Part shown: positions 1-64,000 of the stretch, piece by piece
Layout of the letters: every line of letters begins with the position of its first letter
Numbering within the stretch: position 1 is the stretch's first letter
NCBI RefSeq assembly: GCF_000015285.1
Contig: NC_008709.1
Span: 1,798,001-1,862,000, forward strand
Source: Psychromonas ingrahamii 37
Lineage (GTDB): Bacteria; Pseudomonadota; Gammaproteobacteria; Enterobacterales; Psychromonadaceae
DNA: 64,000 nucleotides
Direction of reading: 5' to 3'
Notes under the pieces: generated by a model
Told to the model about the DNA's origin: nothing
Databases searched by the model: none
What the model saw: the letters and a program-made list of their open reading frames with translations, nothing else
Program-made: the position numbers and the translations under genes

Positions 1-2191
1 GCCAAAAGATATTATAGTGATGGTGCCTGATATCGATCAATATGCCCCCTATGTACAGGCGGTATTTGCCAGTGTAGAACAAAATCGTTATATCCCCTTT
101 AGTATTTCTGATGTCAGTGCTCAGCAAGAAAATCCTATTTTGATCAGTTTCTTACAGTTATTGAATCTCAACCAGACACGTTATACTCGGGAAGATATTT
201 TAGCCCTGCTGGAGGTGCCTGCCATATTACAGCGTTTTAACTTGAATCAAGATGAGTTTGTGTTGTTACAAAAATGGATCAACGAAAGTGGTATTCGTTG
301 GGGCTTAGATGAAAAAAGTGCTGCACAGTGGGATTTACCCAGACTGTCGCAGAACAGCTGGTTATTTGGCATCAGGCGCATGCTGCTCGGTTATGCCATA
401 AGTGATACTTTGTTTGAAGGTATCTCAGCCTATGATGAAATACAGGGTTTGCAGGGGGATTTGTTAGGCCGTTTTATCGACTTTATTGATGCTTTAATAA
501 AGTTACAAGAGGGTTTAAAGCAGTCTTATAATGCCAATCAATGGCAGGCTTTTGTGTACCAACTGCTGGAAGACTTTTACCAGGAAGATGACGACAACAC
601 CATGGTCTTATCTCTTATCCGTAATGAAATGGATAATTTATTAGACCATACTGGGCAAGCTGATTTTACTCAACCTATCTCATTGTTTGTCTTAATTGAG
701 CACCTAGAGCAGCATCTGTCGGATCAGGGAAACAGCCAGCGTTTTTTAGCGGGGCAAGTTAACTTTTGTACCCTGATGCCGATGCGTTCTATTCCCTTTA
801 AAGTTGTTTGCCTGTTAGGCATGAACGATGGTCAATACCCCCGTAATATTGTTCCTATGGGATTTGATTTGATGGCAGGGCATCGTAAGCGAGGTGATCG
901 CTCGCGTCGGGAAGAAGATCGATATCTCTTTTTAGAAGCACTGCTGTCGGCACAGGAAAAATTTTATATCAGTTATATTGGCCGGGATATTAATGATAAC
1001 AGTGAAAAAATGCCCAGCGTATTAGTCTCGGAGTTACTTAACTATTGCCAGCAAAGCTTTGTATTAAAAGATAATCAGCAGGATCAAAACCGGGTTGCAG
1101 AAAAAGCGCTCAAGGCGTTTATCTCTTTTCACTATCCGATGCAAAGTTTTAGTGAACGTTATTATCAGGGCGATGTTAAAACCTACAATCCGAACTGGTG
1201 GGCGGCATTAAAGGATGCTAAAAATGCAGGGGAAAAGAGTCACAAGCGCCTTCTGACTCTGGATCAATCCTTAACTGAAGTACCATTAGAGCAATTAAAA
1301 CAATTTTTAAAACATCCCTGCAAGGTGTTTTTTAATCAGCGCTTGGATGTCTACTTTGAATTAGATGACGATCAACAGGAAAATGATGAACCCTTCTCTT
1401 TTAATCATTTGCAGCAGTATGTTCTTAAACATGAACAGTTTGAATATGCTCTGGAGGGAAAATCATTAGATAATCTTTTTATTGAAAAGAGGGCTGCTGG
1501 TAAATTACCTTTTGGCGAATTTGCAGCACTGATTTTCACTAAAGATCTCGAGCCAATGGAGAACTTGGCGGATTTAACCACGAGTTATTTTATAGGTGAG
1601 ATTGAAACCATTAATATTGATATTCAGTTTGCTGAAAAACGTTTATTCGGTGAGTTAAATGATCATTGTGAAAAAGGATTAGTACGGGTTAAAACTGGGA
1701 ATATTAAAGGCAAGGATATTTTAACTCTTTGGTTGGAGCATCTTTGTTATTGTATCGCTTCCGGCCAAAATCTGAACTCCACTCTGCTTGGGCAGAAAGA
1801 GGGGTTCTATTTTAAAGAGCTGCCTGCGGATTATGCCTACAACAGAATAAGTGAACTGCTTGCGTTATATGAAGCGGGTTTGCAGCAACCGCTGCCTTTC
1901 TTTATACAGAGTGCTTTTGCCTGGTGTGAGCAGGTGCATAAACTTGAGCCCAATTGTTTTGTCTTTGATGATTTGGAGTTTGCAACTATTGCCGAAGCCC
2001 AGCAGGTGGCATCGCTCTGTTTCTCAAATGATCGTGGTTTTTCGGAAGGACAGGATCCTTATATCAATCGATGTTATGAAAACCTGGAAGACCATTGGGA
2101 TGCTTTTCAGCCTTTAGCATTGAAAATATTTATGCCGATTTTGTCTAATATAAAGCCAATTGATTACGATGACTTAGATGGTGACGAATAA
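1..2191 (+). CDS. recC: RecC, exonuclease V gamma subunit (5' end outside window)
   Basis: C-terminal roughly 730 residues of RecC, the RecBCD subunit that recognises Chi and guides the unwound strands during double-strand break repair. The frame is open from base 2, so the true start lies upstream; the family is about 1,100 residues long. The stretch around 810-960 (LLGMNDGQYPR, then RGDRSRREEDRYLFLEAL) is a hallmark of RecC. RecC keeps a helicase-like fold without working motifs, and I see no Walker A here, as expected. The stop overlaps the next ATG as TAATG, followed by recB and recD in the same direction, so the genes form one operon. Confidence 0.95.
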   Translation, partial: PKDIIVMVPDIDQYAPYVQAVFASVEQNRYIPFSISDVSAQQENPILISFLQLLNLNQTRYTREDILALLEVPAILQRFNLNQDEFVLLQKWINESGIRWGLDEKSAAQWDLPRLSQNSWLFGIRRMLLGYAISDTLFEGISAYDEIQGLQGDLLGRFIDFIDALIKLQEGLKQSYNANQWQAFVYQLLEDFYQEDDDNTMVLSLIRNEMDNLLDHTGQADFTQPISLFVLIEHLEQHLSDQGNSQRFLAGQVNFCTLMPMRSIPFKVVCLLGMNDGQYPRNIVPMGFDLMAGHRKRGDRSRREEDRYLFLEALLSAQEKFYISYIGRDINDNSEKMPSVLVSELLNYCQQSFVLKDNQQDQNRVAEKALKAFISFHYPMQSFSERYYQGDVKTYNPNWWAALKDAKNAGEKSHKRLLTLDQSLTEVPLEQLKQFLKHPCKVFFNQRLDVYFELDDDQQENDEPFSFNHLQQYVLKHEQFEYALEGKSLDNLFIEKRAAGKLPFGEFAALIFTKDLEPMENLADLTTSYFIGEIETINIDIQFAEKRLFGELNDHCEKGLVRVKTGNIKGKDILTLWLEHLCYCIASGQNLNSTLLGQKEGFYFKELPADYAYNRISELLALYEAGLQQPLPFFIQSAFAWCEQVHKLEPNCFVFDDLEFATIAEAQQVASLCFSNDRGFSEGQDPYINRCYENLEDHWDAFQPLALKIFMPILSNIKPIDYDDLDGDE

Positions 2192-2277
2192 TGGTTATTC
2201 CAGAAATTTTTATGGCGGCTGATAGTTTATCCAATATAAGCTCTATTGAATATTCAGAATCGGATGGCGGCGAATAA
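2191..2277 (+). CDS. 28-codon mini-ORF between recC and recB, a duplicated recC tail
   Basis: A 28-residue reading frame joined by TAATG overlaps to recC upstream and recB downstream, so ribosomes could pass recC, mini-ORF and recB by translational coupling. Its C-terminus (SNISSIEYSESDGGE) resembles the last residues of RecC (SNIKPIDYDDLDGDE), and the DNA is alignable over about 75 bp including the identical GAATAATGG at each end. I infer a diverged tandem duplication of the recC 3' end. Whether a peptide is made, or the ORF only couples translation, cannot be told from sequence. Confidence 0.4.
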   Translation: MVIPEIFMAADSLSNISSIEYSESDGGE

Positions 2278-5200
2278 TGGATAAATTAAATAAAATGAAT
2301 ACCACTAAAACAGAACTTGTCGTCCAACCGCTTAATGCATTAACTTTTCCTCTGTACGGGCAACGTTTAATTGAAGCCTCTGCAGGCACAGGTAAAACCT
2401 ATACCATTGCCAGTTTGTTTATTCGCCTGTTACTCGGTCACGGTGAACAGGCTGCGCATCAAGGTCCTTTGACCGTTGACCAAATTTTAGTGGTCACTTT
2501 TACCGAAGCTGCAACAGCCGAGCTACGTAACCGTATTAGAGAGCGTATTCAAGATGTACGTTTAGATTTTATTCAAGGTGAGAGTGATAATCCTTTTACC
2601 CAAAGTTTGCTTAAGGAAGTAGTCGATCATCAGGTTGCTATTCGTTTATTACGTTTTGCTGAACTGCAAATGGATGAAGCTGCTATCTTTACTATTCATG
2701 GTTTCTGCCAGCGAATGCTGATGCAAAATGCCTTTGAGTCGGGCAGTTTATTCGAACAAAATTTATTAGAGGACGATGCTCAGTTATTACAGTTAGCCTG
2801 CAATGATTTCTGGCGCACTTTTTTCTATGGTTTATCCACACCTCTGACCGAACTTATTTTTAGTTATTGGGAGAATCCCGGGCAGCTGCAGAAAAATTTA
2901 CGGCCGTTTTTATCACGCAGCGATCTGCATTTTTTACCGAAAATTAATGATTTTGATTTTAAAGCTAAGTATGAGCGCAGTATATCATTCATTGAAACCC
3001 TTAAAATAAACTGGCTTAATGATCAGTCGGATTATGCTGATATTATTACCCATTCCGCGGTTTCTAAACGCAGCTATAGCAAGAAAAATATCCCTAACTG
3101 GTTGAAAGAGGTCTCTCAATGGGCGTTAACCTCCAGCGCCAGTTTAAGTTTACCTAAAAGCCTGGTTAAATTTTCACAAAAAACATTAGATGAAAAAACA
3201 CCCAAGGGTGAGATCCCAACACATCCGGTCTTTAGTGAGATTGAAGCGCTGTTAGCATTGGACCTCTCATTAGAAAATACTATTTTGGTAAAAGCCACCC
3301 ATTGGGTGCAAGCACATCTGCAATCAAATAAAAATAAACAGATGTTATTGGGTTTTGATGACTTGTTAACACGCTTGGATGCGGCACTGCAAAACGGCAA
3401 TGAAAAGAGTCTTGCCTTGAATATTAGGACGGCATATCCGATTGCTCTGATCGATGAATTTCAAGATACCGATCCGGTTCAATACCGTATTTTTACCACT
3501 ATTTATCAGTCCCTTGAAGGCGAAGATTCCGAACCGCTTGATAAAAGTCTGGGTTTATTTATGATTGGCGATCCCAAGCAGGCGATTTACAGCTTTCGTG
3601 GCGCTGATATTTTTACCTATATGAAAGCGCGCCAGAATGTCAGTGCGCATTACAGCTTGGATTATAACTATCGTTCCACGCCCGAAATGATTGATGCTAG
3701 TAATACCTTTTTTGAATTTTGTCCCGCACCCTTTATTTATAATGATGATATCCCCTTTAGTGCGGTGCAGGCACCCGATAAGCGACGTAAAAAATTAGTG
3801 GTGGAGAATAAAGACGATCCTGCCCAAAGCGCATTACAGTTTATTCACCCCGTTGGCGGAGAAAATAGTCAAGGTTTCAAAGATTCAATAACCCATGCCT
3901 GTATCAATGAAATCAAAAAAATACTGTTATTAGCCCAGCAGGATAAGGCTTATCTGGAAGATAAAAAGGGTAAAAGAAGTATTATTAGGGCAAACCATAT
4001 CGCAGTCCTAGTGCGCACTGGAAAAGAAGCACAGTTGATTCGTAACGCTTTATTTAATGAAAATATTAACAGTGTTTATTTGTCACTCAAAGAGAGTGTC
4101 TATGCAACATCCCATGCAAAGGACCTATTGCGTATTTTACAGGCTTGTTTAAACCCTGAAAATGAGCGTTTATTACGCGCAGCGATCGCCTGTAAACTGT
4201 TCTGTCAAACACCTTATCAAGTGCATCAAATTTTATTGAATACCCGCTTATGGGAAGAGAAAATAGGGCAATTTATAGAGTACCGCAGACAATGGCGCAG
4301 TGTGGGTATTTTGGCAATGTTACATAAATTATTTCATCAACAGGCAATAAGCGCTTATTTACTTAAAGATACTCAGGGCGAACGTTTATTAACAGACGTA
4401 TTACATTTAGCGGAGTTATTACAAAAAAACAGTGTTGACCATGATGGTGAGTTTGCTTTGTTACGCTGGTTCGGTGAGCAGATAAAACAAGGAAATAGCG
4501 GTGAAAGTGAGCAAAAACAACGTTTAGAAAGTGAAAAAGATCTGGTTCAGGTGAGTACGTTACATAAAGCAAAAGGGCTACAATACGATATTGTGTTTAT
4601 GCCTTTTACGGGGTTATATCAAAAACCTCAAGCCTGTTTATATCATGATCCTGACCAGAATAATGCGCTTATTTTTGATCTGCAAAATACCAAGAATAAT
4701 GCTGCCCTCGCTGAAAAAGAGCAGCTGGCGGAAGATTTGCGCTTATTGTATGTCGGTCTGACGCGCAGTGTTTACCGTTGTTACATTGGTATTGGCAATT
4801 ACAAAAAAGGGCGCGAGAAAAATAGTCCGCTGTGTAAAAGCGCGCTGGGTTATATCTGCTTACAGGCGGGTAAGGGTCTGTTAGCCGGTGATACCGAACA
4901 ATTAAATAAACAGTTACAAAAAATGGCTGACAATAGTCTGAATATAAGCATCCGCCCAACGCCATTGTTGGATGAAACGCACTATCAGGCCAGACAAAGC
5001 GATCAACCTTTACAAGCCCCCTTGGTGCTCGGAAAACAGGTTGAAAGGAATTGGTGGATCAGCAGTTATTCATCATTGTCACGCTTTCATACACAGACTA
5101 ATACTCAGGTAGCTTCAGTGACACCTACCGTTATGCCTATAGATAATATCAGCAATGAACAGACTGAAGTGTCACCCGCTATTTTAACCAGTCCCGAAAA

Positions 5201-5957
5201 AACACCCTTTAGTTTTCCCCGAGGGGCTAAGCACGGCACCTTTCTACATGAATTATTTGAGTTAACTAACCTTGAAAATATGGAAACTGAAACGCTCAAT
5301 GAACTGTTATTTGAGCAACTCTTATTACGCCATTATCCGGATCCGGAATTGTGGGCTCCAGTATTAACCGCTTGGATAGAGCAGATTCTAGGTCATGACT
5401 TAGCTGCCGGCGCTGATATTAAATTAGGTGATTTGTCTGCCCAGCAGAAAAAAATTGAAATGCAGTTTTTTATTCCCATGCAGGAACTGCAGGCAAATGA
5501 GGTCAATAACCTATTAAAAAAATATGATCCATTATCTGCGCGTGCGGGGGAGTTGCAGTTTCGGACAGTACAGGGGTTTTTAAAAGGTTTTATCGATTTA
5601 ACATTCGAAAAAAATGGACAATATTACGTGCTTGATTATAAATCTAATCATCTTGGTGACTGTTTGCAGGATTATAATCAAACTAGTATGGAGCAGGCCT
5701 TGATTGAACACCGCTACGATTTTCAATACCAGCTTTATACTCTGGCGCTGCATCGTCTGCTTAAATCTCGTTTAGCAGATTACGATTATGAAACCCATAT
5801 TGGCGGGGTTTTTTATACCTTTTTACGGGGTATGCAGGGCGAACAGGAATACGGCGTTTATTTTGTTAAACCCAGTTTTAGTCTGATAGACGGGCTTGAT
5901 AAACTGTTTTCAGGGCAAAAAAACAGTGCTAAATCAACAGTGGAGCCGATATGTTAA
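2277..5957 (+). CDS. recB: RecB, exonuclease V beta subunit (helicase-nuclease)
   Basis: 1,226 residues, the normal RecB length. RecB is the 3'-5' SF1 helicase and the only nuclease of RecBCD, and loads RecA after Chi. Visible motifs: Walker A ASAGTGKT at residues 34-41, motif II IDEFQDTD near 390, GDPKQAIYSFRGAD near 425, TLHKAKGLQYD near 757, motif VI LLYVGLTRS near 822, and the nuclease core LDYKSNHLG near 1,120 with its catalytic Asp and Lys. The chosen ATG overlaps the mini-ORF stop. The 3' end overlaps recD by 7 bases. Confidence 0.97.
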   Translation: MDKLNKMNTTKTELVVQPLNALTFPLYGQRLIEASAGTGKTYTIASLFIRLLLGHGEQAAHQGPLTVDQILVVTFTEAATAELRNRIRERIQDVRLDFIQGESDNPFTQSLLKEVVDHQVAIRLLRFAELQMDEAAIFTIHGFCQRMLMQNAFESGSLFEQNLLEDDAQLLQLACNDFWRTFFYGLSTPLTELIFSYWENPGQLQKNLRPFLSRSDLHFLPKINDFDFKAKYERSISFIETLKINWLNDQSDYADIITHSAVSKRSYSKKNIPNWLKEVSQWALTSSASLSLPKSLVKFSQKTLDEKTPKGEIPTHPVFSEIEALLALDLSLENTILVKATHWVQAHLQSNKNKQMLLGFDDLLTRLDAALQNGNEKSLALNIRTAYPIALIDEFQDTDPVQYRIFTTIYQSLEGEDSEPLDKSLGLFMIGDPKQAIYSFRGADIFTYMKARQNVSAHYSLDYNYRSTPEMIDASNTFFEFCPAPFIYNDDIPFSAVQAPDKRRKKLVVENKDDPAQSALQFIHPVGGENSQGFKDSITHACINEIKKILLLAQQDKAYLEDKKGKRSIIRANHIAVLVRTGKEAQLIRNALFNENINSVYLSLKESVYATSHAKDLLRILQACLNPENERLLRAAIACKLFCQTPYQVHQILLNTRLWEEKIGQFIEYRRQWRSVGILAMLHKLFHQQAISAYLLKDTQGERLLTDVLHLAELLQKNSVDHDGEFALLRWFGEQIKQGNSGESEQKQRLESEKDLVQVSTLHKAKGLQYDIVFMPFTGLYQKPQACLYHDPDQNNALIFDLQNTKNNAALAEKEQLAEDLRLLYVGLTRSVYRCYIGIGNYKKGREKNSPLCKSALGYICLQAGKGLLAGDTEQLNKQLQKMADNSLNISIRPTPLLDETHYQARQSDQPLQAPLVLGKQVERNWWISSYSSLSRFHTQTNTQVASVTPTVMPIDNISNEQTEVSPAILTSPEKTPFSFPRGAKHGTFLHELFELTNLENMETETLNELLFEQLLLRHYPDPELWAPVLTAWIEQILGHDLAAGADIKLGDLSAQQKKIEMQFFIPMQELQANEVNNLLKKYDPLSARAGELQFRTVQGFLKGFIDLTFEKNGQYYVLDYKSNHLGDCLQDYNQTSMEQALIEHRYDFQYQLYTLALHRLLKSRLADYDYETHIGGVFYTFLRGMQGEQEYGVYFVKPSFSLIDGLDKLFSGQKNSAKSTVEPIC

Positions 5958-8047
5958 CACAACTAAAACAATGGAAAGAGCAGGGGCTATTACGTTCAAT
6001 TGATTACCATTTTGCAGCCTTTATGGCGGAAATGGGGGCGGATAAATTAACCCAGTTAAGTGCTGCCTTCTGCAGTGAATATCTGGGTCTTGGGCATATC
6101 TGTTTACCCGTTGAAGAAATCATTATCCGTTTAAATGATAAATGTTCGTTAAGTGAACTTGATTTGCAGGGGTTTTGCCGGGAACATGATATGGAATGTT
6201 TATTGCAGAATAATTTTGAGGCACATGCGTTATTAAGTAGTTCAATCTGTGTGGGTGATAATGCCCCCCTGTGTTTACAGTTTAATGCCTTGTATCTTAC
6301 CCGTTACGCCCTGTTTGAGCAGCTTATCGCTGATAAATTATTGGATCAACCTAAGTTGTCCTTGGGTTCTGATATCAAGGTGGAACTCGATGTTTTATTT
6401 GCCACCAATTATACCTATTTATGGCAGGATTGGTGCCGCGATCCAAGACAACCCCTGCCTTTATTATGTGAAAAATATATTGATCTTCTCCCTGGATCGA
6501 CAGTTGACTGGGTAGGAGTTGAACAGTTATTTAGTCAGGCCGAAAATGCGCAGGATTTACAACCCTTAGGATCCTTGATTCCGGAAAATAAACGCTGTAA
6601 CTGGCAAAAGGTCAGTGCTGCATTAGCCTTGACTACTGCGCGATGTGTTATCTCAGGAGGGCCCGGCACGGGTAAAACTACGACTGTTACTAAACTGCTC
6701 GCCTTGCTGCTGAAATTTCAACCAACACTGTTGATTAAATTGGTTGCTCCAACGGGAAAAGCTGCTGCGCGTTTAACAGAATCTATTACCCATGCCTTAG
6801 TGGAATTAAACATTGAGCCGGGCATTAAAGACAAAATGCCCAAGGTGGCGACGACCATTCACCGCTTGTTGGGGGTAAAAGCCAACAGTAATCACTTTCG
6901 TTTTAACCAGGATGAAAAATTAAATGTCGATCTGCTGGTGGTGGATGAAGCTTCGATGGTCGATTTGCCGCTGATGGCAAAATTATTAATGGCGCTACCG
7001 GATCATGCCCGCCTGATATTATTAGGTGATAAAGACCAGCTGGCATCGGTTGAAGCGGGAGCTGTTTTAGGGGATATTTGCCATTTTATTGAATCGGGAT
7101 ACAGTGCTAAAAAAGCGCAGCTGTTGGCAGATTTAACGGGTTATACCTCGTTAACCAAGACCGCCCCTCGGTCACCTAATATGGCTGATAATTTATGTTT
7201 GCTGCGTAAAAGTTACCGTTTTGACCAATACTCGGGGATTGGCTATTTAGCCAAGGCGATTAATAGCGGCCGCGCAAACAGCAAAAAGGTGATGGCGTTA
7301 TGTGATGATTATAATGATTTGCAGCACTATCCGAATACTGAGTTGGGTAAAAAAGAGTTGGCAGCTCTGGTCTTGGAAGGTTATCGTCCCTATTTACAAA
7401 ACCTGTCGACTATTACCGTAGACAATCGAAACCTTGCGGGGCAACTATTAAAGCAGTTTAACCAATTTAAAATATTATGTGCGACGCGCGAAGGGGAGTG
7501 GGGAGTCAAGTGTTTAAATAAACTCTGCGAAACGGTATTAGAAAAAGCAGGCCTGTTAACGACCGGGCAAGTGCACAAGGATCCGCAACATGCCTATGTT
7601 TATTGGTATGTCGGTCGTCCGGTTATGATAACCCAAAACAATTATCATTTAGGTTTATATAATGGTGATATTGGCCTGTGTTTATTAGATGAATCTTTAC
7701 AGTTACGTGTTTATTTCCAAATGCCCGATGCGTCTATTGCCGATTTTCAGCCAAGTCGTTTGCCCAACCATGAAACTGTTTTTGCCATGACGGTACATAA
7801 AAGCCAGGGATCTGAGTTTGAGCACACTGTATTAGCATTACCTGAAAATCACGTCTCTGTGGTCAGCCGAGAACTCATTTATACCGCTATTACCCGCGCA
7901 AAAAAACAGTTGACGCTGTTTGCCGATTTATCCTTAATGGCCAGTGCGATGCGCCATAAAACAAAACGTTTTAGCCGTTTAGTTGAGCGTTTAAAAAGCC
8001 CATCCGTAACCCTTGCAGAAAAAGTTAAACAGAAAATAAAAGAATAA
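5951..8047 (+). CDS. recD: RecD, exonuclease V alpha subunit (5'-3' helicase)
   Basis: 698 residues. RecD is the fast 5'-3' SF1B helicase of RecBCD and keeps the complex processive. Motifs: Walker A GGPGTGKTTT near residue 236, Walker B VVDEASMVD near 327, MTVHKSQGSEF near 612 and YTAITRAK near 643. The ATG lies inside the last codons of recB, so translation is probably coupled. It is the last gene of the recC-recB-recD operon; a large palindrome follows. Confidence 0.96.
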   Translation: MLTQLKQWKEQGLLRSIDYHFAAFMAEMGADKLTQLSAAFCSEYLGLGHICLPVEEIIIRLNDKCSLSELDLQGFCREHDMECLLQNNFEAHALLSSSICVGDNAPLCLQFNALYLTRYALFEQLIADKLLDQPKLSLGSDIKVELDVLFATNYTYLWQDWCRDPRQPLPLLCEKYIDLLPGSTVDWVGVEQLFSQAENAQDLQPLGSLIPENKRCNWQKVSAALALTTARCVISGGPGTGKTTTVTKLLALLLKFQPTLLIKLVAPTGKAAARLTESITHALVELNIEPGIKDKMPKVATTIHRLLGVKANSNHFRFNQDEKLNVDLLVVDEASMVDLPLMAKLLMALPDHARLILLGDKDQLASVEAGAVLGDICHFIESGYSAKKAQLLADLTGYTSLTKTAPRSPNMADNLCLLRKSYRFDQYSGIGYLAKAINSGRANSKKVMALCDDYNDLQHYPNTELGKKELAALVLEGYRPYLQNLSTITVDNRNLAGQLLKQFNQFKILCATREGEWGVKCLNKLCETVLEKAGLLTTGQVHKDPQHAYVYWYVGRPVMITQNNYHLGLYNGDIGLCLLDESLQLRVYFQMPDASIADFQPSRLPNHETVFAMTVHKSQGSEFEHTVLALPENHVSVVSRELIYTAITRAKKQLTLFADLSLMASAMRHKTKRFSRLVERLKSPSVTLAEKVKQKIKE

Positions 8048-8116
8048 AGTGGCAGCTGGGATTAGCTTAATGAAAACCCCGGCTTACAAGGTGGAATGAG
8101 TTGCTTATCAAACCAC

Positions 8117-8168
8117 AGTAATTCTCATTTTATTAGTCAATGCATTGATTAATAAAATGAGAATTACT
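8117..8168. repeat. 52-bp near-perfect palindrome
   Basis: Two 26-base arms meet at a central TGCA with no spacer; the only mismatch is a G/T pair at arm position 20 (G·U in RNA). The left arm begins AGTAATTCTCATTTTATTA. It lies 70 bases after the recD stop and 72 before ybaK. There is no T-run on either side, so it is not an ordinary intrinsic terminator. It could be a solo palindromic repeat, an mRNA-stabilising hairpin or a protein-binding site. Confidence 0.85.
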
Positions 8169-8240
8169 TAGTTATAGGTACTGCGCTAAAACGCGTCTAA
8201 ACAGCAGCAAAAAAAATTGCTTTATAAGGTAGAAAGAAAG

Positions 8241-8708
8241 ATGACACCAGCCGTTGATCTCCTTAATAAACACAAAATGAAATTTAAAATTCATCAATAC
8301 CAGCACGATAAAAACTGTGATGCCTATGGATTGGAAGCCGCCCAGAAAATGGGGATTGATGGACAGCTGGTTTTTAAAACATTAGTGGTCAATGTTGATA
8401 ATGAAAATCTGCTAGTGTGCATTTTACCCGTAACCAAAATGCTCAACTTGAAAAAAGTGGCTAAAGTCTGCACTGCTAAAAAAGTGGTCTTGGCAGATAA
8501 ACAAGCAGTGCTTCGTTCAACGGGTTATGTACTTGGTGGAGTGAGTCCCTTGGGGCAGAAAAAACGTTTAAAAACTGTCTTAGATAATAGTGCATTAGCA
8601 TTGCAGTGCCTTTATGTGAGTGCGGGGAAAAGAGGGCTGGAGATAGCATTAAATCCAACGGATTTAATCAACCTCACAAATGCACTTAACGCTGATATTT
8701 GCCAATAA
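8241..8708 (+). CDS. ybaK: YbaK/EbsC family Cys-tRNA(Pro) deacylase
   Basis: 155 residues. YbaK hydrolyses Cys-tRNA(Pro) formed when prolyl-tRNA synthetase mischarges cysteine, acting in trans in the cytoplasm. The family pattern is clear: DKNCDAYGLEAAQ near residue 25, LVFKTLVVNVD with the conserved lysine near 48, and GGVSPLGQKK near 100. The ATG at 8241 follows a purine-rich AGAAAGAAAG; an upstream extension to 8217 starting with TTG lacks homology. The end overlaps spurious frame before the next gene's true start at 8753. Confidence 0.9.
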   Translation: MTPAVDLLNKHKMKFKIHQYQHDKNCDAYGLEAAQKMGIDGQLVFKTLVVNVDNENLLVCILPVTKMLNLKKVAKVCTAKKVVLADKQAVLRSTGYVLGGVSPLGQKKRLKTVLDNSALALQCLYVSAGKRGLEIALNPTDLINLTNALNADICQ

Positions 8709-8752
8709 ACCTTATAATACTTATCATTCGACCACTTTGGGAATATTCTTTA

Positions 8753-9691
8753 ATGTTAAAATTAATCAATTTAGGTTTGTTATCTGGTTTGTTTTTCAGT
8801 GCTACCTTTGTGTTAAATGAAATAATGAGTGAGCAGGGGGGGCACTGGTTTTGGTCTGCATCATTACGCTATCTGTTTATGGTTATTTTTTTGCTGATCA
8901 TTGCTTTATTAAGTGATGGGATTAAACAGTTAAAACAACTGTTGCAGCTTTTTTTACAGCATGCTGTCTTTTGGATTGTCACCGGCAGTATCGGATTCGG
9001 GGCTTTTTATGCGTTAATCTGTTTTAGTGCAGATTATTCCCCCGGTTGGATTATCGCCGCTACCTGGCAATTTACTATTGTTGCCAGTTTATTGGTCTTA
9101 ATGTTGTTTGGCAGACGGTTTCCGTCTCGTGTCTGGTTATTTTCCACCATGATTTTTTTCGGCGTTTTATTGATTAATTTATCTCAGGCCACGGAGGTCA
9201 GCATTAATCAGCTTTTATTTGGTGCTTTGCCGGTGTTATTAGCGGCTTTTTGTTACCCTTTGGGTAATCAACTGGTCTGGGAAGTACGTCAGGGACAGCA
9301 TAAAAAGTTACCAAAAATTCATTCTCCACTGTTAGATAAAGCCTTTAATAAAGTGTTATTAATGTCATTAGGTTCCATACCTATGTGGATCGTTCTGGGT
9401 TTATTTGTGCAGCCTGGTTTGCCGGAGAAGAGTCAGATATTAAATACCGCGCTGGTGGCTTTATTTTCCGGTGTGATAGCTACCAGTATCTTTATTTATG
9501 CCCGTACTAAAGCGACCAAAGCCAGTGAATTAGCAGGGGTTGATGCCACTCAAGCGAGTGAAGTGGTATTTGCTATGATAGCCGGTTTGATATTACTTAA
9601 TTCTGTACAAATAAACCTGCTGGCAATCTGCGGCTTAGCGTTTGTTTTTATAGGATTAGGTTTTTTCGTGCTATATCAAAATAGGCCATAA
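8753..9691 (+). CDS. DMT-superfamily multidrug-resistance-type transporter
   Basis: 312 residues with about ten hydrophobic helices, two EamA-like halves, and a polar linker near residues 185-200 (GQHKKLPKIHS). The second half has the KATKASELAGVDATQASEVVF segment, also with small and polar residues typical of this class. It fits the EmrE-like multidrug resistance efflux group of the drug/metabolite transporter superfamily in the inner membrane; the substrate cannot be told. I chose the ATG at 8753 because an upstream extension overlaps ybaK and adds an unlikely leader. Confidence 0.75.
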   Translation: MLKLINLGLLSGLFFSATFVLNEIMSEQGGHWFWSASLRYLFMVIFLLIIALLSDGIKQLKQLLQLFLQHAVFWIVTGSIGFGAFYALICFSADYSPGWIIAATWQFTIVASLLVLMLFGRRFPSRVWLFSTMIFFGVLLINLSQATEVSINQLLFGALPVLLAAFCYPLGNQLVWEVRQGQHKKLPKIHSPLLDKAFNKVLLMSLGSIPMWIVLGLFVQPGLPEKSQILNTALVALFSGVIATSIFIYARTKATKASELAGVDATQASEVVFAMIAGLILLNSVQINLLAICGLAFVFIGLGFFVLYQNRP

Positions 9692-9843
9692 GGGGTAATC
9701 TAAGCGTCTCTCTTGGGGGTTATTATTCAGCATTTGGCCACATTCGATTTTTTTGATTGATTGATTTATTTAAGCGTTTTTTTACCCGAATATATTAATG
9801 ATTGTGTTAGCATTGCGTTTTTAAAAACTAGAGTGAGCCTGCA

Positions 9844-10446
9844 ATGTTGGAAACGTTTTTTACCCTTTATTTAAAGATGTTTTTTATGATGACACCTTTT
9901 TTTGTGTTGTCTATTTTCTTGAGTTTAAGTAAAAAGCTTAGCAATCCTGCGAAAAAAGTGGTTATTTTAAGATCCTCAATTGCCGTTGCTGTTGCGGGTT
10001 TAATTTTTTTATTATTTGGTAAATATATTTTTAGCTTGTTTGGTATTACCTTAGATGCTTTTAAAATTGGTGCAGGGACAGTTCTCTTTTTAAGTGCCTT
10101 AGAGATGATTAAGGGTGGAGAAGTACCTGAAAACACCATGAAAAAAGGCAGTGATTTTGCCATTGTGCCGCTTGCTATTCCAAGTGCCATCGGGCCTGGT
10201 CTGATTGGTGTTTTAATGGTTATCGGTGCTGAGATGTCCGGTGTGCTGGGGATAACGCTGGTTATTTTGTCATTACTTGCCGCCGTTATTTCACTCGCTG
10301 GGGTTTTATTACTTTCAAACAAATTGCAGGATTTAATTGGCGAGCAAGGTTTGGAAATTATACCCAAAATTACCGGGTTATTTGTTTCTGCCATTGGCGC
10401 TCAAATCATTTTCTCCGGCATTCAGGGCTTCCTGTTGCAGTCATAA
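9844..10446 (+). CDS. MarC family integral membrane protein
   Basis: 200 residues, about six membrane helices. The family pattern is visible: start with a short periplasmic stretch, FMMTPFFVLSIFLSLS near residue 15, KIGAGTVLFLSALEMI near 80, then PLAIPSAIGPGLIG near 115. MarC/YhgN proteins are annotated as small neutral amino acid transporters, but the function is poorly established. GAGTGAG just before the ATG is a reasonable ribosome binding site. The gene stands alone between two intergenic regions. Confidence 0.85.
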   Translation: MLETFFTLYLKMFFMMTPFFVLSIFLSLSKKLSNPAKKVVILRSSIAVAVAGLIFLLFGKYIFSLFGITLDAFKIGAGTVLFLSALEMIKGGEVPENTMKKGSDFAIVPLAIPSAIGPGLIGVLMVIGAEMSGVLGITLVILSLLAAVISLAGVLLLSNKLQDLIGEQGLEIIPKITGLFVSAIGAQIIFSGIQGFLLQS

Positions 10447-10939
10447 TCGAGTATCTTCAGACGATTTTAACCCGCATAACTGAATATAAAAAGAGTGGAT
10501 TTGGTATAACGGGTTGATTTCTCATGTTCGCACCCCTATATCCTCTATTAGTTGTAATTACTTTAGATTTGATTTATGTTTTACGACCATTATTGATGCT
10601 AACTAAAGATAAAAATATTGTCGCCTATTTGAGCAGTGTGATTTAATTGAAGCAATTGTAAAATATCTATTTTTGTATCTTGCCGATTGGTAATTTTATA
10701 AATTATATTCTGCTTACCATTTTTCATTTTTCGTAAGACTCGACTAAAGCATAAACAATGTCTATAATGGTGGGTCTTAAATTTCATCATCGAAATTAAA
10801 CTCAATAATTTACTGAGGTGTTATTTTAATATATGTTGTTGTTTAAAAACGATAATTCCTTAGAAGTTTAACTCATCACTGAAGGTGGGCTGAACTAGCT
10901 AACTTAATTTATTAACGTCAAAAAGATAAAGGAAATAAA
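10447..10939. other. Intergenic region upstream of tig
   Basis: 493 bases, AT-rich, with no convincing gene on either strand; a 68-codon minus-strand frame here has no recognisable features. It must hold the tig promoter and leader. GGAAATAAA just before 10940 serves as the tig ribosome binding site. I saw no tRNA and no strong terminator for the MarC gene. Confidence 0.6.
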
Positions 10940-12247
10940 ATGCAAGTTTCTGTTGAATCAACACAAGGTCTAGAGCGCAAGCTTACTGTCACTATTGCTG
11001 CTGAAGCATTTGATAAAGAGTATAATAGCCGCGTTCATCATTTAGCTAAAACACAACGTGTTGATGGTTTCCGCCCAGGTAAAGTACCCACTTCTGTTGT
11101 CACTAAACGTTTCGGCGCGGGTATTTTCCAAGAAGTGGCTGGTGAATTGATGCAGCGCAACTTTTCTGAAGCGGTTATGGCTGAAAAACTTAATTTGGCA
11201 GCACGCCCTAATTTTGAACCTCAAGCGCGTGAAAAAGGTCAAGACTTTACTTTTACGGCAACATTTGAAGTTTACCCGGAAGTAACACTAAGCCCATTAG
11301 AAGCGTTATCTATTGAGAAAGATTCTGCAGAAGTCACTGATGCTGATCTGGATAAAATGATTGAGACGCTGCGTAAGCAACATGCAGAATGGAATGCGGT
11401 TGAACGTGAAGCTGCAAATGATGACCAGGTAACACTTGATTTTGAAGGCTCTATTGATGGTGAAGTATTCGAAGGCGGAAAAGCCGAAGGATTCGATATT
11501 GTATTGGGCAGTGGTAAAATGATTCCGGGTTTTGAAGCGGGTATTGTTGGCCATGCGGCTGGCAGTGAGTTTACTATCGATGTAAACTTTCCAGAAGATT
11601 ATCATGCAGAACAACTTAAAGGTAAAGCGGTACAGTTTGCTATTAAACTGACTAAAGTTGAAGAACAAATTCTGCCAGAAATTACGCCTGAATTTGTACA
11701 AAAATTTGGTGTTGAAAACGGCGAGTTAGAAACATTAAAGCATGATATAAAACAAAATATGGTGCGTGAACTCAGTCAGGCACTTAAAAATAGCGCTAAA
11801 GATAAAGTATTAAACGCACTTGTTGAAAACAATGAAATTGAAATACCTAAAGCGTTAGTTGAAGACGAAATTGTTGTTTTACGTAAGCAGGCGATGGAAC
11901 GCTACGCTAAAGAAATGGATCCAGAAAACTTACCTGAGTTACCTGCTGAATTGTTCAAAGAACAAGCTGAAAAACGCGTTAAAGTCGGTTTTCTGTTAGG
12001 CGAAGTGATCAACGTTAATGAATTAACCGTTGATCAAGAAAAAGTGGCTGCATTAATTGAATCTGCCGCATCAGCTTATGATAATCCTGCAGAAGTCATT
12101 GCATACTACAAAAATAACAAAGAAATGATGCAGAACATGGAAAATGTTGCATTAGAAGAGCAAGCAGTTGATTTTATCATCGAAAAAGCTAAAGTAACGG
12201 AAGTAAACAAATCGTTCGACGAAGTTATGAACAAAGTAGTTGCTTAA
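10940..12247 (+). CDS. tig: Trigger factor, ribosome-associated chaperone/prolyl isomerase
   Basis: 435 residues, normal length. Trigger factor docks on ribosomal protein L23 at the exit tunnel and shields nascent chains. The N-terminal ribosome-binding signature is present as GFRPGKVP near residue 44, followed by the FKBP-like domain ([17 protein letters not shown] near 165) and the C-terminal helical chaperone arms. It is first in the conserved tig-clpP-clpX-lon order and ends at a strong hairpin terminator. Confidence 0.98.
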
Positions 12248-12334
12248 TAGAAACTTATTATTCAATTTTATACCCAGTGTACAGCGCAGAGATGAAACTT
12301 TTTTGATTTTTCAGGCGTTTGGGTATTAGCTTTC

Positions 12335-12366
12335 AATGGCTCGAGTGATTTCACTCGGGCCATTTT
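12335..12366 (+). terminator. Rho-independent terminator after tig
   Basis: 14-bp stem (AATGGCTCGAGTGA paired with 12351-12364, one G-T pair) with a minimal loop, followed by a short T-run. It separates tig from clpP, though read-through into clpP is possible. Confidence 0.75.
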
Positions 12367-12415
12367 ACATTCAGTATTAGCAATTTTATTTAATTTATTA
12401 GGGTAGAAGTTGAAC

Positions 12416-13039
12416 ATGTCAAATCCATTTGCTGGAAATACCGATCCAATTAGTAACGCGCTTATTCCTATGGTTGTGGAACAAACAGCAAAAGGAGAGC
12501 GTTCTTATGATATTTATTCACGTTTATTAAAAGAGCGTGTTATCTTTTTGACCGGCCCTGTTGAAGATCATGTAGCGAATGTTATTGCTGCACAGTTATT
12601 ATTTTTAGAATCAGAAAGCCCGGAAAAAGACATCTTTATTTATATTAATTCACCGGGTGGATCGATCAGCGCCGGCATGGCAATATACGATACGATGCAG
12701 TTTATAAAACCGGATGTGAGTACTGTTTGTATGGGGATGGCTGCGAGTATGGGCGCCTTTTTACTCGCCAGCGGTGCACCGGGTAAGCGTCATTGCCTGC
12801 CTAATGCAAAAGTGATGATTCATCAACCACTAGGCGGATTCCAAGGTCAAGCTTCTGATTTTGAAATTCATGCTAAAGAGATACTTGCCACCAAACATCG
12901 TATGAATGAATTATTAGCTTTTCATACGGGTAAAGACATTGAAATAATTGCGCAAGATACAGATCGTGATAATTTTATGCGCGCAAGTGAAGCAGTAGAA
13001 TACGGCATTGTTGATTCAGTGTTAACGCATAGAAAATAA
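12416..13039 (+). CDS. clpP: ATP-dependent Clp protease proteolytic subunit ClpP
   Basis: 207 residues. ClpP forms the tetradecameric serine protease chamber that ClpX or ClpA feeds. The nucleophile lies in [11 protein letters not shown] near residue 110 and the histidine in [13 protein letters not shown] near 135; the catalytic aspartate region follows in DTDRDNFM. The ATG at 12416 is preferred; a TTG two codons earlier is possible and both sit after GGGTAGAAG. Only 14 bases separate it from clpX, so the two are co-transcribed. Confidence 0.97.
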
Positions 13040-13053
13040 GTAAAGGAAAAAAA

Positions 13054-14331
13054 ATGCCAAATAAAAATGATAGTTTACTTTATTGTTCTTTTTGTGGAAA
13101 AAGTCAGCACGAAGTAAAAAAACTGATTGCCGGTCCTTCTGTTTATATTTGTAATGAATGTGTTGATCTTTGTGATGATATTATCAAAGAAGAAATTGCA
13201 GAAATAAACAGTGCAAGTGAATCGACAACGAGCGATAAAAAATTACCAACACCACATGAAATTCGTGACAATCTGGACGATTATGTTATTGGTCAAGACA
13301 CAGCAAAAAAAGTCTTGTCAGTTGCGGTATATAACCATTATAAGCGTTTAAAGCATGGTGCTATTTCTGATGGTGTTGAGCTCAGTAAAAGTAATATTCT
13401 TCTGATTGGTCCAACGGGCAGTGGTAAAACACTGCTGGCAGAAACCATGGCGCGGTTATTAGATGTCCCCTTTGCGATGGCCGATGCAACCACACTTACT
13501 GAAGCGGGTTATGTGGGTGAAGATGTTGAAAACATTATTCAGAAGCTGTTACAAAAATGTGATTATGATGCAGAAAAAGCGCAACACGGTATTATCTACA
13601 TCGATGAAATTGATAAGATAACCCGTAAATCAGAAAATCCGTCTATTACACGTGATGTTTCAGGTGAAGGTGTACAACAGGCGTTATTAAAACTGATTGA
13701 AGGTACAGTTGCTTCTATTCCCCCTCAGGGTGGCCGGAAACATCCAAATCAAGAGTTTATCCAAGTAGATACTTCCAAGATACTGTTTATTTGTGGCGGT
13801 GCATTCTCAGGTTTAGATAGCGTCATTGAACAACGTGTTGATACGGGCACGGGCATTGGTTTTGGTGCAACCGTAAGAGATAAAGATTCAAAAGCGACGA
13901 TCAGTGAAACTTTTCAAAAAGTGTTGCCTCAGGATTTAATTAAATACGGTCTGATTCCTGAGTTTATAGGGCGGTTACCTGTTGTTGCAACATTAACGGA
14001 ATTAGATGAACACGCATTAGTTGAAATATTAACGGCACCGAAAAATGCAATCACGAAACAATATGCTGCGTTATTTGGATTAGAAAATGTCGAGCTTGAG
14101 TTTAGAGAAAATGCATTAATCGCAATGGCACAAAAAGCGATGGGCCGGAAAACTGGTGCACGTGGGCTGCGTTCAATTGTTGAAGAGGTATTGTTAGATA
14201 CTATGTATGACTTACCCTCGGTAAAAAATGTCAGTAAAGTTGTTATTGATGAAAATGTCATTGCTGGTAAGGCAAAACCTCTACTGATTTATTCGGAAGA
14301 GCAAGAACGATTAGCATCGTCTGATAAATAA
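13054..14331 (+). CDS. clpX: ClpX, AAA+ unfoldase of ClpXP
   Basis: 425 residues. ClpX unfolds tagged substrates and passes them to ClpP. A four-cysteine zinc-binding domain (CSFCGKSQ ... CNECVDLC) occupies residues 10-36. Walker A GPTGSGKT is near 118, Walker B IIYIDEID near 183, and the ClpP-contacting loop is IGFGA near 270. A strong AAAGGAAAA ribosome binding site precedes the ATG. Directly downstream of clpP and ended by a hairpin terminator. Confidence 0.98.
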
Positions 14332-14355
14332 CCAATTAAACCAATAATTATTAAG

Positions 14356-14381
14356 AAAGAGAGCCTTGTGCTCTCTTTTTT
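14356..14381 (+). terminator. Rho-independent terminator after clpX
   Basis: 9-bp perfect stem AAAGAGAGC/GCTCTCTTT with loop CTTGT, running into a T-tract. It closes the clpP-clpX operon and isolates lon. Confidence 0.9.
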
Positions 14382-14392
14382 CATTTATTACC

Positions 14393-14420
14393 TTGAAAAA
14401 AAAACTCCAATCCCCAGTAT
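14393..14420 (+). promoter_or_regulatory. Sigma32 (heat-shock) promoter for lon
   Basis: TTGAAA at 14393-14398, a 13-base spacer, then CCCCAGTAT at 14412-14420. This is very close to the RpoH consensus (CTTGAAA and CCCCAT-T with 13-15 bases between) and lies about 70 bases before the lon ATG. Heat-shock control of lon is well known in enterobacteria; here it is inferred from the motif alone. Confidence 0.8.
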
Positions 14421-14486
14421 AGTTTACTACGCTTTTTAAAATTTATTTGTTGATAAGAAAAATAAATAAATATTTCCGGGGATATT

Positions 14487-16844
14487 ATGAAAACTGAATC
14501 AGAGCTGCAATTAACCCTGCCGGTATTACCCCTACGTGATGTAGTGGTTTATCCGCATATGGTTGTTCCACTTTTTGTTGGTAGAAAAAAATCTATCAGC
14601 TGTTTAGAAGCTGCCATGGAGCAGGGTAAAAAAGTATTATTAGTGGCGCAAACCGAAGCTTCATTAGATGATCCAAAATTAGAAGATCTGTACACCATCG
14701 GGACAGTTGCAAATATTCTGCAATTATTAAAATTACCCGATGGTACCGTTAAAGTGTTAGTTGAAGGCGTACAACGTGCGCAATTAATTAATAATATTGA
14801 AAATAAAGATTATTTTTTTGCTGAGGTTGAGCTACTGGAAAGTGAAGCCATTGATGAAAAAGAGGAAGAGGCTTTATTACGCAGTGTAATGGGGCAATTT
14901 GAATCTTATATCAAGCTTAATAAAAAAATCCCACCCGAGGTGTTGGCCTCAGTGAATGGTATTGATGATCCTGAACGTTTAGCTGATACCATCGCTGCAC
15001 ATATGCCCTTAAGTCTGGAAGATAAACAAACTGCCTTAGAGTTAAACTCTATCACTGAGCGTTTGGAATATCTGATGGCAATGATGGAAAATGAAGAAGA
15101 TATTCTGAAAGTTGAAAAACGTATCCGTTCGCGCGTTAAAAAGCAGATGGAGCGGAGTCAGCGCGACTATTACCTTAATGAACAGATGAAAGCGATTCAA
15201 AAAGAGTTGGGCGAGTCAGAAGAGGGTGGTAATGATCATGACCAACTTGCTGAAAAAATAGAACAAGCGGGTATGTCTGAAGAAGCTTATGAAAAGGCAA
15301 CGTCAGAGCTTAAAAAATTAAAAATGATGTCACCAATGTCATCTGAAGCCAGTGTTATACGAACTTATATTGAAAGCTTAGTGAATGTTCCCTGGAAAAA
15401 ACGCACGCCGATGAAAAAGAATCTGGCCAAAGCAGAGGAAATATTAGAAGCGGATCATTATGGTTTAGAAAAAGTAAAAGAACGTATTTTAGAATACCTT
15501 GCAGTGCAGACGCGGATTAATAAATTAAAGGGACCCATTTTATGTTTAGTTGGTCCTCCCGGTGTTGGTAAAACCTCATTAGGTCAGTCAATTGCGCGTT
15601 CCACCGGCCGTAAATATATACGTATGGCATTAGGCGGAGTTCGAGATGAAGCGGAGATTCGCGGACATCGTCGCACCTATATCGGGTCACTACCGGGTAA
15701 AATAATTCAAAAAATGAGTAAAGTGGGGGTCAAGAATCCACTGTTTTTATTGGATGAAATAGATAAAATGGCGTCTGATCTGCGTGGTGATCCTGCTTCT
15801 GCTTTACTTGAAGTGTTAGATCCAGAGCAAAATAATACTTTTAACGATCATTATTTAGAAGTTGATTATGATTTGTCCGATGTTATGTTTGTTGCTACGT
15901 CCAATTCAATGAATATTCCCGGACCACTACTGGATCGAATGGAAGTCATTCGTTTGTCGGGTTATACCGAAGACGAAAAATTGAATATTGCTCAGCAGCA
16001 TCTAACTGGTAAACAAATCAAACGTAATGGTTTGAAAGAGAATGAAATTAATATCGACGACAGTGCTATTATCGGGATTGTTCGTTATTACACGCGAGAA
16101 GCTGGGGTACGTTCATTAGAGCGCGAAATATCAAAAATTTGTCGTAAAGTGGTTAAACAGATACTGCTTGATAAAAAGATCAAAAAAGTAGACGTCAATA
16201 TTGATAATTTAAAAGATTATCTCGGGGTGCGAGTATTTGATTTTGGTAAAGCGGATTCGGCCAATCAAGTAGGGCAAGTGACTGGACTTGCCTGGACTGA
16301 AGTAGGCGGCGAGTTGTTAACCATTGAAGCGACCTCTGTTCCGGGTAAAGGTAAATTAACCTATACCGGATCCTTGGGTGATGTCATGAAAGAGTCTATT
16401 CAGGCTGCGATGACAGTGGTGCGTGCAAAAGCTGAAGAGTGGCGAATCAATGCTGATTTTCATGAAAAACGCGATATTCATGTGCATGTACCGGAAGGTG
16501 CAACGCCTAAAGACGGTCCAAGTGCGGGTGCTGCCATGTGTACTGTGCTGATTTCTAGCCTGACGGGTATTCCTGTTCGAGCTGACGTTGCGATGACCGG
16601 GGAAATTACGCTGCGTGGAGAAGTCTTACCAATTGGCGGCTTGAAAGAAAAATTATTAGCGGCAAGACGAGGCGGCATTAAAACTGTCTTAATTCCTTTT
16701 GAAAACACCCGTGATTTGGAAGAGATTCCTGATAACATTAAGGGCGAACTCGAAATTAAACCTGTTCGCTGGATTGATGAAGTGCTGGAAATTGCGCTGC
16801 AAGAAAGTATAAAAGGTTTTTCTGTGGAAAAGTCACCAAAATAG
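14487..16844 (+). CDS. lon: Lon ATP-dependent protease
   Basis: 785 residues, the standard LonA length. Lon degrades misfolded and short-lived regulatory proteins. Domains in order: N-terminal substrate-binding domain from about residue 10, coiled-coil region near 190-260, AAA+ module with Walker A GPPGVGKTS near 356 and FLLDEIDKM near 420, and the protease domain with catalytic Ser in DGPSAGAAM near 679 and Lys in GGLKEKLLAA near 722. It is preceded by a sigma32-like promoter. Confidence 0.98.
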   Translation: MKTESELQLTLPVLPLRDVVVYPHMVVPLFVGRKKSISCLEAAMEQGKKVLLVAQTEASLDDPKLEDLYTIGTVANILQLLKLPDGTVKVLVEGVQRAQLINNIENKDYFFAEVELLESEAIDEKEEEALLRSVMGQFESYIKLNKKIPPEVLASVNGIDDPERLADTIAAHMPLSLEDKQTALELNSITERLEYLMAMMENEEDILKVEKRIRSRVKKQMERSQRDYYLNEQMKAIQKELGESEEGGNDHDQLAEKIEQAGMSEEAYEKATSELKKLKMMSPMSSEASVIRTYIESLVNVPWKKRTPMKKNLAKAEEILEADHYGLEKVKERILEYLAVQTRINKLKGPILCLVGPPGVGKTSLGQSIARSTGRKYIRMALGGVRDEAEIRGHRRTYIGSLPGKIIQKMSKVGVKNPLFLLDEIDKMASDLRGDPASALLEVLDPEQNNTFNDHYLEVDYDLSDVMFVATSNSMNIPGPLLDRMEVIRLSGYTEDEKLNIAQQHLTGKQIKRNGLKENEINIDDSAIIGIVRYYTREAGVRSLEREISKICRKVVKQILLDKKIKKVDVNIDNLKDYLGVRVFDFGKADSANQVGQVTGLAWTEVGGELLTIEATSVPGKGKLTYTGSLGDVMKESIQAAMTVVRAKAEEWRINADFHEKRDIHVHVPEGATPKDGPSAGAAMCTVLISSLTGIPVRADVAMTGEITLRGEVLPIGGLKEKLLAARRGGIKTVLIPFENTRDLEEIPDNIKGELEIKPVRWIDEVLEIALQESIKGFSVEKSPK

Positions 16845-16938
16845 GTGATAAACTGCAGAAAATAGAGGGCTGTGGGTGAGTTTTCTATAAATTTACTTGC
16901 GCCCAATTAAATAGCAACGTAGCCTTATGAAAATAGAA

Positions 16939-16967
16939 TTGAACCTGTGTTAATTAAGTATTTAATT
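16939..16967 (+). promoter_or_regulatory. Possible sigma70 promoter for hupB
   Basis: TTGAAC, 17-base spacer and TTAATT, 35 bases before the hupB ATG. The -35 is good and the -10 weak. No other candidate in the lon-hupB gap looked better. Confidence 0.35.
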
Positions 16968-17001
16968 ATGGACATTAAAATAATAAAGATGGAGATGTAA
17001 A

Positions 17002-17277
17002 ATGAACAAAGGACAACTGATCGATAATATTGCGGAAAGTGCAGATATTTCTAAAGCAGCAGCGGGTCGTGCACTAGATGCTTTTATCGAGAGTGTGACG
17101 GGCGCATTAGTTGAAGGTGATAATGTTTCACTTATCGGTTTTGGTGCTTTCTCTGTTAAAGAGCGTGCTGCACGTACGGGCCGTAATCCACAAACCAACG
17201 AACCGATCCAAATTGCGGCTGCTAAAGTACCTGCATTCAAAGCTGGTAAATCATTAAAAGATGCAATCAACGCTTAA
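17002..17277 (+). CDS. hupB: HU-beta histone-like DNA-binding protein
   Basis: 91 residues. HU bends and compacts DNA as a dimer. The sequence starts [18 protein letters not shown] and carries the arm [20 protein letters not shown] with the conserved proline that intercalates DNA, ending in a basic [11 protein letters not shown] helix. The position between lon and ppiD is the usual one for hupB. GGAGATGTAAA before the ATG is a good ribosome binding site. Confidence 0.98.
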
Positions 17278-17341
17278 TCTGTTGTTTGATAAATACTATA
17301 GCCCGTTTATTTGCAGAGATGCGAGACAACAGTTATACATT

Positions 17342-17367
17342 AAGCGCATCCGATGATGCGCTTTTTT
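17342..17367 (+). terminator. Rho-independent terminator after hupB
   Basis: Perfect 9-bp stem AAGCGCATC/GATGCGCTT with a CGAT loop and a six-T run. Confidence 0.9.
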
Positions 17368-17512
17368 ATTTAATATCGATTCGATTAAAAAGTATCTTGT
17401 TAGGGTTGAAATCTGAAGCGCTTTAGTTGCTTATACGGCGATTAACGGCAGAATATTATCAATTAAGTTGCCATTAAAAAATTGGTCTAAGTTTTTAAGA
17501 GAAGACAAAGTT

Positions 17513-19408
17513 ATGTTAGATAAAATGCGCGAAGGCGCACAAGGTGCCACGGCTAAAATTATAATCGTTGTGATAATTTTATCATTCGCCCTAGCGGGAG
17601 TGAGTAGTTATTTAGGCGGTAGCGGTATTTCCGTTGCTGTTACTGTGAATGATGAAGAAATAAGTAAAGCGACAGTTGATCAAGCTTATCAAAATGAGCG
17701 TACTCGTTTAGAGCAGCAATATGGCGAACAGTTTGCACTGCTGGCATCAACTCCTAATTTCAACCAAAAAATTAGACAGCAAGCGATGCAAACGGTTATT
17801 TCAGAGCGTCTTCTTACGCAAGCCATTAAGGATATGGGATTGCGTATTGGTGATGAGCAAGTTAAACAAGAAATTCGTAAAATGAAAGAGTTTCAAGTTG
17901 ATGGAAACTTTAATAACGAACAATATTTATCATTATTAAGACGAGCGAGTTATACACCGGCGCAATTTAGTCAAAGTATAAAACAGGATCTCGCACGTCG
18001 TCAGTTGCTTACTATGGTACTTGGTAGTGAATTTATCTTACCGATGGAAGTGCAGCAAGCTAATCGCTTACAAGCTCAAAAACGTGTGGCAAGAGTGCTA
18101 ACGGTTAAAGCGAGTGATTTTGCTGATAAAGATCCCATCAGTGAACAAGAAATATCGACTTATTACGAAAACAACAGCCAGTTTTTTCAAACAGCTGAGC
18201 AAGTCAGTGTCGATTATGTTGTCTTAGATGGTTCATTGTTAGCTGACCGGGTGACCTTAAGCAGTGAAGAGCTGGAAAAATATTACGACATGCACGCATC
18301 TGATTATCAGCGTGGTGAAAAGCGCAAAGTTGCGCATATCTTACTGCTCGGAGACAACAGTGCGGCAAAAGAAAAAGCGCAAGCTATTTTGTCTGAACTT
18401 GAAGAGGGGGCTGATTTTGCACAACTTGCCGCTCAAAAATCAGAGGATAGCTATTCTGCTGAAAATAATGGTGAATTGGACTGGTTTGAACGTGGTGTAA
18501 TGGATCCTGCATTTGATGACGCTGCATTTAAGCTCACCAAAGAAGCGCCTTTGTCGAATATTGTTAAATCACAATTTGGTTATCACATCATCAAATTAGT
18601 TGATATTCAAGAAAGTAAGAAATTACCTTTGTCCGAGGTGACAGCGCAAGTTGAGAACGCCGCCAAACGGGAAGAAATGAATAATCTTTATTATGAGCTG
18701 CATCAAAGGTTAAGTGAAGCCGCCTTTGAAAGACCTGATAATTTAGATGAAGCTGCTAGAGTGCTTGGCACAGATATTCAACATACAGAACTGTTTTCAG
18801 CTGCAGAGGCGCCCGAACCGCTTACAGATAATGCGGTTTTAAAAATCGTATTTGATAGCGCATTTCGTGAAGATAGAATGAACTCAGAGCTTATTGAGCT
18901 TTCTGAAAATAAAGTGATTGTTGTCCATGTTAATCGTTATCAAGCGGCGGCATTACAACCACTTGCTGACGTTTCTGAGCAGATTATAGCGCAGCTACAG
19001 GCACAGAAAGCGCATAAAAACACAGAAGAGTTTGTTAAGTCGTTAATGGTCAAGTTGAAGGCACAAGAGTCGATTGAAACTATCTTGACTGAGAAAAATT
19101 TGGCATTCAGTGACCCGTCAACCTTTACACGTAATGACAGTGAGCTTGATTATCGTGTGATGCAGGCGGTCTTTAAATTAGCTAAACCAACGGAGCAGCA
19201 AGCGACCTACGATTGGGTGACCACAAGTACAGATGATTATGCGTTAATTGAGCTAACGTCTGTTGAAGAACTTGATTCTGAGTTGAAAAACGTTGATAAG
19301 ATACAAAAACTTGAAGAGAGGTTGCAACGCTTATTTTCAGAATCAACCTATCAAGCCTTATCAATGGCGTTAATGGCTAATGCAGATATTAAATATCCTG
19401 CTGAATAA
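17513..19408 (+). CDS. ppiD: PpiD, periplasmic peptidyl-prolyl isomerase-like chaperone
   Basis: 631 residues. PpiD is anchored in the inner membrane near SecYEG and helps outer membrane and secreted proteins fold. One membrane helix (IIIVVIILSFALAGVSSYL) spans about residues 16-34, followed by a SurA-like N domain and a parvulin domain around 275-365 (AHILLLGDNSA ... GELDWFERGVMDPAFDDA ... SQFGYHIIKLVD). I prefer the ATG at 17513 (MLDKMREGAQG) because PpiD proteins begin just before the helix; a longer frame starts at 17468. Strong terminator follows. Confidence 0.95.
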   Translation: MLDKMREGAQGATAKIIIVVIILSFALAGVSSYLGGSGISVAVTVNDEEISKATVDQAYQNERTRLEQQYGEQFALLASTPNFNQKIRQQAMQTVISERLLTQAIKDMGLRIGDEQVKQEIRKMKEFQVDGNFNNEQYLSLLRRASYTPAQFSQSIKQDLARRQLLTMVLGSEFILPMEVQQANRLQAQKRVARVLTVKASDFADKDPISEQEISTYYENNSQFFQTAEQVSVDYVVLDGSLLADRVTLSSEELEKYYDMHASDYQRGEKRKVAHILLLGDNSAAKEKAQAILSELEEGADFAQLAAQKSEDSYSAENNGELDWFERGVMDPAFDDAAFKLTKEAPLSNIVKSQFGYHIIKLVDIQESKKLPLSEVTAQVENAAKREEMNNLYYELHQRLSEAAFERPDNLDEAARVLGTDIQHTELFSAAEAPEPLTDNAVLKIVFDSAFREDRMNSELIELSENKVIVVHVNRYQAAALQPLADVSEQIIAQLQAQKAHKNTEEFVKSLMVKLKAQESIETILTEKNLAFSDPSTFTRNDSELDYRVMQAVFKLAKPTEQQATYDWVTTSTDDYALIELTSVEELDSELKNVDKIQKLEERLQRLFSESTYQALSMALMANADIKYPAE

Positions 19409-19430
19409 TTAGATTATTTGCTAAAAAACT

Positions 19431-19461
19431 AAAAAGGCGACTATATTTAGTCGCCTTTTTT
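19431..19461 (+). terminator. Rho-independent terminator after ppiD
   Basis: 13-bp perfect stem AAAAAGGCGACTA/TAGTCGCCTTTTT with a TATT loop and T-run; the A-run on the left would let it work on the minus strand too. Confidence 0.92.
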
Positions 19462-19486
19462 ATGGCAGAAATAACAGTGGGATGTC

Positions 19487-19526
19487 AAAAAAAGGGGGGA
19501 GCCAATTTACTGGCTCCCCCCTTTTT
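19487..19526 (-). terminator. Rho-independent terminator after efpL (bidirectional shape)
   Basis: 16-bp perfect stem, AAAAAGGGGGGAGCCA paired with 19511-19526, loop of six bases. Read on the minus strand it ends in seven Ts and closes the yccS-tusE-efpL genes; on the plus strand it ends in five Ts. Confidence 0.9.
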
Positions 19527-19530
19527 AATG

Positions 19531-19566
19531 TTTATTGTTTTTATTGTTTTTATTGTTTCAATTGTT
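19531..19566. repeat. Four 9-bp tandem repeats next to efpL stop
   Basis: Three exact copies of TTTATTGTT and a fourth imperfect one (TCAATTGTT) lie between the terminator and the efpL stop codon and overlap the last base of the gene. Probably slippage-prone low-complexity DNA. Confidence 0.7.
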
Positions 19567-20137
19567 ATTTATCAGCACGACCCATAAATTTATGTTCAGC
19601 CGTGTTCACTTTAATTTTATCGCCCGTAGAAATATGCTCTGGTACTTGCACTGTCAGGCCTGTTGAGAGTATTGCGGGTTTGGTACGTGCTGTTGCCGAC
19701 CCACCTTTAATAGAGGGAGATGTTTCTACTATTTCCAGTTCGACACTCGAAGGCAGTTCCAGCGCGACGGGCGCGCCGTCAACTAAAACCACCTGAAGAC
19801 CTTGAGTATCTTCATTAATCAATAGTATTTCATCCGCTATGCTGTCTTTATCGAGGTTATACGGCGTGTAATCTTCGTTATCCATAAACACATACTGTTC
19901 ACCATCAATATAAGAAAACATAACATTGCGGCGGACTAAATCAGCTAACGGCAGCATCTCGTTATCTTTGAATGTTTGATCAATTTTTGAGCCTGAAACT
20001 ACGTCGTACATACGCATGCGGTATAAACTACCGCCAGCACGGCCCTGTGGCACAGAGCGTTCAATATCTCTAATAATATAAACATTGTTGTTGTATTCAA
20101 TTGCGGTATTTTTTTTAATGTCGCTTGCCTTTGGCAT
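19565..20137 (-). CDS. efpL: EfpL (YeiP), elongation factor P-like protein
   Basis: 190 residues with the three-domain EF-P fold. EfpL helps ribosomes through difficult peptide-bond sequences, alongside EF-P. The sequence matches YeiP better than [21 protein letters not shown] at the start, [12 protein letters not shown] near 103, [16 protein letters not shown] near 127 and the C-terminal HKFMGRADK. The tip loop reads SVPQGRAGG rather than the lysine-bearing EF-P tip. Last gene of a minus-strand set after tusE. Confidence 0.92.
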
Positions 20138-20212
20138 GGGTTAATCCTTATTAATAATGATTGTTGTTTGTTAAGTTTGATTAAATCTAAAATAGTTATT
20201 CTCTACTACCCA

Positions 20213-20539
20213 TTAAATGCAGCGGGCGGGTTTTGGTAATCCGGCGATTTTAGTGGCTTGTTTAGCCGGTCCTTTAGGGAAAAGACGGTATAAATAACGA
20301 CTGCTTATCTTTTCTTTTCCATATTCTTTTTCCATCGCTTTAACCAGCGTGCGCATCGCAGGTGAGGTATTATACTCGAGATAAAAATCACGAACAAAAA
20401 AAATGACTTGCCAGTGCTGATCAGTCATTTTCAGTGATTCTGACTGGGCAATAAAAGCCGCTAGTTCCCGGGTCCATAAGCTTGTATCCAGCAAGTAACC
20501 TTGCGCATCTGTTGGGTATTCTTGCCCATTAAATAACAA
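20213..20539 (-). CDS. tusE: TusE/DsrC family sulfur relay protein
   Basis: 108 residues. TusE takes persulfide sulfur from TusBCD and delivers it to MnmA for 2-thiouridine formation at tRNA wobble positions. The DsrC fold signature [18 protein letters not shown] is near residue 40 and the active cysteine is second from last (PARCI). It lies between yccS and efpL on the same strand, as its relative does near yccS in enterobacteria. Confidence 0.95.
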
Positions 20540-20640
20540 AATTTTTATCCTTTTTCTCTCGAAAATATCCTATAAAATGGAGTTTACCTGTTGTAAAAGC
20601 CCTTGTATATCCTCTATGGTTAAACATAATCCAGATATTT

Positions 20641-22842
20641 TTAGCCTTGATTTTTACCGTCAAAATTAATCTGTTGCAGAATCAATTGAATGTCTATCGC
20701 GGCAAATGCAATTAAACGCAATTGCTCAATAATTAATAATGTTTCGCCAGAAAAAGGGGGATCAAAATTTTCCAGTTCTTCAATCGTTTTAACAATTTGT
20801 TTCGTATCAATCTGTTGAGGGTGGCAAGCTAAAAATAGTTGTTTGCTGGTACGGTTGATTAAGTTTTGTATTTTAATGTTTTTTTCAAAATCACTGATCT
20901 TATGGCGGTGAGAGGCGAGTGCCGCGATATAAGAAACCAGTGCATCACAACGATTGACCAGAGCATAAACTTCTTGGTTTAACTGTTGTTTTGAGTGAGG
21001 TTCAAACAACATACTTTGCCAGGCGTTGGCCAATAGCGCATCACTTTGAAAGGTGTTAAAACGTGTTATCCGGTAATTTAAGTTTTCACTTCGACCATGT
21101 TGGTACTGATCCGTTACCTGTTTGAAGTAACGACCACTTAAGGTTAAAAGTTGGTTAACTAAGATTGGGAAGCGCTGGAACTGCCAATCAGGAAAGATAA
21201 AACTGGTTGCCAGTACGCTTAATAAACAGCCTAACAGAGTCTCGCCGATGCGATAGGGTAAAACTTCCATCCCCGTGCCGTTTAATAAATTGAAGACAAA
21301 TATCACAAAGATGGTGATAAAGACAATCGATAAACCATAGTTAGTACGCACATAGGTAAAAAAGAAAAAAGCCATTAATACCAGTAAGATAACTTGCGGT
21401 ATTATTGTTCCTTCAACTAAGATTAAGATTGGGTAACCTAATAGGACGCCAAATAGTGTGCCTATACTGCGTAATACCAATCGCTTGCGTGTTTCACTGA
21501 AACTGGGTTGGCAAACAAATACCACCGTCAGCAAAATCCAGAAACCGTGGTTAAGTTGTAAACTGTTCTGCAAAACAAACGCGACTAATAAAGCGATACT
21601 GATTCTAAGCGCATGTTTAAAAGTAGGGTTTTTTGCCGTCATGGCTGCCAGCAGTTGCTTGTAAGCTTTCTGTGTTGGCTGAGATTCGGCTTCGATCGGC
21701 ACGATGACTATTTCATTTTGCTCAGTTTGCTGCGTTTGTAACAATAATGTATTTATGCCATCTAAATTTTCATAAATACCCTGCAGCCCCTGCAGTGCTT
21801 TTTTATTATCAATAACCGCCTGGTTTTGCTTGAGCAGAGATAATTGATCCGCTAGGGCGTTAAGGGTCCATTTTAAGCGGCGACTGTGCAGATAGTTTTT
21901 TTTATCGGAGATAGCTACCCCCATTTGATAATATTCTTCACCTAATTGTAAGAAAAGCTGATGGTAACCTTCTAATATTTGACTTTCCCGGAAGATTTTT
22001 TCCAATTGGCTATATAAATACTGACTTGCGCTCATACGTTCATGAATTTGTTCTGCAACAAAATAGTAATAATTAAGTTTATCAAGCTCAGGTTGTTGCT
22101 GGTTGAACTTAAAACGAGATTGAATAATACGTTTGCATTGATCAAAGCGAGCCATAATGGCGATGTTGCGGATTGCTAATTGTTGACGTACGGCAAATAT
22201 TCCGGCTTTGCTGCTGCCCTCTTTTTCGTTAAATAGAGCAGATTTTTTCTCCTGATAACGGCTCAATGCGAAGAACAGTTGTGCCAGTTGATCCCTTAAG
22301 GAGCGATAAGGACTACAAAAATTCCAGATTAGAGAAAACAGGCCGTACCATAATGCCCCGAGGCTTAAGAGAATGGATTGCTCATACCAGATGATGTCGG
22401 CCTGATAACCTATCATGGTATAAATGGCGATTAAAATAGTACCAAACCCAACTCTATTGTAATGGTTGCCTAATATGGCAAGCATCATAAAAGCAAAACT
22501 TGAGGTAAATAAACCCAGGGCAAAAGCAACCGGATAGGGCATTAATAATTGCACGCAGGAAGAGGAAATAAAAAAGCACAATACGATGGTAAAAAGAAAT
22601 TTCCGCCTATTTCGATCATTATCATCGGTTTCAACAATGGCACTGGCCATTACCCCTAAACACAGGGAAACTGAAATATGCAGACTATTTTGTGTAAAAA
22701 AAGGGATTGAATCTAGCACAAGTACCGGGATAAATGCCATCGACATAGCAATTAATACGCGTAACCCGGCATGCACATTTGAGTCTGATATTAGCTTACG
22801 TAATAAGCCGTTAAAATTGAATATTGAATTTGACGGTTGCAT
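20641..22842 (-). CDS. yccS: YccS-type FUSC family inner membrane protein
   Basis: 733 residues. Two hydrophobic blocks, each of about five or six helices (residues 25-180 and 395-530), flank a soluble helical region, the layout of the YccS/YhfK class of fusaric-acid-resistance-like proteins. NHYNRVGFGTILIAIYTMIGY near 125 and FVCQPSFSETRKRLVLRSIG near 430 are typical. Function is unproven; an efflux or channel role is assumed for the family. First of three minus-strand genes with tusE and efpL. Confidence 0.85.
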   Translation of the reverse strand: MQPSNSIFNFNGLLRKLISDSNVHAGLRVLIAMSMAFIPVLVLDSIPFFTQNSLHISVSLCLGVMASAIVETDDNDRNRRKFLFTIVLCFFISSSCVQLLMPYPVAFALGLFTSSFAFMMLAILGNHYNRVGFGTILIAIYTMIGYQADIIWYEQSILLSLGALWYGLFSLIWNFCSPYRSLRDQLAQLFFALSRYQEKKSALFNEKEGSSKAGIFAVRQQLAIRNIAIMARFDQCKRIIQSRFKFNQQQPELDKLNYYYFVAEQIHERMSASQYLYSQLEKIFRESQILEGYHQLFLQLGEEYYQMGVAISDKKNYLHSRRLKWTLNALADQLSLLKQNQAVIDNKKALQGLQGIYENLDGINTLLLQTQQTEQNEIVIVPIEAESQPTQKAYKQLLAAMTAKNPTFKHALRISIALLVAFVLQNSLQLNHGFWILLTVVFVCQPSFSETRKRLVLRSIGTLFGVLLGYPILILVEGTIIPQVILLVLMAFFFFTYVRTNYGLSIVFITIFVIFVFNLLNGTGMEVLPYRIGETLLGCLLSVLATSFIFPDWQFQRFPILVNQLLTLSGRYFKQVTDQYQHGRSENLNYRITRFNTFQSDALLANAWQSMLFEPHSKQQLNQEVYALVNRCDALVSYIAALASHRHKISDFEKNIKIQNLINRTSKQLFLACHPQQIDTKQIVKTIEELENFDPPFSGETLLIIEQLRLIAFAAIDIQLILQQINFDGKNQG

Positions 22843-22945
22843 AGATCTCTATCTGGTAAATAAAGCGACTAAGAGGTACTGACAAAGGATCTTACCGATA
22901 AGATCCTAAATAGAAAAGATATTATCTGAAATAAAAAAAATAACC

Positions 22946-22991
22946 CCAAATTACTTGAAGTTGTAGGAATCTACATCTTTAAATAGTTTGG
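22946..22991. repeat. Palindromic repeat of a dispersed family
   Basis: 21-bp arms pairing at 17 of 21 positions around a GAAT loop; the left arm reads CCAAATTACTTGAAGTTG. It resembles the ends of the MITE at 45389-45653 and the palindrome at 47207-47252, so it is probably a solo pair of fused element ends. It lies about 95 bases before folD. Confidence 0.6.
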
Positions 22992-23085
22992 CTATATAAT
23001 GAAACTGGTCAGGATTTATGTGACATCATTCGATTGTTTTGCGACAATACGTCGATATTAAACATTATAAATAGAGAATTGTTCA

Positions 23086-23943
23086 ATGACTGCACAAATC
23101 ATAGATGGTAAGGCAATTGCAACCACGATTACAGAACGAGTTGCAAAAGGGGTTAAGCTCCGAATAGCCAATGGATTACGTGCTCCGGGGCTGGCCGTTA
23201 TTTTGGTGGGAGGGGATCCTGCATCGCAAATATATGTTGGCAGCAAACGTCGTACCTGTGAAGCAGTGGGCATTCACTCAAAGGCCTTTGATCTTCCTGA
23301 AACAACCACTCAAGATGAATTATTGGCATTAATTGATAAGCTTAATGACGATCCCGATATTGATGGAATACTGGTGCAGTTTCCATTACCCGACGGCTTT
23401 GATCAAACATCGGTGATTGAACGCATTAAGCCTGATAAAGATGTTGATGGCTTTCATCCCTATAATGTCGGGCGGCTAGCACAACGTATCCCATTGCTGC
23501 GCTCTTGCACACCGCGCGGTATTATCAGTATGTTGGAATATATTGGTACTGAGTTTCACGGTAAACATGCTGTTGTCGTCGGCGCATCTAACATTGTGGG
23601 GCGGCCGATGACATTGGAACTATTACTAGCCGGTTGTACAACAACCACTTGCCATCGTTTTACCACGGATCTGGCACATTATGTAAAACAGGCTGATATA
23701 TTGGTCGTAGCACGCGGTAAAGCTAATTTTATTCCGGGCGAGTGGATTAAAAAAGGCGCCACTGTATTAGATGTGGGCATCAACCGTTTGGAAGATGGCA
23801 GTCTTGCTGGTGATGTTGACTTTGCTGGCGCGAAAGAGCGTGCCGCATGGATTTCTCCTGTCCCTGGCGGAGTTGGACCGATGACGGTTGCAACCCTGAT
23901 CGAAAATACGCTGTTTGCCTGTAATGAATTTCACAGCCAATAA
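23086..23943 (+). CDS. folD: FolD, methylene-THF dehydrogenase/cyclohydrolase
   Basis: 285 residues. FolD interconverts 5,10-methylene-, methenyl- and 10-formyl-tetrahydrofolate with NADP. The catalytic lysine is in [14 protein letters not shown] near residue 54; [10 protein letters not shown] near 98, the nucleotide-binding [13 protein letters not shown] near 165 and the C-terminal [12 protein letters not shown] near 262 are all present. The gene stands alone between a palindrome and a long inverted repeat. Confidence 0.97.
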
Positions 23944-23954
23944 AAAATGAAAAT

Positions 23955-24000
23955 TTGCTAACGAGTGTTGTACCAAAAAAATCACCAGCATCGTTAGCAA
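23955..24000. terminator. Inverted repeat downstream of folD
   Basis: Perfect 10-bp arms TTGCTAACGA/TCGTTAGCAA separated by 26 bases that include an A7 run. It starts 12 bases after the folD stop. There is no T-run after it, so terminator function is uncertain. Confidence 0.4.
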
Positions 24001-24556
24001 CTGCCCAGATCACCCATTATTAACCGTTATTATTACCTTCAGCACTCTTGCCCTTAGCTCAACCCTGCAGATTAAAAATCAACTTTTTTAAATCTTAATA
24101 GTTAGCCACTGATTAATCACGGCTTTCTTCTATTTATTTTGTATATTATAAAATATTTATCTTTAAGCAAAGTAATAAAGAGCTGTGCTCTTTTCTTTAA
24201 ATGTGATCTGCATCTCTTTTTGGGTATTATTAATCAGCAGAGCTGTAAACATAAAAGCTGAAAAATCGCCAGTGGCAGTGATTAAAATTGATCGTTAATT
24301 ATTTTTAATATTTTATTTACCTATTGATTTAATTGATTTTTTTAATTATTTTCAGAGTATTTTATTTTTTTATATAAGGATAAAAAAGCTAAGATTACAG
24401 CGTGTTACATAAACTGGAAAAAGTTCAATTCTTTATTGCAAAATGATTAAAGCTTGCTAATGTTATGTCGTGCAGTGCAGATATGCTGTTAAATAAAATT
24501 TTTATTGTATCTATAAGTGTTTAATAAAAAAACAAACCTAAAACAAGGAAATAAAA
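24001..24556. other. Long AT-rich region upstream of the porin gene
   Basis: About 555 bases with no coding signal. A short hairpin at 24177-24193 (AAAGAGC/GCTCTTT, loop TGT, then TTCTTT) may terminate transcription. The rest is very AT-rich and must hold the porin promoter and a leader; porin genes commonly have long regulated upstream regions, but I could not assign an OmpR site. AAGGAAATAAAA before 24557 is the ribosome binding site. Confidence 0.5.
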
Positions 24557-25492
24557 ATGAAAAAAGCAATTTTACCAGCAATGATCGCTGCCCTATTAGC
24601 CACTTCTGCGCAAGCTGCGACTGTATATGATGCAGACGGTACAACAGCAGATGTTTATGGCCGTATGCAGTTTGATATTAAAGACGACGGTACTGACTCA
24701 GACGGCGTTGGCTCTGCGCGTATGGGCTTTAAAGCAGTATCGTTTATTAATTCTCACGTTGATGCGATGGCACGCGGTGAATGGCAGATTGCAGCTGAAA
24801 ATTCTAAGGGCAGCCAATTTACAGCACGTCATTTGTATGCTGGTTTTCAAGGTGAAGAAATGGGGTCATTAGTTTTTGGTCAAACGGATACTGCATTCTA
24901 CCAAGTGGTTGGCGTGACTGATATGTTTAACACTTATGGTTACAATGTAATTGATGGTATTTATCGTGGCCGTCAAGAAGGGCAGATTATCTATTCGGGT
25001 GAGTTTTCCGGTTTTTCAGTTGGCGCTTCTTACCAGTTCCAAGATAAATCTAAAGCACTTGACAATAGCTTAGCTTTAGCTTTAGGTTATCAGATACAAG
25101 ATGTTGCACTTAAGGCCGGTTACAGTGTAGAGCAGTATGTTACAGCTGAAGACAAGAAAAACTATGGTCTTTCAGCGACCTATACAATGAATGATCTATA
25201 TCTTGCTGCTGTTTATGCAGAATCTAAGCAAGATGGCGTTGCTGACTTCCAAGGTTATGACCTTTTTGCAAGTTATAACGTTGTTGCTGCGACGACAGTG
25301 TATGGCGGTTATGGCTTCAAAGAAAATACGGTCACAAACACAGATACTGTTGATGAAGTTACTCTAGGCGCACAATATGACTTTAATGCGCAGCTAAAAA
25401 CGTGGATTGAATACCAAGCAGATATGGTCAGTGCGACAACTGCTGACAAACACGATGACGCTGTAACAGTTGCTTTACAATACAATTTCTAA
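24557..25492 (+). CDS. Outer membrane porin (OmpC/OmpF-like trimeric family)
   Basis: 311 residues. A signal peptide (MKKAILPAMIAALLATSAQA) is followed by beta strands alternating with acidic loops, the start ADVYGRMQFDIKDD, a GRQEGQIIYSGEFSGFSVGASY section near residue 140 and a terminal aromatic residue in ALQYNF, the BAM recognition signal. This is a general diffusion porin of the outer membrane. It is shorter than enterobacterial OmpF and close to those of Vibrio-like marine bacteria. Specificity unknown. Confidence 0.9.
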   Translation: MKKAILPAMIAALLATSAQAATVYDADGTTADVYGRMQFDIKDDGTDSDGVGSARMGFKAVSFINSHVDAMARGEWQIAAENSKGSQFTARHLYAGFQGEEMGSLVFGQTDTAFYQVVGVTDMFNTYGYNVIDGIYRGRQEGQIIYSGEFSGFSVGASYQFQDKSKALDNSLALALGYQIQDVALKAGYSVEQYVTAEDKKNYGLSATYTMNDLYLAAVYAESKQDGVADFQGYDLFASYNVVAATTVYGGYGFKENTVTNTDTVDEVTLGAQYDFNAQLKTWIEYQADMVSATTADKHDDAVTVALQYNF

Positions 25493-25498
25493 GCCGAA

Positions 25499-25530
25499 TT
25501 AACTTAAACTTAAACTTAAACTTAAGTTAA
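25499..25530. repeat. AACTTA hexamer repeats after the porin gene
   Basis: Four AACTTA units in a row (25501-25524), ending in AGTTAA so that the ends also pair as TTAACTTAA/TTAAGTTAA. A small slippage-type repeat between the porin stop and its terminator. Confidence 0.7.
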
Positions 25531-25547
25531 TGGTTGTTAAGACTTTT

Positions 25548-25574
25548 AAATCCGATCCTTTGATCGGATTTTTT
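25548..25574 (+). terminator. Rho-independent terminator after porin gene
   Basis: Perfect 10-bp stem AAATCCGATC/GATCGGATTT, CTTT loop, six Ts. Confidence 0.92.
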
Positions 25575-25708
25575 ATGCCTGAAGGTTTTTATGTTTGAAG
25601 ATTTTTTATGTATAAAGATAAGGACAATTAGCAGATATAAATTATTGAATAAAATCTAAAATAGCGACTGTTTGTCACCATTTTAGACTTTATTGATTCA
25701 TTTTAACT

Positions 25709-26923
25709 CTACTGGCGATAACTTTGCAGAAAACGGCCTATTTTCGAGATAGCAGTACTGAGTTCATCAACACGCGGCAAACAAACAATACGGAAGTGAT
25801 CCGGTGAGTGCCAGTTAAAGCCCGTCCCCTGTACAATTAATATTTTTTCTTCCATCAACAGATCCATGGCAAACCGCTGATCGTCTTTAATGTTAAATTT
25901 CTTTTGATCCAGTTTAGGGAAAAGGTATAAAGCGCCCTTAGGTTTAGTACAGCTTAACCCGGGAATATCATTAATTAACTTCCATGCACTTTGAGTTTGT
26001 TCATATAAACGTCCGCCTGGGACGGTTAACTCATTAATACTTTGATACCCGCCAAGGGAAGTTTGGATAGCATGCTGCATCGGCACATTGGCGCATAAAC
26101 GCATACTGGCGAGCATCTCTAATCCATTAATATAATCACGCGCTTGCTTTTTTGCGCCGCTTATCATCATCCAACCGACGCGAAAACCGCAAACCCGATA
26201 GGCTTTAGATAGTCCATCAAAGGTCACAATTAAAATATCGTCAGCGAGGGTTGCGAGTGGAATATGCACCGCATCATCGTAAATTATTTTCGAATAGATT
26301 TCGTCGGAAAAGACAATTAAATTGTGGATACGGGCAAGCTCTATAATCTGCTCTAATAACTCCCTGCTGTAAACCGCGCCGGTGGGATTATTGGGATTGA
26401 TAATAACAATCCCTTTGGTTTTGACGGTTATTTTAGATTTAATATCCTCGATATCGGGAAACCAATCTGACTGTTCATCACAAATATAATGGACCGCTTT
26501 CCCGCCGGATAAATTTGTTGCGGCTGTCCATAGCGGGTAATCCGGTGCAGGTACCAATAGCTCATCACCATTATTTAATAAACCCTGCATCGCCATTACA
26601 ATTAATTCACTGACTCCGTTGCCAATATAAATATCATGGGTATCAAGTGACAGTAAACCTTTCGCCTGATAATGCTGCATAACCGATTTACGGGCGGAAA
26701 AAAGGCCTTTGCTGTCACAATACCCCTGACTTTGCGGCAGGTTTTTTATCACATCCATCATCACTTCTTCAGGTGCATCAAAGCCAAATTGGGCAGGATT
26801 ACCGATATTTAGTTTTAAAATACGCTGTCCTTCTTCCTCCAATTTATGCGCTTGTTTAAGGACGGGTCCGCGAATGTCATAACAGACATTATCTAATTTA
26901 GTGGACTTTTGAATGGTATACAT
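25709..26923 (-). CDS. alaA: AlaA, glutamate-pyruvate aminotransferase
   Basis: 404 residues, a fold-type I PLP enzyme that makes alanine from pyruvate and glutamate. The match to enterobacterial AlaA (YfbQ) is strong along the chain: KLDNVCYDIRGPV near residue 10, LKLNIGNPAQFGFDAPEE near 38, QGYCDSKGL near 66, PNNPTGAVYS near 182, and the PLP lysine in FDGLSKAYRVCGFR near 240. The ATG at 26923 follows AGAGG with six bases between; a GTG two codons earlier is less likely. It is divergent from metR. Confidence 0.95.
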   Translation of the reverse strand: MYTIQKSTKLDNVCYDIRGPVLKQAHKLEEEGQRILKLNIGNPAQFGFDAPEEVMMDVIKNLPQSQGYCDSKGLFSARKSVMQHYQAKGLLSLDTHDIYIGNGVSELIVMAMQGLLNNGDELLVPAPDYPLWTAATNLSGGKAVHYICDEQSDWFPDIEDIKSKITVKTKGIVIINPNNPTGAVYSRELLEQIIELARIHNLIVFSDEIYSKIIYDDAVHIPLATLADDILIVTFDGLSKAYRVCGFRVGWMMISGAKKQARDYINGLEMLASMRLCANVPMQHAIQTSLGGYQSINELTVPGGRLYEQTQSAWKLINDIPGLSCTKPKGALYLFPKLDQKKFNIKDDQRFAMDLLMEEKILIVQGTGFNWHSPDHFRIVCLPRVDELSTAISKIGRFLQSYRQ

Positions 26924-27048
26924 GAGCACCTCTTAATGCATAAATTTTGGTAAGTAAAGAAAAGTTATTTTTTACTGTCAAACGTACCTGATATTGAAGA
27001 CGCTGTGAAGCAAATAACAAAGACAATGCAGTATTCACGCTTTTATTA

Positions 27049-27061
27049 TGAATTTTTTTCA
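27049..27061. promoter_or_regulatory. MetR-like operator
   Basis: TGAATTTTTTTCA matches the MetR consensus TGAA-N5-TTCA exactly. It lies in the alaA-metR divergent gap, 47 bases before the metR start, so autoregulation of metR is the simplest reading; alaA is 126 bases away on the other side. Confidence 0.6.
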
Positions 27062-27107
27062 AGTATTGTTGTAATAATTGTAATTTTCTTTGAAATGGGC
27101 TTTCGCT

Positions 27108-28049
27108 GTGATTGAAATCAAACACTTAAAAACCCTGACAACATTAAACGCGACAGGCAGTTTAATTGACACTGCCCGTCAATTGCACCTGACTCAATCG
27201 GCAATATCACATCAGCTAAAAGAGTTAGAAGGGCGGCTTAATTGCGCTTTATTTATCCGTAAATCCAGACCGATTCGTTTTACGGTTTCCGGTTTGCGTT
27301 TATTAGATTTAGCCGAGCAGGTCTTACCGCAAATTAATAATGCCGAAAGAGATGTTGCGCGTTTTTGTTCAGGGAATGCCGGTCGTTTACATATGGCTAT
27401 TGAGTGCCACTCCTGTTTTCAGTGGTTGATGCCGGCGATTGATAAATTTCGTGATAGTTGGCCAGAGGTGGAGTTAGATTTTTGCAGTGGTTTTAGTTTT
27501 TTACCTTTACCCGCCTTAAAACGGGGAAATTTAGATCTTGTTGTGACCTCGGATCCGCAACCGATTGAAGGAATTAGTTACATTCCTCTGTTTCGTTATC
27601 AGCCGATGCTGGCCTTAAGTCGCCATCATAGATTGGCGCATAAAAATTATATTGAAGCTGAGGATCTGAGTCAGGAAACTTTAATCACTTACCCCGTCGA
27701 GAAAGAACGTTTAGATATTTTTAACCTGTTTTTAACCCCTGAGGGGGTATCACCTGCAAAAATTCGTCATGCTGATCTGACCCTGATGATGTTGCAGTTA
27801 GTTGCCAGCGGCAGAGGCGTGGCGGGATTACCTAACTGGGCTTTATTTGAATATCTGCAAAAAGATTATGTGGTTGCGCGGCGTTTAGGTAAAGAAGGAA
27901 TATGGAATACCTTGTATGCCGCAGTGCGCGAAGAGCAACAGGGTATGGCCTATTTACAGGATTTTATTAAAACGGCAATAACCTGTTGTTTTAAAGATCT
28001 AAAAGGGATCAAAGTTGCGGATTGTGAGCAGCCCTCATTTACAAAATAA
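27108..28049 (+). CDS. metR: MetR, LysR-type regulator of methionine synthesis
   Basis: 313 residues. MetR activates methionine genes with homocysteine as co-inducer. The N-terminal helix-turn-helix is in SLIDTARQLHLTQSAISHQL near residue 17; the effector domain has IECHSCFQWLMPAI near 98, a MetR signature, and LDLVVTSDP near 140. The GTG at 27108 aligns with the usual start (IEIKHLKTL); an ATG at 27090 adds six residues and neither has a good ribosome binding site. A MetR box lies just upstream. Confidence 0.9.
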   Translation: MIEIKHLKTLTTLNATGSLIDTARQLHLTQSAISHQLKELEGRLNCALFIRKSRPIRFTVSGLRLLDLAEQVLPQINNAERDVARFCSGNAGRLHMAIECHSCFQWLMPAIDKFRDSWPEVELDFCSGFSFLPLPALKRGNLDLVVTSDPQPIEGISYIPLFRYQPMLALSRHHRLAHKNYIEAEDLSQETLITYPVEKERLDIFNLFLTPEGVSPAKIRHADLTLMMLQLVASGRGVAGLPNWALFEYLQKDYVVARRLGKEGIWNTLYAAVREEQQGMAYLQDFIKTAITCCFKDLKGIKVADCEQPSFTK

Positions 28050-28126
28050 ACAGGTTATAAATTATTTAAAATGATCCTGAATGTCGTTATAAGTGATTAT
28101 TATTATTAATACAATGGAGTGAAAAA

Positions 28127-29374
28127 ATGGGATGTTGTGACGTACAAGGATTAATGCCTTTTGAGCTGGCATTGGATAAAATGCAGGCCGCATTAGGCAA
28201 TGTTTGTCAGGAAATTTCGCAGCCCTTATCACAGGCATTGGGTTACGCATTAGCGCAGGAGATAAAATCACCTTTAAATGTCCCCTCTTTTAATAATTCG
28301 GCAATGGATGGATATGCCGTCAATCGTGCTGATTTAATTAACTGCTCAGCAGATCAGCCAGTCACATTAAAGCAGGTTGGTCAGTCTTTTGCCGGTGCCC
28401 CTTATCGCGGTCAGCTAGGGCCAGGTGATTGTATTCGTATTATGACTGGGGCAGTTATGCCCGATAGTGTTGACAGCGTCGTCATGCAGGAGCGCACCAC
28501 AGTCAAAGATGGCTTAATTAGTTTTACTCAATGCCCTAAACTGGGCGACAATGTCCGCCTAGCGGGCGAAGATATCAAACTTGGCCAACGGGTGCTTTGC
28601 CAAGGTCATAAATTAACTCCCCGAGATATCCCCTTAATTGCCTCGCTGGGATTCGCTGAGATCCCTGTTTTTAGCAAACTTAAAGTCGCGGTTATCTCTT
28701 CCGGTGACGAACTTAAGAACGTCGGCGAAACACTGGCAGAAGGTGATATTTATGACAGTAATCGTTATGGCATTATCGCGCTGTTATCCCGTCTGAATGT
28801 TGATATTATTGATTTTGGTATTGTCAAAGATGATAAAAACCAGCTCCGTGAGGCATTTATCAACGCTGACCAGCAAGCCGATGTGGTCATTAGCAGCGGA
28901 GGTGTTTCGGTGGGGGAAGCGGATTTTATTAAAGATATTTTATTTGAATTAGGCAGCATAAATTTTTGGAAATTAGCCCTTAAACCGGGTAAACCTTTTG
29001 CTTTTGGGAAATTACCATCGAGTGTATTTTTCGGCTTGCCAGGTAATCCCGTTTCCGCTATGGTAACTCTTTACCAGCTTGCTGTACCGGCGATGGCGAC
29101 CTTAAGTGGTTTAAATCCTCAGCCTGCCATTCGTTTTAGCGCGATTGCGCAAGAAAAGTTTAAAAAATCCCCCGGACGAACTGATTTTCAACGTGCAATA
29201 TACTCTGTTAATGACAATGGAACGTTAGTTGTACAATCAACTGGCCAGCAAGGTTCGGGCGTCTTTAGTTCAATGAGCCAATCAAATTGTTTTATTGTAC
29301 TGGAGCAGGATCGCGGTGATGTTAGTGCGGGTGAAAGCGTTATTATTGAGCCGTACAATGCTTTGATGGACTAA
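28127..29374 (+). CDS. moeA: MoeA, molybdopterin molybdenumtransferase
   Basis: 415 residues. MoeA inserts molybdate into adenylylated molybdopterin. Recognised by FNNSAMDGYAVN near residue 55, GDCIRIMTGAVMP near 103, VISSGDEL near 188, SSGGVSVGEADF near 258 and FGLPGNPVSAM near 303. GGAG seven bases before the ATG is the ribosome binding site. No moeB or other molybdenum gene is next to it here. Confidence 0.95.
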   Translation: MGCCDVQGLMPFELALDKMQAALGNVCQEISQPLSQALGYALAQEIKSPLNVPSFNNSAMDGYAVNRADLINCSADQPVTLKQVGQSFAGAPYRGQLGPGDCIRIMTGAVMPDSVDSVVMQERTTVKDGLISFTQCPKLGDNVRLAGEDIKLGQRVLCQGHKLTPRDIPLIASLGFAEIPVFSKLKVAVISSGDELKNVGETLAEGDIYDSNRYGIIALLSRLNVDIIDFGIVKDDKNQLREAFINADQQADVVISSGGVSVGEADFIKDILFELGSINFWKLALKPGKPFAFGKLPSSVFFGLPGNPVSAMVTLYQLAVPAMATLSGLNPQPAIRFSAIAQEKFKKSPGRTDFQRAIYSVNDNGTLVVQSTGQQGSGVFSSMSQSNCFIVLEQDRGDVSAGESVIIEPYNALMD

Positions 29375-29444
29375 ACCGCAGCACATTATTATACAAAAAA
29401 TACACTTAACTTTTAAGCACAAAAAGTGCGCTATGGGAACTGCA

Positions 29445-30494
29445 ATGATTAATACCGATGATATACATATTAAGGCGATAAAAGAGCTATTACCACCTAT
29501 TGCATTATTAGAAAAATTTCCGAGAACAGCCGCAATCAGCGCAACCGTTAGCAATTCACGCGCAGCTATTCATAATATTTTAACTGATCAGGATGATCGT
29601 GTTTTAGTAATTATTGGTCCATGTTCAATTCATGATACCAAAGCTGCCCTTGAGTACGCACATAAATTGGCACCGTTGCGTGAAAAATATAAAGGTTCAT
29701 TAGAAATTGTGATGCGTGTTTATTTTGAGAAACCACGTACTACGGTCGGTTGGAAAGGGCTGATTAATGATCCGGAATTAAAGGGCACCTTTAATATCAA
29801 TAAAGGATTACGTACAGCACGTAAATTATTATTAGATATTAACCAGATGGGGCTACCGGCTGCCACTGAATTTTTAGATATGATAACCCCGCAATATGTT
29901 GCAGATTTAATGACTTGGGGCGCAATTGGTGCGCGTACCACTGAATCACAGGTTCACCGTGAATTAGCATCAGGCCTCTCATGCCCGGTTGGATTCAAGA
30001 ATGGCACCGACGGTACTATAAAAGTAGCCGTTGACGCTATCGGTGCGGCTAATGCTTCTCATCACTTTCTGTCGGTCAATAAATTTGGTCACAGTGCTAT
30101 TGTTGAAACCAAAGGTAATCCCGATTGCCATATTATTTTACGTGGTGGTAAAACACCAAATTATAGTGCCCAGGATGTTGCTGTAGTTAAAGAAAATCTG
30201 CAAAAATCAGGTTTAGCACAAAAAATAATGATTGATTTTAGCCATGGAAATTCAGAGAAAAAATTCGAAAATCAACTGAAAGTTTGCACTAATGTGAGTG
30301 AACAAATTGCCGCTGGTGATAAAGCGATTTCTGGTGTTATGGTTGAAAGTCATCTTGTAGAAGGTCGTCAAGACTTAATCGAGGGTGTCTGTGAAACCTA
30401 CGGTCAAAGTATTACCGATGCTTGTATCGGTTGGGCGGATACAGAGAAATTATTAGCTCAGCTTGCCGAGGCAGTTATTACCCGTCGTGGTTAA
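29445..30494 (+). CDS. aroG: AroG-type DAHP synthase
   Basis: 349 residues. Catalyses phosphoenolpyruvate plus erythrose-4-phosphate to DAHP, the first step of aromatic amino acid synthesis. It matches the class I phenylalanine-sensitive isozyme: IKELLPPIALLEKFP near residue 10, IGPCSIHD near 58, RVYFEKPRTTVGWKGL near 88, GARTTESQVHRELASG near 165, and FSHGNSEKK near 265. I chose ATG 29445 because GGGA lies six bases before it. Feedback type is inferred from similarity. No TyrR box was found. Confidence 0.93.
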   Translation: MINTDDIHIKAIKELLPPIALLEKFPRTAAISATVSNSRAAIHNILTDQDDRVLVIIGPCSIHDTKAALEYAHKLAPLREKYKGSLEIVMRVYFEKPRTTVGWKGLINDPELKGTFNINKGLRTARKLLLDINQMGLPAATEFLDMITPQYVADLMTWGAIGARTTESQVHRELASGLSCPVGFKNGTDGTIKVAVDAIGAANASHHFLSVNKFGHSAIVETKGNPDCHIILRGGKTPNYSAQDVAVVKENLQKSGLAQKIMIDFSHGNSEKKFENQLKVCTNVSEQIAAGDKAISGVMVESHLVEGRQDLIEGVCETYGQSITDACIGWADTEKLLAQLAEAVITRRG

Positions 30495-30520
30495 TAGCAT
30501 TTTAGGTTAACGGCTCCATT

Positions 30521-30548
30521 AAGCACTGTTTAGGCAGTGCTTTTTTTT
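30521..30548 (+). terminator. Rho-independent terminator after aroG
   Basis: 8-bp stem AAGCACTG/CAGTGCTT with loop TTTAGG and a long T-run. Confidence 0.9.
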
Positions 30549-30619
30549 ATTCAAAATCTACATATCAGTACAATATGAAGACTAAAAAGTAACAAATCCT
30601 TAATAAAAAGAAACCTATT

Positions 30620-31993
30620 ATGATTTTGGGTTGTACCAGTGATGCCGGTAAATCGCTTATTGTAACGGCGATTTGCCGCCTGCTGGCTAATCGTGGGGTA
30701 AAGGTTGCCCCTTTTAAAGCGCAGAATATGAGTAACAATGCGGCCGTTACAGAAGAGGGGTTAGAGATGGGCCGTGCGCAATATCTGCAGGCACTGGCTG
30801 CCAAAGCAACCCCCAGCGTATTAATGAATCCTGTTTTATTAAAACCCAGTGCAGAGACCTTTAGTCAGGTGATGGTTAATGGGATAGTCAATAATAAAAT
30901 CAGCAAATTACCCTGTATGGGCCGTAAATCCCTGCTCTGGAAAGAGGTGCAATATGCACTGCAGAGATTACAGGATGATTATGAGCAGGTGATTATTGAA
31001 GGGGCAGGCAGTCCCGCTGAAATTAATTTGAGGGCGGGCGATATTGTTAATATGTCCGTTGCGCTTGAATGCCAGGCAGACGTTTATTTGGTATCAGATA
31101 TTGACCGTGGTGGATCTTTTGCGCACCTGCTTGGCACTTGGGCTTGTCTGGTGCACGAGGAGCAGAAGTTAATTAAAGGATTTGTGCTTAATAAGTTTCG
31201 TGGTGATCCACTTTTGCTGGGTAATGCGATGGACTGGTTAGAAGAAAAAACCGGCATTCCTACGGTTGCAAATTTACCCTATTATCGTCACCAACTGCCA
31301 GAAGAGGATAGTTTCAAACTGGGAAGTCAATGGCAACGTGGTAAAATCAATATTGCCCTTATTTATTACCCTTATGCTGCTAATCTGGATGAGTTTGATC
31401 CGCTATTATATGAGGACGATATTAATCTGGTGCCCGTTCATCAAAATATGGATTTAACCCTTTTTGATGCATTGATTTTACCGGGCAGCAAAAATAGTGG
31501 TGCCAGTTTGACATTTTTAAACACCACTGGTCTTGATAAAAGCATTCAGCAGTTCTAAACGACGGGGAAATTGATTCTGGGAATTTGCGGCGGATTACAG
31601 ATTCTTGGAAACACTATTTTAGATCCTTTTCATATTGAAGATGGAGATAAGCAAGGCTTAGGGTTGATCGATTTGCAAACTGAGATTTGCGGGGATAAAT
31701 CGACTCAACAAAGAACCCTTAATTGGCTTGGAAAGCGTATTAAAGGTTATGAAATACACCATGGTAAAACTAGCACCTATGCTGCGCTTGATCATTTTAT
31801 CACGGCGCATACCGGCTGGCAGCAGGCTAATGTTTATACTACTTATGTTCATGGTTTATTTGAAAATAAAGTTTTTTATAATTGGTTTATGAAAAAAATT
31901 GGAGGACTCGAAAATGGCTTTGAATGGGCAGAACATCTGGATAATGAACTGGATAAATTAGCGGATATGTTTGCCCAACATGGATGGTTATAG
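30620..31993 (+). pseudogene. cobQ: CobQ/CbiP cobyric acid synthase, broken by an in-frame TAA
   Basis: Cobyric acid synthase amidates cobyrinic acid a,c-diamide using glutamine in cobalamin synthesis. One frame covers the whole protein (about 458 codons) but a TAA at 31556-31558 interrupts it between the synthase part (P-loop CTSDAGKS near residue 6, APFKAQNMS, GAGSPAEIN, DIDRGGSFAHL) and the glutaminase part (catalytic Cys in GICGGLQ, HGLFEN). No frameshift is seen and both sides are well conserved, so the lesion is recent, a sequencing error, or read through. No other cobalamin gene lies nearby. The 5' end may also lack a few residues. Confidence 0.85.
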
Positions 31994-31998
31994 GTAAC

Positions 31999-32028
31999 GC
32001 CGTCAGCTCATAGCCATCAGCCGTCAGC
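31999..32028 (+). repeat. Heptamer array upstream of carbonic anhydrase gene
   Basis: Four seven-base units in register: GCCGTCA, GCTCATA, GCCATCA, GCCGTCA. Related units occur in the opposite orientation at 32863-32898, on the other side of the carbonic anhydrase gene. Confidence 0.7.
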
Positions 32029-32110
32029 TTTCGAACTTCGAGTTTTGAATTTTCGCGCTTTAGGGCATTATAGAGCTCCACATTATATTGTTAACATCAT
32101 GGGATATATT

Positions 32111-32842
32111 ATGAAAAAATCGATTGTATTTTCTTGTTTACTTATTAGCTCTGCAGCAGTCTTGGCATCTGCTGATGTTCATTGGGAATATTCTGGTGAA
32201 CACGGTCCTGAACATTGGGCTAAATTGAGCCCTGACAACTTTGCCTGCAGCGCATCAAATCAATCACCGGTTAACCTAACGGGTTTTATTGAAGCGGATC
32301 TTAGGCCGATCAAATTTAATTATAAAGCAGGCGGCAGCGAAATCTTAAATAATGGTCATACCGTCCAAATTAACTATCAATCGGGCAGTAGCATCAATAT
32401 CGATGCTACTGAGTTTGCATTATTACAGGTGCATTTTCATGCGCCAAGTGAAAATCATATTGAGGGAAAATCCTATCCATTAGAAGCGCATTTAGTGCAT
32501 GCAGATAAAGCCGGAAACCTTGCTGTTGTCGCGGTGATGTATGAACAGAAAGATAAAAATTTAGCTTTTGCAGATGCGTGGCAGCAGATGCCAAAGCATG
32601 CTGGTGATAAGCAGCAATTAAACCGACTCTTTAATATTGATAGTATTTTGCCCACCAACCGGGACTATTACCGTTTTAGTGGATCGTTAACCACTCCGCC
32701 ATGCTCTGAAGGTGTCCGCTGGTTGGTTTTAAAAGAGAGTGTACCGGTATCTGAAGAGCAAGTTAAGGCGTTTGCAGCAGCCTTAACCGGACCAAATAAT
32801 CGTTATATTCAAGCGACCAATGCGCGTATTATTTTAAAATAA
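32111..32842 (+). CDS. Periplasmic alpha-type carbonic anhydrase
   Basis: 243 residues. Interconverts CO2 and bicarbonate with a zinc ion. A signal peptide (MKKSIVFSCLLISSAAVLA) directs it to the periplasm. The alpha-class zinc ligands are in LLQVHFHAPSEN (two His, near residue 108) and EAHLVHAD (third His, near 127); the YRFSGSLTTPPCSEGV segment near 196 is also typical. The ATG at 32111 fits the signal peptide; longer frames from 32045 or 32099 add an unlikely leader. Flanked by heptamer arrays. Confidence 0.92.
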   Translation: MKKSIVFSCLLISSAAVLASADVHWEYSGEHGPEHWAKLSPDNFACSASNQSPVNLTGFIEADLRPIKFNYKAGGSEILNNGHTVQINYQSGSSINIDATEFALLQVHFHAPSENHIEGKSYPLEAHLVHADKAGNLAVVAVMYEQKDKNLAFADAWQQMPKHAGDKQQLNRLFNIDSILPTNRDYYRFSGSLTTPPCSEGVRWLVLKESVPVSEEQVKAFAAALTGPNNRYIQATNARIILK

Positions 32843-32862
32843 TGCGGCAGATATGGGAAAAT

Positions 32863-32898
32863 CTGTCGGCTGTCGGCTGTCGGCTGTTAGCTGTCGGC
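32863..32898 (-). repeat. Heptamer array downstream of carbonic anhydrase gene
   Basis: Read on the minus strand: GCCGACA, GCTAACA, then three more GCCGACA units, five heptamers in register. It sits in the short gap between convergent carbonic anhydrase and pdxH genes, inverted relative to the array at 31999-32028. Confidence 0.75.
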
Positions 32899-32905
32899 TT
32901 TAGGT

Positions 32906-33559
32906 TTAAGGGTTTAGGCGTTTCACTGTCCAGTTTTTTTCCGTCGGTTGATAGACAAATCTGTCATGCAAACGATCCGCTTTGCCCTGCCAAAACTCGA
33001 TGCTTTCAGGGATAACCCGATAGCCCCCCCAAAATTCGGGTAATGGAATTTCTTTTCCGGCAAATTTTTCTTCAAAATATTTTACTCTTTCTACTAAGGT
33101 CTGCCGATCATTAAGCTCCTGGCTTTGATGTGAGGCCCAGGCACCAATGCGGCTGCCCCGGCCACGACTTTGAAAATAGGCATTTGATTGCGCAGTGCTG
33201 ATCCGCTCAACTCTCCCCTCAATACGTACTTGACGTTGCAGTATATTCCAGTGAAATAAGAGTGCTGCAAATGGGTTGGCCTCGAGATCATGGGCTTTAC
33301 GACTATCATAATTGGTGAAAAAAACAAAACCTTTAGAATCGACTTCTTTTAATAATACCATGCGGGAAGAGGGGCGTCCTTCCGGCGTACAAGTTGAAAT
33401 GGACATAGATTCAGGCAGGATAATACCGGTATCTTGCGCTTTTTTTAACCAGTTATTAAAAAATAAAATGGGGTCATTGGTTTCTTTTAATGCTTCATTT
33501 TCGATTAATACACCTTGACCTAGGGTGAAAGCACAACGAATTTTACTGATAAATGACAT
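32906..33559 (-). CDS. pdxH: PdxH, pyridoxine/pyridoxamine 5'-phosphate oxidase
   Basis: 217 residues. FMN enzyme that makes pyridoxal 5'-phosphate. Motifs: RPSSRMVLLKEVDSKGFVFFTNY near residue 62 (FMN binding), SRKAHDLEANPFAALLFHW near 86, RGRGSRIGAWASHQSQ near 132 and the C-terminal RLHDRFVYQ ... WTVKRLNP. Monocistronic and divergent from epmC. Confidence 0.96.
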   Translation of the reverse strand: MSFISKIRCAFTLGQGVLIENEALKETNDPILFFNNWLKKAQDTGIILPESMSISTCTPEGRPSSRMVLLKEVDSKGFVFFTNYDSRKAHDLEANPFAALLFHWNILQRQVRIEGRVERISTAQSNAYFQSRGRGSRIGAWASHQSQELNDRQTLVERVKYFEEKFAGKEIPLPEFWGGYRVIPESIEFWQGKADRLHDRFVYQPTEKNWTVKRLNP

Positions 33560-33653
33560 AATATCTTCTTATTTAAATTGAAATTTAAAGGGTATACCCA
33601 AGCTGCCTCCTGAGTGTATAATTTGTTACAAATTTTGTCGAATAATTCAACCT

Positions 33654-34247
33654 ATGCTATTGAGAAATGTTGTGCCAGTTTTATTTAATTATCAAGATCT
33701 CATCACGCTCTTTAATGACACCTTTAGCGATAAGTTTAATACCGAATTAATAGCGGGTGAAGATGAGCCTGTCTACTTACCGGCAGACACCCAAAACAGG
33801 CAGCACAGAATCGAGTTTGCACATTGTTTTTATGCCAGTGCATTGCATGAAATCGCGCACTGGTTAGTGGCAGGTGAGCAGCGCCGCTTATTGGTTGATT
33901 ATGGCTATTGGTATGAACCCGATGGCCGTGATGCCAAACTTCAAGCAGAATTTGAAAAAGTTGAGATAACACCACAGGCAATCGAATGGGTATTGGCGGC
34001 AAGTTGTGGTTTTAAATTTGATGTCAGCGTGGATAATCTCAGTGGCGTTAGCATTGACCGATTAAGTTTTAAACATAACGTACATCATAGGGTGATGAAT
34101 TATTTACAAAATGGGTTGTCTGAGCGGGCTATGTTGCTTATTAACGCCTGTCAGGATTTCTATCATACCCCGGTTTTATCACCTGAATTGTTTAACTATC
34201 AGGGACTAGAGACTGCAGATGCAAATAATATTGGAACCCGCTTATGA
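33654..34247 (+). CDS. epmC: EpmC, EF-P hydroxylase
   Basis: 197 residues. EpmC (YfcM) hydroxylates the beta-lysylated lysine of elongation factor P. The signature EPVYLPADTQNRQHRIEFAH is near residue 40 and the metal-binding HEIAHW near 65, then VDYGYWYEPDGRDA. The modified EF-P itself and EpmA/EpmB are not in this window; the EF-P-like protein at 19565 lacks the lysine tip. The stop overlaps the next gene by ATGA, so the two are translationally coupled. Confidence 0.93.
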   Translation: MLLRNVVPVLFNYQDLITLFNDTFSDKFNTELIAGEDEPVYLPADTQNRQHRIEFAHCFYASALHEIAHWLVAGEQRRLLVDYGYWYEPDGRDAKLQAEFEKVEITPQAIEWVLAASCGFKFDVSVDNLSGVSIDRLSFKHNVHHRVMNYLQNGLSERAMLLINACQDFYHTPVLSPELFNYQGLETADANNIGTRL

Positions 34248-34645
34248 ATAAAACTTATCATCATCCGGTGCAGATTTATTACGAAGATACTGACCATTCG
34301 GGGGTGGTGTATCACCCTAATTTTCTGAAGTATTTTGAACGGGCCCGTGAGCATGTGATTGATAGCAATCGGCTGGATAAATTATGGCGTGAGAATGGGC
34401 TTGGTTTTGCAGTCTATAAAGCCAACATGACCTTTCAAGACGGGGTTGAATTTGCTGAAATTTGCGATATTCGCACAACCTACCAAATTGATGGCAAGTA
34501 TAAAACCTTATGGAGACAAGAGGTGTGGCGACCTGGCGCGACTAAAGCGGCTGTTATTGGTGATATTGAAATGGTTTGTTTGGATAAGAACAAACGTTTA
34601 CAACCCCTACCAGAAAGTATTTTAAAGACGCTGCTTGGTGAATAA
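34244..34645 (+). CDS. YbgC-like acyl-CoA thioesterase (hotdog fold)
   Basis: 133 residues. The 4HBT active site is visible as YYEDTDHSGVVYHPNFLKYF near residue 12, with the catalytic Asp. Family members hydrolyse short-chain or phospholipid-related acyl thioesters in the cytoplasm. It is not next to tol-pal genes, where ybgC itself lies, so I leave out a symbol. Overlaps epmC by four bases. Confidence 0.85.
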   Translation: MNKTYHHPVQIYYEDTDHSGVVYHPNFLKYFERAREHVIDSNRLDKLWRENGLGFAVYKANMTFQDGVEFAEICDIRTTYQIDGKYKTLWRQEVWRPGATKAAVIGDIEMVCLDKNKRLQPLPESILKTLLGE

Positions 34646-34801
34646 TATTAAATTTCATCGGATTTATTATTGTGGCATAAAAACCTGATTTTCGACTATG
34701 ACAATACAAGCTTTTAATCTTCTTTCAATATAGCATGGAGACACAGAGGCTATTTGAACGACATAGGATTAGCATATTAGCAATATTTGAAACTAAAAAA
34801 C

Positions 34802-35664
34802 ATGACCAATGCATACACAATAATTGAAAAAGATGTAGATATACTGTTAGTGGGGGCGGGTATTATGAGTTCGACCTTAGGTCCTTTTATTAAAACAGTT
34901 AGACCTTAGTCTGAGAATAGCTATGATCGAGCATCTACGCGATGTAGCGACTGAAAGCTGTGATGGTTGGAATAATGCCGGGATGGGACACGCCGCTTAT
35001 TGCGAACTGAATTATACACCGGAAATGAGTGATGGCAGCATTGATACCAGAAAAGCATTTTTTATCAATACCGCTTTTGAAGAGTCGTTACCGTTTTAGT
35101 CTTATTTAGTTGATCAAAAAGTATTACCCAGTCCGACGCACTTTATTAATCAGGCACCCGATCATAGTTTTGTGAGTGGCGATAAGGACGTAGAGTTCTT
35201 GCGTAAACGTTATGAAAAATTAAGTGCCCACCCTTTATTTTCTGCGATGCAATACAGTGAAGATCCCGACGTTTTGATAAATGGATGCCATTGGTTATGC
35301 AGGGCCGGGATTCGGATAAGAAGGTAGCTGCTACCAGAGTGCGTTACGCCTCCGATGTCATTTCGGTGCATTAACACGTGACATGCTGACCGGCCTGCAG
35401 GAAATGGGCGATTTTGAAGTGCTGGTGCAGCACCGTGTTACCCATATTGAAAAGCAAAAAGATAATCGCTGTTATTAAAGTAAGGGCTACAAATAAAACC
35501 AGGAGGGCTCTTTACCGCTATTACAGGCATCAGGCATTGCTGAGGGGCATGGCTATGGCGGTTTCGCTATCAGTGGGCAATGGTTGGTCAGTACTGTTCC
35601 TGAAGTGGTTGAAAAACATCATACCAAAATGATAAATGATGCGCTGCGCTTTGATAAAACGTAG
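34802..35664 (+). pseudogene. mqo: Malate:quinone oxidoreductase, decayed remnant
   Basis: Fragments of MQO can be read in several frames: DILLVGAGIMSSTLG (FAD-binding start) near 34835, WNNAGMGHAAYCELNYTP near 34965, FLRKRYEKLSAHPLFSAM near 35200, and a C-terminal YGGFAISGQWLVSTVPEVVEKH near 35560. Stops occur after the first 35 codons (34907) and after about 95 more (35097), followed by frameshifts. At about 860 bases it is little more than half of the usual 1.5 kb, with an internal loss around 35480. Malate oxidation must be handled elsewhere. It lies just before an IS30-family element. Confidence 0.85.
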
Positions 35665-35665
35665 A

Positions 35666-35731
35666 TTTAGAGTAGCCAGATCATCATTTATTATTGTACT
35701 GATACCTGTATCCTGGATTATATAATTAGGG
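35666..35731. repeat. Dispersed repeat, copy 1
   Basis: Resembles 39027-39119: both begin GATTTAGA, have CCAGA-CATC, then CATCATTTAT and TGAT-CCTG-ATC and end near TAATT-GGG. The second copy has about 20 extra bases in the middle. Confidence 0.45.
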
Positions 35732-35904
35732 AATGGATGTTTTTAAGTTCCTTTTCCATCCTGTGTGGTAGCCGAGTGCTTAGCAGATGCGCTGAATATC
35801 ATGCTAACAATAAGATGAAAAACGCTATTCCAATTAATATTAACTTTTGAGTATTACTTTGATTACTCATGCAAACATTACTGATTGCTTTTTAGCATGC
35901 GGCA

Positions 35905-36993
35905 GATTCAACTTTGAAGTGCATAACCACTAAGCGGCTATAGCCACTCTATGTTCAGCCATTAATTTGGCTGGCGTTTTGTAATTTATTTTTTTTCTTG
36001 GTCTATCATTGAGTTTGACTATTACATCTTGAACTTCTGATTGCGATACTTTTTTGAAGTCTGTTGATTTCGGCCAATATTGTCGTAATAGACCATTGGT
36101 GTTTTCATTCAATCCTCGTTGCCACGAACAATAAGGATCTGCAAAATACACATCACATTTCAAACTCTCAGTCATTTCTTCATGATAAGCAAATTCTTTA
36201 CCATTATCCGCAGTGATCGTTATTACGGAATCTTCAAACGGTTTTAACAAAGCAATGGTCGCTGCTGTGACTGTTTTCGCTGATTTGTCATCTACACGTG
36301 TCGACACCGTAAAGCTAGTTTTCCGCTCTACAATAGTGACCAACGCGCCACTGTGTCCTTTGCCAATAACCAGGTCGATTTCCCAATCACCCATTCTGCT
36401 TTTATCATCAACAACTTGTGGGCGCTCATCAATACTTATGCGGTTCTTTATAAACCCTCTACCTGCTTGCTTATCTTTATTGCGTGTTTGGTAAATTTTT
36501 CCTTTCCTACGTAATTTTTTGAATAAGTTACCGCCACTTTTTTTATCTGACCAAACATGCTGATAAATGGTTTCATGGCTAATATTGATGCTTTGTTGCT
36601 CTCTAAGCCTGCCTGATATCTGCTCTGGACTCCATTTTTCTTTAATTCTGGAGTCAATTAACTCAATGAGACTTGTTGTCATTTTAATGGCTTTACAAGC
36701 GGCTAATCGACGCTTATCTGATGATATTTGAGCTTGCTGAATACGATAACCACGCTTACCTGTATTACGGGACAACTCCCTGCTAATCGTTGAGTGGCTA
36801 ACACTTAGTTGCTTTGCTATTTTATTTTGACTCAAACCTGTTTTCTTTAAGGCATAAATCTGGCATCGTTGTTCGTAGGTCAGTTGGTTATATGTTTTCA
36901 TTGTTGCATCTCTTGCCGGAGAAAAAGCGATTAGCATATAGTCAGCTGACCGTTTTTTCTACCTATTCAAGTTATGCACTTATTATTTGAATC
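35905..36993. mobile_element. IS30-family insertion sequence
   Basis: About 1.09 kb bounded by imperfect 23-bp inverted ends: 35905-35927 (GATTCAA, five variable bases, AAGTGCATAAC) and its complement at 36971-36993, matching at about 18 of 23 positions. It carries one intact transposase gene on the minus strand. The exact outer edge and target duplication could not be fixed. It lies after the mqo remnant. Confidence 0.75.
35930..36901 (-). CDS. IS30-family transposase
   Basis: 323 residues, apparently complete. N-terminal helix-turn-helix (LSQNKIAKQLSVSHSTISREL near residue 20, preceded by YNQLTYEQRCQIYALKK), then the IS30 DDE core: MGDWEIDLVIGK near 170, ITADNGKEFAYHEE near 228, and the glutamate in LNENTNGLLRQYWPK near 267. 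I chose the ATG at 36901 (MKTYNQLTYEQR), the usual IS30 start, over an extension to 36937. It stops two bases from the element's inverted end. Confidence 0.92.
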   Translation of the reverse strand: MKTYNQLTYEQRCQIYALKKTGLSQNKIAKQLSVSHSTISRELSRNTGKRGYRIQQAQISSDKRRLAACKAIKMTTSLIELIDSRIKEKWSPEQISGRLREQQSINISHETIYQHVWSDKKSGGNLFKKLRRKGKIYQTRNKDKQAGRGFIKNRISIDERPQVVDDKSRMGDWEIDLVIGKGHSGALVTIVERKTSFTVSTRVDDKSAKTVTAATIALLKPFEDSVITITADNGKEFAYHEEMTESLKCDVYFADPYCSWQRGLNENTNGLLRQYWPKSTDFKKVSQSEVQDVIVKLNDRPRKKINYKTPAKLMAEHRVAIAA

Positions 36994-37142
36994 GAAGTGC
37001 TATTTTGTCGTGCCAGCAGATCAACAACGCGACAACATAGTAGGCAATGCTTGACGTGCTTGTGGGGGGTGAATAAGATGGAATATTAACGGTTAAATTA
37101 ATAAGCAGCTTTAGCCATGTAAAATAACAGAAAGTGAAAGTG

Positions 37143-37679
37143 ATGAAAAAAGATAAAGTTCTTTCCCCAATCAAACAGATGCAACAAGATGTAAAAAACG
37201 GTGGCAGTAAATACAAGGCATTTGCCCGATACCAAGCTGCTGGTGGACAGCCTGAGCCAGGATCAATGGCATTAGCGATGATTCCCGATAAAGCGGCCGT
37301 TAAGCAATATCGCTGGATGAATACGTTAATTTTGCTTATGTATTGGCTGCCTGTCGGTGCTTTATATGCGGCTGGTGCCTTTATGCAAGGAAACTTCTAT
37401 TTAGGGCATCTGCTGGTACCGATGATTGTGACTTATTTTGTGTTAAAAAAAAGCGCAATCAGTTACTATTTTTTTATCTATCTGAGTGCAAAAGTCATCT
37501 ACGAGGCTTTTAACTCAAGCTCTGATAATAACTTGTTTTTGTCATTCGTGACTGTCTATTGCTCTTTATTGATTGTTCTGACTATTAAGACCAAATTAAA
37601 ATTATTTCCATACCAGAGTTTTTTCCAGCAGAAGAAAAAACCAGACGGCACCTTTTTTTTCACATCGGAACCGAAATAG
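37143..37679 (+). CDS. Hypothetical membrane protein
   Basis: 178 residues, not recognised. A charged N-terminal stretch of about 45 residues (MKKDKVLSPIKQMQQDVKN, then KYKAFARYQAAGGQPEPGSM) is followed by about four hydrophobic helices (residues 60-80, 85-105, 108-125, 135-150) and a basic tail. The ATG at 37143 is preferred to a GTG three codons earlier; AGAAAGTGAAAG before it is purine-rich. Isolated between the IS30 element and a small ORF. Confidence 0.65.
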   Translation: MKKDKVLSPIKQMQQDVKNGGSKYKAFARYQAAGGQPEPGSMALAMIPDKAAVKQYRWMNTLILLMYWLPVGALYAAGAFMQGNFYLGHLLVPMIVTYFVLKKSAISYYFFIYLSAKVIYEAFNSSSDNNLFLSFVTVYCSLLIVLTIKTKLKLFPYQSFFQQKKKPDGTFFFTSEPK

Positions 37680-37973
37680 AGGAAAAAATAACCAATCCAA
37701 TCGGATGGTCTATATGAGAATGGAAATAGATGGCGTTGGTTTAGTTAGCATAAAATGTTGTCGTTGATAACAATAGCCAAATCACTTAAAGAGGAAGATT
37801 CTGCCTTTTTAAGAAGCAGCTTGGCTATCTATCTGCCATCAAAATTACAGTTTAAGGCATTTAATATCACCCTCCTTTAAAATACAAAAGTTTCACAAAG
37901 AAATTGTATTTACCCTATTTTTTGGCAATTCTAGACTAGAATTATAAGTGGATAATAGGAAAAGGAGAAAGTT
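37680..37973. other. Intergenic region before the 58-codon ORF
   Basis: 294 bases with no coding signal and no recognised repeat. The last 60 bases probably hold the promoter for the small ORF at 37974. Confidence 0.4.
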
Positions 37974-38150
37974 ATGCACTTTCACAATGCTGCCGGTCAG
38001 GTGATGAGGCTTGCTGATAATTTAACACTGAAAGAACTACATGATATGGGGATAGAGCTTACCATTTCAGAAAAAGTTGATCCTAACCATGAACTTTGGT
38101 TGTCAGATGAAGATATAGATGCACTCGACACTGAAAAAAAAGATGCTTAA
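37974..38150 (+). CDS. Small acidic protein of 58 residues, unknown function
   Basis: Begins MHFHNAAGQVMRLADNLT and ends in an acidic tail rich in D and E (LSDEDIDALDTEKKDA). No domain recognised. Support for a real gene: an excellent AAAGGAGAAAG ribosome binding site five bases before the ATG, amino acid composition like a soluble protein, and a hairpin terminator 16 bases after the stop. It is a stand-alone transcription unit. It could be a small regulator or adaptor; that is a guess. Confidence 0.65.
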   Translation: MHFHNAAGQVMRLADNLTLKELHDMGIELTISEKVDPNHELWLSDEDIDALDTEKKDA

Positions 38151-38165
38151 TTTCTTCGTGTCGTT

Positions 38166-38197
38166 AAATCCTCCGCTTAATACCCGGAGATTTTTTT
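38166..38197 (+). terminator. Rho-independent terminator after the 58-codon ORF
   Basis: Stem CTCCG/CGGAG, extended by AAAT/ATTT around a one-base bulge, followed by seven Ts. Confidence 0.75.
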
Positions 38198-38488
38198 GCT
38201 TTTTTTAACCTTTAATATTAATTTATATCTATTCCGATAGCCTTCTGCTGCATTGATAGTCAGCACTAAAAATTGATGCTGGTAACAGCCCTCCATTTTA
38301 CCAATACAGTGCTGAATCGATTTGACAATCTTTACTATGAACAGGGAAAAGAATCTTCAGATCAGCGGTGCAGCTATTTGCAACAGCAAACCGCTCGTGT
38401 ATTATCGCGATCATTACTCTGTTTTGGGCATCAGTTCAAGGCTTTGTTGATAGCACACATTCATTCCCCCAACCCATAAAGATAAAAT

Positions 38489-38941
38489 ATGACATTTAAA
38501 GATTATAAATTATTAAGCCAACAAGCCGTTGCATTAATTGCAGATGAAACGGATTTAACTGCAAACCTTGCGAATCTCAGTGCATTACTCAATATGAACT
38601 TGGATAATATTAATTGGGTCGGGTTTTACTTGTTAAAGGATAACCAATTAGTTTTAGGTCCTTTTCAAGGCCAGCCCGCCTGTATTCGTATTCCCTTAAA
38701 TACAGGCGTGTGTGGAAAAGCATTTTCTACCAATACGATTCAAAGAGTGGCCGATGTGCAGCAATTTGTAGGACATATTGCCTGTGATGCAAACAGCCAA
38801 TCTGAAATAGTTTTACCTATCAGTCTACAAGGAGCACCTGCGCTGCTATTAGATATAGATAGCCCGATTAAAAACAGGTTCACACAAAACGATCAAGATG
38901 GACTAGCCTACTTGGTTGAACAGATACAACAGCACCTGTGA
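38489..38941 (+). CDS. msrC: Free methionine-(R)-sulfoxide reductase (GAF domain)
   Basis: 150 residues, one GAF domain. Reduces free Met-R-sulfoxide. The family pattern is clear: INWVGFYLLKDNQLVLGPFQG near residue 40, the cysteines in QGQPACIRI and NTGVCGKAF (near 70-80), and the resolving cysteine in HIACDANSQSEIVLPI near 108. A weak purine-rich AAAGATAAA precedes the ATG. Confidence 0.92.
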   Translation: MTFKDYKLLSQQAVALIADETDLTANLANLSALLNMNLDNINWVGFYLLKDNQLVLGPFQGQPACIRIPLNTGVCGKAFSTNTIQRVADVQQFVGHIACDANSQSEIVLPISLQGAPALLLDIDSPIKNRFTQNDQDGLAYLVEQIQQHL

Positions 38942-39026
38942 TTTTGATCTTGCAGGGGAAGCAGTAGCACTGTTTTTGGTGTTATTGGTACAATAAACAA
39001 TGATCAATGTTGTTAGAATGCTTTGA

Positions 39027-39127
39027 TTTAGAATGACCAGAACATCAGCCTTCTGCCTGGAATATCATCATTTATCGTCTTGTTGATTCCTGCATCTTTA
39101 AGTAATTTGGGTATATACCTTAATCTT
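39027..39127. repeat. Dispersed repeat, copy 2, ending in a MITE-like terminus
   Basis: Similar to 35666-35731 (see there). Its right end reads CATCTTTAAGTAATTTGGG then TATA, which resembles the complement of the MITE terminal repeat at 45389-45412 at about 20 of 24 positions. Confidence 0.45.
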
Positions 39128-39206
39128 ATCTGGTGTTGTTCTTTCTCAGGTATAAAATGTCGCCCCTGTTTGTTGTTTTTTATTTACTGATGTGAGGTTT
39201 ATTAAG

Positions 39207-39845
39207 TTGGATTCAAAAAATTGTGTTGTTATTGCAATCGCAGGCGCTTCTGCATCGGGCAAAAGTTTAATCGCAAATACTATATATCAAGAGTTATGTG
39301 AAGAATTAGGGACCAATCAAATAGGGATGATTTCCGAGGATTCTTATTATCGGGATCAAAGCCATCTTGAATTAGAACTGCGTAAGTTGACTAATTATGA
39401 TCATCCGAAGGCATTTGAGCATGAGTTGTTGTGCTCTCATCTTAAAATGCTAAAAGAGAACTGTTCCGTTAATATCCCTGTTTACAGTTATACCGAGCAC
39501 ACCCGTACGCTAGAATCAGAGACAATGACCTCCAAAAAAGTGATTATTTTAGAAGGTATATTATTACTCAACGATTCAGCTTTACGGGAGCAGATAGATG
39601 TCAGTATTTTTATTGATACACCCCTCGATATCTGTCTTATGCGCCGTTTGGTTCGTGATATGGCCGAGCGAGAAAGAACGATGGACTCGGTTTTATTACA
39701 ATATACAAAAACAGTCCGTCCGATGTTTTTACAGTTTATTGAACCCTCTAAACAGCATGCTGATATTATTGTGCCACGTGGAGGCAAAAACCGGATTGCG
39801 AAGGATCTTCTCAAAACAAGAATAAAGTACCTATTGGGCAAATAA
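39207..39845 (+). CDS. udk: Uridine kinase-like protein
   Basis: 213 residues. Phosphorylates uridine or cytidine in nucleoside salvage. P-loop GASASGKS near residue 13, the substrate segment [12 protein letters not shown] near 43, [13 protein letters not shown] near 63, [10 protein letters not shown] near 92 and the lid [13 protein letters not shown] near 148. The start is uncertain: I took TTG 39207 because GAGG lies nine bases before it; a GTG at 39192 would add five residues. Some divergence from enterobacterial Udk leaves another nucleoside as possible substrate. Confidence 0.8.
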
Positions 39846-39962
39846 ATACGCCGCTATTTAAGGTGATATTTTCCAGAACGGTTTAACTGACAGATTAAGT
39901 GCTTTTATCGGCATTATTTCTCCATTTTTTATTTTAACCAACCTTTTATCTAAGAGAACATA

Positions 39963-40667
39963 ATGTTATTAGAATCTTATTACACTAAATATGAGAATAT
40001 AGTGCGTATTACTGCTGAGCAGGCAAGCGACTTCGCAAAACAGCAATGCCATGATTTCAACCCGCTTCATGATCCTGATAATAAGCGTTTCTGCGTACCG
40101 GGTGACCTTTTATTTGCTTTGGCTTTATATGAATATGGGGTCAGTGAGTCGATGAGTTTTACTTTTACTAATATGGTGGGTGCGAACATGGGTATCATTT
40201 TTCCGGAAGCAGACAGTGAGCATATTATTATCACTAATGAGCAGGGGAAAAGTGTGTTAGAAATTAAAAAAGACGGCAATACCAGCCATGATCCCGTATT
40301 AATCGAATCTTTAATCAAAAATTATGTGGTTTTTTCAGGGCAAAATTTTCCCACGCTGTTGATGCCTTTAATGAAAAAGCATAATGTAATGTTCAATCCT
40401 GCTCGCCCGTTAGTTATGTACAACAGTATGAGCCTTGAGTTTGAATCTTTATCACTGAATAATCCACTGCATGTAGAACTATCTGATGCTTATTTTGAAG
40501 TAGAGCCAAAGCGCGCAGATAGTTTTCTTAATTTTGATATTTTTGACGGGCAGAAAGTGATTGGCAAAGGTATCAAAAAGCTTATTGTTGCCGGTTTAAA
40601 ACCCTATGATCATGAACGTATTAGCGCTTTCTCACTGGCTTATGAAAGCAGACGTTCTGCATTTTAA
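39963..40667 (+). CDS. DUF3581 family protein
   Basis: 234 residues. The sequence matches a family of marine gammaproteobacterial proteins without known function: ITAEQASDFAKQQCHDFNP near residue 17, HDPDNKRFCVPGDLLFALAL near 36. The first part resembles MaoC/hotdog-type dehydratases (HDFNPLHDPD), so an acyl-thioester ligand is possible; this is inference only. No signal peptide or membrane helix. AAGAGAACATA precedes the ATG. Confidence 0.75.
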   Translation: MLLESYYTKYENIVRITAEQASDFAKQQCHDFNPLHDPDNKRFCVPGDLLFALALYEYGVSESMSFTFTNMVGANMGIIFPEADSEHIIITNEQGKSVLEIKKDGNTSHDPVLIESLIKNYVVFSGQNFPTLLMPLMKKHNVMFNPARPLVMYNSMSLEFESLSLNNPLHVELSDAYFEVEPKRADSFLNFDIFDGQKVIGKGIKKLIVAGLKPYDHERISAFSLAYESRRSAF

Positions 40668-40805
40668 TTATTTTCAGGCATTCGCCTAGAAAAATCAAAA
40701 AATTATAATTAATTTTTTAATTGCAATTTGTGCACTATCTATAATAATCACTTTATTTTAAAATAAAACTTGACTTAAAAAACAGTATCTTAGCCAGTAT
40801 TTAAT

Positions 40806-40868
40806 AAAATCCCCCTGTTTTCACATTAGCTAATCTCATCTTTGATGATTAGCTGCAGGGGGATTTTT
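40806..40868 (+). terminator. Long branched hairpin terminator after DUF3581 gene
   Basis: Outer 12-bp stem AAAATCCCCCTG/CAGGGGGATTTT and an inner 8-bp stem AGCTAATC/GATTAGCT, ending in a T-run. The A-run on the left would also allow minus-strand termination. Confidence 0.8.
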
Positions 40869-40914
40869 CCTTCTTGTCATCGAATAGTCATAATAAATCT
40901 TTACAGTGTTTAAC

Positions 40915-41433
40915 ATGACTATGTTTAATAATATTTATCAATACGATCTAAAGCTATTAATGTGGTGTAGAAAAAGCAGTACATCCCACCATTTTATTAG
41001 TCTGGTTCGGATCACATCAAAAAGCGGTGATGGTTATTTACAACTGTTACTGCCCGCTATCTATTGGCTGATGACAACGCAATTTTACAATCACTTTCTT
41101 ATCTTAACAATATTGACTTTTATGCTGGAGCGGCTTCTGTATTTTATCTTAAAACATACGTTATGCAGACGCCGACCACCACAAGTTATCCCTGATTTCA
41201 AAAGCATAATAGAAGCTTCAGATCAATTTAGTTTCCCGTCAGGTCACACGATGGCAGCATTTACTTTAGCTGGGCTTTTTACATTTTACTTTGGTGTTAT
41301 CGCTTTGCCACTGTACATATGGGCAATTGCTGTGGCGATATCTCGCGTTATTTTGGGAGTGCATTTTCCAACCGATATTTTAGCGGGTGCACTTATAGGT
41401 ACAATTTTAGTTTATATAATGGTGGCACTATGA
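40915..41433 (+). CDS. PAP2 superfamily lipid phosphatase
   Basis: 172 residues, about five membrane helices. All three PAP2 motifs are present: KHTLCRRRPP near residue 78, FPSGHTMAAF near 105 and SRVILGVHFPTD near 143 with the catalytic His. Such enzymes remove phosphate from undecaprenyl pyrophosphate, phosphatidate or similar lipids facing the periplasm. Start is uncertain between ATG 40915 and 40921. It overlaps the next gene by four bases (ATGA), so a shared role with the glycosyltransferase in a lipid or cell-surface pathway is likely. Confidence 0.85.
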   Translation: MTMFNNIYQYDLKLLMWCRKSSTSHHFISLVRITSKSGDGYLQLLLPAIYWLMTTQFYNHFLILTILTFMLERLLYFILKHTLCRRRPPQVIPDFKSIIEASDQFSFPSGHTMAAFTLAGLFTFYFGVIALPLYIWAIAVAISRVILGVHFPTDILAGALIGTILVYIMVAL

Positions 41434-42473
41434 ACATACTTTATGGCATTCAAGGTACAGGAAATGGGCACGTGGCGCGAAGCAGGGTAATTGCTAAATA
41501 TATAGCCGAAAGTGATGCTAAGGTTACCTACTTATTCTCTGGTCGCGACAAAAATCAATATTACGAAATGGAGGTATTTAACGATCACCTGATTCGCGAA
41601 GGATTAACTTTTGTTAGTGAAGGCGGGAAAGTTAATTATGTGCAGACCACATTAAAAAATAATTTATGGCAATTTCTTAAAGATGTTTTTTCATTAGATC
41701 TTAGCAGCTATGATTTAATCATTACAGACTTTGAGCCGATCACGGCCTGGGCTGCCAAATTAAGAAATAAACCAATTATTGGGCTGGGTCATCAATATGC
41801 CTTTGGTCCCAATACACCGCTTGCTGGAGAAAATTGGCTGGCAAAATGGGTGCTAAAAAACTTTGCTCCCGCACCATTCGGCATTGGTTTACATTGGCAT
41901 CCATATCAAGAAAATATATTACCACCGATTATTGACATTAATTTATCCCGTAAAATCACCCAAAATTTTATTATGGTGTATTTACCTTTTGAAGATCAAT
42001 CAGAGGTGACTGATTTATTAAATACATTTAGCGATTATAATTTTATTCTTTACTCTCCACAGCTAACTGAAATACAGCATGGAAATGTACTATGGCAAAA
42101 GACCTGTTATCAAGGTTTTACTAATAATTTGACCCAAACCCGAGGCGTTATTTGCAATTCTGGATTTGAATTGATCAGTGAATGTTTACACTTGGGCATT
42201 CCAATATTAGTAAAACCAATTCATGGACAAATGGAACAGCTTTCCAACGCCCTTGCACTTAAACAATTACAGCTCGCAGATGTAATGCATCATTTAGATG
42301 AAGATTTAATCGGCAATTGGTTAGAGATGTTAGATGATGATATTCAACATAAACCTCAATTAATTCCTAATGTGGCAAAAGAAATTGTTGCTTTGATCAT
42401 GGCAAAAAATTGGGAAAAAACAAATGAGTTGAGCGAAACCCTGTGGAAAACGCCTATATTTCAAGCACGTTGA
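41430..42473 (+). CDS. MJ1255/VC2487-type glycosyltransferase
   Basis: 347 residues. GT-B-like protein: the start MNILYGIQGTGNGHVARSR carries the glycine-rich N-terminal loop of UDP-sugar glycosyltransferases, and GVICNSGFELISECLHLGIP (near residue 238) with KPIHGQMEQLSNA (near 260) is the nucleotide-sugar site. Family members occur in many marine gammaproteobacteria; sugar and acceptor are unknown. Translationally coupled to the PAP2 gene. I chose ATG 41430 over a frame start at 41319 inside PAP2. Confidence 0.85.
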   Translation: MNILYGIQGTGNGHVARSRVIAKYIAESDAKVTYLFSGRDKNQYYEMEVFNDHLIREGLTFVSEGGKVNYVQTTLKNNLWQFLKDVFSLDLSSYDLIITDFEPITAWAAKLRNKPIIGLGHQYAFGPNTPLAGENWLAKWVLKNFAPAPFGIGLHWHPYQENILPPIIDINLSRKITQNFIMVYLPFEDQSEVTDLLNTFSDYNFILYSPQLTEIQHGNVLWQKTCYQGFTNNLTQTRGVICNSGFELISECLHLGIPILVKPIHGQMEQLSNALALKQLQLADVMHHLDEDLIGNWLEMLDDDIQHKPQLIPNVAKEIVALIMAKNWEKTNELSETLWKTPIFQAR

Positions 42474-42514
42474 TTTACCAACCTGTTGATCTTTCGATAC
42501 TGTCACAGCCCGCA

Positions 42515-42538
42515 GGCTCGAAGGCTCGAAGCTCGCAA
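42515..42538. repeat. Short GGCTCGAA repeats between two convergent genes
   Basis: Two exact GGCTCGAA octamers followed by GCTCGCAA in the gap between the glycosyltransferase gene and fabR. GC-rich against an AT-rich background, like the heptamer arrays near 32 kb. Confidence 0.5.
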
Positions 42539-42551
42539 CCAGCAGCTCAAT

Positions 42552-43160
42552 CTACCGGGATAAGTTCATCTCTAATGATCCTTTGTCAATCATTTGTAAC
42601 TGTAAAATAGTACGTTTAGTTAAATCATCCCGTCTTTTTTGGTCAACATCTAAGGCCTCTGCACCCGCACTAAAAACAATGATGATCGTTGCGTTGGCTT
42701 GCAGATAAGCCGACTCGGCATTTAACTTGTTAGCTTGCTGTAAATAACCGCAAAGTACCATAGTAAAAGAATCTATTTCACGGCTCAGTGCAGTTCTAAA
42801 TGCTGTTGAGGCACCGGCTCTTTCCTGTAATAACAAGCGAAAAATATTAGCGTATTGTTCAATGAACTCCATAAAAGTCAACACGGATATTTTTACGGCT
42901 GAACCGCCTTTTTTAATGCGCAGTCTGGCTTGAGACCTTAGTTGCTTAAGCACTAAGCCTACTTCGTTAATCAAGATCAAACCAAGCTCTTCCATATCTG
43001 AAAAATGACGATAAAATGAGTTTGGTGAGAGTCCTGCCGCTTTAGTCACTTCTCGTAAACTTAAATTTGAAAAACTGCGTTCAGCACTTAATTGAGCGAA
43101 AGCTGCATCAATTAACAGACGGCGGGTTTTTTCTTTTTGCTGTGCTCTAATGCTACTCAT
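42552..43160 (-). CDS. fabR: FabR, TetR-family repressor of unsaturated fatty acid genes
   Basis: 202 residues. FabR senses the ratio of unsaturated to saturated acyl thioesters and represses unsaturated fatty acid genes. Very close match to enterobacterial FabR: RAQQKEKTRRLLIDAAF at residue 5, QLSAERSFSNLSLREVTK near 22, SFYRHFSDMEELG near 48, VFSAGAEALDV near 165. Divergent from a desaturase gene; an operator lies in the gap. Confidence 0.94.
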   Translation of the reverse strand: MSSIRAQQKEKTRRLLIDAAFAQLSAERSFSNLSLREVTKAAGLSPNSFYRHFSDMEELGLILINEVGLVLKQLRSQARLRIKKGGSAVKISVLTFMEFIEQYANIFRLLLQERAGASTAFRTALSREIDSFTMVLCGYLQQANKLNAESAYLQANATIIIVFSAGAEALDVDQKRRDDLTKRTILQLQMIDKGSLEMNLSR

Positions 43161-43320
43161 GACCAGACCTTTTCATAAAAACCGTTATTTATTCCGATAG
43201 CATTCCGAAGCGTATGGGTATTCCCAATGTATGACTTTAGCAAGCAATGTGCAGAGATTGAAGTTAAATTTGTGTAAAAAAATACGCTGCGTACCTGAGT
43301 ATTATGTTAGGATGAATGCA

Positions 43321-43339
43321 AGGTGTACATCTGTACGCT
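43321..43339. promoter_or_regulatory. FabR-like operator upstream of desaturase gene
   Basis: AGGTGTACATCTGTACGCT is a palindrome: GTGTACA and TGTACGC pair at 6 of 7 positions around TC. It resembles the known FabR/DesT-type sites built on TGTAC halves. It lies 38 bases before the desaturase ATG, where bound repressor would block transcription. Confidence 0.65.
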
Positions 43340-43377
43340 GAATTTTTCTTTTTTATATTTGCCGAGTTGGAGGCGAA

Positions 43378-44496
43378 ATGAATAAACCCCGTATTCTTTG
43401 GCTTAATGTTTTGTTCTTTTTGAGCACTTTTTTATTAGCCGCAATTGCCGTACCTTACCGTGCTATCACGCATGGTTTTGATGCGTCCGAAATTATGTTT
43501 GCACTCTTATGTTTTATTTTCTGTGGCATGTCCATTACGGCAGGCTATCATAGATTGTGGTCACACAAAACTTATCAGGCACATTGGAGTTTACGTTTTA
43601 TTTTTGCCTTAGGCGGTGCATTCGCTTTACAAAACAGCATATTGCATTGGTCATCGGATCATCGAATTCATCATAAGCATGTTGATAATAATGATAAAGA
43701 TCCCTATTCCGCTAAAATGGGATTTTGGTATTCACACCTTGGCTGGATGCTGCGTGAATATCATCCAACTACTTATGACGACTATAATAACGTGCGAGAT
43801 TTGCAAAAAGATCCTATCGTAATATGGCAGCATAAGTATTATTTGTTGTTAACACTGCTGCTAAATATTGGCATACCGTTATTTTTTGGTTTTTGGCATG
43901 GTGATATCATTAACAGCATCCTATTAGTGGGGTTTTTACGTTTAGTGTTAAGTCACCATACCACTTTCTTTATCAACTCATTAGCGCATATCTGGGGGAA
44001 ACAAACCTATAGCGATAAAAACAGTGCAAGGGATAATGGTTTTTTGGCCTTTCTTACCTTTGGTGAGGGCTACCATAACTTTCACCATATTTTTGAAAAT
44101 GATTATCGGAATGGTATCCGTTGGTGGCAATTTGATCCGACTAAATGGTTGATAAAAAGTTGTGAATATCTGGGGCTGACCAGTAAATTACGCATCAGTC
44201 CTGAAGATCGGTTGGAAAAAGCTAAATTAGCCATGACCTTAAAGCGCAGTCAACAAAAATTAGCAACATACCCTAATCCGGAAAAAATGCTTGAACGTTT
44301 ACAATCCGAATATGATCTGCTTATTGTTAAAATAAATGAGTATTATGCCGTACATAAACAATTGTTGTCAGAAAGAAAAAAAGAACTTGTGAATGATGTT
44401 GAAAATTCAGAGTTAATAAAAACCTGTCTGGAATTAAAAAAATGTGTAGCAGAGCAGCAACGCAGTTGGAAATTATTAACCGCTAAATTTGTTTAA
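43378..44496 (+). CDS. Delta-9-type fatty acid desaturase
   Basis: 372 residues. Membrane-bound di-iron desaturase that puts a double bond in acyl-CoA or phospholipid chains with oxygen, important for membrane fluidity in the cold. Three histidine boxes: HRLWSH near residue 58, HRIHHK near 95 and HNFHH near 238, with four hydrophobic helices between. The last 90 residues are a charged coiled-coil-like tail that many relatives lack. GGAGGCGAA before the ATG is a strong ribosome binding site. FabR control is likely. Confidence 0.93.
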   Translation: MNKPRILWLNVLFFLSTFLLAAIAVPYRAITHGFDASEIMFALLCFIFCGMSITAGYHRLWSHKTYQAHWSLRFIFALGGAFALQNSILHWSSDHRIHHKHVDNNDKDPYSAKMGFWYSHLGWMLREYHPTTYDDYNNVRDLQKDPIVIWQHKYYLLLTLLLNIGIPLFFGFWHGDIINSILLVGFLRLVLSHHTTFFINSLAHIWGKQTYSDKNSARDNGFLAFLTFGEGYHNFHHIFENDYRNGIRWWQFDPTKWLIKSCEYLGLTSKLRISPEDRLEKAKLAMTLKRSQQKLATYPNPEKMLERLQSEYDLLIVKINEYYAVHKQLLSERKKELVNDVENSELIKTCLELKKCVAEQQRSWKLLTAKFV

Positions 44497-44549
44497 TGAC
44501 CTTGGGTTCAAAGTATCATTAATATTATTAGAGTAAGCTTATCAATTAA

Positions 44550-44601
44550 GTGATCGATTCAACCAATCCTCTGACTCTTTGAGGGGGTTGAATCGGGTCA
44601 C
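44550..44601. repeat. Inverted repeat after desaturase gene
   Basis: GATTCAACC-type arms: 44550-44564 pairs with 44586-44601 except for a small bulge, and an inner CCTC/GAGG pair extends the stem. It has no T-run. The remaining part of the 292-base gap before the Sel1 gene shows nothing I recognise. Confidence 0.5.
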
Positions 44602-44788
44602 TATCTTCGCTTTGCAGTCACCCGTTCTATCCCCGTCAAGATTGAAATATGTACTAAAATCAATATAAATCCTTGACCAGATTAATTGGGTAAGCAGAGC
44701 CACTTAACAAGTGCATAAAGATTAACAAACTTAATTTTGTTTATTATAAATATGTAAGGTCATTAAAAGAAGCTAAGGGGGAAAAATA

Positions 44789-45370
44789 ATGAACAAACCT
44801 ATTTTTTTTGTGTTGCTTTGTCTGTGTATCTCCTTTGCTGAGAGCGGAGAGCAGGTAAAAATCGATACCCTGTCTGCTGAATATGGCGATGCCGCTTCAC
44901 AACACAATCTTGGGGTTATGTATATGATGGGGAATGGCATACCCCAAAGCTATCCGCTAGCTTTAAAGTGGTTTAGTAAAGCTGCTAAGCAGGGGCTTGC
45001 TAGTGCTCAAGTCAATCTCGGCAGTATGTACAAGGAGTCTCTCGGGGTCACACAAAACAATGCAGAGGCCTTTATATGGTATCAAAAAGCCGCGCTGCAG
45101 GGGCATGCGGCTGGTCAAAATAACCTTGCACTGATGTACATGCTCGGTCTTGGTGTAACGCCTAATCCAATTGAGGCGAGCAGATGGTGGCTTAAAGCGG
45201 CACAGCAAGGACATGTCAGTGCGCAACTCAGCCTTGGTACACTTTATGAGCTTGGCTTAGGTGTACCAAAAAACAGCGACGAAGCTATAAAATGGTGGCG
45301 CAAGGCTGCGATGCAGGGTGATAGCAGTGCCAAAAAGCAACTCAGCAGTGTGGGGGGCGTTACTAAATAA
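44789..45370 (+). CDS. Secreted Sel1-repeat protein
   Basis: 193 residues. Signal peptide at the start (MNKPIFFVLLCLCISFAES) and then four Sel1-like repeats of 36 residues each, spaced from about residue 34: patterns such as QHNLGVMYMMGNGIPQS, AQVNLGSMYKESLGVTQN, GQNNLALMYMLGLGVTPN and AQLSLGTLYELGLGVPKN. Sel1 repeats are protein-binding helical hairpins; a specific partner cannot be named. AAGGGGGAAAAATA before the ATG is a strong ribosome binding site. Confidence 0.85.
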   Translation: MNKPIFFVLLCLCISFAESGEQVKIDTLSAEYGDAASQHNLGVMYMMGNGIPQSYPLALKWFSKAAKQGLASAQVNLGSMYKESLGVTQNNAEAFIWYQKAALQGHAAGQNNLALMYMLGLGVTPNPIEASRWWLKAAQQGHVSAQLSLGTLYELGLGVPKNSDEAIKWWRKAAMQGDSSAKKQLSSVGGVTK

Positions 45371-45388
45371 GGCACATTGAGCCAATAT

Positions 45389-45653
45389 ATATACCCATGA
45401 TACTTCAAGATGTAAAGTCAGCAAGGAAAATTGTGCTGAGATGCTAGGCATAAAATTGAAGTATAGTTATTCTACATAGAGATTTTATAACAACGCAGAT
45501 TGGCACAATTTACCTTGCCCTACGGGGCGCAAGGTCGAAAACCAGCGCTGCGTTGCACCAATCGAAAAGGGAATAACCATTACCTCATGTTGCGTCTTGC
45601 TCTGGTCTCCGCCCTTGCGCCTGACAAAGCATTTTGAAGTAACATGGGTATAT
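45389..45653. mobile_element. 265-bp MITE with 24-bp terminal inverted repeats
   Basis: Left end 45389-45412 reads ATATACCCATGATACTTCAA then GATG; the complement of the right end (45630-45653) matches it at 22 of 24 positions. There is no transposase inside, so it is a non-autonomous element. The interior has GC-rich stretches unlike the flanks. A TA or TATA target is likely from the flanks but not certain. Related ends occur at 22946, 39104 and 47207. Confidence 0.8.
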
Positions 45654-45704
45654 CCTAAATCAATACCATAATGTAAAAGTAGTCTATAAGAAGGAGGTCG
45701 CACA

Positions 45705-45977
45705 ATGGAGTATTTATGGGATCAAGCTCAATTTATCGCACCAGGCTTAATAGTGATGGTAACTAATAGCTTAGGTGATAAATTAGGTACCGAAGCGGTA
45801 AATATTAAGACCGGCAGAGTTGAGGTAATGTGCAAGCCCCATCAAGTCACAGTGCAGAACGATGGGGATTGTTTTTGGTTAGCATCGGGAAAAATGCCAA
45901 ATATTGATATCAGCCAAGATGAAGCTGATTTATTAGCTAAGTTACTGAAGGTTGAAATTGGAATGGGCACTAAATAA
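45705..45977 (+). CDS. Small protein of 90 residues, unknown function
   Basis: Not recognised. Begins MEYLWDQAQFIAPGLIVMVT and looks soluble, with alternating hydrophobic residues suggesting beta strands up to about residue 65 and an acidic C-terminal helix (DISQDEADLLAKLLKVE). GAAGGAGG before the ATG is close to a perfect ribosome binding site, which supports a real gene. It starts 52 bases after the MITE, which may now supply its promoter region. Confidence 0.65.
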   Translation: MEYLWDQAQFIAPGLIVMVTNSLGDKLGTEAVNIKTGRVEVMCKPHQVTVQNDGDCFWLASGKMPNIDISQDEADLLAKLLKVEIGMGTK

Positions 45978-46098
45978 ATACAGTATGTTAAACAAGATTC
46001 TTGCTTGCTGACGGAGAATCTCATTAGAGAGCCTGCTAATGCCTGTTGTTGTAAATAAACTATAATTTAGGTATATAACAATAAACAGGGTGATGACT

Positions 46099-47196
46099 AT
46101 GGATAAGCAACCGCCAGCGTTTTTCCCTACCCGCTATTGGCATAAAGAGGTGGGAAAACATCAGGGAGAGGACTTGGTTACTTGTGATTTATGTCCTCAT
46201 CATTGCCACCTGCGTGAAGGAAAACGTGGAATTTGTTACGTGCGTATGAATCATCAGGGTAAAATAGTACTGACCAGTTACGGCCATTCTTCGGGTTTTT
46301 GCATTGATCCGATTGAGAAAAAACCGCTTAACCATTTTTACCCCGGCTCAAGGGTGATGTCATTTGGCACCGCCGGTTGTAACCTCTCCTGCCAATTCTG
46401 CCAAAATTGGGAGATCAGTAAATCCCGTGAAATAGATACTCTTTGTGATACCGCTATGCCCGAACAACTGGCACGGGTTGCCAAAGAGCAGGGCTGTAAA
46501 AGTATCGCCTTTACTTATAACGATCCGGTGATCTTTATGGAATATGCCATTGATGTTGCCATCGTTGCTAAAGCATTGGGACTCAAAAGTGTCGCAGTCA
46601 GTGCGGGTTATATGTGTGATCAGCCTAGAGTTGAATTCTATCGCCATATGGATGCCGCCAATATTGATTTAAAAGGCTTTACCGAGGCGTTCTATCATAA
46701 AATCTGCCACGGGCAGTTACAACCCGTATTAGATACCCTGTTATATCTTAAACATCACACCTCGGTCTGGTTGGAAATTACCACTTTACTGATCCCCGGT
46801 GAAAATGACAGCGATCAGGAATTACATAAAATGTGTCAATGGATAGCTGAAAACCTTGGCCTGAATGTACCGCTGCACTTCAGTGCTTTTCATCCTGATT
46901 TTAAAATGATGGATAAAGAGTCCACGCCACTAGCGACCCTATTACGCGCCAGAAAAATAGCGTTGAGCTATGGCCTGCATCATGTGTATTGTGGCAATGT
47001 GCATGATAGCAAGTCAGACAGTACTTATTGTCCACATTGCCAAGATTTGCTGATTGAAAGGGACTGGTATCAGTTGGGACAATATAACCTCGACGAGTTC
47101 GGGCACTGTTTGAATTGCGGGGAGCTATTGGCAGGGCGGTTTGCCAGAACGAAAGAAAATTTTGGCCGGCGGCGAGTACCCGTCAAAATAGGATGA
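46099..47196 (+). CDS. AmrS-type radical SAM protein
   Basis: 365 residues. Radical SAM cluster motif CNLSCQFCQNW near residue 98 (the family's C-x3-C-x2-C), an N-terminal zinc-like CDLCPHHCHLREGKRGIC near 28, and further CxxC pairs near the C-terminus (YCPHCQD, CLNCGE). This matches the radical SAM enzyme of the AmmeMemoRadiSam system, but no Memo or AMMECR1 gene is next to it. The product is unknown. I took ATG 46099 because AGGG lies eight bases before it. Its last codons are duplicated at 51619. Confidence 0.85.
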   Translation: MDKQPPAFFPTRYWHKEVGKHQGEDLVTCDLCPHHCHLREGKRGICYVRMNHQGKIVLTSYGHSSGFCIDPIEKKPLNHFYPGSRVMSFGTAGCNLSCQFCQNWEISKSREIDTLCDTAMPEQLARVAKEQGCKSIAFTYNDPVIFMEYAIDVAIVAKALGLKSVAVSAGYMCDQPRVEFYRHMDAANIDLKGFTEAFYHKICHGQLQPVLDTLLYLKHHTSVWLEITTLLIPGENDSDQELHKMCQWIAENLGLNVPLHFSAFHPDFKMMDKESTPLATLLRARKIALSYGLHHVYCGNVHDSKSDSTYCPHCQDLLIERDWYQLGQYNLDEFGHCLNCGELLAGRFARTKENFGRRRVPVKIG

Positions 47197-47206
47197 CAGT
47201 ATTGTC

Positions 47207-47252
47207 TATACCTAAACTATTTGAAGATGCATCCTCAAGTAGTTTGAGTATA
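47207..47252. repeat. 46-bp palindrome of the dispersed family
   Basis: 23-bp arms meet at TGCA and pair at 19 of 23 positions. The arm TATACCTAAACTATTTGAAG resembles MITE ends at 45389, as if two ends had been joined head to head. The right copy of the island repeat has only the first dozen bases of it. Confidence 0.65.
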
Positions 47253-47290
47253 AAACCTATTTTCGTTAATTTAAGACGAATTTTAATTTG

Positions 47291-47412
47291 TTATTTTTCC
47301 TAAACAAATACCTGCACCCTATTATCGATTACTCTAACCGGATAAGTCACAATATTTTCAAATGCGGGTGCAGATAATACGGCGCCTTTTTATATTAAAG
47401 CCACCATGACGC
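47291..47412 (-). pseudogene. 3' fragment of the Rieske ferredoxin gene (duplicate)
   Basis: Corresponds to the last 40 codons of the intact Rieske gene at 51706-52023, with single-base and three-base deletions near 47387-47403 that break the frame. The remaining 100 bases up to the TPR gene show nothing recognisable. Confidence 0.75.
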
Positions 47413-47511
47413 TGGAAAATTCTTTCTGTTGTACTTTCTTTTGGGTTTCTTTTTTTTAATATTACTGAATTTAAGTTGAAAAGTGTCAACTTATCTCAGG
47501 ACGATTATGGC

Positions 47512-49374
47512 TTATAGTTGCGTCAGAAGCACGCCAGCCGCATCTGCCCAATTCGCCTTTGAATTGATTGAAAGGGCTTTTTCAATAGCTACTTTTGCTT
47601 CAGCACGTCGACCTGTTTTATCCAGCACCACACCCTTGTGATACCATATAACAGCAGCTTCCGGTGCAAGCTTGTTTGCATTATCCAGCACCTCTAGTGA
47701 TTCATTCAGGTTACCCTGTTTGTAGAGAACCCAACCTAACGTATCCAGTATGCTGGCATTATCACTCACCACACCGACAGCGCGTCTTGCCATCGTTTCC
47801 GCTTCGTTATGATCACCTTTATCAGCAAGGATGTTAGCCAGATTATTTAATGCCAGCGCATGATTGGGTACTGCCTGAATTATTTTTCGATAGAGAGTTT
47901 CTGCCTCATCAAAACGTTTATTTGCTTCTAACTGAGTCGCATAGAAGATGGCTGGCTCAGTTCTGTTGGGTTGCAATACATAGAGTCGAGCGGCGGCATT
48001 GACGGCATCCTCGTTGTGGTCAGTGCGTGCAAGTGCCAACGCATATACTTTCCAGATAGCGATATCATCAGCTGAAAGCTCTGTGGCTTTTTCCAGTATA
48101 GGGAGTGATTCCTCGTAACTTCTGATAGATGCCAGGTAACTTCCCAGCCTCAGGTGCAAATAGGCATCGTTCGGGAAACGTTCAATGCCGTTACGCAATA
48201 TAAGCTCACCTTTTTCGATATTGCCTTCACCCATCAATAATTCGGATAATTGACCATAGGTGAACACATCTGCAGTTTTATCATCGACCATCGCCTGATA
48301 AATATCACGCGCCTGTGCAAAATCCTTATTATCGAGGTGAAATTTGGCGATACGTTGATTGACATAACTGCGGCTTAAGCCTAGTGCAACGGCTTCATTG
48401 AAGGCGCTGTTGGCTTTTTTTCTTTGGTCTAACCTCAGTAAAATCTCGCCTTTTTCCATCTGCGCCAGAGCAGAATCTGGTTTTTGTTTAACAAGTTTAT
48501 TTATCGTCTTCATAGCGGCAGAAAAATCACTTTCGCCACGTTGTGCCTTGGCAAGCCCAAGCAATGCCTTAGGCATCGACAGCCCTGACTGCAATACATG
48601 CTGAAATCGCATGCGAGCGTCGAGGTAATTGCCGGTTGCCAGATAGGCAGTTGCTAGCACCATTTGTGCATCAGTATTCGTCTCGTAAAGTAAGACGCGC
48701 GGCTCAAGTACCGCAATGGTCACAGCAAAGTTGCCTGATTTATTCAATAAGCGCCCAAGATTGACGGCAACACCGAGATAAGATTCATGGGTTCCTTCGA
48801 GGCCAAGTTGAAAATGATGTATCGCTCGCTGGTCCTTAGCCTGATATTCATATAACAAACCAAGGCGTTGATGTGCAAACCGATCTGCTGGAGTAATTTC
48901 TATCGCCTTCAACAATAATTTTTCCGCTTCGAAAATATCACCACTCTCCATCTTGATTATGCCCAATTTAGTCAGTGCTCCACTCTGCCCGGGCTCTAGC
49001 TCGATCGCTTTTTGTAATGAGGTGGCCGCCTTTTCCTGCTGTTTGTTGAGAAAATAGGCGGTGCCAAGTACTTCATTTGCCAGACCTGAATTCGGATTAT
49101 TTTTTAATACAGTGTTCGCTTTTTCGATAGCCGTTGCATAGTCTTTGATCGCCAATAAATTATTGATATCAGAAAAAGCCTTTGCATCAGGCCTGTTGGA
49201 CAAGTCAATAATATCGCCTTGCTCGTGTCTATCGATTAAAAATGTTGACTGCAGCAACTGCATTGAGATAGCTTGTGGGGATGAAATTAACAGCAGGGTA
49301 GCGAACATCAAAGAGTAAATAATAGAATTACCTGTTAGTCTTTGACGGCCGGTTTTTACTATCGATGCAATCAT
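47512..49374 (-). CDS. Tetratricopeptide-repeat protein, PEP-CTERM-associated type
   Basis: 620 residues. An N-terminal hydrophobic segment (residues 18-38, SIIYSLMFATLLLISSPQ) suggests export or a membrane anchor. The rest is at least twelve TPR units with the usual W/L-G-Y/A/F pattern, for example ALNNLANILADKGDHNEAE near 520 and ILDTLGWVLYKQGNLNESLE near 553. It resembles the TPR protein PrsT of PEP-CTERM/exosortase systems, though without its partners I leave the symbol out. GGGAGC precedes the ATG. Same strand as, and downstream of, the PEP-CTERM gene. Confidence 0.8.
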   Translation of the reverse strand: MIASIVKTGRQRLTGNSIIYSLMFATLLLISSPQAISMQLLQSTFLIDRHEQGDIIDLSNRPDAKAFSDINNLLAIKDYATAIEKANTVLKNNPNSGLANEVLGTAYFLNKQQEKAATSLQKAIELEPGQSGALTKLGIIKMESGDIFEAEKLLLKAIEITPADRFAHQRLGLLYEYQAKDQRAIHHFQLGLEGTHESYLGVAVNLGRLLNKSGNFAVTIAVLEPRVLLYETNTDAQMVLATAYLATGNYLDARMRFQHVLQSGLSMPKALLGLAKAQRGESDFSAAMKTINKLVKQKPDSALAQMEKGEILLRLDQRKKANSAFNEAVALGLSRSYVNQRIAKFHLDNKDFAQARDIYQAMVDDKTADVFTYGQLSELLMGEGNIEKGELILRNGIERFPNDAYLHLRLGSYLASIRSYEESLPILEKATELSADDIAIWKVYALALARTDHNEDAVNAAARLYVLQPNRTEPAIFYATQLEANKRFDEAETLYRKIIQAVPNHALALNNLANILADKGDHNEAETMARRAVGVVSDNASILDTLGWVLYKQGNLNESLEVLDNANKLAPEAAVIWYHKGVVLDKTGRRAEAKVAIEKALSINSKANWADAAGVLLTQL

Positions 49375-49485
49375 TTTTAAGCTCCCTGAATTTTTATAGT
49401 GTGATGGGTAAGATGCTCATCATTTGTTATAAAACCATGACGTTGTAAATTATATATTTTTAATTATTTGCTATGTTTATCATAA

Positions 49486-49516
49486 GAAAAAGAAAAGGGA
49501 CCCGAAGGTCGCTTTT
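49486..49516 (-). terminator. Rho-independent terminator with TTCG loop
   Basis: On the minus strand: AAAAGCGACC, loop TTCG, GGTCCCTTTT, then a T-rich tract. One C-C mismatch. It ends the PEP-CTERM gene and separates it from the TPR gene. Confidence 0.8.
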
Positions 49517-49555
49517 CTTGTCTAACATGACAAAGCTGTAAACTGTAGGTCGTCT

Positions 49556-50602
49556 TTAGCTGCGACGTTTACGCGTGGCACCCATACCGATTAGACCCAG
49601 ACCCAACAGAGCCAGCATACCAGGCTCTGGTACGGAGCTTACTGTAATTGTATCTCTTTCTGCAGCAGTGGTACTGCCATCAACAAGTGCGAGGGTATCA
49701 AAACCATGCACCCCTTCAGCCATACCGGTGAATGTTACGTCGTACTCGAAGGTTCGCTCAACACTACGGTCGAAAGAACCAGTCGCATCACCACCAACAC
49801 ACGCACCTGAATCTGCAGAGACACAGGTAGCCGAGAAACCAACACCCGGCATACCACCACCGAGATCATCGACAGTGACCGCTGAGTAAGTGTCAAATGT
49901 TGTACCAACACTGTTAAGAATAGTCGTAACGAGACCAGCAGTATCCAGACCAACTCCACTATATGCAGTACCGCCAAGATCAGCAATATCAGCTGAGAAA
50001 GCTCCGTCGTAGCTAATACCAATCAAGTTAGCATTGGCTGCAGTCAATGAAGCAATTGTTGCCGCTTCTGTTGGTGGCGTTTTGAAGTTGGCATCGCCAA
50101 AAGCGATGATGAAACGGTTTGAACCTGGACGCCAGCTGGCGGTATCAGCCGCATCACTGATACCAGCATAACCCATTTCAGGGGTGTCGCCACCACTACC
50201 AGAAATAAATGGAACCGTGCTGATACCTGATGTTACATCAGTGTTACCTGAATTTAGATCAACTCGAACCCCATCAAAAGTCGGGTCGTTGTACCAACCG
50301 GAACCTGACTGCAGCAAACCGAATCCTGCCAGACCAGTCAAAATGGAATTTGCAGCTGCTTTAGCCTGATTAATTTCAGTTCCCATAGACCCCGTTGTGT
50401 CGAAAATAAACATAACGTCAAGTGGTGCTGTGGTAGGTGATTCTTTAGTGATAGTGACTGTTTTACGAATGGTTACGCTATCGCCGAGACCTAGTGTAGT
50501 AGCATAAACTGCCGGATCGATTGAATCCGCTATTGCAGAGAATGGCGTCATAATAATTGCAGCAAGGGCAAACGTCGCCCCTTTTATCAACTTAATATTC
50601 AT
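49556..50602 (-). CDS. PEP-CTERM anchored von Willebrand A domain protein
   Basis: 348 residues. Signal peptide (MNIKLIKGATFALAAIIM), then a VWA domain with the metal-binding site FDTTGSMG near residue 71 and a second acidic position in FGDANF near 170. A beta-rich region follows and the C-terminus is a classic PEP-CTERM signal: SVPEPGMLALLGLGLIGMGA followed by RKRRS. Exosortase should cut and anchor it at the cell surface. No exosortase is in the window. The gene is richer in GC than its neighbours. ATG 50602 follows GAGGA by eight bases. Confidence 0.9.
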   Translation of the reverse strand: MNIKLIKGATFALAAIIMTPFSAIADSIDPAVYATTLGLGDSVTIRKTVTITKESPTTAPLDVMFIFDTTGSMGTEINQAKAAANSILTGLAGFGLLQSGSGWYNDPTFDGVRVDLNSGNTDVTSGISTVPFISGSGGDTPEMGYAGISDAADTASWRPGSNRFIIAFGDANFKTPPTEAATIASLTAANANLIGISYDGAFSADIADLGGTAYSGVGLDTAGLVTTILNSVGTTFDTYSAVTVDDLGGGMPGVGFSATCVSADSGACVGGDATGSFDRSVERTFEYDVTFTGMAEGVHGFDTLALVDGSTTAAERDTITVSSVPEPGMLALLGLGLIGMGATRKRRS

Positions 50603-51106
50603 AATTATTTCCTCGTTTATTAACATTTAATCTGCATGAAATTGTTCTCAGCAAAAAGTTTGTGGATATTATTTACATGCATGTCAGATAGAATTTATAA
50701 ATCAAATTATTAATCCTCCCACTTAACTCTTAGCAAAATATGTGCCAATATAATTTAATTAATAAAAACAGTGAGGTAGAGTATTTTAATCAATCACGAG
50801 ATTAGAATTGAAGAAAAAGTTGTAAATTAAAGTGACACCTCGGTAATCGATCAATGATTGACTGCAGAAGGATTTTTTTTAAGGTGTTGTTTTATATTAT
50901 TTAATTTTTTTTATTACAGGATTGAGCACTGTAAGTTTTATCGACAGTTAAATAGCCGCGACTGTAAATACCTCATTAAGATAGATCCAATCAAGAGGGG
51001 TAACCAGAAGGTAACCATAGTCACTCTGGCCTTTTTTTTGATCTCTGTTATTTCTTGTTGTAAATGAATATAAAAACCTATTTTTAAAAATAAGCTTAAG
51101 AAAAGC
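50603..51106. other. AT-rich gap between PEP-CTERM gene and IS3 remnant
   Basis: About 500 bases without a gene. The first 150 presumably hold the minus-strand promoter of the PEP-CTERM gene. A weak plus-strand hairpin near 51008-51036 (CCAGA/TCTGG then eight Ts) looks like a terminator without a visible gene in front of it. Confidence 0.45.
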
Positions 51107-51573
51107 TTCAAATATGATTTGTCAAATCAAGCTTATGTTGGGGATATCACTTATGTTTGGACGACCTAATTCTGGTTATATCTTATTGTTGTTATTGATT
51201 TATATGCTAGAAAAGTAGGTGGATGGAGCATGTCATCATGAATGAAGGCAAGTCTTGAATATGATACATTTTGTGCATTCAGATCAAGGTGTTCAAGATG
51301 CAAGTGATAAATATCGAAGCTGCTCAAGACCCTCAGCTCACAGCGAGTATGAGCAAAAAAGGCAGCTATTGGGTAACGCGGTGGCAGAAAGTTTTTTTTG
51401 GCAGCCTAAAGCAGGAAAGAGTGCATTGGAACAATTATGCTACTCGCTATGAAGCACAACAATATATATTGAATTATGTAACTGTGTGGCACAACCGCAA
51501 TCGTCTTCATTCTTACGTGGGCTATTGTTGCCCGAACGCTTTTGAAATGATGAACGGTTATTTGAAAAAGTAG
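51107..51573 (+). pseudogene. IS3-family transposase (OrfB) remnant
   Basis: C-terminal part of an IS3-family integrase-type transposase. NQAYVGDITYVWTT and LYLIVVIDLYARKVGGWSMSS can be read from 51107 with stops inside; the end, from about 51340, is open and reads MSKKGSYWV ... FFGSLKQERVHWNNYATRYEA and HSYVGYCCPNAFE. The 5' half of the element is gone. It lies directly against the right boundary repeat of the island. Confidence 0.85.
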
Positions 51574-51618
51574 CTTAACTAAGTTAACTAAGGTGAATGA
51601 AATTAGTTGACCACGTCA

Positions 51619-51832
51619 GAAAATTTTGGTCGGCGGCGAATACCTGTCATAATAGGATGACAGTATAGTCTATACCTAAACTTATTTTGTTATTTTGTTA
51701 TTTTGTTATTTTTCATGAAGAAATACCTGTACCTCATTGTCGATTATTCTAACCGGATAAGTTGCAATATTTTCAAATGCGGGGGCAGACAATACGGCGC
51801 CTGTTTTTATATTAAAGCGTGCACCATGACGC
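51619..51832. repeat. Diverged direct repeat, right copy (island boundary)
   Basis: Starts with a copy of the last codons of the radical SAM gene, still in frame to the stop (ENFGRRRIPVIIG against ENFGRRRVPVKIG), then the spacer with three TATTTTGT repeats, then the 3' part of the intact Rieske gene. See 47155-47412 for the alignment. Confidence 0.85.
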
Positions 51833-52023
51833 GGGCAGGTTATTTCTGCAGCGCAGATTTCTCCACCGTTTAACTCACCACCATCATGGCTGCATCTGTT
51901 CTCAATGGCGAAAAATTCACCCGCGATATTGATTAATAACAGCTCTATTTGATCTAACGCCAGCACTTTAGTCATGCCAGCGCTTAACTCATCTGCGGGT
52001 AAAACGCTTATCCATTTTGCCAT
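51706..52023 (-). CDS. Rieske [2Fe-2S] ferredoxin-like protein of the suf operon
   Basis: 105 residues. The Rieske cluster ligands are in CSHDGG near residue 43 and CPRHGA near 63 (Cys-x-His and Cys-x2-His). Such small Rieske proteins carry electrons for oxygenases or sit at the end of SUF operons; here it is 19 bases after sufT, so it probably assists Fe-S assembly or its electron supply. Its 3' end is duplicated at 47291. Confidence 0.85.
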   Translation of the reverse strand: MAKWISVLPADELSAGMTKVLALDQIELLLINIAGEFFAIENRCSHDGGELNGGEICAAEITCPRHGARFNIKTGAVLSAPAFENIATYPVRIIDNEVQVFLHEK

Positions 52024-52042
52024 TCTATAAACTCCTCATTTT

Positions 52043-52582
52043 TTATAGCAGCCCCAGCTGCAGTTTTGCCGCATCGGAGACCATTTCGTAACTCCATGGA
52101 GGATCAAAGACAATAGCCACCTCAACCTTATCAACATTGGCCAGAGCCAGACATTTACGTTTTATCTCATCAGCTATCACCGTGCCCATAGCACAACCGG
52201 TGGCAGTCAAAGTCATCGTTATACGCACAAGATTTCGCCCATCAATTAATTGATAGCAGTTAACGTCATAGATCAAGCCGAGTTCTACAATATTGATAGG
52301 GATCTCAGGGTCATAACAGCTTTTAAGCTGTTCATAGAGTTGTACAAAGTTGACTTCATGATCGGCTGTATTTTCTTTGCTGGTGGCTATTAGCGCAGGT
52401 TTTCCAAGCGCATCGCTATCTTCGTTGCCCACACGTAATAACTGCCCGTGATAATTAAGTGTGTAACTGCCACCCAATGCCTGAGTAATAACAACTTCAT
52501 CACCTTCCTTAAGGGTAATAGTTTCCCCATATGGAATAGTAATGGCTTTACAATCGCGTAATACAGTCAGGTGTTCAAACAT
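52043..52582 (-). CDS. sufT: SufT, long-form Fe-S assembly factor (MIP18/DUF59)
   Basis: 179 residues. The second half is a MIP18-type domain (DPEIPINIVELGLIYDV near residue 92, the conserved cysteine in ATGCAMGTVI near 130 and FDPPWS near 160); the first half is a beta-rich extension (PYGETITLKEGDEVVITQALGG) found in the long SufT family of proteobacterial SUF operons. SufT helps Fe-S maturation under high demand. ATG 52582 follows GGAG by eight bases and lies a few bases after the sufU stop. Confidence 0.88.
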   Translation of the reverse strand: MFEHLTVLRDCKAITIPYGETITLKEGDEVVITQALGGSYTLNYHGQLLRVGNEDSDALGKPALIATSKENTADHEVNFVQLYEQLKSCYDPEIPINIVELGLIYDVNCYQLIDGRNLVRITMTLTATGCAMGTVIADEIKRKCLALANVDKVEVAIVFDPPWSYEMVSDAAKLQLGLL

Positions 52583-52587
52583 GCTGT

Positions 52588-53058
52588 TCACTCCGTCGAA
52601 ACGATCTGCTTAGTGTTGATATTATTTAAGCAGGCATTAAGTGCGTGCCAGGGCAGGGTTGCGCACTTTATGCGGACGGGGAAATCTCTCACCCCACCTA
52701 ATACCGAGAGCTTGCCTAAGTACTCACGGATATTGTCAGGCGGCTCAGCTTGCGTGACTAAGTTCTGAAAAGCGGTAAACAGTTGCCGTGCTTCTGTCAC
52801 TGTCATATTTTTGATTCTTTCTGTCATCAATGAAGATGCCGCCATCGAGATAGCACAGCCTTCTCCCTCAAAACTGGCATCAATAATTCTATTATCATCA
52901 ATTCGCAAATAAAGTGTCAAACGGTCACCACAGAGCGGGTTGTATCCTTCTTGAGTGCAACTCGGATGCTCAAGCTTTTTGGAATTTCTCGGACGGCGGC
53001 CATGGTCAATGATCACTTCCTGATACAATGCGCGTAGTTCATCATTCATCTTATTCAC
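52588..53058 (-). CDS. sufU: SufU, SUF sulfur-transfer/scaffold protein
   Basis: 156 residues. IscU-like fold with the SufU cysteines NPLCGD near residue 42, GEGCAIS near 67 and IKCATLPW near 130. In Bacillus, SufU is a zinc protein that takes sulfur from SufS; a similar role is inferred here since SufE is missing. It overlaps sufS by four bases (ATGA). Confidence 0.92.
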   Translation of the reverse strand: MNKMNDELRALYQEVIIDHGRRPRNSKKLEHPSCTQEGYNPLCGDRLTLYLRIDDNRIIDASFEGEGCAISMAASSLMTERIKNMTVTEARQLFTAFQNLVTQAEPPDNIREYLGKLSVLGGVRDFPVRIKCATLPWHALNACLNNINTKQIVSTE

Positions 53059-54332
53059 CCATTTTTTATGGTAAAAATTTTGTTTACCAGCCGCAAACTT
53101 TGCACTAATTGTTCTATATCACTTTCATTATTGTAGAAAGAAAAGGAAGCGCGTGCGGTTGCCGGGACATTAAAACGGGTCATCACCGGCATCGCACAGT
53201 GATGACCTGCTCGAATTGCGACTCCCTGCTGATCAAGAATTGTACTTATATCATGAGGATGCGCGCTATCAAGCACAAAAGAGATAATACTGGCCTTGTG
53301 TTTTGCTTGGCCAATAATACGTAACCCGGCTGTTTGCTCTAATGCTTTGGTGGCATAATCTAATAACTGTTGTTCGCGTTGGCAAATATTGTCAAGACCT
53401 ATCGTGTTGATGTAATCGAGGGCAGCAGCCAGACCTACCACACCCGCAATATTAGGTGTACCTGCCTCAAATTTGTAAGGTAAGCCGTTATAGTCACTGC
53501 TCTCAAAACTGACTCGACTGATCATTTCCCCACCTCCCTGATAGGGCTCCATTGCATCAAGGTAGCTTTTTTTGCCATATAACACGCCGACTCCGGTAGG
53601 GCCGTAAATTTTGTGACTGGAAAAGGTGTAGAATTCACAATCTAAAGCCTGCAGATTGATCCTGAGATGAGGGGCTGCTTGAGCACCATCAAGTAATACC
53701 GGTATTCCTCTAGCATGCGCCATGGTTATCATTCGCTGCACCGGTGCAATACTCCCCAAAGCATTGGAGAGATGGGTGATTGCCACTATTTTAGTTTTTT
53801 CACTTAATAATGCCTGATAACTATCCAGCATAATCTCCCCGTTATCATTGATTGGTATAACCTTTAGCTGTGCGCCGGTTTGTTTGCAGACCATTTGCCA
53901 GGGAACTATATTGGAATGATGCTCTATCGCACTGATCAAGATCTCATCTCCTGATTTGAAGCGGGGCCGGGCATAACTCTGTGCGACCAGATTAATAGCC
54001 TCAGTCGCACCGCGGACGAAAATAATTTCCTCTCGCAACCTGGCATTTAAAAAACACTGTATTTTATCCCTTGCTGCCTCAAAAGTGGCAGTAGCCCGCT
54101 CACTTAATTGATAAATACCACGATGAACATTGGCATTATCAAAACGATAAAAGTGCGCGATACTATCAATCACACTATTGGGTTTTTGCGTCGTTGCGGC
54201 ATTATCGAGATAAGCTAAGGGTTTATTATACGGTTTTTGTGCTAACAGAGGAAAATCACGCCGAATTGCCGGCCAATCAACCTTGTTTAATGGCAAACTG
54301 CCATGCTCTGCTGGTCGGTCGACTAAGGACAT
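53055..54332 (-). CDS. sufS: SufS, group II cysteine desulfurase
   Basis: 425 residues. PLP enzyme that takes sulfur from cysteine as a persulfide. The PLP lysine is in FSSHKIYGPTGVGVL near residue 235 and the catalytic cysteine in IRAGHHCAMPVM near 378, the group II signature. The N-terminus AYLDNAATTQKP near 42 is also typical. It overlaps sufD by ten bases. Confidence 0.96.
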   Translation of the reverse strand: MSLVDRPAEHGSLPLNKVDWPAIRRDFPLLAQKPYNKPLAYLDNAATTQKPNSVIDSIAHFYRFDNANVHRGIYQLSERATATFEAARDKIQCFLNARLREEIIFVRGATEAINLVAQSYARPRFKSGDEILISAIEHHSNIVPWQMVCKQTGAQLKVIPINDNGEIMLDSYQALLSEKTKIVAITHLSNALGSIAPVQRMITMAHARGIPVLLDGAQAAPHLRINLQALDCEFYTFSSHKIYGPTGVGVLYGKKSYLDAMEPYQGGGEMISRVSFESSDYNGLPYKFEAGTPNIAGVVGLAAALDYINTIGLDNICQREQQLLDYATKALEQTAGLRIIGQAKHKASIISFVLDSAHPHDISTILDQQGVAIRAGHHCAMPVMTRFNVPATARASFSFYNNESDIEQLVQSLRLVNKIFTIKNG

Positions 54333-55750
54333 AACATCTCACCATTTTCCATTGGGGGAAACAGCGCTAAGTTGCCGGCATCATTACCCACCAACTGCTT
54401 AAGTTGTGCACTGATGGACAGCTGAATAAAGTTGCGCAGGGAGAGATGATTGATACGCTCAAGCAGTTCACCGACAAAGCCATCAACCAGACAGGCTTGC
54501 GCATCCTTTTCACTGATCCCCCGGGACTGCAGATAAAATAGCGCCTGCGTATCCAACTGTCCAACGGTGGCACCATGGTTACATATAACATCATCAGCAT
54601 AGATCTGCAGCTCGGGTTTAGTATCAACTTCGCCGTTATCACTGAGTAATAGGTTGTTATTGAGCTGCTTCGCATTGGATTGTTGCGCCTCGGGATGTAT
54701 GATCACTTTACCGTTAAAAACTGCCCGCGCGTGTCCTTGGATTACCCCTTTGTAGAGTTGCTGACTGCTGCAGCCCGGTGCTAAGTGCGTTATTTGAGTA
54801 TGGTAATCAACGTGCTGGTTATCATCTGCCAAATATACCCCGTTCAAACAACATTCGCATTGGCTGCCGGTAAGCTCAACTTGAATGTCGTATCGCGCAA
54901 GCGGCGCACCCAAGGAATAACTGTGCGAAGTGAACCGGCTTGCCTGGTGCTGCTGCACATACATGGCAGCAATATGGCTGCTGTTAAGCGACTCGCGCTG
55001 TAATTTATAGTGATCCAACTGCGCTTCAGAACCAAGGTGTATCTCTGTCACCGCATTGATTAAATTAGGATTACCGCTAGTCCCATTGGCTGCCGTCATG
55101 TCTGGATCTGATCTGGGGGAGCAGAGATCAATATAGTGCTCGATCAGTGTTAATTGCGTTTTGTTTTTAAGTACCAAAAGTAGCCGAGGGTAACAAACAA
55201 CGGTCTTGGCGGTGGTGGTGGAAATAAACAGGCAGTGAATGGGCGGGGCCATTTGACTATTTTCCGCAGCCCATAAAAACAGGCCGTCGGACATAAATGC
55301 GCTATTTAATGCGCTGAAAGGGTGTGTTTGGTGATTAACCATTTCCCCTAATGTTGATGCTATTAGGATAGGGTGATCCTGCAGAGCCTGAGCGAAACTG
55401 CTAAGAATAATGCCCTTAGGCAAGGGGGGATTCGATGAAAGATCATGGTGATAAGTCCCATTAATAAATACCATGCGATGCTCATCAGGGCAAAACTGTT
55501 GCTCACTAATTTGAGCGGTTAGAGAGTCAGTAGGAGGAATGATTGACTGTTGGGCAAGACAATATTCAGTTTGCTGCAGCTTTTTTGTATTAGTGTATTT
55601 CCAACTTTCATCTTTGGGGCTTGGGAAACCTTGAGCTGCAAAATTTTTGATGGCACTTTCCCGCAGATCGTTTAACCAGGGCAATAAATGTCCGGGCAAA
55701 TATTTCTTGCTTCGAGTAAAGTCTTTAAGCAAACGTTCACGGGCATTCAT
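54323..55750 (-). CDS. sufD: SufD, subunit of the SufBCD scaffold
   Basis: 475 residues. SufD pairs with SufB and SufC to form the scaffold for Fe-S assembly. It has the right-handed beta-helix core, with CECCLNGVYLADDNQHVDYH near 285, HPEAQQSNAKQLNNNLLLSD near 345 and a C-terminal HGATVGQLDTQALFYLQSRG near 393 with the conserved His. N-terminal part is less conserved, as usual. ATG after AGGAGGTACAG. Confidence 0.93.
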   Translation of the reverse strand: MNARERLLKDFTRSKKYLPGHLLPWLNDLRESAIKNFAAQGFPSPKDESWKYTNTKKLQQTEYCLAQQSIIPPTDSLTAQISEQQFCPDEHRMVFINGTYHHDLSSNPPLPKGIILSSFAQALQDHPILIASTLGEMVNHQTHPFSALNSAFMSDGLFLWAAENSQMAPPIHCLFISTTTAKTVVCYPRLLLVLKNKTQLTLIEHYIDLCSPRSDPDMTAANGTSGNPNLINAVTEIHLGSEAQLDHYKLQRESLNSSHIAAMYVQQHQASRFTSHSYSLGAPLARYDIQVELTGSQCECCLNGVYLADDNQHVDYHTQITHLAPGCSSQQLYKGVIQGHARAVFNGKVIIHPEAQQSNAKQLNNNLLLSDNGEVDTKPELQIYADDVICNHGATVGQLDTQALFYLQSRGISEKDAQACLVDGFVGELLERINHLSLRNFIQLSISAQLKQLVGNDAGNLALFPPMENGEMLCP

Positions 55751-55801
55751 CTGTACCTCCTGAGTGGCTCAATATTTAATTTAAGCCTTTGTTAGATAAT
55801 A

Positions 55802-56596
55802 TTAAGGCTGTTTAGAAGCATTTTTTTCTGTGGAAGGTGCCTTAGGCAATAAATCGGCATAACCCTTTCTCTCCAATTCCAGGGCCAGTTCGGGGCCGCC
55901 AGATTTGACAATGCGCCCATCAAACAGAATATGGACAAAATCCGGATTGATAAAGTTGAGCAGGCGTTGGTAATGAGTGACCAGAATAATACCTGGCTTC
56001 TGCCCGGAATCTGCACTATTGCGAAAGGCATTAATACCCTGTGCCACCAGTTTTAGTGCATCGATATCCAGACCGGAATCGGTTTCATCAAGGATCGCCA
56101 GTTGCGGTTCCAGTACTAACATCTGCAGGATTTCATTGCGTTTTTTCTCGCCACCAGAAAACCCTTCATTGATCGAACGGTATAAAAGTGGCTCTTCCAT
56201 GCCCACTTGCTGTACCTTGGTTTTAACCAGTTGTAAAAAATCAAGAGCATCAAGCTCACTGAGCTGACGATATTTACGTTGACTGTTAAGTGCCAGTTTA
56301 AGAAATTGCACGTTACTGACACCCGGAATTTCCAGCGGATATTGAAAAGCGACAAAGACACCTGCACAGGCGCGCTCCGCAACGGAAAGGGTCAATAAAT
56401 CACGCCCTTGAAAGATAACTTCGCCGGTTGTCACTTGATAGTCTGGATGGCCAGCCAGAACATTAGCAAGGGTACTTTTCCCTGAACCATTAGGCCCCAT
56501 AATGGCGTGAACTTCCCCGCTTTTGACGGACAGATTTAACCCTTTTAGAATCATATTGCCTTGGATTTCTGCGTGTAAATTATTTATATTCAACAT
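55802..56596 (-). CDS. sufC: SufC, ATPase of the SufBCD complex
   Basis: 264 residues. ABC-type ATPase that drives conformational change in SufBD. Walker [10 protein letters not shown] near residue 34, signature [10 protein letters not shown] near 143, Walker [13 protein letters not shown] near 165, and the switch histidine in LVTHYQRLL near 205. ATG 56596 follows AGGAG by six bases; an upstream start at 56617 adds seven residues. It is 27 bases from sufB. Confidence 0.97.
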
Positions 56597-56623
56597 CCCT
56601 GACTCCTGCTTATTCAAGCAAAC

Positions 56624-58075
56624 TCAACCGGTACAACCTTCCAAACTAACTTCCATTAAAGCCTGCGCTTCAACTGCAAATTCCATCGGCAATTTACGAA
56701 ACACCGTTTTACAAAAGCCATTAATAATCATAGCGACCGTATCTTCCTGAGAAATGCCGCGCTGCATACAATAGAATAACTGCTGATCACTGATTTTCGA
56801 GGTGCTTGCCTCGTGCTCTACTTTAGCTGTGGAATTTTTCACTTCGATATAGGGGAAAGTATGGGCAGCGCAATTTTCTCCGAGCAGCAATGAATCACAT
56901 TGACTGTAATTGCGGGCATTAACCGCTTTCGGACCAATCTTTACTAACCCCCGGTAGGCGTTAGAGCCATGGCCTGCCGAAATACCCTTGGAAATAATAG
57001 TACTGGAGGTATTTTTGCCAATATGGATCATCTTAGTGCCGGTATCGGCCTGTTGATAGTTATTGGTTAACGCGACAGAATAAAATTCACCGCGCGAATT
57101 ATCCCCCTGCAAAATAACACTGGGATATTTCCAGGTGATGGCCGATCCAGTTTCTACCTGAGTCCAGGATATTTTGGAATGATGCCCCCGGCATAGCCCC
57201 CGTTTAGTAACAAAATTGTAAATCCCTCCTTTGCCCTTTTTGTCACCCGGATACCAGTTTTGCACCGTGGCATATTTAATCTCACCATCATCAAGGGCAA
57301 TTAATTCAACAACGGCTGCATGTAATTGATGCTCATCCCGTATCGGAGCAGTGCAGCCTTCAAGGTAACTGACATAAGCACCTTCTTCGACGACTATTAA
57401 GGTGCGTTCAAACTGCCCGGTATTAAGAGAATTAATCCGAAAATAAGTGGACAGTTCCATCGGACAACGCACTCCCTTGGGGACATAACAGAATGAACCA
57501 TCGCTAAATACCGCGGCATTAAGCGCCGCATAATAGTTATCGGTATAAGGCACCACCGTGCCCAAATAACGTTTAACCAGTTCAGGATGCTCCTGCACGG
57601 CATCTGAAAATGAACAGAAAATAACGCCCACTGCGGCCAATTTTTTTTTAAAGGTAGTTGCCACGGAAACACTGTCGAAAACCGCATCAACGGCAACACC
57701 TGCCAGCTGCGGGCGTTCATGAAGTGGAATGCCCAATTTTTCATAGGTTTGTAAAATTTCAGGCGCAATCTGATCGAGGCTTTTTGGGCCATCCGCAGCG
57801 GTTTTCGGGGCGCTGTAGAAAACAATTTCATCAAAATTAATAGGCGGATAATGCAGTTTTGACCATTTTGGCACCTTCAAAGTTAACCAATGCTGATAGG
57901 CTTTGAGACGCCATTGCAGCATAAAATCAGGTTCATGTTTGCGCGCCGATATCTGCCTTATAACCGTCTCACTCAAACCTGCAGGCAGGCTATCTGTTTC
58001 CAGGTCGGTCACAAAACCATGGGGATATTCGCTGCCGACAAAGCGATCTAAGTTCTGCCGTGATTTTGCCATCAT
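56624..58075 (-). CDS. sufB: SufB, scaffold subunit of SufBCD
   Basis: 483 residues. Central assembly scaffold for Fe-S clusters. Conserved segments: [20 protein letters not shown] near residue 175, [19 protein letters not shown] near 197, [11 protein letters not shown] near 240, the cysteine in [19 protein letters not shown] near 393 and [17 protein letters not shown] near 425. First gene of sufB-C-D-S-U-T-Rieske on the minus strand. The ATG could be 58075 or 58072. Confidence 0.97.
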
Positions 58076-58458
58076 TTATTCCACTATGTAATGCCCGCTC
58101 GGGACGATTTCTTTAACCTGATTTTTAGCGGGTAACATTTCCTGCAAACTTATCTGCGCTTCTGGCAACTTCTTGTTTGCCAAGATGTGAGTAGAGCAGG
58201 CCGCTATTCACTAATATTAGTATAGTATCTGTTCATAGGTTGGGCATTAAGAAATAATCGTCCTTTTTCCTTATCTCTTCTCGGATTTACTCTTTGAGTG
58301 TCTTTTGACAAAACGCGACTGTTTTCTTTCATATTTTATTCTGTGTCGAGCCTGCTCTTTGGGTTATTGATTCCATTAATAGATAAAACCAGCCTTGTGT
58401 GTTTTGGCAACCATAAATGTTGATAATGCGATGCCTGATAGCCACTAGATGCTACTGC
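58076..58458. other. Upstream region of the suf operon
   Basis: About 380 bases without a gene. It must hold the suf promoter. On the minus strand TATACT (58222-58227 complement region) could be a -10, next to the palindrome at 58210-58221. No IscR gene and no clear IscR or Fur box was identified. Confidence 0.45.
58210..58221. promoter_or_regulatory. Perfect 12-bp palindrome in the suf promoter region
   Basis: ACTAATATTAGT, symmetric, 135 bases upstream of sufB and beside a possible -10. A candidate regulator site; the regulator is unknown. Confidence 0.3.
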
Positions 58459-58945
58459 CTATCTTTTTTTTACCAATAATGTTAATAAGCTAGCCCGCAC
58501 TAATACTTCCATCATTGTCGGTTTTCTGGTATTAAATTTTTTAAGATTACAATATGATACCCACTCTTTAAAAAGCAATTCTATTGGCCAATATAAGCTA
58601 TCGAGTTTACTCATTTTTTCTGCACTAAATTCTTCTCTATTAAAATTGGTAGCTCAGTAAGTCGGTTAGCTTTTTCCTTTTGGCCTGCTCGCAATTAATC
58701 GGTAATTTTTTTCCTTCCTCATCCATATCAATAATTACGCTACGGCGAATATTTTTTTTAACGTTTTTCTCGCACGAACAATATAATAACCAGTTGCTGT
58801 ATTGATTGCGTCCAGATATGAAAGTTCAAAGTACTCCCTATCGGCGAGATAAATCGGTATTAGATTCGACCTCAGTTTGGTCAGGTTAGCTAACCGCGGA
58901 GTCATGGGCTTTGTATGTGCCGAGTTAAGCGTTAATGGGGCAGCC
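58459..58945 (-). pseudogene. IS4-family transposase remnant
   Basis: Reading on the minus strand gives NLIPIYLADREYFELSYLDA, then YYIVRARKTLKK, and after stops and shifts SLYWPIELLFKEWVSYCNLK and KFNTRKPTMMEVLVRASLL. These are the second Asp region and the YREW-type Glu region of IS4-family DDE transposases. Only the C-terminal third remains and it is clearly inactive. Confidence 0.8.
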
Positions 58946-59419
58946 GCAGGCCGTTTATTTATATTTCGGGTGCCTTGAGGATAACAATTCCATCTTCTGC
59001 AAGTATGATTTCGGTAAAACTGTTATAAAACCATGTAAAGATACTTTCAATTTTACTGATGTTGATGACTAAAGGGGCTATCGATGAAAATTTAGCTAAA
59101 TCGTCAGTTTCTTTGCCAATATTTACAATAAAAACAATTAGTTTATTTTCTAAGCTGTAACGGTATAATTTTTTGGCTGTTTCCTTATCATAATCACTCC
59201 CCAATCCATCTGTGAATAAAATCAACCAGGGGCGTTTCACTTTCACTTGCTTTTTTTTCAGCTGGTGCACCCGAGTGAGTAGCATATTAAAAGCAACTTC
59301 CAATCCTTGTGCCATTGCTAGATCTTTACCGTAAGCGCCAAATAAAGGGATTGAATTAATATCCTCAACACGTTTAAGTGGAGAAATGACTCGACAATAA
59401 TCTGCAGTCTGGATTAATA

Positions 59420-60526
59420 CCAATCCGCTTATTTAACTGATCAATGACATCCAATCCCTCGTACACATTTTTATCACTCTTTTGCTGTCACTTACAAAAT
59501 CATTCCAAGCATCACAGACAGTTTCAACTATTGAATCATAACCACTGAAACATCTGTTTGCTAAGTGATGTTGTCGAAGCCAACTCCATACCTGTTCAAT
59601 CGGATTTAGTTCGGGTGAATAGGGTGGCAGCTTTATGATTGTTAAATTCTTGAAGTCAGCGTCAATATCATCGCTATGCGAACCAGCACCATCCATGATG
59701 ATAACGGCATCTCTATCAATTGGGGTTCTATCTGATATTTGTTGAAGATGCGTCATCATAATGTCTTTGTTTACATAAGGTACGACTAGTGCTTCTGAAG
59801 CGCCATTGGTAATACAGACAGATCCAAATAAATAGGCGTATTCGAATTGCTGTTGTTTTACTGCTCTTGGACGGCTACCTTTTTCAGCCCATAATTTGGT
59901 TGTTGTATTTTGCTGGCCAAATCGTGCTTCATCTTGTAGCCATATATCCACACGATCTAATGCAATATGACCAGGGATCTTAAAGATCGTTTTGAATTGG
60001 AATTTTTTTAAAATCCTCTTGCGCTTCAATTGATTGCTTAGGGTGCTTAGAACGGGATGTTATCCAAGAAAAACCTAACTTATGCAGTAACTTATAAACA
60101 CTTGATAAATGGTAATGCACTGCAAAATTTTCTTCTATATAAAGTTGTATGTCTGAGCCATTTAATCGTCCACCAAGCTCACTTTTAGATGACTCAGTTA
60201 CATAATGAATGAGTTGCTTATGTTGCTCGTTCGATAATCGAAAAGGCCTGCCAGTTGTTTTTTTATCGATTAAGCGATCCATTCCAAATTGGTGATACTG
60301 AGAGATCCATTTATTTATACTGGTTCGGCTGACCTTTAAAAATTTAGCGATAGCAGTGCGTGAATTACCTTCTTGGAAGTGTGCAAGTGCTAAAAAACGG
60401 AGCCTCATTCGAACGCTTTGATGCGTTTTAGCTAATGCAGTAAAGTCATGTTTTTTTGTAGTCATCAATAGCGTTTCATTATTTAATAATTGGAATACTA
60501 TTAGATCACATAATTAGTAGAATTGG
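59420..60526. mobile_element. IS630-family insertion sequence
   Basis: About 1.1 kb with imperfect inverted ends (CCAATCCGCTTATTTAACTG on the left against CCAATTCTACTAATTATGTG read inward from the right), flanked by TA on both sides, the target typical of this Tc1/mariner-related family. It interrupts a VWA gene. Confidence 0.85.
59433..60468 (-). CDS. IS630-family transposase, in two overlapping frames
   Basis: The first frame (60468-59980) has a winged-helix DNA-binding part (GNSRTAIAKFLKVSRTSINK near residue 34). The second (from about 60029 to 59433) has the DDE catalytic part: WLQDEARFGQQN, VIIMDGAGSH and LPPYSPELNPIEQVWSWLR. The frames meet at a run of seven As near 60004-60010; removal of one A, or a +1 shift, joins them. 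Either a programmed slip makes the full transposase or a one-base insertion has inactivated it. Confidence 0.85.
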
Positions 60527-60756
60527 TATAATGCTAATTCAAGGTTGTGCTTTATTTTTTTGTACTCTTTAATATTTACAATAAAATTTTCAATGGAATC
60601 GTTGATTGCTTTGATTGACGGCCCTTGCGCTTTTTTATTGACTGCCACCACAATAGCGACAGGTAGTGTTCTATCTAGCGATAAGCGTTGTTTTTCATGC
60701 GCTTGATAATTTAATTCATTTACTCTTTCCAAGCCCTGTAAAATAGATTTTTTCAC

Positions 60757-61609
60757 GGAAACATCCAGTTCAATAAGTAAGTTGTTGATGATTATCTCGT
60801 GATTGAAAAAATATATAAGGATATCGTGCGCAAATTAAGCGCCAGGAAGGAATAACAGAGTGAAAAATACACTTATTATCTCAGGTTATGATCGGAATCA
60901 TTTTATTGCTGATTGGATAATTGTTATAGGTTAGCCATTTTTACAATGTGACTTTACACTCCTACAAAAAACAACCCTAATGTCAGTCATCGAATGGCAT
61001 TTTTTGCTGAATTTTGTTATAGATTTAACCGTCTTTTTTCACTTGAAAATATATATGTATGTGGCGATAAGAATATTAGCTACGCCATAAATACGGCTAA
61101 GTATGGTCAAAGCTTAGGGGAATCCTGAATGCAGTTCCTGATGCGGTTTTTTCTATTCTTAAAGCCATATCAAGGGCGTTACTGTATAGTTTAGTACGCA
61201 TATATTATCTGCAGGTATCTTAATTTAGTACAAGGAGCACAAATCACAGGCATAAAAAAACCGCAAGCCAGTTGGTGTTCGGCATTGCGGACTTAGTCTG
61301 CTCTTAATATTTTAGAAGGGTGGGGAATCTATAAGTTATCACTATTAAGTGGATAAAGCGACTTAGCACTCTTTTTCTGTTGAGATTACCTCATTTTGCT
61401 CGTTTTCTCGCAATAGTGAGCAAAATAAAATTTCCTTACCAGTAAAGTCGCTTTGAATGCTTTCATCCCAACAGTGACTTACAACAGAGAGTATGTATCT
61501 AAAAAAACACCTATCCCCATTAATTAGATCGCACCCTATAACTTAAAAGGGTGCTTATATTCTTAGAATAACAGCCTTCTGGTTAACTGTGTGTTTACGT
61601 TTAAGGAGA
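60757..61609. other. Long non-coding gap between VWA remnant and ABC transporter
   Basis: About 850 bases. No frame with coding character on either strand. It contains a minus-strand terminator (61254-61290), a hairpin with perfect ATTTTGCTC/GAGCAAAAT arms (61393-61426), and otherwise AT-rich DNA. Confidence 0.5.
61254..61290 (-). terminator. Rho-independent terminator for the ABC transporter operon
   Basis: On the minus strand CCGCAATGCC pairs with GGCTTGCGG (one bulge), an 11-base loop, then seven Ts. It lies 320 bases after the last transporter gene, so it would end that transcript unless another small gene lies between. Confidence 0.65.
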
Positions 61610-62332
61610 TCAGAGAACTTTACTTAAAAATTGTTGTGTTCTTTCTCTCTGAGGATTACCCAAAACCTCATCAGGTGGTCCCATCTCTTCAATTAATCCT
61701 TTATGGAAAAATGCAACTTTATCAGAGACTTCTTTAGCAAAAGATATCTCATGAGTAACACAAATCATAGTCATACCATCATCCCGAAGCAATCTTAAAG
61801 TATCCAACACTTCACCAACGAGTTCTGGGTCAAGTGCTGAGGTCACCTCATCAAATAACATATAAGCAGGTTTCATTGCTAATGCTCTGGCAATAGCGAG
61901 TCGTTGCTGTTGTCCTCCGGACATTCTGGTAGGATACACATCAAGTTTATCACCAAGACCAACATGAATTAGTTCGTTTCTAGCAATTTCTTCTGCTTCT
62001 TCTTTAGTAAACCCTTTTACAATTCGTGGAGCAAGCGCGGCATTTTCTAATACAGTTAAATGAGGAAAAGAATTCCACTGCTGAAATACCATTCCTAAAT
62101 TCTGTCTTAACTTGTTTTTATCTGTTTTTTTATCATGAACATCTATGTCATCAACGATAATATTGCCACTGTTTATCTTCTCAATGGCATTAATACAATA
62201 CAAAAGTGTGGATTTTCCACTACCGCTTGCACCAATGATACTAACAACTTCACCGCTGTTTACGTTTAAATCGATCCCTTTTAAAACTTCCAAATCTCCG
62301 AAAGATTTATGCACGCCTTTGATTTCTATCAT
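61610..62332 (-). CDS. Polar amino acid ABC transporter ATPase (GlnQ/HisP type)
   Basis: 240 residues. Walker A GASGSGKST near residue 34, Q-loop VFQQWNSFPH near 83, signature MSGGQQQRLAIARAL near 138, Walker B YMLFDEVTSALDPEL near 158, H-loop VTHEISFA near 195. The ALAPRIVKG stretch fits the polar amino acid group. It overlaps the upstream permease gene by four bases (ATGA) and powers both permeases. Confidence 0.95.
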   Translation of the reverse strand: MIEIKGVHKSFGDLEVLKGIDLNVNSGEVVSIIGASGSGKSTLLYCINAIEKINSGNIIVDDIDVHDKKTDKNKLRQNLGMVFQQWNSFPHLTVLENAALAPRIVKGFTKEEAEEIARNELIHVGLGDKLDVYPTRMSGGQQQRLAIARALAMKPAYMLFDEVTSALDPELVGEVLDTLRLLRDDGMTMICVTHEISFAKEVSDKVAFFHKGLIEEMGPPDEVLGNPQRERTQQFLSKVL

Positions 62333-62979
62333 ATTGCCATTTTCCTTTCTACATGTTTACCATAACGTGATAAGGGGTATGAGATCATAAAATAAAACAA
62401 TCCTATTCCTATCAGTATCATAAGGGGTTCTTGTGTCCTTGAGATCAACTGCTCTCCGGTTCTAAGTAATTCCATATATCCAATCACTGAAACAAGTGCC
62501 GAGTCTTTTATAACACTAAGTGCGACGCCAAGCCAAGATGGGAAAACAGCTCTCATTCCTATCGGTACCCTGATGTGTATTACTGTTTGCAGGTAAGTCA
62601 TACCCAGCGATCTTGACGCTGTTCTCATGGAAGTTGGAACACTATCAAATCCACTTCTAAAAACTTCGCTCATAAATGCCATGGTATAAAGAGACAGTAT
62701 AATTGAGCCTGCAATAAAAGGAGATAGCGGGTGTCCCATAGCACCAACATAAGTACTAAAAAGTATAAGTTGAATAATAAGTGGTACAGATCTTAGAATA
62801 TCTAAAAATCCGCCTAAGACCAGATTGACAGATTTATTAGATTCTGCTCTTAAAAATCCGATTAATAGCCCTAAAATTGTTCCAATAACTATTGCAACGA
62901 CAGAGATATAAATGGTATTTAAAATCCCGGTTAAGATAAAGCCTGAATCATTCCAAGATAAAGGAGTAAATAAGTTCAT
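62329..62979 (-). CDS. Polar amino acid ABC transporter permease 2
   Basis: 216 residues, about five membrane helices. The HisM/HisQ-type motif for contact with the ATPase is MRTASRSLGMTYLQTVIHIR near residue 115, and FLDILRSVPLIIQLI near 57 is the other family mark. It overlaps permease 1 as TAATG and the ATPase by ATGA: tight translational coupling. Confidence 0.92.
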   Translation of the reverse strand: MNLFTPLSWNDSGFILTGILNTIYISVVAIVIGTILGLLIGFLRAESNKSVNLVLGGFLDILRSVPLIIQLILFSTYVGAMGHPLSPFIAGSIILSLYTMAFMSEVFRSGFDSVPTSMRTASRSLGMTYLQTVIHIRVPIGMRAVFPSWLGVALSVIKDSALVSVIGYMELLRTGEQLISRTQEPLMILIGIGLFYFMISYPLSRYGKHVERKMAI

Positions 62980-63650
62980 TATGAAAGCTCCCCTTTAAAC
63001 ACTTTTTTTGCAATCAAGCCTGATGCTAACAGCACCAATTTTGTTATTACAAAGTACATCGCAGCTGCGACTATAAAAAACTCTAATGTTCTAAATGAAG
63101 TCGATTGAAGTCTCTGCGTCTCACCTGAGAGCTCATTCATACCCACAAGTATACCAAGAGAGCTCATTAATATTGACCAAACAAATTGATTTGTCATTGG
63201 ATGATAAATCCTTCTAAACATTTGTGGCAATATCACATGTCGATAAACTTTTAAGCTGTTCATTCCGAGCGATTTTGCCGCACTATATTGAGTCGTTGGG
63301 ATTGACTGAAAACCACCCCTAAATGTTTCTGCCAAGTATCCTGCATTTATAAATACTAATGCAGAAAAAACCGAAAAATAAGGACTAAGATGGATACCAT
63401 AAGCACCTAGGCCAAAGTACGCCATGTAGATAAGAAAAAGTGCTGGTAAATTTCTTGCTGTCTCTATCCAAATATTTGCCATATTATAAAAAACTTTTGA
63501 ATCTGACATTTTCCCTAAAGCTAATAATACCGCAATAACTATGCCGAGAAGCATAGATAAAACAGATACATGTATCGTTGTAAACGCCCCACTTAAAAGT
63601 TGCGGGAATGCATCAAATACAACATTCCAATGAAATTCATAATTGTCCAT
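62979..63650 (-). CDS. Polar amino acid ABC transporter permease 1
   Basis: 223 residues, five helices. ATPase-contact loop TTQYSAAKSLGMNSLKVYRH near 118 and the ETARNLPALFLIYMAYF segment near 63. AGAGGATAT before the ATG is the ribosome binding site. First gene of the permease-permease-ATPase operon. The substrate-binding protein that usually precedes or follows is not visible, and must lie elsewhere. Confidence 0.92.
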   Translation of the reverse strand: MDNYEFHWNVVFDAFPQLLSGAFTTIHVSVLSMLLGIVIAVLLALGKMSDSKVFYNMANIWIETARNLPALFLIYMAYFGLGAYGIHLSPYFSVFSALVFINAGYLAETFRGGFQSIPTTQYSAAKSLGMNSLKVYRHVILPQMFRRIYHPMTNQFVWSILMSSLGILVGMNELSGETQRLQSTSFRTLEFFIVAAAMYFVITKLVLLASGLIAKKVFKGELS

Positions 63651-64000
63651 ATATCCTCTTTATAAGCTTCTTTGATGAGCCTTAAATAGTCAAATATCTC
63701 CGGCAAAGTCGGAGGATTGATTTTATAAACCGCTTAAAGCGGATTAATTCTGCGGTCTTCTTGATTTTGGTACCGAATATATGTTCATCTCATCGATCGT
63801 TGAGACTTGCTATTTCCTTGCCCAAAAGCCCTTCCCTGTAAAATTCTTTGTCTTTCCCAATTAATGATGGGTTACTGGTACGTCACTTTTACCCTTTATA
63901 TATTCAAACTTTATGATATTTACAATCCAAAACCCTAAGCTTTAAACTTTTTTGTTCTTTTTTTTGGTGTTTTCTCATTTTATGACTTTAGGCGGATCAG
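63651..64000. other. Region upstream of the ABC transporter operon
   Basis: 350 bases with no intact gene. Contains two short minus-strand hairpins, CTCCG/CGGAG at 63698-63714 and the 13-base palindrome CCGCTTAAAGCGG at 63730-63742, plus a short remnant listed separately. The end of the window is AT-rich. Confidence 0.5.
63734..63860 (-). pseudogene. Possible IS200/IS605 TnpA remnant
   Basis: Minus-strand pieces in different frames, KTKNFTGKGFWARK, QVSTIDEMNIY and TYIRYQNQEDRRINPL, together resemble the C-terminus of IS200-type Y1 transposases (FWARGYFVST ... YIRNQE). The palindrome 63730-63742 next to it would fit an element end. The piece is short, so the call is weak. Confidence 0.3.

Follow-up and report, generated by a model that had tools for sequence, protein, structure and literature searches.

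The closest described counterpart of the locus presented here comes from a study of conjugation in E. coli, in which a partial duplication was detected by its PCR product in 56 of 60 Lac- clones; the 14 clones that were sequenced had duplications 109-950 bp in length, which the authors ascribed to trimmed circles integrated by a single crossover (PMC3240628). Similarly, in T6SS orphan immunity gene arrays, foreign modules are thought to have been inserted by one-sided homology, leaving remnants of gene ends (PMC5361080).

Here, we describe a 4.2-kb island of Psychromonas ingrahamii 37, which lies in a 64,000-nucleotide stretch of contig NC_008709.1 (positions 1,798,001 to 1,862,000); this whole stretch is referred to as the window, and coordinates are those of the window unless another locus is named. 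Like events of Campbell-type integration, in which non-replicating DNA enters through a trimmed end of homology (PMC3240628), it shows a partial direct duplication, here of ~230 bp. Unlike those events, the present one appears old and natural, with diverged copies, its right end has been redefined by an IS3 terminus, and there are no vector genes. It also differs from the T6SS arrays, in which old effectors are displaced (PMC5361080), since here both neighbouring genes are whole, and they are different genes.

The island carries two cargo genes, and for these too there are points of comparison. The TPR protein has PrsT, the TPR protein of the XrtA/PEP-CTERM system (TIGR02917), as its best NCBIfam match; unlike PrsT it stays below the cut-off, has 620 aa against 899 in the profile, and is paired with a VWA protein. 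The pair has the same gene order as a vWA-TPR pair on the Pseudorhodobacter turbinis plasmid NZ_CP039966.1, although the sorting tag is PEP-CTERM here and VPLPA-CTERM there, and no direct repeats of ≥40 nt surround the plasmid pair in the 12.9-kb stretch searched.

The event is explained in outline by known processes and belongs to ordinary bacterial genome evolution. It has left a readable fossil of foreign-DNA uptake, in which cargo, target, empty site, and later trimming by an insertion sequence (IS) are each visible, and it brings to light a rare pair of VWA and TPR genes. What is new is the IS-defined right edge, the evidence from a palindrome, and the sporadic VWA-TPR pair with its exchanged sorting tags.

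The duplicated junction

The island is framed by two genes. On its left lies the complete gene of an AmmeMemoRadiSam-system radical SAM enzyme (46090-47196, forward strand), the product of which scores 618 bits against TIGR04337 (cut-off 220) and has an orthologue in G021, a genome of the same genus. On its right lies the complete gene of a 105-aa Rieske ferredoxin (51706-52023, reverse strand; PF00355, 63.6 bits, cut-off 20.3), with an 86% relative in G021. The first-pass annotation had proposed that direct copies of the junction between these genes bound the island, with a whole radical SAM gene and a Rieske 3' end on the left, and the last radical SAM codons and a whole Rieske gene on the right. 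Both a repeat search and BLASTN bear this out. The left copy (47155-47428, forward strand) consists of the radical SAM tail, a spacer, and a broken 3' end of the Rieske gene; the right copy (51619-51848, forward strand) consists of the last 13 radical SAM codons, a spacer, and the 3' part of the intact Rieske gene.

The copies had been expected to align when checked by computer, and they do so in two BLASTN segments, one of 151 columns at 84.8% identity (E 4e-37) and one of 70 columns at 91.4% (E 1e-21). The repeat search returned two collinear direct-repeat families, one at a spacing of 4415 (47283-47395 and 51698-51810, 87%), the other at 4464 (47149-47218 and 51613-51682, 90%), the first 6 bases of the latter being, on the right side, the end of the IS. 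A third piece of 27 nt (47402-47428 and 51822-51848) is 81% identical. In right-copy coordinates, the duplicated stretch thus measures ~230 bp and its copies are 85-91% identical; the homology proposed earlier stands, while the size given for it (about 165 bases) needs to be replaced by this value. The two families are the sole direct repeats between 20000 and 64000 at a minimum length of 60 and a seed of 13, and the E-values together with this uniqueness within 44 kb rule out a chance origin.

Sequence of the target locus is repeated directly on either side of the insert, as in the scar of a single crossover. An ordinary transposon target duplication, that is, a few bases at both ends of the element, is not what we see, because the repeat is ~230 bp long and derived from genes. 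Compared with the junction of G021, the left copy has ~65 extra bases by hand count, as well as small deletions. Read by eye, its Rieske fragment has a frameshift of 2 nt, has lost 3 nt, and meets a stop codon in its former frame, decay of the kind that would be expected of a useless gene fragment.

The empty site

When the radical SAM protein was searched in 41 genomes (this one included), the best relative, at 93% identity, was that of G021. In this genome the radical SAM and Rieske genes adjoin and converge without an island, the matched stretches being separated by 38 nt, a figure that includes the stop codons. Beyond the Rieske gene, the next five genes, PaaD-like and SUF genes as named by eye, follow in one order in both genomes. 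The first-pass annotation had held that the two genes would simply converge without the island, and had suggested looking for relatives in which they are adjacent. This arrangement is found in G021, the one relative with both genes, and the island is missing there; its cargo is likewise lacking in the relatives searched.

Of 24 same-genus genomes (again counting this one), 6 matched the junction and Rieske region to some extent; in four of these the matches span just 22-35 bases, and besides the present genome G021 alone matches along the region. In four further members of the genus (G001, G015, G022, and G023), the radical SAM search gave matches at 65-86% identity and the Rieske search gave none at E≤0.001; G001 is 85% complete. 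Since the genes are directly convergent in G021 and the downstream order is kept, we read the duplication of the junction as the derived state, on the strength of one relative with an empty site. It should be remembered that recombination between the repeats could itself generate an empty site such as that of G021.

Proposed integration by a single crossover

The reading that fits best, and to which we give about an even chance, is that foreign DNA bearing the VWA-TPR pair and a piece of the junction from a related bacterium was integrated by one homologous crossover. As we infer it, the foreign molecule, presumably a circle, would have carried the pair along with a short radical SAM/Rieske junction piece, and a single crossover within the junction would have duplicated the latter around the insert. 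This would leave the radical SAM gene whole on the left, the Rieske gene whole on the right, and each copy with a useless piece of the other gene; a partial duplication in which each gene is whole on one side is what a single crossover of foreign DNA with part of the junction accounts for. An IS3-family element would have been lodged in the right copy's radical SAM fragment, arriving either before or after the cargo. Its loss of 5' sequence would have taken any further duplicated sequence on the right with it, such that the IS terminus is now where the duplication starts. Point changes, the 2-nt frameshift, and the 3-nt deletion would then have eroded the useless fragments.

In favour of this reading are the duplicated junction with complementary complete genes, the empty convergent site of G021 with the Rieske gene and the next five in conserved order, a VWA gene that has no relatives in the sampled order, class, or phylum, a TPR gene that has none in the 40 other genomes searched at 1e-60, and the presence of the pair as a unit in a metagenome-assembled genome (MAG; L059) and on a plasmid. 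Against it, substitutions weakly pair the left copy with the right, and their divergence could be decay alone had the junction been duplicated in situ; moreover, the empty site comes from a single relative, and our searches found no donor genome with junction and cassette together.

The IS3 remnant and the right edge

The stretch immediately before the right copy (51070-51618, forward strand) is a remnant of an IS3-family element, the 3' part of a 1262-bp element as judged by alignment to a copy elsewhere in the genome (L047). It keeps element positions 679-880, 922-1234, and 1236-1262, the last of which ends at 51618; the right terminus is intact, 678 bp of the 5' part were not found, and there is an internal 41-nt gap. 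It does not qualify as an intact IS3 element, its open reading frame scoring 55.7 bits against a cut-off of 160 and the right terminus being the only one present. The genome holds three other matches. L047 is a 1262-bp element with terminal inverted repeats, from which we set its ends, and it finishes in the same 13 bases as the remnant; both of its ends are present, and its flanks show no clear target duplication. L048 shares 12 of the 13 bases, and L049 is a 48-base fragment in which the likeness stops before the terminus.

The right junction copy starts at 51619, one base past the IS3-type terminus at 51618. Because of this coincidence, we take the insertion of the IS into the radical SAM fragment to have fixed the edge on this side; the duplication may at first have extended beyond what is visible today. 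This differs from the earlier reading in that the right boundary is the edge of an insertion sequence.

The same coincidence speaks for a rival account, which we regard as unlikely but worth serious attention, whereby foreign DNA was joined between two sister chromosomes cut ~230 bp apart, through either a break or one-ended strand transfer by IS3 into the radical SAM tail. No homologous donor junction would be needed, and both copies would be native and identical at first. It must be set against this account that the target duplications of ordinary insertion sequences amount to a few bases. An abrupt IS edge opposite one homologous boundary would also be the outcome of homology-facilitated illegitimate recombination, in which linear DNA was anchored by homology on the left and joined without homology on the right, beside the IS end. 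We consider this highly improbable: the E. coli study gives a deletion as its predicted product and ascribes duplications to single crossover (PMC3240628).

The palindrome and the three junction sequences

Single-crossover integration predicts mosaic copies, one half of each being of donor ancestry, and the left spacer is of interest in this respect. It contains a dispersed palindrome of 46 nt (47207-47252, forward strand), with arms near TATACCCAAACT and a centre of GATGCATC, for which a hairpin of -16.7 kcal/mol was computed. There are at least seven further matches in the genome, L003-L008 among them, a lower bound given that 40 of 63 candidates were scored; six of the seven were read and are palindromic by eye. 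The right copy and G021 keep only the first arm of the palindrome, with an identical deletion junction. The right spacer (51680-51710) shows an 8-nt tandem expansion, having three TTATTTTG units, two more than the single unit of G021.

The lone arm is best read as a deletion common to the right copy and G021. Given this deletion, the left copy would not simply be a recent copy of the right one, and the sequence suggests that the left spacer is older or foreign. For duplication in situ, the 65-nt palindrome difference is awkward, as it requires either the identical deletion twice or regrowth of the palindrome.

The substitutions tell a different story. Over 202 columns, the distances are 0.109 (left-right), 0.134 (left-G021), and 0.134 (right-G021), which is nearly a star, and in bootstraps the left-right distance was the smallest in 72% and the right-G021 distance in 11%. 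The numbers are small and the lines of evidence disagree, the substitutions weakly pairing left with right, which speaks against mosaic copies, and the deletion pairing right with G021, which speaks for them. The slightly greater closeness of left and right is what duplication in situ would give, and since the seven flanking genes compared with G021 have dS values of 0.24-0.49, an 11% left-right divergence could be post-split decay; taken as a rough clock, these dS values do not separate the models. Likewise, the left Rieske fragment differs from the intact gene by so few codon changes that they do not distinguish decay from divergence of a donor.

Star-like distances and the common deletion would also suit a duplication and island that predate the split from G021, with G021 having lost the island by recombination between the copies and kept the short spacer. 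We hold this to be distinctly improbable, for it requires an extra loss, it predicts that the left-right distance should be the largest, although it is the smallest, and the other same-genus genomes have no relative of the TPR protein (1e-60) or of the VWA protein (1e-25; 20 of 23 listed in that search).

The earlier proposal had offered single-crossover integration or a large staggered-break duplication. Single crossover is the better fit, yet the indel and the substitutions do not agree on one choice among a foreign circle, duplication in situ, and a pre-split duplication. Its argument from the divergence of the copies, that the event is old or the copy foreign, holds up; its suggestion that the incoming copy came from a related strain would suit the deletion pattern and is not confirmed by the nearly star-like, weakly left-right substitutions.

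The cargo genes

Searches with Pfam and NCBIfam models confirm that the island carries, in addition to the IS3 remnant, a TPR gene and a PEP-CTERM VWA gene. The first (47512-49374, reverse strand) encodes a TPR-repeat protein recognised by Pfam TPR families; its score of 218.7 bits against TIGR02917 falls short of the equivalog cut-off of 312.2, so we do not call it PrsT. The second (49556-50626, reverse strand) encodes a 356-aa VWA-domain protein (PF25106, 34.8 bits, cut-off 27) with a C-terminal PEP-CTERM signal recognised by both PF07589 (28.1 bits, cut-off 20.7) and TIGR02595 (24.6 bits, cut-off 16). A D-x-T/S-G-S motif, which we take to be metal-site-like, is kept in five of five aligned VWA sequences. 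As the host genome carries an exosortase gene (178.8 bits, cut-off 25.7), the VWA protein is plausibly sorted to the surface. Judging from the domains, the VWA protein is probably sorted to the surface by the exosortase, and the TPR protein is probably exported as its partner.

Besides the IS3 remnant, no replication, conjugation, recombinase, or phage genes were recognised in the insert, a point against the single-crossover reading. As insertion targets, a tRNA was rejected, there being none in the window, and so was a known structured RNA, there being no Rfam match in 45500-53500. A comparison of island and flanks had been suggested, and neither GC nor third-position GC marks the island as foreign: third-position GC is 0.419 in the TPR gene and 0.356 in the VWA gene against 0.34-0.48 in ten neighbouring genes, and the maximum of the GC profile, 0.484, falls in the VWA gene, while the flanks shown reach 0.475. 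Composition being uninformative, the foreignness of the island rests on the distribution of its genes.

Distribution of the VWA-TPR pair

At E≤1e-60, the TPR protein was found in one of 41 genomes, namely this one, and the same-genus genomes have no relative of it. The VWA protein was found in this genome alone among 394 genomes of the order (1e-25), and likewise at 1e-20 among 369 genomes of the class and 398 of the phylum, samples which overlap; nor was there a same-genus relative among the 20 of 23 genomes listed at 1e-25. The VWA core had no match at 1e-10 in the 397 other genomes of the phylum. At E≤0.001, 9 of 41 genomes match, this one included, but the other eight match only parts of residues 221-356, the region of the sorting tag, and were rejected as relatives of the whole protein. 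Phage cargo was likewise rejected, on searches made with the VWA protein only: its core had no phage match (1e-6), and the protein had none in viral contigs.

Outside these samples, a scan of species genomes with the VWA protein gave one relative, the Ectothiorhodospiraceae MAG NORP100 (L059), where positions 1632-9271 hold three tandem VWA genes, 64-65% identical to ours, followed by a TPR gene at 57%; the tandem paralogues would represent local amplification. A pattern scan of species genomes with the TPR protein returned nothing, and this absence is weak evidence because the scan misses the 57% relative in the MAG. Among plasmids, the VWA protein found one match, on the circular Pseudorhodobacter turbinis plasmid (L060, 5959-8623), in which a VWA gene is followed by that of a tetratricopeptide protein and an IS3-family transposase lies ~3 kb away. 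The VWA proteins are 36% identical over a 298-aa core (38% in the alignment) and the TPR proteins 26% over 330 columns. Searched back in plasmids at 1e-15, the Pseudorhodobacter VWA relative finds only itself; our TPR protein has no plasmid match at 1e-30, a threshold too strict to recover even the Pseudorhodobacter TPR gene.

To judge from these sequences, the VWA-TPR pair exists elsewhere as a unit that is rare and sporadic, and its sorting tag is exchanged. It is tempting, though doubtful, to see in it an undescribed mobile two-gene surface-display module that crosses proteobacterial classes with a C-terminal tag suited to the local sorting enzyme. Among openly licensed papers, we found none on PEP-CTERM with a VWA domain, or on PEP-CTERM with von Willebrand, tetratricopeptide, and exosortase together.

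As a separate observation, another PEP-CTERM-like gene, recognised by eye from a C-terminal VPEPP motif, is situated near the full-length IS3-family copy elsewhere in the genome (L047, 2666-3436).
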